NCBI GenBank assembly: GCA_013695765.1
Contig: JACCZW010000089.1
Location: forward strand, 1 to 33,495
Source of the DNA: Gammaproteobacteria bacterium
GTDB lineage: Bacteria; Pseudomonadota; Gammaproteobacteria; JACCYU01
Length of the DNA: 33,495 nt
Direction of reading: 5' to 3'
This document shows positions 1 through 33,495 of the stretch, one piece after another. The notes beneath the pieces are model-generated. The model saw only the letters and a list, made by a program, of their open reading frames with translations, was not told the origin of the DNA and ran no database searches. Numbering within the stretch: position 1 is the first letter of the stretch; each line of letters begins with the position of its first letter. Both the position numbers and the translations under genes were made by a program.

Positions 1-86
1 GCCTTTGTCTATCGACTACAGCTTGTAAGCGCGTGCTGCGCCGTTGCCGGATGCGCCCGGCATGCAGGCGGGCGCGCTAACAGGAT

Positions 87-425
87 CTAGGCGTCGCTGG
101 CAGCCTGGCGACTCGCGGCCGCCTCGGTCACCATCTTCTGCAGATCGCCTTTCTCGAACAACTCCAGGGTGATATCGCACCCGCCTACCAGTTCGCCGCT
201 GATGTAAACCTGCGGGAAAGTCGGCCAGTTCGCATAGCGTGGCAGATTCTGCATGATCTCCGGATCGGCCAGCACGTTGACGTAGGCGAACTCGGTGCCG
301 CAGCGCTTCAGCGCTTCAGCGGTCCGGCTCGAAAAACCGCACTGAGGCAACTGCGGCGTCCCCTTCATGAAAATGACAACGGGATTGTTTTCCACCTGCC
401 CTCTGATACGGTCTAGTGCATCCAT
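87..425 (-). CDS. grxD: Monothiol glutaredoxin, Grx4/GrxD family
   Basis: Small cytoplasmic 112-residue protein with the CGFS active site (residues 29-32) that defines monothiol glutaredoxins, preceded by the family's FMKGTPQLPQ stretch and followed by WPTFPQVYISGELVGGCD, which forms the cis-proline and glutathione-binding surface. The family binds a glutathione-coordinated [2Fe-2S] cluster and delivers it to Fe-S assembly partners and iron regulators; it is a poor disulfide reductase. Length is normal for single-domain GrxD. The ATG start is supported by a GAGGA ribosome site about 6 nt upstream. It lies downstream of the amidotransferase gene on the same strand with a gap of about 100 nt, so co-transcription is possible but not shown. 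Confidence 0.95.
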   Translation of the reverse strand: MDALDRIRGQVENNPVVIFMKGTPQLPQCGFSSRTAEALKRCGTEFAYVNVLADPEIMQNLPRYANWPTFPQVYISGELVGGCDITLELFEKGDLQKMVTEAAASRQAASDA

Positions 426-526
426 AGGTATTCCTCACGGTTAATGTTACGAAGCCGCTTATTGTATCCGCTTTGAGAAATGCCTTAAACGGCCAGGATG
501 CATTCAGGCCGGGACATCGACAATGT

Positions 527-2305
527 CTAAACGTTGTCCACGTTTCGTTGCAGCCACAGCTCCAGCAACGCCAGATGCCACAGCTTGCTGCCCTTGAGTG
601 GTGTGATATGCGCTTCCGGTTCGCTCAGCAGACGATCGACATAGGTGCGCTGATACAGCCCGCGCTCATGGCAGGCGCGTGAATTGAGCGTATCGACCAT
701 CAATTGCAGAAAATCTCCGCGCACGTATTTGAGCGCCGGCACCGGAAAATAGCCTTTGGGCCGGTCGATCACCACGTCCGGCACCAGGCCGCGCGCCATT
801 TGCTTGAGCGGATGTTTGCCGCCTTCGCGCAGCTTGAACGCCGGCGGCATCTGCATGGCCAGTTCCACCAGCTCGTGATCCAGAAACGGCACGCGCGCCT
901 CCAGTCCCCAGGCCATGGTCATGTTGTCCACGCGCTTGACCGGATCATCGACGATCAGGGTGGTGGCGTCCATGCGCAGGACCTTGTCGAGAAACGTGTC
1001 CGCCGGCGCCTCTTCCAGTAATTGCGCGATCAGCGCGGAGGTGTGATCTTCACTCACGTATTCGGGTGCTACGGTGTGCGCGAACTCGGCGTGCGTGCGA
1101 TCGAAATAATGCGTGCGAAACCGGGTGAGATCGTCGCCGGCTTCCGCATCCATTTGCGGATACCAGAAATAGCCGCCGAACACCTCGTCCGCGCCCTGGC
1201 CTGTCTGTATAACTTTCACGTCGCGGCGCACCTGCTCGGCGAGCAGATAAAATGCCACGGCGTCCTGTCCCACCATCGGTTCGGACATGTTGTCCACCGC
1301 TTCGGGCAGGCGCTCGAGCAGCTCGCGATTAGGCACCTGAAACTTGTGGTGGTCGGTCGCAAAGCGCTCGGCGACCGGATCGGAAAACTCGAACTCGCTG
1401 CCCTTTTCCTCGGGCTGGTCTTCGAAACCCACCGTGTAGGTTTTTATGTCGCGCACACCGGAAGTCGCCAGCGCCGCGACCAGCAGGCTCGAATCCAGCC
1501 CGCCCGACAGCAGCACGCCCACCGGCACATCGGAGGCGGCGATGCGCCGCCGCACCGCAGTACACAGCGCCGCGCGCGTGAGTTCCAGCCATTCTTCATC
1601 ACTTCGCGCTTCCGGTGGGCGTCTCGCCTCTAAAGTCCAGTAGCGATCGATCTGACGCGCGCCGTCTCTGGCGATCGTCAGGGTGTGCGCGGGTTCGAGC
1701 TTGCGAATGCCTGCAAGCAAGGTGCGCGGCGCCGGCACTACCGCGTGCAGGGTCAGGTGGTGATGCAGCGCGACCGCATCGATACTCTTGTCGATGCCGC
1801 CCGCCGCCAGCAGCGCCTGCGTGTTCGAGGCAAAGCGCAAATATTTGTCGCCGATACTGTAATAAAGGGGTTTGATGCCGAGTCGGTCGCGCGCCATAAA
1901 CAAACTTTGCGCGCGCCTGTCCCACAGCGCGAACGCGAACATGCCCAGAAACCGCGTCACGCAATCCGCGCCCCAGGCGCGGTACGCCTTGACGATGACT
2001 TCCGTATCGCCCGTCGATCTGAACGAAAACCCCAGCGCCCGTAACTCCGCGCGCAGCTCGCGGTAGTTGTAAATGACGCCGTTGAACACCAGCGCGATTC
2101 CCAATGCCTCGTCCACCATCGGCTGGTGCGCCTGCGCGGACAAATCGATGACGGACAGCCGCCGATGTCCCAGCGCGAGCGGGCCATCCGTATAATGCCC
2201 CTCGTCGTCCGGGCCGCGACGGCGCAACGCGGGCAGCATGGCCTTCAACGCGGATATATCCGGCGCTCGCCCATCGAAACGCAATTCACCACAGATGCCG
2301 CACAT
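527..2305 (-). CDS. asnO: N-acetylglutaminylglutamine amidotransferase (asparagine-synthase family)
   Basis: Predicted 592-residue class II glutamine amidotransferase. The frame stays open upstream to 2419, but the start chosen here gives MCGICGEL, placing the nucleophile Cys at position 2 as this family requires. The N-terminal glutaminase half shows RRGPDDEG, GHRRLSVIDLS and FNGVIYNYREL. The C-terminal synthetase half shows the pyrophosphate loop SGGLDSS and GQGADEVFGGYFWYPQ. The last motif, together with HAVVPAPRTLLAG and DNMSEPM, resembles the trio-type amidotransferase that makes the osmolyte N-acetylglutaminylglutamine amide more than ordinary AsnB. The usual partner genes (a GNAT/ATP-grasp dipeptide synthase and a peptidase) are not in the window, so substrate assignment rests on sequence resemblance. 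The fallback call is a glutamine-hydrolysing asparagine synthetase. Confidence 0.8.
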   Translation of the reverse strand: MCGICGELRFDGRAPDISALKAMLPALRRRGPDDEGHYTDGPLALGHRRLSVIDLSAQAHQPMVDEALGIALVFNGVIYNYRELRAELRALGFSFRSTGDTEVIVKAYRAWGADCVTRFLGMFAFALWDRRAQSLFMARDRLGIKPLYYSIGDKYLRFASNTQALLAAGGIDKSIDAVALHHHLTLHAVVPAPRTLLAGIRKLEPAHTLTIARDGARQIDRYWTLEARRPPEARSDEEWLELTRAALCTAVRRRIAASDVPVGVLLSGGLDSSLLVAALATSGVRDIKTYTVGFEDQPEEKGSEFEFSDPVAERFATDHHKFQVPNRELLERLPEAVDNMSEPMVGQDAVAFYLLAEQVRRDVKVIQTGQGADEVFGGYFWYPQMDAEAGDDLTRFRTHYFDRTHAEFAHTVAPEYVSEDHTSALIAQLLEEAPADTFLDKVLRMDATTLIVDDPVKRVDNMTMAWGLEARVPFLDHELVELAMQMPPAFKLREGGKHPLKQMARGLVPDVVIDRPKGYFPVPALKYVRGDFLQLMVDTLNSRACHERGLYQRTYVDRLLSEPEAHITPLKGSKLWHLALLELWLQRNVDNV

Positions 2306-2458
2306 GAGTCTAGACGCGTGTTGTCGAACGTTGGAGAGGGGGAACCGCGCGGGTACCGGATTGCTGGCGGGGGATGATAACGCAAGCTGCCGATCGATGC
2401 CGAGAGTCGCCTGCGGCAACGACCCTACGTTAACGGCCCTAGATTAACAACATCGGGG

Positions 2459-3421
2459 TCAGGACGCGGCGCTTACGGAAAAACGCGTACGTCGCCGGTG
2501 CATGATGTTGCTGATGACCCCATGCCGCGGCCCGAACAGCGCCGCCGCGATGAGCAGCAAACCGGCGGCGACCGCGATCATGCCGGCGGTGCTGGTGCTG
2601 CCATAGCCGAACGCCGCCGGCAGCGCCAGCGCCCCCGCATGGCCCAGCACCGCCGCGCCGGCACCGATGACCAGACTCAACCCGAGCATCACCGGCAGTC
2701 GGTCGGTGAGCAGATAAGCCGCGGCTGGCGGCGCGATCAACAACGCCACCACGAGGATGCTGCCGACCGCCTCGAATGCCGCCACCGCGGTAACCGCGGT
2801 CAGGGTCATCAGCAGGTAATGCATGGCGCGCGCGTTGACGCCCATGGTCGTGGCGAGCGCCGGATCGAACGAGCTGATTTTGAATTCCTTGTAAAACAGC
2901 ACCACGAATGCGAGGTTAAGCAGAAAAATGGACGCCAGGGTCAATGCCACTCTGGGCACGACCATGCCGGCCAACGTTACCGTATCCAGCGGCGTAAACT
3001 CGATGGCGCCGTACAGCACGCAATTAGCGTCCAGATGGACCTGATCAGCGGCCTGCGCGATCAACACCAGTCCCAGCGCGAACAGGCCGGTGAAGACCAC
3101 GCCCATGGAGGCGCCTTCATCCACCTTGCCGTACCCGCGCACCCATTCGGTGAACAGCGCCGTAAGCACACCCGCCGCCACCGCACCGATGAACATTGGC
3201 GCGCTGGTAAGTTTGCCGCTGACCATAAACGCGACCGCCAGACCAGGCAGCACCGCGTGGCTGATGGCGTCGCCCATCATGCTCATTCTGCGCAGCACCA
3301 GAAAACAGCCCGGCAGCGCGCAAGCCATCGCGCACAGTACGCCCACGGCGACGATCCAGCCGTCGAGATAAACATCCCAGCTCGCCAGCGCCTGCCACAT
3401 CCGAATCGGAAACTCAGGCAC
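2459..3421 (-). CDS. Mn/Zn-type ABC transporter permease (second permease)
   Basis: 320-residue inner-membrane permease of the ABC-3 (ZnuB/MntB/TroD) family, with about eight or nine hydrophobic segments. Family features include LVLRRMSMMGDAISHAVLPG near residue 45 and a late helix reading EAVGSILVVALLIAPPAAAYLL. It should form the membrane channel together with the permease encoded just upstream. It starts at a GTG that overlaps the end of that gene by 8 nt, indicating translational coupling. It is the last gene of the operon. Unlike its partner it has no extra cytoplasmic domain and ends in a short basic tail. Metal specificity cannot be read from this subunit. Confidence 0.9.
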   Translation of the reverse strand: MPEFPIRMWQALASWDVYLDGWIVAVGVLCAMACALPGCFLVLRRMSMMGDAISHAVLPGLAVAFMVSGKLTSAPMFIGAVAAGVLTALFTEWVRGYGKVDEGASMGVVFTGLFALGLVLIAQAADQVHLDANCVLYGAIEFTPLDTVTLAGMVVPRVALTLASIFLLNLAFVVLFYKEFKISSFDPALATTMGVNARAMHYLLMTLTAVTAVAAFEAVGSILVVALLIAPPAAAYLLTDRLPVMLGLSLVIGAGAAVLGHAGALALPAAFGYGSTSTAGMIAVAAGLLLIAAALFGPRHGVISNIMHRRRTRFSVSAAS

Positions 3422-4802
3422 GGGAACTGCTCATCGGTGCGACGGTGTCCGTAGACGGCGCCAGGATTTCGTGCGGGCTCGCCGGCACCGCGAGATGCCG
3501 GTCGTCGCGCTCCAGCAGCGACTCCAGTTCAGCGATCATCTCCGGTGACAGCACGTGTTCGATACGATCGGCGTCCCGATCCACATGACTGGGCGCGATA
3601 TCCGCGTAAGTTATCAGATACATCTCCCACAACCGGTGATTGCGCACCACTCTCACGGCATGGATGCGGCCCAGCGCGGTCAATACGAAACAGCCGGATT
3701 CCGCCGGGCGCACTAGGCCAGCGTGCTCCGCCCGACGCACAATGCGGGCTAGCTGCGTCAGCCCCCACGATCGCCGCCGCAGCAACTCGTCGAAGCCAAC
3801 GTTACGCATCAGTGCATCGTCACCCGCGCCCCGCGTGGCGTAAAGCTCCTGCGCTTCATACATCGCGCGCAGCAGATGCTGGGTATCCATGCGCCGATTG
3901 AGGCGGCGATGACGCAACCAGTGCGGCGCCACGCCACGCGCCGACCCGCACAACATGCTCACGACAAACATGACCAGCGCGGCCAGCACGATCATCGCCC
4001 CCGAAGGCAACCGCGGAAACAGGGCGCTCACCATCGCACCCACCGCCGCGCTGCATGCCCCGATCAACGCCGCGATGCAGGTCATGGGCGCCAGGCGATC
4101 GCTCCAGAAGCGCGCCGCTGCCGCCGGTACGATCAGCATCGCGATAATCAGAATGACGCCCACCGCCTGCAGACCCACCACCACGATGGTCACCACCAGC
4201 CCCGCGAGCACCGCATCCAGCGTGCCTACCGGCCAGCCCTGACCCTGCGCGAAACCGGCGTCGAAACAGAGCAGCCGGAATTCCTTGAACAATATCGCGC
4301 AGGCGATCACGACCAGCCCGGCGGCGGCAACGATAAACCACGCGTCGATGGCGGTCATGGAGGCGGTGCTGCCGTAGATATAGGACTGGAGCCCCGCCGC
4401 GGAGCTGGCGCCCATCTGCTGGATCACGCCCAGCAGCGCCACACCAGCGCCGAAAAACACGCTTAAGGTTACGCCCAAAGCCGCGTCTTCTTTCAGGCGT
4501 GTGTAGTGACGGATAAGCAATATGCCGCCTGCGCCCAGCACGCCGGCGACCGCCGCGCCGGTCAGCAATATAGGTAAGGATTTGCCGGCGACGCCGGCGA
4601 GATTGGCAAGCACGAAAGCCAGGCCCACGCCCGGCAAGGTCGCGTGGCTTAGCGCATCGCCCAGCAACGCGCGCTTGCGCAGCAGCATGAACGTGCCGAT
4701 AACGCCCGCCGCCAGCCCCAGCACGCTTGCTGCCAGCACCACCAGCCGGGTGTTGTAGTCCTGCAAGGTCAGTACGCGCAGCACCGTGTCGAAAGCGGGC
4801 AT
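3414..4802 (-). CDS. Metal ABC permease fused to a DtxR-like C-terminal domain
   Basis: 462 residues. Residues 1 to about 290 form an ABC-3 permease (MLLRKRALLGDALSHATLPG; LQAVGVILIIAMLIVPAAAA). Residues from about 300 to 440 are cytoplasmic and look like an iron-dependent-repressor module. A winged-helix stretch (LTQLARIVRRAEHAGLV, then FVLTALGRIHAVRVVRNHR) is followed by a dimerisation and metal-site segment (HRLWEMYL, then DADRIEHVLSPEMIAEL). It retains His and Glu residues at places where DtxR/MntR proteins bind metal. Permease-DtxR fusions are known in this transporter family. The attached domain could gate transport by sensing cytosolic metal, or bind DNA at the membrane; neither can be decided from sequence. 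It starts with ATG 4 nt after the ATPase gene. Confidence 0.9.
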   Translation of the reverse strand: MPAFDTVLRVLTLQDYNTRLVVLAASVLGLAAGVIGTFMLLRKRALLGDALSHATLPGVGLAFVLANLAGVAGKSLPILLTGAAVAGVLGAGGILLIRHYTRLKEDAALGVTLSVFFGAGVALLGVIQQMGASSAAGLQSYIYGSTASMTAIDAWFIVAAAGLVVIACAILFKEFRLLCFDAGFAQGQGWPVGTLDAVLAGLVVTIVVVGLQAVGVILIIAMLIVPAAAARFWSDRLAPMTCIAALIGACSAAVGAMVSALFPRLPSGAMIVLAALVMFVVSMLCGSARGVAPHWLRHRRLNRRMDTQHLLRAMYEAQELYATRGAGDDALMRNVGFDELLRRRSWGLTQLARIVRRAEHAGLVRPAESGCFVLTALGRIHAVRVVRNHRLWEMYLITYADIAPSHVDRDADRIEHVLSPEMIAELESLLERDDRHLAVPASPHEILAPSTDTVAPMSSSRA

Positions 4803-4806
4803 GGGA

Positions 4807-5658
4807 TCAGCCGTTGCGGGTCAGCGCCTCGGCGGCGTCGCTTAGCAAGGTGAGTTTGCCGCCATAGGTCTTGCGTAAGTTGTCCTCGTTGAAGACCTCG
4901 TCGGTTGGCCCATGCGCGACCACCCGCATGTTCATCAGGATCACGTAGTCGAAATATTCGCGCACCGTTTGCAGGTTATGGTGCACCACCAGCGCGGTCT
5001 TGCCCGCCGTTCGCAGATTGTGCAGCAGACCGACGATCGCCTTTTCGGTCGCCGCGTCCACCGCGGCGAAAGGCTCGTCCATCAGGTACAGGTCCGCCTC
5101 CTGCGCGAGCGCGCGGGCGAGAAAAGTCCGTTGCTGCTGCCCGCCCGAAAGCTGACTGATCTGGCGATCGGCCAGGTCGGCGATGCCGACACGATCCAGC
5201 GCCGCGCGCGCGGCCTCGCGGTGTCGGCGCGTCACGGGCAGGCACCAGCCGATCTTGCCGTAGCGCCCCATGGTCACCACATCCAGGGCGCTGACCGGGA
5301 AGTCCCAATCCACGCTTTCGCGCTGAGGCACGTACCCGACTCTTCGACGGTTCCTGCGATACGGCTCGCCGAACACGCGCACGCGACCAGACACGCTCGG
5401 CACCAGATCCATGACCGCCTTGATGAGGGTGGTCTTACCTGCGCCGTTGGGCCCGATCACGCCCACCAGTCGGCCTTCGGGGACGTCCAGCTCCACTTCC
5501 CAGAGCACCGGCTTGCGGTAATAGGCCACGGTCAGATCATGGATACTCAGCGGCGCGGACGGTGGCCGCTTTTCCGCGGCGTCAGCGCGCGTGGCGCCCT
5601 TGCCGCTGACAGACTGGATCGCTTCGCGCAGGCTGGTGGCTAGCGCGGGTTTATTCAT
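4807..5658 (-). CDS. Mn/Zn-type ABC transporter ATP-binding protein
   Basis: 283-residue ATPase energising the two permeases encoded downstream. Walker A is GPNGAGKTT (about residue 71), the signature is LSGGQQQR, Walker B is LYLMDEPF and the switch His lies in VVHHN. The Q-loop segment VPQRESVDWDFPVSALDVV and MGRYGKIG is typical of the manganese/zinc (ZnuC/MntB) group rather than siderophore or sugar ATPases. An N-terminal extension of about 38 residues before the ABC fold is low in complexity and of unknown role; a later start is conceivable, but no better in-frame start is evident. The gene overlaps the end of the binding-protein gene by 8 nt and is separated from the fused permease by 4 nt. 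Confidence 0.93.
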   Translation of the reverse strand: MNKPALATSLREAIQSVSGKGATRADAAEKRPPSAPLSIHDLTVAYYRKPVLWEVELDVPEGRLVGVIGPNGAGKTTLIKAVMDLVPSVSGRVRVFGEPYRRNRRRVGYVPQRESVDWDFPVSALDVVTMGRYGKIGWCLPVTRRHREAARAALDRVGIADLADRQISQLSGGQQQRTFLARALAQEADLYLMDEPFAAVDAATEKAIVGLLHNLRTAGKTALVVHHNLQTVREYFDYVILMNMRVVAHGPTDEVFNEDNLRKTYGGKLTLLSDAAEALTRNG

Positions 5659-6664
5659 GGTGGACTAATTTTCCTTGCATGCCGCGCGCCGGCGCCTGAC
5701 CCCCCAGCGCCCGTGTCGCGGTGGTGAGATTGTGATCCAGCATGCCAATGTAGGTGCCCTCGTAAGTCCCATCGCTGCCCATGGCATCGGAGAACAACTC
5801 GCCGCCGACTTCGACCTCGTGACCGCGGGCGTGCGCGCCTTCGATCAGCGCCTGGATGTTCTGCCGCGAGACGGTGGTCTCGACGAACACCGCCGCCGTT
5901 TTTGTCCTGACGATCAGGTCGATCAGGTCGTTAACCCGCCGCAGCCCAGCCTCCGACTCGGTAGAAAGTCCCTGCACGCCGCGCACGTCCAGACCGTAGG
6001 CCTTGCCGAAGTAATTGAAGGCGTCGTGCGAGGTCACCATCAGCGGCTTGTCATGCCGCCGCGTACTCGGGATCGTGGCGGTGCGTTGCAGGCCGTACTC
6101 GTGCAGCTCGGCAAGCTGTCGCCGATACCGCGCGGCGTTGCGCTGGTAGTAATCGGCGCTGTCTGGATCGAACTCGGCCAGCGACCGCGCCACGACCTCG
6201 ACGGCTTGTGACCAGGCGCTGACATCCATCCACACATGCGGATCGAACTGCCCGTGCGCCTCGATCAGGTAATTTTTGTCGATCAGATCCGTCACCGTAT
6301 ACACCGGTTTGGTACGGCCGACCGCGGTCAGCGTGTCAATCATGCGCCCCTCCAGCAGCAGACCTGTGTAGAAGATGATGTCCGCATCCCGGAGCTGCAC
6401 CACGTCATCGCGCGTGGACGTGTAGAGATGCGGGTCAACTCCCGGCCCGATGATCACGCTCACGGCTGCCCGGTCGCCAGCGACCTGTTTCGCAATATCG
6501 CCGACCATGCCTACCGTGGTGACAACGCGATACGGCCCCTGAGCGGAGACCGCGCCGGCGCCGTTGTCCGCGTCTTCCGCACAGGCGCCCAGCACCATGG
6601 CACACAGCAGAACGACAGCGCCGATGACCGTTCTCAGCGGCTTGTTCGCATCAATGGTTGTCAT
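5651..6664 (-). CDS. Metal-binding lipoprotein of Mn/Zn ABC transporter (TroA/MntA-like)
   Basis: Periplasmic solute-binding protein of cluster A-I. A lipoprotein signal ends in LGAC, so the mature protein is membrane-anchored. Candidate metal ligands are His in GVDPHLYT, His in FDPHVWMD, His in VTSHDAFNYF and Asp in GELFSDAMG. This H-H-H-D set is like TroA, which takes both Zn and Mn, rather than the H-H-E-D set of strict Mn binders. The start used (6664) gives one signal peptide directly before the lipobox. An upstream ATG at 6757 overlaps the preceding stop as ATGA but would add 31 residues with an extra hydrophobic stretch. Neither start has a strong ribosome site. It is the second gene of the operon, after the outer-membrane protein. 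Confidence 0.9.
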   Translation of the reverse strand: MTTIDANKPLRTVIGAVVLLCAMVLGACAEDADNGAGAVSAQGPYRVVTTVGMVGDIAKQVAGDRAAVSVIIGPGVDPHLYTSTRDDVVQLRDADIIFYTGLLLEGRMIDTLTAVGRTKPVYTVTDLIDKNYLIEAHGQFDPHVWMDVSAWSQAVEVVARSLAEFDPDSADYYQRNAARYRRQLAELHEYGLQRTATIPSTRRHDKPLMVTSHDAFNYFGKAYGLDVRGVQGLSTESEAGLRRVNDLIDLIVRTKTAAVFVETTVSRQNIQALIEGAHARGHEVEVGGELFSDAMGSDGTYEGTYIGMLDHNLTTATRALGGQAPARGMQGKLVHHE

Positions 6665-6753
6665 GCCTGCGGCGATCGGGCGACGGATGCTGTACATGTT
6701 GAATACCATTGCAGTGAGAAGGATTGCACATTGCCAGGCCGCTTGGCGGCGGC

Positions 6754-7680
6754 TCATAACCGGAACGAGGTGCCGACGAACACGCTAAAGTCGTCCGCGT
6801 CGTTCGATGGGCTGGCGGTGCCGCCGAAATCCAGGATCCAGTCATCGTTCATTGCATATGTGAACCCCGCGCTGCCGATGGCCTGATATGCGGCGCCGGT
6901 GTCGTGCGGCGCGATGCCGACGTATTCGACATACGCCCCGAGATTCCCGGCGACGGCGTGGCCTAACGCGGCGGTGTGGACAAATTCGATGCCGTAGTCG
7001 TCTTCGCCCCCGTTATAGACGACGTCCACTTCCGCCATGAGACTAAGCCCAAAGCCGCCGGGCAGCCCTGTCGCCAGCGGGAAGATGACCCCGCCCTCGA
7101 CGTGATCGTTACTCAGGTCGTCCGACCCGGTCGGGAACTTCACAAACGGCATGATCGCAAACGCGGTACCGCCAAGGCCGGGCGGCGCCAGACCATCGTT
7201 GCCCCACAGGTTGATCTTCAGGCGCAGCTGGGTGTCGTCACTGAATCCATCAGCGACGTCGGCGTTGCTATTCCCTTCCGTCTCCTGTCGCTCATAAGGC
7301 GTGAACACGAACTGGAGATCGACGTTGTTCAGCAGACCGACTTTGATGTTGCCGGGCAGAACGCCGAACGAATCGGTTCTGATGCCGCCGTCATCGTTAT
7401 AAGCGTATGCCGCCAAGCTTAACTCAAACTGGAAGTGGCCGGCATCGACCGTGTAAGGGCTTTCCGTCGTATCGGGGCGGTCGGTGCTCATCTCCCGCAT
7501 CAGTTTTTCCGGCGTCGGGTAAAAAATCGTGAATTGCCGCTTGTCTGCCGCCGGGGCGGATGGGTATCCACGGTTCGACGATTCCGCGCGCATCCCATCG
7601 AAAATCCTGCCTTCCCCCATGACGCTTCCACAGACAAAAGCATTCCCCGAAGCGATCACAATCCAGATATATAATTTCAT
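6754..7680 (-). CDS. Outer-membrane beta-barrel protein, MetA/phenol-degradation-like family
   Basis: Exported protein of about 308 residues whose start ATG at 7680 gives a signal peptide (MKLYIWIVIASGNAFVCG). The frame stays open upstream to a TTG at 7710, which would spoil the signal. After a conserved entry motif (STDRPDTTESPYTVDAGHFQ) come alternating amphipathic beta-strands, and it ends in aromatic-terminated strand FVGTSFRL, as expected for a barrel. It resembles the transporter-like family often called MetA pathway of phenol degradation (PF13557), whose substrates are mostly unknown. As first gene of the metal ABC operon, with its stop overlapping a possible start of the binding-protein gene, it may let the metal cross the outer membrane. 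That role is inferred from position only. Confidence 0.8.
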   Translation of the reverse strand: MKLYIWIVIASGNAFVCGSVMGEGRIFDGMRAESSNRGYPSAPAADKRQFTIFYPTPEKLMREMSTDRPDTTESPYTVDAGHFQFELSLAAYAYNDDGGIRTDSFGVLPGNIKVGLLNNVDLQFVFTPYERQETEGNSNADVADGFSDDTQLRLKINLWGNDGLAPPGLGGTAFAIMPFVKFPTGSDDLSNDHVEGGVIFPLATGLPGGFGLSLMAEVDVVYNGGEDDYGIEFVHTAALGHAVAGNLGAYVEYVGIAPHDTGAAYQAIGSAGFTYAMNDDWILDFGGTASPSNDADDFSVFVGTSFRL

Positions 7681-7810
7681 TAGGCTAATCCAAACTGGCT
7701 TGGATAGCAAAACTACTATCTTGATTTATCAAAGTCAACAGTACGACTAATCAAAACTTACCCTGTCAACGACTCCGATCAACTCGTGATAGACTGCCGA
7801 TGAGGCGCTA
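7681..7810. promoter_or_regulatory. Divergent promoter region with operator-like dyads for the metal-uptake operon and its DtxR-type regulator
   Basis: The gap between two divergent starts contains two inverted repeats: ATCCAA-N6-TTGGAT (7688-7705) and TTGAT-TT-ATCAA (7721-7732). On the minus strand a possible promoter for the operon has -35 TTGATT (7749-7754), an 18-nt spacer and -10 GATAAA (7725-7730), the last inside the second dyad. A repressor bound there would block the operon. The sequence GTCAAC occurs twice (7734-7739, 7765-7770). A TGAGG ribosome site (7801-7805) serves the plus-strand regulator. The dyads and their positions are seen; binding by the adjacent DtxR-type protein is inferred. 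Confidence 0.5.
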
Positions 7811-8503
7811 ATGACAAGCATTACCGTTGAGAATTATCTGAAGCACGTTTACGAGGAGCAACAACTGCTGGGCGCCGAGACGGATCTCGTGCCGGTCGGA
7901 CGCGTGGCAGCGGCGATGGGCGTCACCGCGGGCACCGCAACTTCGATGGTCAAGAGCCTGGCGAAAGCCAGGCTGATCCGCTACGAGCCGCGGCGCGGCG
8001 TGCGGCTGACGGACTCGGGCGCCAGGATTGCATTACAAGTGGTGCGGCGACACCGGCTCATCGAGTCGTTTCTGGTCAAGGCGCTGGGGCTGGACTGGGC
8101 GGAAGTCCACGCCGAGGCTGAAGAACTGGAGCATGCCATCTCCGACAAGGTGCTTGCGCGCATCGACGCCTATCTAGGTCATCCGGCGGCCGATCCGCAT
8201 GGCGATCCTATCCCGCCACATGCCGGCAGGCTTCCACGCCAGAACGTGACGCGCCTGACCGATTGCCGGACCGATGTTCCGTTGCGGATCGCGCGTGTTT
8301 TAAATCAGGACCCGGATTTTCTGCGTTACGTGGCCAGTCACGGCCTGACACCCGGTGAGTCCGTCACGGTCGCGCCCCGAGAGCCCGCCGCCGATGCGGT
8401 CACGATACGCGCGGGCGCTCGCGAGCCGGTGACGCTGGGCACTGCGGCCGCCGCGACCATCCTCGTGGAGGCCGGGAGTCTCGATGACGGTCAAGGCGCG
8501 TAA
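7811..8503 (+). CDS. mntR: DtxR/MntR-family metal-dependent transcriptional regulator
   Basis: 230 residues. The N-terminal winged helix (VGRVAAAMGVTAGTATSMVKSL, then GVRLTDSGARIA) is followed by the dimerisation/metal domain typical of the family (RRHRLIESFLVKALGLDW, then ELEHAISDKVLARIDAYLGH and DPHGDPIP). A C-terminal FeoA/SH3-like domain runs from about residue 150 to 225. The family represses uptake genes when loaded with Mn2+ or Fe2+. Divergent placement from the metal ABC operon makes that operon the obvious target; Mn is favoured over Fe by the MntR-like wording, but this is not certain. The ATG has TGAGG 5 nt upstream. The adjacent fused permease carries a second DtxR-like module, so this locus encodes two potential metal sensors. 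Confidence 0.9.
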   Translation: MTSITVENYLKHVYEEQQLLGAETDLVPVGRVAAAMGVTAGTATSMVKSLAKARLIRYEPRRGVRLTDSGARIALQVVRRHRLIESFLVKALGLDWAEVHAEAEELEHAISDKVLARIDAYLGHPAADPHGDPIPPHAGRLPRQNVTRLTDCRTDVPLRIARVLNQDPDFLRYVASHGLTPGESVTVAPREPAADAVTIRAGAREPVTLGTAAAATILVEAGSLDDGQGA

Positions 8504-8554
8504 AGTCACTGATCGTAATCGCTATGCGCGGCGACGAAGCTGTTATTGGTCTGG

Positions 8555-9967
8555 CTACGCGATGGCGACGAGATAATAACCCATGCCCACCAGCGCGCTG
8601 CCCAATAAGGTCGGGATCATGCCGAGCTTGAAGCGCAGCAGCGCGATCATCGCGCCCGCGGCGATAATCAGCGGCACCGGCCGCAACGTGTCCCACACCG
8701 GAATCAGCAGGCGCATGCCGAGCGCATGTTGCTCGTAAACCTTGCCGAATACCGTATGCAGCGCGAACCACACGGCCAGGTTCAGCACCACGCCGACCAC
8801 CGCGGCGGTGATACCGGACAACGTGGTGCTCAGCGCCCTGTTGCCACGCAAAGCCTCGATGTAGGGCGCGCCGAGGAAGATATACAGGAAACAGGGCACA
8901 TAGGTCACCCAGGTCACCAGCACTGAAGCGAGCACGCCGGCCCACAGCGGGTCCAGCATGCCGGCGTCGCGGTACGCGCCCATGAAACCCACGAACTGGA
9001 CAACCTGGATTAGCGGGCCGGGCGTGGTTTCGGCCATGCCCAGCCCGGTCAGCATCTCGCCGGGTTGCAGCCAGCCATAAGTGTTGACCGCCTGCTGCGC
9101 GATGTAGGCAAGTACCGCGTACGCGCCACCGAAGGTCACCACCGCCACCTTGCTGAAGAAGATGCCGAGCTGCGTGAAAATGTTGTCCGTGCCCAGCGTC
9201 ACATAGAGCACGATGAGCGGTGTGAACCACAAGGTCAGGCACAATGCCGTGATCCCTAGCGCGCGGCTTAAGCTCGGGTGCGTGTGGATCTCGCCCTGGT
9301 AGACGACTTCCGAATCGATGTTGCCACCGCTTGTGTCGCCATGGCCGCGAATGACATAAAAAGTATCCGGCCAGATGCGCCCGCCGCTGAAGCCGACGAG
9401 TCCGGCGCCGATAATGATCATAGGGAATGGAACCTGGAAAAAGAATATGCCGATGAACGCGACCGCGGCGAGCCCCACCAACACCCGATTTTTGAGCGCC
9501 CGCGAGCCGATCTTGAGCACCGCCTGCACCACCACGGCGAGCACCGCCGGAGTCAGCCCGAAGAACAGCGCCTGCACCACACTAATCTCCTGATAACCCG
9601 CATACAGGATGCTCAAGGCCAGAATCGAAACGAAGCCGGGCAACACGAACAATATGCCGGCCGCCAGTCCGCCCAGGGTCTTGTGCAGCAGCCAGCCGAT
9701 GTAAATCGCGAGCTGCTGGGCCTCGGGCCCCGGCAGAAACATGCAGTAGTTCAATGCATGCAGAAAGCGGTTCTCATCGATCCAGCGCTTTTCTTCGACC
9801 AGAATTCGGTGCATGACCGCGATCTGCCCTGCGGGCCCGCCGAAGCTCAGCAACGCTACCCTTACCCACACTCGGAACGCCGCGGCAAAGGATACTTCAC
9901 GCGCAGGTCCATTCTGTGGTGATGCAGCTGAACCGGCGTCAGCTGTGATGCTGGTCGTCTCGCTCAT
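8555..9967 (-). CDS. chrA: Chromate efflux transporter, long CHR family
   Basis: 470-residue inner-membrane protein that exports chromate from the cytoplasm. The N-terminal half starts after about 25 polar residues with FRVWVRVALLSFGGPAGQIA and contains the family stretch CMFLPGPEAQQLAIYIGWLL. The second half repeats the pattern (VVTFGGAYAVLAYIAQQAV, then GMAETTPGPLIQVVQFVGF), so both homologous CHR domains are present and the length is normal for the two-domain form. The start ATG has GAGGA about 7 nt upstream. It follows chrB on the same strand after an 82-nt gap that contains TTACAAG (10009-10015), a heptamer also present in the chrB operator region. Confidence 0.95.
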   Translation of the reverse strand: MSETTSITADAGSAASPQNGPAREVSFAAAFRVWVRVALLSFGGPAGQIAVMHRILVEEKRWIDENRFLHALNYCMFLPGPEAQQLAIYIGWLLHKTLGGLAAGILFVLPGFVSILALSILYAGYQEISVVQALFFGLTPAVLAVVVQAVLKIGSRALKNRVLVGLAAVAFIGIFFFQVPFPMIIIGAGLVGFSGGRIWPDTFYVIRGHGDTSGGNIDSEVVYQGEIHTHPSLSRALGITALCLTLWFTPLIVLYVTLGTDNIFTQLGIFFSKVAVVTFGGAYAVLAYIAQQAVNTYGWLQPGEMLTGLGMAETTPGPLIQVVQFVGFMGAYRDAGMLDPLWAGVLASVLVTWVTYVPCFLYIFLGAPYIEALRGNRALSTTLSGITAAVVGVVLNLAVWFALHTVFGKVYEQHALGMRLLIPVWDTLRPVPLIIAAGAMIALLRFKLGMIPTLLGSALVGMGYYLVAIA

Positions 9968-10049
9968 TGTCGAAATCCTCGCTATGGCGGATTGATACCA
10001 AAGGTGTGTTACAAGCTCTTTTCTGCGCCTCGGCCTGATATGATCAGAC

Positions 10050-11012
10050 TCATGCTGGCGCGGGTGCGAAGGCGGTATAGAGGCAATCCAGCACCGGCGT
10101 CATCTCGGTGAGCAGGCAATCGTCGTCCGTGCAGCGTTCGCGCGCGCCGGTCAGAATTGTCTCGAAACCGGCTGCTTCGGGTATTGGCCGGCCACCGACA
10201 TCCAGGTGATGTACGAGATCCGCGACGCGCACCAGCGCCGGATCACTCTCCAGAGCGAAGCTGGTCAAGAGCACTTCGAAGGTGACTCGATCGCCGACAT
10301 GGGTAAACGCGGCACCGTCGAAGTCGAAGCCAAGCGCATCCGAAGGACAGTCCGCCGGATTCGCCAGCCACACAAACCGCGCCCCGGGGTCGATGAATGA
10401 GCGGATAAGCCACGCGCTGGCCAGCCGATCAACCCATAAGCGCCTGCGTGTGGCCCACACCCGCGCCTGGTAGTCCGCCTTGTCCAGCCGCTCGATTTCC
10501 CGCTGCGCCGACCTTGGCTCGTTCGGCGCAAAGCACTGCAGGATCATCATCTCGGCCTCCTGCAACGCTTGTCTGGTCTTGTCCATGGCCGCGCCCGGAA
10601 AGTAGTCGTTCGCGCCAACATTATTGAAGTCGCGCCGCAAGGATTTCAGCGCGCGTCGCGCCTGCGGCTCCGACCATTGAGTTAATTTAGACCGGAAGCG
10701 CGCAACGTCCTTCGCCAGCTCTGTGTAATCCTCGCTGCGGTCAAACAATGCGCGAAACGCCTGTTCCTCCACGTCGCTCCGGGTTTTGACGTCCAGCAGA
10801 TAGGCCGTGCCGCCTAGATCCAACACTTCCTGCGCCTGCTTCTCTAGCGCCTTGCGTAACGGCTCGCGCGCGGGAAGCAGATGTACGCCATCACGCACCA
10901 CAGCCGCGCCTAAGCCCTTCAGCGAGCGCCATAAACGGATGCGCGGAGTTCCGGTCTGCCCCGGAAGGCTGGCTATGAACAACAGCCAACAGGAATCTCC
11001 GCCTACATTCAT
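10050..11012 (-). CDS. chrB: Chromate resistance protein / chromate-sensing regulator ChrB
   Basis: 320 residues matching the two-part ChrB layout. The N-terminal half (about residues 1-150) includes WLLFIASLPGQTGTPRIRLW and LKGLGAAVVRDGVHLLP, the winged-helix-like part proposed to bind DNA. The C-terminal half includes WATRRRLWVDRLASAWLIRS, FIDPGARFVWL and LVHHLDVGG, which is the ChrB domain. In characterised chr operons ChrB is needed for chromate-specific induction of chrA. The start is an ATG directly downstream of the overlapping inverted repeats at 11023-11051, consistent with autoregulation of a chrB-chrA operon. Confidence 0.92.
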   Translation of the reverse strand: MNVGGDSCWLLFIASLPGQTGTPRIRLWRSLKGLGAAVVRDGVHLLPAREPLRKALEKQAQEVLDLGGTAYLLDVKTRSDVEEQAFRALFDRSEDYTELAKDVARFRSKLTQWSEPQARRALKSLRRDFNNVGANDYFPGAAMDKTRQALQEAEMMILQCFAPNEPRSAQREIERLDKADYQARVWATRRRLWVDRLASAWLIRSFIDPGARFVWLANPADCPSDALGFDFDGAAFTHVGDRVTFEVLLTSFALESDPALVRVADLVHHLDVGGRPIPEAAGFETILTGARERCTDDDCLLTEMTPVLDCLYTAFAPAPA

Positions 11013-11060
11013 GGTAACGAATGCTACATTTCTTGTAGCGTCTATTACAAGACTGAATGC
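11013..11060 (-). promoter_or_regulatory. chrB promoter with overlapping inverted repeats (candidate ChrB operator)
   Basis: Two perfect 6-bp inverted repeats overlap here: GCTACA-N5-TGTAGC (11023-11039) and CTTGTA-N8-TACAAG (11032-11051). They share the central half-site. On the minus strand TGTAAT (11044-11049) is a good -10 hexamer and lies within the second repeat, so a transcript would start near 11037, inside the first repeat. No good -35 is seen upstream, where an A/T run occurs instead. Symmetry and position are direct observations; ChrB binding is inferred. Confidence 0.55.
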
Positions 11061-11178
11061 AAAATTTTTTTAGCGCAGCTCGCCGTATCTTTTGCCGTTC
11101 TCAGCCCTAAAACATCGAGTCCGCGGAAGGCGGGCTATGTTCGAATGCCGGCGGTGATTCAGTGGCTGCGTTTAGATG

Positions 11179-12252
11179 TTATTTGTCTTGCCCATAGTCA
11201 TTGTTTTCAGTAGGTGCTCTAAAGCTGACGATGAATACGGCACCGCCGCTGGGATTTTCTGTAATTTCTATCCCGCCGGCGTGCGCGCGCATGATGTCGC
11301 GCACGATGGAGAGCCCCAGACCAGCGCCGCTGCGACGCTCCCCACGGCCGCGCCAGAATCGCTCGAATATCTGCTCACGCAAGTCTTCGGGAATGCCCGG
11401 TCCTTGATCCGCGACACGAATACTGCCGGGAGCAACCACATTCACCCTGATCTCCCCGCCGGACGGACTGTGGGCGACGGCATTCTCGATGAGATTGCGC
11501 ACGGCATCCCTGATCGCATCCGGATTGCCGCTGATGCAAACGGGCGCATCGTCCGCATCTAGTCCCAGATTGCAGTTCTTCCGCAGGGCGAGCGGCGCCA
11601 GCGCGCTGATCTCGTCCGCGACCAACGCCGTCAAGTCGGTCGGCTGTGACGTATCCAAGGTCACACTGTCCAGGCGGGCCACACACAGCAGTTGGTCCAC
11701 CAAACGATTCATGCGCGCCACGTCGTCGCGCAACGCCTGAATCTTGCCATTGCCCTCCAGCACGTCGAGGCCAGCCGTCAGGATCGCCAGCGGCGTGCGC
11801 AACTGATGCGCGGCATTCGCCGTGAAGCGGCGTTGCTGCTCCATGCCGACCTCGAGTCGGCCTAGCGCCTGATTGACGGCGCGCACCAGCGGAACGATCT
11901 CGGAGGGAAGCCGCTCGGAGGTCAGGCGTACGCTGACGTCTCGCGGACCGATGCCGCGGGCCTGCGCGGAGACTTCGCGCAAGGGCCGCAAACTTTGGCG
12001 CAAGCTGAAAATCCCGATCAGCAGCATCAAAACGGCAACGACCGGAATCAGCCACGCCACATCGGAGAGAAACTCCTCCACCACTGCGTGCGCGAAATCT
12101 TCGTCAGTCTGGGTCTCCGCCACTGGGGCTGAGCGTGCTGTCTCGCGCGCTTCGAGGAACACGCCGATCGCGAGAATAACCGCCGCGAGCGCGAACACGG
12201 CCGCCAATCGCCAAGCCAGCCGGAACTGAAGGGACTGCCGATCGAATCTCAA
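11179..12252 (-). CDS. Two-component sensor histidine kinase
   Basis: 357-residue inner-membrane kinase. A first membrane segment (about residues 13-33), a short periplasmic loop and a second segment (about 66-84) lead into a HAMP linker. The phospho-acceptor His149 lies in NAAHQLRTPLAIL. The ATPase domain shows the N box NLIENAVAHSP, the G1 box VADQGPGIP, the F box FERFWRG and the G2 box GAGLGLSIV. The start is TTG, overlapping the response regulator stop (TTGA), so translation is probably coupled. The loop is only about 30 residues, typical of kinases of the QseC/PmrB/CzcS type. The ligand is unknown; metal stress is suggested only by the surrounding genes. Confidence 0.9.
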   Translation of the reverse strand: MRFDRQSLQFRLAWRLAAVFALAAVILAIGVFLEARETARSAPVAETQTDEDFAHAVVEEFLSDVAWLIPVVAVLMLLIGIFSLRQSLRPLREVSAQARGIGPRDVSVRLTSERLPSEIVPLVRAVNQALGRLEVGMEQQRRFTANAAHQLRTPLAILTAGLDVLEGNGKIQALRDDVARMNRLVDQLLCVARLDSVTLDTSQPTDLTALVADEISALAPLALRKNCNLGLDADDAPVCISGNPDAIRDAVRNLIENAVAHSPSGGEIRVNVVAPGSIRVADQGPGIPEDLREQIFERFWRGRGERRSGAGLGLSIVRDIMRAHAGGIEITENPSGGAVFIVSFRAPTENNDYGQDK

Positions 12253-12932
12253 GGCGCGGCGTCCACTTCAGCAAGCAGATAACCGATCCCGCGCACGGTG
12301 TGGATGCGAATTGAAACACCCGCCTCCTCCAGCCGTCGGCGCAGATGATGGACGTGCACCGGCACGGGGTTCGAGGCTGGTTCGGCGTCGAAGCCATACA
12401 GTTTTTCTTCTAACACGGCTCGTGGCACGACCCGTCCCTGGCGACGCATGAGTTGTTCTAAGACAGCGAGCTCCTGACGGGAGAGATCCACGCGCCGTTC
12501 GGCGATTCTCACCTCGCGTCCGATGCTATCGAAGCTGAGATTTCCTGCCGTCAAGATCGTGCCTAAAGCGGCGCCCGGGCGTCGCAGCAGCGCCTTGACT
12601 CGCGCGAGCAGTTCGGCCATCGCGAACGGCTTGACCAGATAATCATCCGCGCCGCCGTCTAAACCGGCGACACGATCCTCGATTGCGTCGCGCGCAGTCA
12701 GGATAAGTACGGGTAGCTCACTGCCACGGCGGCGCAGGCCGGCCAGCAACGCAAGGCCGTCGCCATCCGGCAAACCCAGATCCAATATGCCGGCATCGTA
12801 ACGCACCGCCCGCAAAGCACCGTCGGCCGCCTGTAGCGTGTCTAAGGCGTCGACCACGAAGCCGTCCCGGCTCAGGCCCTCGCTCACCGTCTCCGCGAGT
12901 CGCCATTCGTCTTCCACCAACAAAAGCCGCAT
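12249..12932 (-). CDS. OmpR-family response regulator
   Basis: 227 residues from the ATG at 12932, which yields the standard receiver start MRLLLVEDE; a TTG 18 nt further upstream is less likely. The receiver domain has the acidic pair at 7-8, phospho-acceptor Asp51 in GILDLGLPDGDG and the Lys in YLVKPFA. The C-terminal winged helix (about 130-220) includes LSRQELAVLEQLMRRQGRVV and HHLRRRLEEAGVSIRIHTVRGIGYLL in its two parts. It is of the QseB/PmrA/CzcR type. The kinase is encoded immediately downstream with overlapping stop and start. The divergent PepSY-like gene is a plausible target, because TTTAAT-N5-GTTAAA direct repeats lie upstream of it. Confidence 0.92.
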   Translation of the reverse strand: MRLLLVEDEWRLAETVSEGLSRDGFVVDALDTLQAADGALRAVRYDAGILDLGLPDGDGLALLAGLRRRGSELPVLILTARDAIEDRVAGLDGGADDYLVKPFAMAELLARVKALLRRPGAALGTILTAGNLSFDSIGREVRIAERRVDLSRQELAVLEQLMRRQGRVVPRAVLEEKLYGFDAEPASNPVPVHVHHLRRRLEEAGVSIRIHTVRGIGYLLAEVDAAP

Positions 12933-12989
12933 GTTTATCTCGCCCGTCAATCCGCCGCCGCTAATGTAACAGAGCGTACGGCCCAGATT

Positions 12990-13030
12990 GACGCATTTAA
13001 TTCTGTGTTAAACAAAGCCGTATAGAGTCA
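12990..13030 (+). promoter_or_regulatory. Candidate promoter and PmrA-like direct repeat upstream of the PepSY-like gene
   Basis: TTTAAT (12996-13001), a 5-nt spacer and GTTAAA (13007-13012) form TTAA half-sites 11 nt apart, the spacing used by PmrA/QseB-type regulators. A -10-like TATAGA follows at 13021-13026, so a bound regulator would occupy the -35 area. The second half-site deviates from the consensus at its outer bases, and TTTAA/TTAAA can equally be read as an inverted repeat. Regulation by the adjacent response regulator is inferred. Confidence 0.35.
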
Positions 13031-13070
13031 TCGCTCACTTCTACCAGAGTCTGAATCAAGGAGTTTAACC

Positions 13071-13400
13071 ATGAACCTGAAATCCAGTCGATCCATGCTC
13101 AAAGGCGCGGCTTTCACCGCCGGTCTGGGCATCGCGCTAAGTACGCCCGCCCTGGCCGATGACGTAAAAGAGCAAGAAATCTCGATGCAGGATCTGCCGT
13201 CAGCAGTCGCCGAGAGCGTGCAGAGCGCGCTGGGCGACAAGCAGGCGGAAGAAGTCGAGAAGATCAGTTACGAGGGAATCGTGTTGCTCTACGAAGCCGA
13301 GTACTACAAGGGCGGCAAAGAGTACGAGGTCTACGTCTATCCCAACGGCAAAGTCGCGGCCAGGCATGCTCACGAGCAAGAAGAGGAAGAAGAAAGCTAA
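13071..13400 (+). CDS. Exported PepSY-like small protein with acidic C-terminus
   Basis: 109-residue exported protein. A signal peptide with hydrophobic core LKGAAFTAGLGIALSTPALA precedes a PepSY-like fold of about 70 residues: an alpha helix (DLPSAVAESVQSALGDKQAE) then paired beta-strands (YEGIVLLYEAEYYKGGKEYE, then VYVYPNGKVAARHA). The tail is an acidic run with two His residues before it, which could bind cations. The ATG has AAGGAG 7 nt upstream. It is divergent from the two-component genes and followed by a strong terminator, so it is transcribed alone. Small PepSY proteins next to metal-responsive or antimicrobial-responsive two-component systems are common; the exact role here is unknown. 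Confidence 0.8.
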   Translation: MNLKSSRSMLKGAAFTAGLGIALSTPALADDVKEQEISMQDLPSAVAESVQSALGDKQAEEVEKISYEGIVLLYEAEYYKGGKEYEVYVYPNGKVAARHAHEQEEEEES

Positions 13401-13422
13401 GCCCTTCTGGGTGTTTCAACTG

Positions 13423-13452
13423 GGGACCTGCCGCGAGCAGGTCCCTTTCTTT
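13423..13452 (+). terminator. Rho-independent terminator after the PepSY-like gene
   Basis: A perfect 9-bp stem GGGACCTGC / GCAGGTCCC (13423-13431, 13437-13445) with the 5-nt loop CGCGA is followed by TTTCTTT. It lies 22 nt after the stop codon of the PepSY-like gene. Confidence 0.9.
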
Positions 13453-13514
13453 AATGAACCTAGGATTCAGCAGAGCTCTTCGTAGAGCTGTTGGTCGCAG
13501 CCGTAAGGATGGAC

Positions 13515-14858
13515 ATGGACAGGATATTTTCCACCTTACTGATTGTCGCGATCGCCTTTCTGGCGTTCGTCGGCGGCGCCTTCGTCGTGTTGACGAAGGT
13601 TTTTCCGTATGACTACTTCAATAACGCCTATCAGGCGATGGATGCGCTTTACCATCAGCAAGAGGACTATCAGACGCCGTATCAGACCAACCTGTGGAGA
13701 CCCGCGAGAACCGGACAGCGCGGTGTGACGATTCACAAGGCCGGCAAGGCCTACGATGGTCTTACGCTCTACAACTCGAGCCATGCGCAAAAGGCTTTCC
13801 TGATCGACATGGACGGCAAGGTGGTGCATGAATGGAGCCTGCCGATCCGCGACATCTGGGAGGACCCCAACCGGGAACCGCGGCCCGATGCGTTCGTCGC
13901 CTGGGATTACGTGTACATGTACCCTAACGGCGATCTGCTCGCGATGTACGCCGGCGCCGGCGACACGCCCTGGGGCTATGGTCTGGTCAAGATGGACAAG
14001 GACTCCAGGGTGATCTGGAAGTATTGGAATCACGTGCATCACGATCTGGATATTGCCGCCGACGGCAAGATTTATGTGCTGACCAACGCCATTCGCAACA
14101 ACCAAATCGAGGGCTACGAGCATCTGACCCCGCCGCGCATCGACGATTACTTGGTGGTGCTGTCGCCCGACGGCAAACAGCTTAAAAAGGTATCCATTCT
14201 CGACGCCCTGTTGCGCTCCCGTTACGGGCGCATGATGCGCGCCGGACCGTCCTGGGATATCAAGCAGGATTTCCTGCACACCAACTCCATTGACATCGTC
14301 GACCGTACGACCGCCGCCAGGCTACCGTTCGCCAGGGTAGGCCAGGTGCTGCTGTCGCTCAGAGACATCGACACCCTCGCGGTGCTCGATCTTGAAAAGG
14401 AGGAAGTCGTCTGGGCGCTGCGCGGGCCCTGGCACCGGCAGCACGACGCGCAGCTGTTGCCTAACGGCCATATCCTGCTGTTCGACAACTACGGTCACTA
14501 CGACGATGGCGGGATGTCGCAGCTCATCGAATTCGATCCAGTAACGCTGGAAAAAGTCTGGGTCTATGCCGGCGACGAGAAGCAGCTGCTGGAAAGCGGT
14601 ATCCGCTCGACCGAGCAGCGGCTCCCCAACGGCAATACCTTGATTACGGAGTCCGATGGCGCCCGTCTGCTCGAGGTGACGAAGAAAGGCGAAATCGTGT
14701 GGGAATTCGTCAATCCGGTCAGGGCCGGCGAGAACGACGAGCTGATACCCGTGCTCCTCTTTGGTACCCAGCGTGTAGTGCCAGAATCCCTCGACCCCGA
14801 GTTCTTGGCATTCATTAACGAGTCGGAACGACCGACGCGGGCGAGCGCAGGCAAATAG
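13515..14858 (+). CDS. Membrane-anchored arylsulfotransferase-family (ASST) protein
   Basis: 447 residues from the ATG at 13515, chosen because AAGGA lies 5 nt upstream; in-frame TTG (13491) and ATG (13509) are worse placed. An N-terminal hydrophobic helix (STLLIVAIAFLAFVGGAFVV) anchors a large periplasmic domain. The rest shows repeated beta-propeller blade signatures (AFLIDMDGKVVHEWSLP; VYMYPNGDLLAMYAG; HDAQLLPNGHILLFDNYG; RLPNGNTLITES). Conserved His positions in WNHVHHDLDIA, FLHTNSIDI and RQHDAQLLPNG match the arrangement of arylsulfotransferase (PF14269/PF05935-like) proteins. PAPS-independent members move sulfate between phenols; many family members have no known substrate, so activity is not claimed. 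It is followed 55 nt later by the DUF1259 gene. Confidence 0.8.
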   Translation: MDRIFSTLLIVAIAFLAFVGGAFVVLTKVFPYDYFNNAYQAMDALYHQQEDYQTPYQTNLWRPARTGQRGVTIHKAGKAYDGLTLYNSSHAQKAFLIDMDGKVVHEWSLPIRDIWEDPNREPRPDAFVAWDYVYMYPNGDLLAMYAGAGDTPWGYGLVKMDKDSRVIWKYWNHVHHDLDIAADGKIYVLTNAIRNNQIEGYEHLTPPRIDDYLVVLSPDGKQLKKVSILDALLRSRYGRMMRAGPSWDIKQDFLHTNSIDIVDRTTAARLPFARVGQVLLSLRDIDTLAVLDLEKEEVVWALRGPWHRQHDAQLLPNGHILLFDNYGHYDDGGMSQLIEFDPVTLEKVWVYAGDEKQLLESGIRSTEQRLPNGNTLITESDGARLLEVTKKGEIVWEFVNPVRAGENDELIPVLLFGTQRVVPESLDPEFLAFINESERPTRASAGK

Positions 14859-14913
14859 TCGCTGTGTTTGCTTTACTCTGAGTTTTTCAATTGTCAGTAA
14901 CGGAGTTCTTTTC

Positions 14914-15837
14914 ATGCTGAACCAGGGCCAGTCTCGAAAGACGCACACCTATTGTCTTGCCGTCCTCATCGCGCTCGTGAGCGCAGCAACCACAATCGCC
15001 TACGCGCAGTCCACCAACCTAGACACCAAGTCCATCAACGGCGCGGCCGGTAAGCAGACGAGTGTCGAAGACGATGGCGTAGTGCGCATCGAGTGGAGCC
15101 GCGATGACGTGCCGGTCACGGTGGACGGCATGCCGCTACCACCGCCCGCCGGATTGGGAAGCTGGGCCGCGTTTAAGGCCGTGCCCGGCGGCGTGATGGT
15201 CATGGGCGATACCGTGGTTTTTGAAGATGAGATCACGCCGGCCATGGACGCCGCCTTTGCACATGGCTTGGAAGTCACGGGCCTACACAACCACTTCATC
15301 TTCGATCGTCCACCGGTGTATTTCATGCACGTCGGCGGGCATGGCGAGGGCGAAGCGCAACTAGCCAAAGGCGTGCGCGCCGTATGGGATGCGGTCAAAG
15401 CCGTGCGTGAGGAAAACCCGACGCCGACCGAGCGTTTCGCGGGGCGCGTGCCGGAGCAAACGGATGAAATATACGTCGCGGCCCTCAAAGAGATTCTGGA
15501 CGCCCAGCCTGATATAAAGAACGGGGTAGTTAAGTTCAGTTTCGGGCGCGAGGCTGCGATGCACGGCGCGCCGGTTGGCGAGTCGATGGGGCTCAACACC
15601 TGGGCCGCGTTCATGGGCAATTCAGAATGCGCCGCGGTCGACGGCGACTTCGCCATGACGGTCGAGGAAGTGCAGCCGGTCATGCATGCGTTGCGCAAGG
15701 CGGGCATCCATATCGTGGCGCTGCATAATCACATGATCGGCGAAGCGCCGCCGTACTTCTTCCTGCACTACTGGGGCAAAGGACATCCAGAGGCCCTTGC
15801 TCGTGGCGTCCGCGACGCCTTGGATAGTCAGAGGTAA
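14914..15837 (+). CDS. Secreted tandem-domain DUF1259 (LppY/LpqO-like) protein
   Basis: 307-residue exported protein with a signal peptide ending near AYAQS. It contains two copies of the same unit. Copy 1 (about 75-165) reads GSWAAFKAV, then VTGLHNHFI, PPVYFMHVGGHG and AKGVRAVWDAV. Copy 2 (about 225-305) reads NTWAAFMGN, then IVALHNHMIG, PPYFFLHYWGKGH and ARGVRDALDS. The repeated LHNH and HxxGxG motifs look like metal or acidic-ligand sites. The family (DUF1259) has no established biochemical function. GGAG lies 8 nt before the ATG. It probably shares a transcript with the ASST-family gene. Confidence 0.8.
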   Translation: MLNQGQSRKTHTYCLAVLIALVSAATTIAYAQSTNLDTKSINGAAGKQTSVEDDGVVRIEWSRDDVPVTVDGMPLPPPAGLGSWAAFKAVPGGVMVMGDTVVFEDEITPAMDAAFAHGLEVTGLHNHFIFDRPPVYFMHVGGHGEGEAQLAKGVRAVWDAVKAVREENPTPTERFAGRVPEQTDEIYVAALKEILDAQPDIKNGVVKFSFGREAAMHGAPVGESMGLNTWAAFMGNSECAAVDGDFAMTVEEVQPVMHALRKAGIHIVALHNHMIGEAPPYFFLHYWGKGHPEALARGVRDALDSQR

Positions 15838-15937
15838 CTAGACCTAGATGTGTCAGATATACATGGGTGTGGTGTACACGGAGCGTTCCTACTGTCGTAG
15901 GCCGCCACCACATCATACTTACCTAACATTTCGGCGT

Positions 15938-15967
15938 TTGACAGTCTGATCGAGTGTGCCGTACATT
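15938..15967 (+). promoter_or_regulatory. Candidate sigma-70 promoter for the czc-type efflux run
   Basis: A perfect -35 TTGACA (15938-15943), an 18-nt spacer and -10 TACATT (15962-15967, 4 of 6 matches) lie about 60 nt before the first gene of the efflux cluster. A small hairpin, CCTAC-TGTC-GTAGG (15888-15901), lies upstream in the gap after the DUF1259 gene but has no T-run, so it is not called a terminator. No clear metal-regulator operator was recognised. Confidence 0.5.
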
Positions 15968-16026
15968 ATTTGGCTCCCAACATCTTCCTTCGATCATAAC
16001 CCGCAAAGGTTTTGCCGAACCGTCTG

Positions 16027-16398
16027 ATGCCAAAGCATCGAATCATCCTCTCGCTTTGCCTGATGCTGGCGCTGCTTGTCGTGCAGATCGCGGGCCTGCA
16101 CTTTCACGTGCACGCAGCGGCGCCGTGGAACGACGCATTGCTTCCTGCGGTCGTACATGCGGAGCACTCCGACACGCACCATAGTTCTCATGAGGACACG
16201 GCGGCCATCGACCTGCCCGTGGTCGGCTTCTGGAAAAGCGCCGACCAGGGTTCGAATTTTCTCGCGTTGCTGACGGTAGCTTTCGCGTTGCTTCTAGTTA
16301 CACGTTCTCGCATTGTACTTCGCACCAGACTCGAAACTCGCCCACGTTTTCATCGACCTGTATTTCTGCGGCCGCCCTTGCGCGCGCCACCCCGCTAA
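16027..16398 (+). CDS. Small His-rich membrane protein at the head of the czc cluster (CzcI-like)
   Basis: 123 residues from the ATG at 16027; a TTG at 16012 in the same frame is possible. A signal-anchor (IILSLCLMLALLVVQIAG) precedes a periplasmic His-rich stretch (LHFHVHA, then HAEHSDTHHSSHED). A second hydrophobic helix (FLALLTVAFALLLV) and a basic Arg/Pro-rich tail end the protein. Small exported His-bearing proteins often sit in front of czcCBA-type operons, where CzcI is thought to modulate expression or bind metal. Homology to CzcI itself is not clear, so this is a placement-based name. The czcC-like gene starts 72 nt later. Confidence 0.65.
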   Translation: MPKHRIILSLCLMLALLVVQIAGLHFHVHAAAPWNDALLPAVVHAEHSDTHHSSHEDTAAIDLPVVGFWKSADQGSNFLALLTVAFALLLVTRSRIVLRTRLETRPRFHRPVFLRPPLRAPPR

Positions 16399-16470
16399 GC
16401 CTCCACTGTAGTTTTCTGCTCTGAACCTGTTTCTCGCGCCACGGCGCGGGCCCATGCCTGTGGGGGCAAT

Positions 16471-17760
16471 ATGCATTATTCCTTTACGCCTGGTCGCGGT
16501 GCGTCTGCGTTATGGCGCGGCTTCTTTATCGCTTTCTCGTTGAGCGCGGCGGTCGGCGCCTCGGCCGATGCGCAAGATGGCGCTGGCGGTGCCTTGACAT
16601 TGACGGAAGCCATCGTGCGCACCTTGGCAAGAAATCCCGAACTGCAGGCCGGCGGTTATACTTTGCTTAGCGCGGATGCATTCATCGATCAGGCGGGATT
16701 GGCGCCGCCACTGGTCGCAGGCGGCGAAGTCGAGAACTTCGCCGGCACCGGTGCACTCAGCGGCGTGCAGAGTACAGAAACGACCTTGCGCCTGAGCCGC
16801 GTCATCGAACTAGGCGGCAAACTGGATGCGCGCGTGCTGGCGGCGGACGAAGCTCGCGCGCTGGCGGCGGTGGAACAGCAGGCGCTGAGGTTGGACGTGC
16901 TGGCCGAGGTCGCGCGCCGATTCGTGCTCGTGGTAGCGGATCAGGAACAATTAGCGCTTGCCCGGCGCGCCACCGAGCTTGCGGAGCGCACGTTGGATCT
17001 TACAGGCGAGCGCGTGGCGGTGGGCCGGGCGCCGGTTACGGAACAGAATCGCGCTCAGATCGCGCTGGCCCGCGCGCGCATAAACGAGGAACACGCCGAG
17101 CACCAGCTCAAAAGCTCACGCTTATCGCTTTCCATTCTGTGGGGTGCGACCAGGCCCGCTTACGCACTAGCGTCGGGAGCGCTTTACACCCTTTCATCGA
17201 TGCCGAAGTTTCCGAAACTCATCGCCAATCTGGAAAAGAATCCGGACTTAGCAAGTTTCGTCACGATAGGGCGCCTTAATGAAGCGCGCCTGCGCCTGGC
17301 CGAAACGCAACGTACGCCGGACGTGCAGTTCAGCGGTGGCGTGCGGCGACTGGAGCAATTTGATGACCAGGCATTTGTATTCTCCTTATCCGTTCCGCTC
17401 GGCATGAATCAGCAGGCCGCCCCCGAAATAGCCGCGGCCTCCGCCGATTACGCGCGCGTCGAATTTGATGCCCAGGCCAAGCGGTTGGAACTGCGGGCGC
17501 TGCTCTTCGGCATCTACCAGGAACTGCTGCACGCCCGCACGCAGGCTGAAACGTTCCGCGAAGAGGTGCTGCCACAGGCTGAGGAAAATCTGCGACAAAC
17601 CGAAGAAGGTTTCCGCGTGGGTCGCTATTCATTTCTGGAACTGACAGTCGCGCAGGCCGAGTTGCTTGACATCGAGCGCGAAGCGATCCAGGCAGCGCAG
17701 GATTATCACAACTATATCATTGAAATCGAACGCCTGACCGGCGGCGCCGTGACGGAGTAA
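16471..17760 (+). CDS. czcC: Outer-membrane efflux channel of CzcC/TolC type
   Basis: 429-residue outer-membrane factor with an N-terminal signal (FFIAFSLSAAVGASADAQ). Two OEP repeats follow: the first opens with LTLTEAIVRTLARNPEL, and each has long coiled-coil-forming helices rich in Ala, Glu, Gln and Arg (AEVARRFVLVVADQEQLALA; RALLFGIYQELLHARTQAET split across its hairpin). SLSVPLGM marks a beta-strand of the barrel. The family forms the trimeric exit duct for CzcB-CzcA. The ATG follows a G-run (16462-16466) at short spacing, and the stop is 13 nt before the czcB-like start. Confidence 0.9.
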   Translation: MHYSFTPGRGASALWRGFFIAFSLSAAVGASADAQDGAGGALTLTEAIVRTLARNPELQAGGYTLLSADAFIDQAGLAPPLVAGGEVENFAGTGALSGVQSTETTLRLSRVIELGGKLDARVLAADEARALAAVEQQALRLDVLAEVARRFVLVVADQEQLALARRATELAERTLDLTGERVAVGRAPVTEQNRAQIALARARINEEHAEHQLKSSRLSLSILWGATRPAYALASGALYTLSSMPKFPKLIANLEKNPDLASFVTIGRLNEARLRLAETQRTPDVQFSGGVRRLEQFDDQAFVFSLSVPLGMNQQAAPEIAAASADYARVEFDAQAKRLELRALLFGIYQELLHARTQAETFREEVLPQAEENLRQTEEGFRVGRYSFLELTVAQAELLDIEREAIQAAQDYHNYIIEIERLTGGAVTE

Positions 17761-17773
17761 GGGGAGAACTACT

Positions 17774-19018
17774 ATGCAAATAACCATCGGTTTATTTTTC
17801 TCGATTGCGGTTCTGATGGCCGGCTGCGAATCACCAACCAGCACCGACGAAATGGACGAGGGAGCGGCCCATGCCGCCGAGGCGAAAGCGGAGACTGAAG
17901 GGCCACACGGCGGAAAACTGCTGCGCGATGGCGACTTCGCACTTGAAGTTACGATCTTCGAGACGGGCGTACCGCCAGAGTATCGCATTTATCCCTACTT
18001 GAAAGGCCGTTCACTGCCGCCGGAAGAAGTCTCGCTCACGATTGAGCTTGCTCGCCTCGGTGGTGACGTGGACCGCTTCGCGTTTTCGCCGCAAGGAAAC
18101 TATCTGGTCGGCAACGGCCGGGTGCGCGAGCCGCATTCGTTCGATGTGAGCGTGCGCGCGGAGCACTTCGGCCAGAATTTTTTTTGGGCATACGAATCTT
18201 ACGAGGGCCGCACCACCATCGCGCCCACGGCGGCGGCGGCGGCCGAGATTGGCGTTGAACACGCGGGCCCCGCGACGATCCGCCAGACGCTCGCGCTGAC
18301 CGGCTCTGTGGGCATGATGCCGGAACGGCTGGCGCATGTGCGTGCGCGCTATCCGGGTGTGATCAATACCGTCGAAACACGGCTGAACGAGATGGTCAAG
18401 GCCGGCAACACGCTCGCCACGGTGCAGAGCAACGAGAGCTTGCAGACCTACTCGATAACGGCACCGGTAAATGGCGTCGTGCTGGAGATGGAAGCGACTG
18501 CCGGCGAGGCAACCGCAAATGAACCGCTGTTCGTGGTGGCCGACCTCTCGCAAGTGTGGGCGGAGCTGGATGTATTCGCGCGTGACAGGGCGCGCGTTAA
18601 ACCTGGCCAGCCAGTACGTATCGAGAGCCTGGATGGTGACCGGGTCGCGGAAGGCCACATCCAGATGCTGTCGCCGAACGCATCGGTGATAAGCCAAAGC
18701 GTGCGGGCGCGCGTAGTGCTGGATAACAAGAATGGAGACTGGCCGCCCGGCCAGTTCGTGCGTGGTTTGGTCACGGTCGCTGAGACCACAGTGCCGCTAG
18801 CTGTCGAGCGCGCGGCCGTGCAGCAGTTCCGGGATTTCCAGGTGGTATTCGCGCGCGTGGGTGATACCTATGAGGTGCGCATGCTGGAGCTGGGAAGACA
18901 GGGCGGCGAACACGTAGAGGTGCTGGAAGGTATCGAGCCCGGCGACGTTTATGTCACCGAGAACAGTTATCTCATCAAGGCCGACGTCGAGAAATCCGGC
19001 GCCTCGCACGATCATTAA
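17774..19018 (+). CDS. czcB: Membrane-fusion lipoprotein of heavy-metal RND efflux (CzcB)
   Basis: 414 residues. A lipoprotein signal ends in LMAGC, with Cys18 the lipidated residue. An N-terminal extra domain (about 40-140, starting at GPHGGKLLRDGDFALEVTIF) is present in a subset of heavy-metal adaptor proteins. The usual adaptor then follows: a lipoyl/barrel-sandwich half (VRARYPGVINTVETRLNEMV), its return (ITAPVNGVVLEMEATAGEA) and a beta-barrel domain (WAELDVFARDRARVKPGQ). The C-terminus ends SHDH. It couples the inner-membrane pump to the outer channel. There is hardly any alpha-hairpin between the lipoyl halves, as in several HME adaptors. Spacing to czcA is 12 nt. Confidence 0.93.
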   Translation: MQITIGLFFSIAVLMAGCESPTSTDEMDEGAAHAAEAKAETEGPHGGKLLRDGDFALEVTIFETGVPPEYRIYPYLKGRSLPPEEVSLTIELARLGGDVDRFAFSPQGNYLVGNGRVREPHSFDVSVRAEHFGQNFFWAYESYEGRTTIAPTAAAAAEIGVEHAGPATIRQTLALTGSVGMMPERLAHVRARYPGVINTVETRLNEMVKAGNTLATVQSNESLQTYSITAPVNGVVLEMEATAGEATANEPLFVVADLSQVWAELDVFARDRARVKPGQPVRIESLDGDRVAEGHIQMLSPNASVISQSVRARVVLDNKNGDWPPGQFVRGLVTVAETTVPLAVERAAVQQFRDFQVVFARVGDTYEVRMLELGRQGGEHVEVLEGIEPGDVYVTENSYLIKADVEKSGASHDH

Positions 19019-22216
<3,198 letters not shown>

Positions 22217-22277
22217 GCACAGGAGCATTGTTATTGCAAAAAATATCTCGCCTCTGAGCGACTCCACATACCGGCGG

Positions 22278-23615
22278 TTGTTCAGTGCGCAGGTGCTTTC
22301 GCTGACCGGCACGGGGCTGTCATCGGTCGCGCTGGCCCTGCTGGCCTATGAGCTTGCCGGCGCCAGCGCGGGCGCGGTACTGGGGACTGCACTGGCGATC
22401 AAGATGGTTGCTTATGTCGGCATCGCGCCCGTAATCGGCGGCATCGCGCACCGCCTGCCGCGCAAGACGCTGCTCATTTCAATGGATGCCCTGCGGGCGA
22501 GTGTGGTTCTGCTGTTTCCCTTCGTCGACGCCGTGTGGCAGGTTTACGTACTGATCTTTCTGCTGAACGCGGGCTCCGCCGCGTTCACGCCGACTTTTCA
22601 GGCGGTGATTCCTGACATATTGCCGGATGAAGCCCGTTACACCCGCGCGCTGTCGCTCTCCCGTCTCGCCTACGATCTTGAAAATCTGCTGAGTCCCCTG
22701 CTCGCCGCGCTGTTACTCACCTTTATAACGTTTGATGCGCTGTTTGCGTTGAACGCGTTGAGTTTCATCGCATCAGGCGTCCTCGTGATGCTGACGGTAC
22801 TGCCACGATCGGCGACGAGCGATCGGCCGGCGGGTTTCTGGTTTAACCTGAGTTTCGGCATAAGCGCCTACCTGGCCACGCCACGGCTCCGGGGACTGCT
22901 GGCCTGCAATCTGGCGGCAGCCGCCGCCGGCGCCATGGTGATTGTCAATACTGTGGTGTATGTCCGTAGTCAGCTTGGCGGAGACGGAACGGATGTCGCA
23001 CAAGCTATGGCGGCGTTCGGCGCGGGTTCAATGCTGGCGGCGCTAATGTTGCCCCGCCTGCTCGATCGAATCGCGGACCGTCCGGCGATGCTGGGTGGCG
23101 GGCTGTTGGTTGGCGTGGTGCTGGCGCTGAGTGGCACGGTGATGCCCGGCTTTGCCGGTCTGCTCGCTATCTGGTTCGCCGCTGGAATAGGTTACTCCTT
23201 GCTGCAAACGCCGGCTGGTCGGCTGCTGCGACGCTCGAGCCGGGAAGGTGATCGCGCAGCATACTTTGCGGCTCAATTCGCTTTATCCCACGCCTGCTGG
23301 CTGTTGACCTATCCGCTCGCGGGCTGGCTAGGCGCCGTGTTTGATCTGCGCATGGCATTCGTGCTCCTGGCGGCCCTAGTCGGACTCGCGGTTATTGCGG
23401 CAATGAGGTTATGGCGAGCCCCGGATGCTTTCGAAGTGGAGCATCTGCACGAAGACGTAGAACATGATCATCCGCACACGCATGACGAGCACCATCAACA
23501 CGTACATGAACGTTCCGAAGGGTCGGAGCCGCATCGTCATCCGCACCGGCATGCGGCGCTACACCATCGGCACGAATACGTGATCGACCTGCATCACCAG
23601 CGCAGGCCGGGCTAG
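22278..23615 (+). CDS. MFS-type transporter with His-rich C-terminal tail
   Basis: About 445 residues, 12 hydrophobic segments, major facilitator family (GGIAHRLPRKTLLISMDALR loop; NAGSAAFTPTFQAVIPDILP; SLSRLAYDLENLLSP). The tail after the last helix (from about residue 385) carries about 19 His in 60 residues. The start given is the first conventional codon, a TTG. The frame is open upstream and reads SPLSDSTYRRLFSAQ through this position, which resembles the normal start of this family. AGGAG at 22221-22225 sits 7 nt before an in-frame ATT (22233), so translation may begin there on a non-standard codon. It follows czcA by 16 to 61 nt and precedes two CDF genes, so metal export is a reasonable inference but not established. 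Confidence 0.85.
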   Translation: MFSAQVLSLTGTGLSSVALALLAYELAGASAGAVLGTALAIKMVAYVGIAPVIGGIAHRLPRKTLLISMDALRASVVLLFPFVDAVWQVYVLIFLLNAGSAAFTPTFQAVIPDILPDEARYTRALSLSRLAYDLENLLSPLLAALLLTFITFDALFALNALSFIASGVLVMLTVLPRSATSDRPAGFWFNLSFGISAYLATPRLRGLLACNLAAAAAGAMVIVNTVVYVRSQLGGDGTDVAQAMAAFGAGSMLAALMLPRLLDRIADRPAMLGGGLLVGVVLALSGTVMPGFAGLLAIWFAAGIGYSLLQTPAGRLLRRSSREGDRAAYFAAQFALSHACWLLTYPLAGWLGAVFDLRMAFVLLAALVGLAVIAAMRLWRAPDAFEVEHLHEDVEHDHPHTHDEHHQHVHERSEGSEPHRHPHRHAALHHRHEYVIDLHHQRRPG

Positions 23616-23651
23616 CGCGCCGTCGCGGATGACTTGAAAGGCAAACCGTCA

Positions 23652-24398
23652 ATGACCCACGCGCACGAACATGCAAACGAGCAGACTGGCAGTCAGCGTC
23701 GCCTGCTCGCCACGCTGGTATTGACGATCGTATTCGCGATCGTCGAGGCTATCGCCGGCTGGCTTGCGGGCTCGCTCGCGTTACTGGGTGACGCAGGACA
23801 TATGCTCACAGATTCAGCGGCGCTTGGCATCGGCGCCGCGGCTGCGTGGCTGAGTCAGAAGCCGCCTTCCGCCCGGCACACTTACGGCTTCAAGAGAGCC
23901 GAGATCATCGGCGCGCTCATCAACGTGCTGTTTATGGTCGCGATCGTGGCCGCCATCTGCGTAGCGGCTATCGATCGCCTCATGCAGCCGCAGCCGGTGG
24001 CGGGCGTCACGGTCATGATCGTGGGCTTCATCGGGCTGCTGATTAACCTGCTCGCAGTCTGGGTACTGCGCGGCGGCGGTGAAAACCTCAACGTGCGCGG
24101 CGCGCTGCTGCACGTGCTGGGCGACCTGCTTGGCTCGGTCGCCGCGCTGACGGCAGGCGCGGTGATCTGGATTACGGGCTGGACGCCAATCGATCCCTTT
24201 CTGTCGATGTTCATCGGCCTGCTGATCCTCGTCTCCAGCGTAAGCCTGCTGAGAGAAGTGCTGCACATACTGATGGAGGGGGTACCGCCGCACGTCGATC
24301 TGGACGAAGTCGCCCGTGCGATGGTGTCCGTAAACGGCGTTATATCCGTACATGATCTGCACGTCTGGTCAATAGGTTGTCGGCGCACGTGTTTATAA
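23652..24398 (+). CDS. CDF-family zinc/cadmium exporter, C-terminal domain lost by frameshift
   Basis: 248 residues from the ATG at 23652 (a TTG at 23634 is possible). The six-helix CDF core is intact. A His-containing N-terminus (THAHEHANEQ) precedes the TM2 site DAGHMLTDSAAL, giving the His/Asp pair, and TM5 HVLGDLLGSVAALTAG has His and Asp, the H-D/H-D set of Zn-type CzcD/ZitB transporters. The cytoplasmic domain starts normally (VISVHDLHVWSI) but then reads GCRRTCL and stops. The missing domain continues in another frame from 24377. Comparison with the family pattern suggests loss of about 16 nt (six codons minus two bases) near 24375. The membrane part might still transport, since some CDFs lack this domain. 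Confidence 0.85.
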   Translation: MTHAHEHANEQTGSQRRLLATLVLTIVFAIVEAIAGWLAGSLALLGDAGHMLTDSAALGIGAAAAWLSQKPPSARHTYGFKRAEIIGALINVLFMVAIVAAICVAAIDRLMQPQPVAGVTVMIVGFIGLLINLLAVWVLRGGGENLNVRGALLHVLGDLLGSVAALTAGAVIWITGWTPIDPFLSMFIGLLILVSSVSLLREVLHILMEGVPPHVDLDEVARAMVSVNGVISVHDLHVWSIGCRRTCL

Positions 24399-24568
24399 CG
24401 GACATGCGCTGCTGGCCGCCAGCGCTGGCCCTGCTCAAGAGTCTGTTGGCAAGCCGGTTCAAGCTGACACATACGACCTTGCAACCCGAATCGACGGCGC
24501 AAGACACATGCGGCGAATCCTCCTGCGGACCAGAGTTCCGAGAGTCCGAGAACGATCGCGCTGGATAG
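24377..24568 (+). pseudogene. Out-of-frame remnant of the CDF C-terminal domain
   Basis: Read in its own frame this encodes LSAHVFITD, then WPPALALLKSLLASRF and LTHTTLQPES, the end of the CDF cytoplasmic domain (compare the usual LSAHV..., HHVTLQPE pattern of CzcD-like proteins). It joins the preceding gene if about one and a half turns of missing DNA are restored. It ends with a short Cys-containing tail (DTCGESSCG). It has no ribosome site of its own and is not expected to be translated separately. Confidence 0.75.
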
Positions 24569-24596
24569 ACTCTCGATCGAACGAGCGAAAAACATT

Positions 24597-25205
24597 ATGT
24601 CCGCATGTACTCACGACATCGGATCAGACCAGAAGCCGTCAGGTCGCGAACGCGCGACCACACTCAAAGTGGTTCTGGCGATTAACGGAGTGATGTTTCT
24701 GGCCCTTGTCGCGACGGGTTTGTGGGTCGATTCGTCGGCGCTGCTGGCGGATTCCGCCGATAATCTGGGCGATGCATTGGTTTACGCCATCAGCCTTTTC
24801 GTCGCGTATCGGAGCCTGCGCTGGCGAGCGGGCGCAGCATTTGTCAAAGGGCTCCTGCAACTCGCGTTCGGCCTTGGGATCATGATCGGCATCGTCGTAA
24901 AGCTGCTGGGACATCCCGAACCGGTGGGGCTCGCGATCATGGCCGTGGCCGCCGTCGCGTTGATCGCAAACCTGACCTGTCTGATGCTCTTGCAACGTCA
25001 TCGCGGCGAAGACGTTAACATGCGCTCGGTATGGCTGTGCTCGCGCAACGACGTGATCGGCAACCTTGCCGTCATCGTCTCCGGCGCAGCGGTATGGCTG
25101 ACTGGCAATTTCTGGCCCGATCTGATCGTTGCCGCGTTGCTGGCTACTGTGTTTCTGCACACGTCTTACGAGGTACTGCGCGAGTCAATGCATGCCTGGA
25201 GCTGA
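24597..25205 (+). CDS. Short CDF-type cation transporter without C-terminal domain
   Basis: 202 residues with five or six hydrophobic segments (LKVVLAINGVMFLALVATGL; FVKGLLQLAFGLGIMIGIVV; AVAAVALIANLTCLMLLQ). TM2 carries an acidic cluster, LLADSADNLGDALVYAIS, and TM5 carries SRNDVIGNLAVIVSG, in which Asn/Asp replace the His/Asp of Zn-type proteins. The protein ends right after the last helix (EVLRESMHAWS), so there is no cytoplasmic dimer domain; this is a recognised short CDF subgroup. It follows the broken CDF gene on the same strand by about 200 nt, which hold that gene's remnant. Confidence 0.85.
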   Translation: MSACTHDIGSDQKPSGRERATTLKVVLAINGVMFLALVATGLWVDSSALLADSADNLGDALVYAISLFVAYRSLRWRAGAAFVKGLLQLAFGLGIMIGIVVKLLGHPEPVGLAIMAVAAVALIANLTCLMLLQRHRGEDVNMRSVWLCSRNDVIGNLAVIVSGAAVWLTGNFWPDLIVAALLATVFLHTSYEVLRESMHAWS

Positions 25206-25229
25206 AGCGCCGCCTGACACCCATCAGCG

Positions 25230-25337
25230 GCGCGCTGGATAATATGAGGCGCGGCGATATAATCGCGCATGGGGCAGCTTCATGCTGCCGTTCTTGCTTT
25301 TCCGAACGGAACCTAACGTCAATAACCGACGGCTTCC
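25230..25337 (+). promoter_or_regulatory. Candidate argD promoter and 5' hairpin
   Basis: A perfect -10 TATAAT (25258-25263) with a weak -35 CTGGAT (25235-25240) at 17-nt spacing would start transcription near 25270. The transcript would then open almost directly with a hairpin, GGCAGC-TTCAT-GCTGCC (25273-25289), followed by a T-rich stretch. The hairpin could protect the 5' end, act as an attenuator, or terminate the preceding CDF transcript. No ArgR-box palindrome is seen. Confidence 0.4.
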
Positions 25338-26519
25338 ATGCACGAACCGCTCATGACAACCTACGCCAGACAGCCGGTCTGCTTCGTGCGCGGCAAAGGC
25401 GTGTGGTTGTGGGACGTACAAGGCAAACGCTATCTGGACGCGCTCGCCGGCATCGCCGTGTGCGGGCTGGGGCATGCGCACCCGGCGGTCACGCAGGCCA
25501 TTTGCGAGCAGGCGGGCACGCTCGTACATACGTCGAATCTGTTCACCATCGACGTGCAGGTGCAGCTTGGCGAACGGCTGTGCGATGTCGCCGGTATGGA
25601 CACCGCGTTTTTCTGCAACTCGGGCGCGGAGGCGAACGAGGCGGCCATCAAGCTCGCGCGTTTGTACGGGCACAACCGGGGCATCGAACGGCCCGCCATA
25701 ATTGTTATGGACGGCAGCTTTCACGGCCGCACCCTGGCGACCCTCACCGCCACCGGCAATGCTAGCCTGCAACAAGGCTTCGAGCCGCTGGTGCCCGGCT
25801 TCATCCGCGTGCCGTACAACGACCTGGCCGCGCTCGAAGCAATCGCCGTGGGCCATGACGACATGGTGGCGGTGCTGGTCGAACCCATACAGGGCGAAGG
25901 TGGTATCCGCGTGCCGGACGCAGGTTATCTCTCCACGCTGCGCCGCATCTGCGACTCTCGCGGCTGGCTATTGATGCTGGACGAGATTCAGACCGGCATG
26001 GGCCGCACCGGCCGCTGGTTCTGCCACGAGCACGAACAGGCGCGACCGGACGTGCTGACTGTCGCGAAAGCACTTGGGAACGGCGTGCCCATTGGCGCCT
26101 GTCTGGCGCGCGGTGCCGCGGCGGCGACGTTCACACCGGGTACTCATGGGACAACATTCGGAGGCAACCCGCTGGCCTGCCGCGCCGCCTTGGCGGTGAT
26201 CGAGACCATCGAACGAGAGGGGCTAGTTGAGCGGGCCGCGGCGATGGGCGATTACCTGGTCGCGAGCCTGAGGGAGCGAACGCACGGGCTGGAGAACGTA
26301 GTCGAGATTCGCGGCAAGGGGCTGATGATCGGCATCGAATTGAACCAGTCCTGTCGTGAGCTTGTATCGCGCGCGCTCGCCGAGGGGCTGGTGATCAACG
26401 TCACAGCCGGCAACGTGATCCGACTGCTGCCGCCGCTGATCATCGAGCGCGGCGAGATCGACTTCATCGCTAGCACCCTGGCGGGCCTGATACAAGATTT
26501 TCAAACGACAAACACATGA
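25338..26519 (+). CDS. argD: Acetylornithine aminotransferase
   Basis: 393-residue class III PLP aminotransferase converting N-acetylglutamate semialdehyde to N-acetylornithine in arginine synthesis. It shows FCNSGAEANEAAIKLAR (PLP-phosphate region), DGSFHGRTLATL, LVEPIQGEGGIRV, LMLDEIQTGMGRTG (the PLP-ring Asp) and LTVAKALGNGVPIGA, containing the Schiff-base Lys. GTTFGGNPLAC is also intact. Length is normal for ArgD. An in-frame Met at residue 6 could also be the start; neither has a good ribosome site. The neighbouring ornithine carbamoyltransferase supports ArgD over the related GabT or RocD. Its stop codon is part of the unusual ATGA chain described downstream. Confidence 0.93.
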   Translation: MHEPLMTTYARQPVCFVRGKGVWLWDVQGKRYLDALAGIAVCGLGHAHPAVTQAICEQAGTLVHTSNLFTIDVQVQLGERLCDVAGMDTAFFCNSGAEANEAAIKLARLYGHNRGIERPAIIVMDGSFHGRTLATLTATGNASLQQGFEPLVPGFIRVPYNDLAALEAIAVGHDDMVAVLVEPIQGEGGIRVPDAGYLSTLRRICDSRGWLLMLDEIQTGMGRTGRWFCHEHEQARPDVLTVAKALGNGVPIGACLARGAAAATFTPGTHGTTFGGNPLACRAALAVIETIEREGLVERAAAMGDYLVASLRERTHGLENVVEIRGKGLMIGIELNQSCRELVSRALAEGLVINVTAGNVIRLLPPLIIERGEIDFIASTLAGLIQDFQTTNT

Positions 26520-26555
26520 ACGGCCATACATGAACGCCCATACATGAACGAACCC
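26514..26555 (+). repeat. 14-nt tandem repeat forming an ATGA stop-start chain between argD and argF
   Basis: Three consecutive 14-nt units begin ACATGAACG (26514-26527, 26528-26541, 26542-26555); the first two differ by one base, and the third diverges after ACATGAACG. Each holds ATGA. The argD stop TGA (26517-26519) overlaps the first ATG. That ATG opens a five-codon ORF (MNGHT) whose TGA overlaps the second ATG. The second five-codon ORF (MNAHT) ends in a TGA overlapping the third ATG, which starts argF. The 14-nt period shifts frame each time, so all three overlaps are -1-type couplings. Confidence 0.9.
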
Positions 26556-27470
26556 AAAAGCGAAGCAGGCAAGGTAAGGCATTTCCTGAAGTTGCTGGAT
26601 TGCTCCGGCGAAGAGTTGCGTGCGATGGTCAGGCGCGCGACGGCGCTCAAGGAAATCCAGCGGCGCGGCGAAATCTTCGAGCCACTGAAGAACAAGACTT
26701 TGGGGATGGTGTTCGAGAAATCCTCGACCCGCACGCGCGTCTCGTTCGAAGTCGGCATGGCGCAGTTCGGCGGACACGCGCTGTTTCTGTCGCCGCGCGA
26801 TACACAGCTCGGCCGCGGCGAGCCGATCAAGGATTCCGCGCGCGTGCTGTCGCGCATGGTGGACGGCATTCTGATCCGCACCTATCAACACGAGAAAGTC
26901 GAGGAATTCGCGGCGTTTTCGCGCGTGCCGGTGATCAACGGGCTGACCGACCGATATCATCCCTGCCAATTGCTGGCCGATATGCAGACCTGGTTCGAGC
27001 ACCGCGGCGACATCTGCGGCCGCACGGTGGCCTGGATCGGCGACGGCAACAACATGTGCAACTCGTACATCAACGCCGCGCGCCAGTTCGACTTCACCCT
27101 GCGCATCGCGTGTCCGCGGGAATACGATCCGGACGCGGGCACCCTGGCCGCCGCGGGCGCGCGGGTCGAGATCATCCGCGACGCGCGCGCCGCCGCCGAG
27201 GGCGCGGATCTGGTAGTCACCGACGTGTGGGCCAGCATGGGCCAGGAGGAGGAACAGTCCAAACGCGCGCTCGCCTTCGCCGATTATCAGGTTACGGCCG
27301 AGGTCATGGCCGGCGCGCGCAAGGATGCCCTGTTCATGCATTGTCTGCCCGCGCACCGTGGCGAGGAAGTCGCGGAGGCCGTGCTGGAGGGTTCGCAAAG
27401 CGTGGTGTGGGACGAGGCCGAGAACCGGCTGCACGCGCAGAAAGCGCTGCTGGAGTTCTTGCTGGCGTGA
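26544..27470 (+). CDS. argF: Ornithine carbamoyltransferase
   Basis: 308-residue enzyme joining carbamoyl phosphate and ornithine to give citrulline. The carbamoyl-phosphate loop [12 protein letters not shown] is at about residue 56, followed by [14 protein letters not shown] (HPCQ), [13 protein letters not shown], the ornithine site DVWASMGQE and the closing motif [12 protein letters not shown]. Length is normal. The ATG is the third one of the 14-nt repeat; it lacks a clear Shine-Dalgarno sequence, so initiation may rely on ribosomes that terminate just upstream. It pairs with argD as consecutive-pathway genes, although argB/argC are not in the window. Confidence 0.95.
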
Positions 27471-27603
27471 TCGCACACCGGTCCGCTGACCTCGAGTGAA
27501 CATCGAGCACACGACTTGCGGAGACCAACCGCCTGTTAGCATCTCTACCAAACTACACCCACTGCCCTACGGATTAGCGCCTTACGGCCATACCAAGCTG
27601 GAT

Positions 27604-27634
27604 GCTTGCACTGGACAACCAGTGAACCGCAAGC
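27604..27634. other. Imperfect hairpin in the gap between convergent argF and regulator genes
   Basis: GCTTGC (27604-27609) pairs with GCAAGC (27629-27634), and ACTGG (27610-27614) pairs with CCAGT (27619-27623) around the loop ACAA. A 5-nt bulge, GAACC, separates the two helices on the right side. There is no adjacent T-run on either strand, so it is not an ordinary terminator. The remaining 200 nt of this convergent gap hold nothing else I recognise. Confidence 0.5.
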
Positions 27635-27677
27635 CAAGAGAAGGCAGCGATCAAGTCTTAAGTGTCTCAAACAAACG

Positions 27678-28754
27678 CTAACGGATATGCCAGGGGAACG
27701 CTTGTTTAACGGTCATTACTTCACCTGGGCAATCGAGTTCATACCCTGACACATCGTTGATGATTTTCCGAAAAGCGTCTCCTTTCAGGAGTTCGGTAAT
27801 CCCTGCAAAAGATGCGTTACTGAGCGCGTCCTTGTGGCAGGCGAACATGTAGCGTTCTTTGGCGATCGGCAGAAACTCAAGCTTAAACTGCTGTGCCGCG
27901 GGTGCAACTCCGAACCCAACGTCCGCGATGCCGCTCGCGATAAACGCAGCTACCGCGGCGTGGGTGAATTCGCTGGTCTCGTAACCCGGAATGTTATTTC
28001 CATCAATCGAGTGTGCCTGCAACAGTCCGTCTAACTGAATGCGCGTACCGGAGCCGCGTTGCCGATTCACGAAACGAATGTCGGGCCGAGTCAGGTCCGC
28101 CAGCGACTTGATATTGAGCGGGTTGCCTCTTGGCAGAATCAGACCCTGGCTTCGCAGCACTAACCTGATGATCCTGTGCTGACGTGGCTTGATCCACTCC
28201 GCATAAGGCGCCCAGAGACGTTTCCCGAGCGGCCCGAGCGGCACGTGAAAGCCCGCGAGGTCGCAACTGGATCGACACAGCGATTCAAGCGCCACAACGC
28301 TGCCCATGTACTGTAGATCGATTTGGGCATGACCATGCCGCTCCATCAATGCGGAGAGCTTCTCAACGGCATATCCATGACTCGCGTGCACGCGAATGGT
28401 TATTCGCGGGTGTTGACTCGCCTGTCCTATTTCGCGATTCAATACTGAGGCGATATTTTCCAGTTGCGGGAAAAGACCCGCGTTGCACCGTTGTTCTGCC
28501 CACAGCAACTTGTCGCCTAGAAGGCTCAGGCTGGCGCCTTTACCGCGCCGTAATTCAACCAGTGGACCGCCAAAGAACCGCGACCATTGCTTCAATAAGC
28601 CCCACGCATGGCGATAAAAAAGGTGCGTTTGACGGGCGGCCAGGGTCAGTCGCCCGGTGTCGTGAATCGCTCGCAGGAGAACAAAGATCTTCGGATCCAC
28701 CTTCTCCCCCATGTCGTTGACGAACGTCCAGGCGGGCCGAATCGTAATCTTCAT
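27678..28754 (-). CDS. ModE-like winged-helix regulator with periplasmic-binding-protein-like domain
   Basis: 358 residues. The N-terminal DNA-binding domain (about 1-110) resembles ModE/LysR-type helices: TGRLTLAARQTHLFYRHAWG, then LLKQWSRFFGGPLVELRRGK and GASLSLLGDKLL. Residues from about 118 on form a PBP-like domain (PF12727 type) with ITIRVHASHGYAVEKLSAL, LILPRGNPLNIKSLADL, FVNRQRGSGTRIQLD and VAAFIASGIADVGFGVAPAA. It lacks the ModE Mop/TOBE domains. Regulators of this design are found beside molybdate-related and formate dehydrogenase genes. It is divergent from the formate dehydrogenase gene across 182 nt holding two TGCAA dyads. The effector is unknown: a molybdate-like oxyanion or formate are candidates. 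There is no clear ribosome site before the ATG. Confidence 0.85.
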   Translation of the reverse strand: MKITIRPAWTFVNDMGEKVDPKIFVLLRAIHDTGRLTLAARQTHLFYRHAWGLLKQWSRFFGGPLVELRRGKGASLSLLGDKLLWAEQRCNAGLFPQLENIASVLNREIGQASQHPRITIRVHASHGYAVEKLSALMERHGHAQIDLQYMGSVVALESLCRSSCDLAGFHVPLGPLGKRLWAPYAEWIKPRQHRIIRLVLRSQGLILPRGNPLNIKSLADLTRPDIRFVNRQRGSGTRIQLDGLLQAHSIDGNNIPGYETSEFTHAAVAAFIASGIADVGFGVAPAAQQFKLEFLPIAKERYMFACHKDALSNASFAGITELLKGDAFRKIINDVSGYELDCPGEVMTVKQAFPWHIR

Positions 28755-28804
28755 AATATGCGGTTTTTATCATATTTTCGGGGTGATGTTCTTATGTTAG
28801 CGTG

Positions 28805-28860
28805 CCCTATGCAATGTGGCTTGCGATTGTTTGGATATATGCAAGCTTTTGCATAAACTT
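28805..28860. promoter_or_regulatory. Paired dyads upstream of formate dehydrogenase (candidate operators)
   Basis: A perfect dyad ATGCAA-GCTT-TTGCAT (28839-28854) lies 30 nt, about three helical turns, from an imperfect relative ATGCAA-N6-TTGCGA (28809-28826). Another inverted repeat, AATATG-N10-CATATT, is at 28755-28776 beside the regulator start. The arrangement fits cooperative binding of a dimeric regulator between divergent genes. I could not place a confident -35/-10 pair for the dehydrogenase. Confidence 0.5.
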
Positions 28861-28936
28861 AAGGCTTGCTTCCGAGCGTCCCCGTAAGTCTTTATTCTCC
28901 TTTGTTTCATCCACAAAAAAGCCAACGGAGGCACCA

Positions 28937-30115
28937 ATGGCGAAAATTCTGTGTGTTTTGTACGACGATCCGGTTTCGGGCTATCAGAAATCGTATCCGC
29001 GCGAAGGTCTTCCCGAGTTCGAAAAGTATCCTGACGGCCAAACGCTACCCACCCCCAAGCGCATCGATTTCACGCCGGGCGAGCTACTCGGCAGCGTTTC
29101 CGGCGAACTGGGCTTAAGAAAATTCCTGGAGGATCTGGGACATAAACTCGTAGTCACTTCGGACAAAGAGGGCGCGAACAGCACCTTTGATAAGGAATTG
29201 CCGGACGCCGAAGTGGTCATCTCACAACCGTTCTGGCCGGCTTACATGACGGCCGAGCGATTTGCGAAGGCTAAGAAACTCAAGCTCGTAGTCACTGCAG
29301 GAATCGGTTCGGACCACACGGATCTGGATGCCGCCATAGAACATGGCGCCACGGTCGCCGAAGTGACTTTTTGCAACAGTATCAGCGTGGCCGAACATGT
29401 GGTCATGATGATCCTTGGTCTGGTGCGCAATTACATCCCGTCCTATCAGTGGGTATTGAAGGGCGGCTGGAACATCGCGGATTGCGTCGAGCGGTCCTAT
29501 GACCTGGAGGGCATGGAAGTTGGCACGGTGGCAAGTGGGCGCATCGGTCTTGCCGTTTTACGGAGACTGAAGCCGTTTGATGTCAATCTGCATTACACGG
29601 ATAGGCATCGGCTGCCGGAAAAAACCGAACAGGAACTTAACCTTACCTACCACAAAGACCCCGAGAGCATGCTGAAGGTTTGCGATGTGGTGACCTTGAA
29701 CTGCCCCTTGCATCCCGAAACCGAGAACATGATCAACGAACAAATGCTCGGCAAGATGAAGCGCGGCGCTTACCTGATCAATACGGCGCGCGGCAAGCTT
29801 GTGGATCGCGATTCGATCGTACGCGCGCTTGAAAGTGGACAGCTCGCCGGCTACGCAGGGGATGTCTGGTATCCGCAGCCGGCGCCGGAGGATCATCCAT
29901 GGCGGTCGATGCCGAATCATGGCATGACCCCCCACATCTCGGGAAGCTCGCTTTCCGCGCAGGCGCGGTACGCCGCGGGCACGCGTGAGATCCTTGAATG
30001 CTGGTTTGAGAAGCGTCCTATTCGCGATGAATATCTGATCGTTGAAGGTGGCAGACTTGCCGGCACCGGCGCGCGTTCATACAGCGCGGGAAAAAAGGGG
30101 GGCGAAGGGACCTGA
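28937..30115 (+). CDS. fdh: NAD-dependent formate dehydrogenase (metal-free, D-2-hydroxyacid dehydrogenase family)
   Basis: 392-residue soluble enzyme oxidising formate to CO2 with NAD+. It closely follows the Pseudomonas sp. 101/Candida-type FDH, with no metal or molybdopterin. Seen are Asn147 (FCNSIS), Asp222 in HYTDRHRLP (NAD preference), Arg285 in NTARGKL, Gln314 in WYPQPAP and His333 in MTPHISG, the catalytic set. The nucleotide loop is GTVASGRIG. The ATG at 28937 is fixed by GGAGG 5 nt upstream; the open frame extends further but reads a poor extension. The C-terminus ends about ten residues earlier than the Pseudomonas enzyme. A strong terminator follows, so it is monocistronic. Confidence 0.95.
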   Translation: MAKILCVLYDDPVSGYQKSYPREGLPEFEKYPDGQTLPTPKRIDFTPGELLGSVSGELGLRKFLEDLGHKLVVTSDKEGANSTFDKELPDAEVVISQPFWPAYMTAERFAKAKKLKLVVTAGIGSDHTDLDAAIEHGATVAEVTFCNSISVAEHVVMMILGLVRNYIPSYQWVLKGGWNIADCVERSYDLEGMEVGTVASGRIGLAVLRRLKPFDVNLHYTDRHRLPEKTEQELNLTYHKDPESMLKVCDVVTLNCPLHPETENMINEQMLGKMKRGAYLINTARGKLVDRDSIVRALESGQLAGYAGDVWYPQPAPEDHPWRSMPNHGMTPHISGSSLSAQARYAAGTREILECWFEKRPIRDEYLIVEGGRLAGTGARSYSAGKKGGEGT

Positions 30116-30141
30116 TCAGAGATCTTCGCAATCCCAAATTG

Positions 30142-30169
30142 AGCCCCGCCCGGCCGCGGGGCTTTTTTT
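30142..30169 (+). terminator. Rho-independent terminator after formate dehydrogenase
   Basis: An 8-bp GC-rich stem AGCCCCGC / GCGGGGCT (30142-30149, 30156-30163) with a 6-nt loop runs into seven T residues (30163-30169). It lies 26 nt after the fdh stop. Confidence 0.92.
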
Positions 30170-30298
30170 CGTCCAGATCGCGCAGCGGAGAATAAAAATT
30201 TCTTCTGGTGGACGACCATCCTGCTTGCAGCGTGTGCGCCGTGGCAGTTGCGGGTTAAAGCGTTCCCACGGCTCATCGGTCACTGCTCGCCACGTCAT
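30170..30298 (-). pseudogene. Remnant of an IS5-like transposase N-terminus
   Basis: Read on the minus strand from an ATG at 30298, the peptide MTWRAVTDEPWERFNPQLPR, then TRC and DGRPPEE, matches the start pattern of IS5-family (DUF4096-type) transposases (LTDEQWERI.PLLP....GRPP). After GRPPEE the similarity fades (IFILRCAIW) and the frame runs into the fdh terminator, so only about 40 codons survive. No terminal inverted repeats were identified. This occupies much of the 308-nt gap between fdh and modA; the rest of that gap holds the terminator and the modA promoter area. Confidence 0.5.
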
Positions 30299-30374
30299 CG
30301 AGTACCTCCGTGTTTAACGCCAAGCGACCAGGACGAAACCTCGTGAACCAATTTACGGATACGTTCTGATAACC

Positions 30375-30413
30375 GTGCGTTATAGTTTCGAATATCTATC
30401 GCTAACGCGGAGG
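30375..30413 (+). promoter_or_regulatory. modA upstream region with ModE-like half-sites and ribosome site
   Basis: CGTTATAG (30378-30385) and, 10 nt later, CTATCGCTAACG (30396-30407) form an imperfect dyad resembling the CGTTATAT-type half-sites of ModE operators, with three extra bases in the right arm. TATAGT (30381-30386, 5 of 6 to the -10 consensus) lies inside the left arm. GGAGG (30409-30413) is the modA ribosome site, 11 nt before the ATG. Binding by the ModE-like protein encoded nearby is inferred. Confidence 0.4.
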
Positions 30414-30424
30414 CAAAAATAGCA

Positions 30425-31252
30425 ATGACCAATCCAACGTCCCAAAGCCGCGAGCGCTGGTCTGGCTCGCTGCGCGCGCTCATCATCGCCACGCTCGTCG
30501 TCTTGCCCGCTGTATTCCTCACAGCGGCCGTCAGGGCGCAGGATTCGCCTGCCAACAAGGTCTTGGTCTTCGCCGCGTCCAGCCTGACCGACGCGCTGGG
30601 CGCGGTCGTAAGACAATACGAAAAGGGCAGCGATGACGACATTGTCTTGTCGTTCACATCGAGCTCGACCCTGGCCCGGCAGATCGAAAGCGGCGCGCCG
30701 GCGGATATCTATGCCTCGGCCGATACCCTCTGGATGGATTATCTCGAAAAGCGCGAGTTGATTCGCGCCGACACCCGCGCCGACCTCGTGTCGAACCGGC
30801 TGGTGCTGATCGCGCCGGCGGACAGCGCACTCGCACCTGTCGATATGGCGACACACTTGCCGATCGCGGCAATGCTGGGCAAAGGTCCTCTGGCGATGGG
30901 CGACCCGGCGCATGTCCCGGCCGGGATTTATGGCAAACAGGCGCTCACGTTTCTAAAAGTGTGGTCACGCGTCAAAGCCAAGGTCGCGAGAGCGCCCGAT
31001 GTGCGCGCCGCGCTGGCGTTGGTCGCATCCGGCGAGGCGCCGCTGGGCGTGGTTTATCTCACCGACGCGCGCGCCGAAAATAACGTGAAGATCATCGGCA
31101 CGTTTCCTAAGACCAGCCATGCGCCGATCCAGTACCCGTTAGCCATCACCACGGCCAGCGACAACCCCGGCGCGCGGCCATTTTACGCGTTCATGCTGTC
31201 GCGCGAGGCAAGTGATATCTTCCGGCGCTACAGTTTTATAACACCTTACTGA
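30425..31252 (+). CDS. modA: Molybdate-binding periplasmic protein ModA
   Basis: 275-residue exported binding protein that captures molybdate (or tungstate) for the ABC importer. A longer than usual N-terminus precedes the signal core (ALIIATLVVLPAVFLTAAVR, cleavage near RAQDS). Ligand-region motifs are FAASSLTDALG and FTSSSTLARQIESGAPADIY, each supplying a Ser, then GDPAHVPAGIYGKQAL and GVVYLTDA with the Tyr. The protein ends FRRYSFITPY rather than the common FGF ending. No Cys lipobox is present. modB starts 3 nt after the stop. Confidence 0.93.
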   Translation: MTNPTSQSRERWSGSLRALIIATLVVLPAVFLTAAVRAQDSPANKVLVFAASSLTDALGAVVRQYEKGSDDDIVLSFTSSSTLARQIESGAPADIYASADTLWMDYLEKRELIRADTRADLVSNRLVLIAPADSALAPVDMATHLPIAAMLGKGPLAMGDPAHVPAGIYGKQALTFLKVWSRVKAKVARAPDVRAALALVASGEAPLGVVYLTDARAENNVKIIGTFPKTSHAPIQYPLAITTASDNPGARPFYAFMLSREASDIFRRYSFITPY

Positions 31253-31255
31253 ACT

Positions 31256-31957
31256 ATGCCGGCGCTGAGCGCGGCCGAGACCGAGGCGCTGCTGCTCAGC
31301 CTGCGTGTAGGGCTGGTCAGCACCGCGCTAAGTCTGCCGCCCGCGCTGGCGGTCGCCACCCTGCTGGCGCGCCGCGACTTCCACGGCAAGACCCTGCTCG
31401 ACAGTGTCGTGCATCTGCCGCTGGTGCTGCCGCCGGTGGTGGTGGGTTACGTTTTATTGCTGTTGCTGGGTACGCAGGGCCCGATCGGCGCGTGGCTTGA
31501 CCAGACTTTCGGCATCGTCGTGGCGTTTCGCTGGACGGGTGCTGCGATCGCCGCGGCTATCATGAGCTTTCCGCTGATGGTGCGCGCCATTCGTCTTTCC
31601 CTGGAGGCAACGGATCGGCGTCTGGAGGCCGCGGCCAGCACCCTGGGCGCGAACCGGTGCTGGATATTCCTGACCATCACCTTGCCGCTGACCTTGCCCG
31701 GTGTGCTGGCCGGCGCGATCCTGGGCTTCGCACGTAGCCTGGGCGAGTTCGGCGCGACCATTACGTTCGTATCGAACATCCCTGGCGAGACCCGCACCCT
31801 GCCGATCGCGATCTACACGCTCACGCAGATGCCGGGCCGCGAAGACGCGGCGCTGCGGCTGGTGGCGCTGTCCATCGCGCTCTCCATGGGCGCGTTGATC
31901 GCCTCCGAGTTGCTCGCGCGGCGCATCAACGGCCGCCTGCGGGGCATCGATGCTTGA
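31256..31957 (+). CDS. modB: Molybdate ABC transporter permease ModB
   Basis: 233 residues with five or six membrane helices. The family motifs are LPLVLPPVVVGYVLLLLLG, FPLMVRAIRLSLEATDRRLE and the ATPase-contact loop AAASTLGANRCWIFLTITLP, followed by GFARSLGEFGATI and FVSNIPGETRTLPIAIYTL. The last three are characteristic of ModB rather than sulfate CysT/CysW. The dimer forms the membrane channel for ModA-delivered molybdate. Its last codons overlap the start of modC (ATG at 31950, stop at 31955-31957). Confidence 0.95.
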   Translation: MPALSAAETEALLLSLRVGLVSTALSLPPALAVATLLARRDFHGKTLLDSVVHLPLVLPPVVVGYVLLLLLGTQGPIGAWLDQTFGIVVAFRWTGAAIAAAIMSFPLMVRAIRLSLEATDRRLEAAASTLGANRCWIFLTITLPLTLPGVLAGAILGFARSLGEFGATITFVSNIPGETRTLPIAIYTLTQMPGREDAALRLVALSIALSMGALIASELLARRINGRLRGIDA

Positions 31958-33074
31958 GATCGACGTCGAGCGCCGGCTCGGGCGTTTCGAGCTGGCCGCG
32001 AAGTTTACCAGCGACGCGCCGGTCACCGCGCTGTTCGGGCGCTCGGGCGCCGGCAAGACCTCGCTGGTCAACATGATCGGCGGACTTTTGAGACCGGCGC
32101 GCGGACGCATCGTTATCGACGGGCAGGTGCTGTTCGACAGCGGCAGCGGTGTGGACGTGCCGGCGCATAAACGCGGTGTCGGTTATATATTTCAGGAATC
32201 GCGCCTGTTTCCGCATCTCACCGTACGCCAGAATCTGCTGTACGGACGCTGGTTCACGAAGCCCGCCGCCCGCTATATCGAGCCTGAACAGGTCATCGAT
32301 TTGCTGGACATCGCACCGCTGCTGGAGCGCCGGCCGGGACTGCTGTCGGGGGGCGAAAAACAACGGGTGGCGATCGGCCGTGCGTTGCTGGCGAGCCCGA
32401 GGCTGCTGCTGATGGACGAGCCGCTGGCCTCGCTCGACGCCGCGCGCAAGAGCGATATTCTGCGCTACATTGAGCGTCTGAATGAAAACATGCGAGTGCC
32501 GATCGTGTACGTGAGCCACTCGATCGAAGAGGTGTCGCGGCTGGCGCATTGTCTGGTGGTCATGTCCAATGGCCAAGTCGCGGCCGCGGGCGCGGTGCCC
32601 GACGTCACCAGCCGACTCGATCTACAACCGCTGACGGGCCGCTACGCGGCGGGCGCGGTGATCGAGGCGCGCGTTTTGTCGCACGATGAACCCTTCGAGC
32701 TTACGCGCCTGGGCTTCGGCGACGGCGAGCTGACGACGCCGCGGGTGGCGCTGCCGTCAGGTGCTATGGTGCGCGTGCACGTTCGCGCGCGCGACGTGGC
32801 GATCGCTTTGGTCAGGCCCACCGGCTTGAGCATTCAAAACGTACTCGCCGCGACGCTGGTCGAAATCAGCCGGGAGCCGGGCGCGTTTGCCGAGTTGAAG
32901 CTAGCCGTGGGCGGCACGCCACTATTGGCGCGCATCACGCGCCGCGCCGCGCACGAACTCCAACTCGCGCCGGGAATGGCGGTGTTCGCCTTGGTCAAAG
33001 CCGTCTCGCTGGACCGGCACAGCCTGGGGCTGGCGTCAGCGCCGGCTATGCATCGATCCCGATCGCCGGGCTGA
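31950..33074 (+). CDS. modC: Molybdate ABC transporter ATP-binding protein ModC
   Basis: 374-residue ATPase. Walker A is GRSGAGKTS, the Q-loop is YIFQESRLFPHLTV, the signature is LSGGEKQR (Glu in the LSGGE variant typical of ModC), Walker B is LLLMDEPLASLD and the switch His lies in YVSHSIEEV. From about residue 290 a TOBE/Mop molybdate-binding domain follows (VRPTGLSIQNVLAATLVEI; LARITRRAAHELQLAPGMAV), which can feed back on transport when cytosolic molybdate is high. It overlaps modB by 8 nt and ends 14 nt from a convergent gene. Confidence 0.95.
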   Translation: MLEIDVERRLGRFELAAKFTSDAPVTALFGRSGAGKTSLVNMIGGLLRPARGRIVIDGQVLFDSGSGVDVPAHKRGVGYIFQESRLFPHLTVRQNLLYGRWFTKPAARYIEPEQVIDLLDIAPLLERRPGLLSGGEKQRVAIGRALLASPRLLLMDEPLASLDAARKSDILRYIERLNENMRVPIVYVSHSIEEVSRLAHCLVVMSNGQVAAAGAVPDVTSRLDLQPLTGRYAAGAVIEARVLSHDEPFELTRLGFGDGELTTPRVALPSGAMVRVHVRARDVAIALVRPTGLSIQNVLAATLVEISREPGAFAELKLAVGGTPLLARITRRAAHELQLAPGMAVFALVKAVSLDRHSLGLASAPAMHRSRSPG

Positions 33075-33088
33075 CGTCAAAGCCGCTG

Positions 33089-33495
33089 TTAATGGGGGTG
33101 CGCGTGCGCGCCGCCGACGGGTTCCTCGCGTAACAACCGCTGGATCGCGGGATCGTGTTCCAGGTCGCCGAGGTCCGCCGCGTCGACATTGCGGAAGTTA
33201 TCAACCGGCCAACGCGAAGAAGGCAACCAGTCACGAGGCGGCGGCGCATGCGCTTGCATCAGGCGCATGGTAAAAATCCCGTTCGGGCTTGTACGCCTGA
33301 TCATGGCCGGAATGTGCTTGCGCGGCAGCCAGCTTACTTCGACGGTTTCGCCGTTCAATTGTCCTTCAAGCGCAACCACAGATCGATCATGATCGCTTTT
33401 CTCGGTTTGTTTGAGCCGTCCCATAGCATCAGGCGCGATCACAGAGCGCAGCGCTTCCCAATCGGTTGCGACACCGCGCGCCGCGAGTTCGCCGG
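33089..33495 (-). CDS. Unrecognised protein, C-terminal part (runs off the window)
   Basis: An open frame on the minus strand ending at 33089 and continuing past the right edge, with at least 134 codons. A GTG at 33442 could start a 117-residue protein, but the frame upstream stays open and reads ELAARGVATDWEALRS, which looks like natural coding sequence, so a longer gene is more likely. The visible part is soluble, with a Trp-rich mid-section (WLPRKHIPAMIRR; RDWLPSSRWPVDNFRN), an acidic stretch (DAADLGDLEHDP) and a His-containing end (GGAHAHPH). I do not recognise the family. It is convergent with modC, so no shared transcript is implied. Confidence 0.5.
   Translation of the reverse strand, partial: GELAARGVATDWEALRSVIAPDAMGRLKQTEKSDHDRSVVALEGQLNGETVEVSWLPRKHIPAMIRRTSPNGIFTMRLMQAHAPPPRDWLPSSRWPVDNFRNVDAADLGDLEHDPAIQRLLREEPVGGAHAHPH

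Follow-up and report, generated by a model that had tools for sequence, protein, structure and literature searches.

An NreB-family MFS gene with a histidine-rich tail in a czc-type efflux operon of a gammaproteobacterium

Which metal is handled by an MFS protein whose gene stands inside a czc-type operon, and what does its histidine-rich tail contribute? Such a gene is present in the window (the whole 33,495-nucleotide stretch of gammaproteobacterial DNA analysed here). An earlier note had placed it directly after czcA, counted about 19 His in a 60-residue tail and listed two CDF genes behind it, all of which was confirmed by the reading frames, the His count and Pfam matches. Our best explanation, which we hold to be likely, is that the protein belongs to the NreB family, works in the inner membrane as a Ni(II)/H+ antiporter and has a Ni-binding cytoplasmic tail, and that its gene was inserted singly between czcA and a czcD-like CDF gene.

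The czc operon and the same site in a related genome

The operon follows the order czcC, czcB, czcA and then CDF, with an RND protein that is most similar to CzcA and the MFS gene between czcA and the CDF genes:

16471-17760, + strand: czcC-like outer membrane factor (OEP; 29.6% to CH34 CzcC)
17774-19018, + strand: czcB-like adaptor (HlyD_D23; 27.4% to CH34 CzcB)
19031-22216, + strand: czcA, RND permease (TIGR00914, 1540 bits; 58.9% to CH34 CzcA, 47.4% to NccA)
22233-23615, + strand: nreB-like MFS gene, 460 aa, probable ATT start (MFS_1 match, 7e-33)
23652-24398, + strand: CDF gene 1 (czcD-like), with a frameshift close to its C-terminal domain (Cation_efflux; frame break at CzcD residue 248)
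24597-25205, + strand: CDF gene 2, short form, 202 aa (Cation_efflux, 2.3e-20)

Upstream, an ORF at 16012-16398 occupies the czcI position and has no BLAST match to CH34 CzcI. Since the adjoining CzcA is nearest to the Zn/Co/Cd type, the local context alone is not diagnostic of nickel. The earlier note also held that MFS proteins are not standard parts of the Czc system, and this stands for the CH34 czc operon, which has no MFS gene; as a broader statement it does not, for an order in which a His-tailed MFS gene comes after RND genes has been published before. The order nccCBA-nreB, an RND system plus an NreB-type MFS, is given in passages of PMC7060636 and PMC11647585, and a Ni-induced RND/NreB/HupE cluster of Sphingobium is described in part of PMC5557971. 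In addition, the record of an Acinetobacter plasmid has an RND operon, HupE and an MFS gene consecutively.

A genome of the same genus (G001) has an orthologous chrA-chrB-ORF-czcC-czcB-czcA-CDF1-CDF2 region, with czcA at 83-84%, in which CDF directly follows czcA and no MFS gene lies in between. Positions 15934-22167 and 23638-24554 of the window were paired by blastn with 1668-7887 and 7962-8894 of the same-genus locus L169, leaving one segment unmatched:

22168-23637, no strand: segment with no counterpart at the G001 site (blastn gap, flanks aligned)

The nreB gene is therefore a one-gene difference from the G001 site. Neither G001 nor a second genome, G002, has an NreB homologue beyond a distant MFS protein at 31%, and the flank alignment showed no obvious target duplication. 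Gain of nreB here as a single gene is likelier than its loss in G001, because in a separate draw of 369 genomes from the class no more than 11, the window's own genome counted, had a match to the family at 1e-60.

Two further differences were seen at this region. About 4.9 kb of the window between chrB and czc (11013-15933), with a two-component system, an ASST-like gene and a DUF1259 gene, is absent from L169, and the region is therefore a mosaic. As well, czcA of L169 is split into two frames at about 5882, near residue 375.

Family membership and probable substrate

By sequence comparison, the MFS protein belongs to the NreB/NirA family. BLASTP gave identities of 58.0% over 424 residues with the "putative NreB" of pKAZ5, 57.5% over 407 residues with NreB of Cupriavidus metallidurans CH34 pMOL30, 53.4% over 464 residues with Streptomyces mirabilis NreB and 52.3% over 430 residues with NirA/NcrA of Klebsiella plasmids (ncrABCY). 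Core similarity is thus 52-58% over at least 400 residues, and the His-rich C-terminus of the family is present as well. The matches in plasmid records are annotated NreB and NirA/NcrA, and TIGR00900 is the top match for the window protein and for the reference NreB/NirA proteins, its cut-off being passed by the CH34 copy only. The predicted structure points in the same direction:

22263-23411, + strand: transmembrane core, predicted helices of residues 11-393 (AlphaFold2 model m860dfbdb8ef3, mean pLDDT 88.9)

The model has 12 predicted helices and finds its best Foldseek matches among MFS antiporters, for example MdfA and NorA; only MFS models match the core, which does not qualify as an EamA core. 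Many invariant residues are retained in it, such as D148, E150 and H353. A new kind of Czc component was considered and rejected, since the MFS family is NreB. The suggestion of an additional divalent-metal exporter, made earlier from the sequence alone, is supported and, given the 52-58% identities, can be sharpened to that of an NreB-family nickel exporter, nickel being the probable export substrate. Deletion of nreB in S. mirabilis lowered Ni tolerance from 35 to 17.5 mM in TSB, and its expression in S. lividans or E. coli raised Ni tolerance with a slight effect on Co, as reported in passages of PMC9195940. NreB of A. xylosoxidans is described in part of PMC4186839 as Ni-induced, with a His-rich C-terminus, and as decreasing Ni accumulation.

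The surroundings of homologues were surveyed at 80 loci kept from at least 523, a sample that leans towards tails, since one of the query peptides was taken from the tail. A His tail, counted from at least 6 His, is present in 79 of the 80 (long, with at least 14 His, in 22, short in 57 and missing in one), and some gene of the metal panel lies within 3 kb in 66; homologues found mostly away from metal genes and lacking the tail, which would have told against the earlier note, were therefore not what the survey returned. Panel matches are concentrated near the gene, at 0.61 per kb within 1.5 kb vs 0.07 per kb at 4-10 kb. Ni-type genes (NreA, RcnA, YqaA, HupE/NicO) lie within 3 kb of 59 of the homologues, and an NreA-type regulator within 0.5 kb of 48. 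An RND permease was found within 10 kb at 19 loci, where the czcA-panel matches include weak RND homologues of 23-25% (L005, L018, L055), and an RND gene directly upstream on the same strand at only three (L004, L045, L077). Since most members of the family have no RND gene next to them and Ni-type neighbours are usual, the notion of a metal-buffering partner of the pump gained no specific support, and the His tail does not go along with a czcA neighbourhood. The long tail was also tried as a mark of czcA context and rejected, an RND permease lying within 10 kb of 3/22 long-tailed vs 16/57 short-tailed loci.

No NreA/NcrB-type (PF02583) regulator is encoded at the window locus; the feature is common in the family and was not treated as defining. 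The sole PF02583 protein of the genome lies on a different contig (C26) and presumably resembles CsoR, as judged by motif, and NreA-type control is not evident in this genome. A PF02583 regulator is also absent beside the nreB genes of S. mirabilis and pMOL30.

Several named systems can be set beside the locus. NreB of the pMOL30 ncc-nre determinant is also an MFS protein directly after an RND permease, its gene starting 8 bases past the RND gene nccA and being named nreB in passages of PMC7060636, PMC7019866 and PMC11647585; however, this protein (L097:7969-9195), in contrast to most of its relatives, has no His tail, whereas the window has the tail, a CzcA-type RND and CDF genes following. 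The related ncc-nre determinant of A. xylosoxidans 31A pTOM9, with its NreB, is likened by its published description. NreB of S. mirabilis pI, the copy in which Ni resistance was tested, resembles the window protein over its full length and in its His-rich tail, but its gene lies outside an RND operon with an ArsR-type regulator adjoining, and its tail has 11 His and a low score on the long-tail profile. NirA/NcrA differs by a short tail (6 His in 60) and by the accompanying NcrB, NcrC and NcrY. In the czc2 operon of A. lwoffii pALWED1.1, from a Ni-resistant strain, rcnR, nreB and a Ni permease gene lie between czcD and czcA according to passages of PMC5067307; as far as this description goes, the insertion there is of about 4 kb with six ORFs, compared with one gene here. 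Synechocystis NrsD (nrsBACD) is an MFS protein with a His-rich C-terminus that closes an RND operon, as given in part of PMC4284471, but it is cyanobacterial and is likened by that description.

A shift of substrate to Zn/Co/Cd, by which this NreB relative would have come to match its host operon, would suit the type of the surrounding CzcA, the two CDF genes and the lack of an NreA-type regulator in the genome. We regard it as unlikely, since the experimentally studied relative, at 53% identity, exports nickel, Ni-type neighbours prevail among the homologues, and the tail matches that of the Ni/Co exporter CnrT. For the preferred nickel exporter, the following scheme is proposed: NreB would carry cytoplasmic Ni(II), perhaps also Co(II), to the periplasm by Ni(II)/H+ antiport, and an RND pump would move periplasmic Ni(II) out of the cell, so that nreB would add nickel to a Zn/Co/Cd determinant. 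As no NreA-type regulator is evident in the genome, co-expression of nreB with czc is the simplest guess. With its empty counterpart in G001, such a locus would illustrate how one added nickel-exporter gene can broaden the set of metals handled by an efflux operon already in place.

Reading frame, start and integrity of the gene

The open frame extends from 22221 to 23615, but the codon at 22221 is AGG and not a start codon, which corrects the gene boundary noted earlier. There is no ATG, GTG or TTG in the MFS frame upstream of 22278, where a TTG forms the first canonical in-frame start. An earlier beginning is indicated by a further element:

22221-22225, + strand: AGGAG, probable ribosome-binding site (from the sequence)

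Since an ATT codon at 22233 sits 7 nt after this AGGAG and homologue alignments begin near it, ATT 22233 is likely, though unproven, as the start of the gene. Downstream, the end part of CDF gene 1 matches CzcD in a different frame, and the CDF gene of L169 is open through the point of the break; the frameshift may be either real decay or an assembly error. The missing canonical start together with this broken neighbour may reflect decay or assembly error at the locus. The two defects might also mean that the MFS gene is itself decaying and not expressed, which seems rather improbable to us given its 460 open codons, its intact invariant core residues and tail His, and the good spacing of the ribosome-binding site to ATT.

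The histidine-rich tail

The MFS protein has 21 His, of which 19 lie in the last 60 residues and two in residues 1-388 (binomial P of about 7e-15 for the tail enrichment, with 3% His assumed). The tail comprises the following elements:

23433-23477, + strand: predicted beta hairpin 1 (residues 401-406 and 409-415; two separate predictions)
23442-23612, + strand: long His tail, residues 404-460, in a register common to other NreB and to CnrT
23481-23501, + strand: HDEHHQH motif between the hairpins (residues 417-423; sequence and tail alignment)
23532-23576, + strand: predicted beta hairpin 2 (residues 434-440 and 443-448; two separate predictions)

The alignment of the 22 long tails, which come from different families, has 17 invariant columns around HDEHHQH, and 15 of these are His. 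Because 12 helices are predicted and MFS proteins share a general topology, the C-terminus is predicted to lie on the cytoplasmic side, which fits the earlier proposal of a cytoplasmic metal-binding tail. AlphaFold predicted four tail strands whether it modelled the entire protein (pLDDT about 58-80 in this part) or the tail alone (mean 75, pTM 0.41); the fold of two beta hairpins is put forward as a hypothesis, His-rich stretches being able to mislead such predictions. A fold search with the isolated tail returned three matches, the best at E 7, and thus no PDB counterpart, a PDB sequence search gave two weak matches, and tblastn of the 69-residue tail against plasmids, with the low-complexity filter on, gave none. 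The tail would bind metal through fixed-register His on the two predicted hairpins, and would most likely raise efflux by gathering Ni close to the route of transport. A mainly buffering protein, whose tail sequesters cytoplasmic metal and whose transport is secondary, would accommodate the density of tail His, but is very improbable in view of the many invariant residues kept in the core, the tail-less members of the family, the altered tolerance upon NreB deletion or expression, and tail His that stand in a fixed register and not in variable repeats.

Since some homologues have no tail, it is not essential to the NreB family. Tail-less homologues include CH34 NreB, L069 and L111-L113, the last three being 42-44% NreB homologues from one genus (genomes G319, G220 and G104) with no His tail at all. 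Among the 10 other positive genomes in the draw of 369, five have long tails, one a short tail and four none; three of these four belong to one genus, and one long-tailed case, L089, repeats the contig of L004. In the work of Grass et al. (2001), the NreB tail is reportedly not essential and contributes to maximal resistance. The idea that the long tail arose just once on the core tree was rejected, at least four changes being needed; deep forks are open, so that loss, gain and swapping are indistinguishable. In one further genome (G053, L090/L095), a 46% NreB homologue with a long tail is split by TAG, and the genes before it presumably resemble an ECF-type Ni/Co importer.

The tail is shared with another exporter. 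C. metallidurans CnrT (cnrYXHCBAT, nickel/cobalt) occupies the same slot after an RND gene and carries the long tail in full register, but has a DMT/EamA core, so that the window protein shares with it the tail alone; no significant similarity was found between the MFS NreB core and the DMT CnrT core. Searching 398 Pseudomonadota genomes with the long-tail profile at 1e-6 gave 18 places in 16 genomes: 14 are NreB-type, a count that takes in the copy in the window as well as L118 and L134, which are broken or short, and the remaining four are a different membrane protein, 46-65% to CnrT with an EamA core. Five tails score 32.8-35.1 bits against the profile, compared with -4.9 to 18.3 for nine control proteins, including RcnA and DmeF, of which NirA is the highest. 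Shuffled tails reach at most 5.8 bits when fully shuffled and 25.9 with His fixed, the observed score being attained in 0/500 of either kind for each of the five tails; together with the controls, this rejects mere His composition as the source of the similarity. Profile-profile comparison of NreB and CnrT tails gave 98.4% with E 8e-15, at low diversity. Moreover, 15 of 16 CnrT homologues found at 1e-40 in a draw of 398 genomes from the phylum have a His tail of the same layout, 11 of the 15 with the strict HD.HHQH motif. Homology of the NreB long tail and the CnrT tail is thus well supported by sequence. We found no published link between the two in a search that was thin on older primary papers, and prior notice is quite possible.

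A plausible but tentative reading is that the long tail forms a self-contained, transferable beta domain for Ni/Co binding, some 55-60 residues in length, which has passed between two unrelated exporter superfamilies, MFS NreB and DMT CnrT, whose members occupy the same operon slot. This domain might fold as predicted and act in metal delivery or sensing and not as a loose His sponge. The shared tail offers a concrete, testable object for the old question of what His-rich ends do in metal exporters; should a single module work on MFS and DMT cores alike, tail swaps between NreB and CnrT would separate the role of the tail from that of the transporter. At L135, a CnrT-like gene lies within a czcB-czcA-HupE run, much like the slot of NreB.
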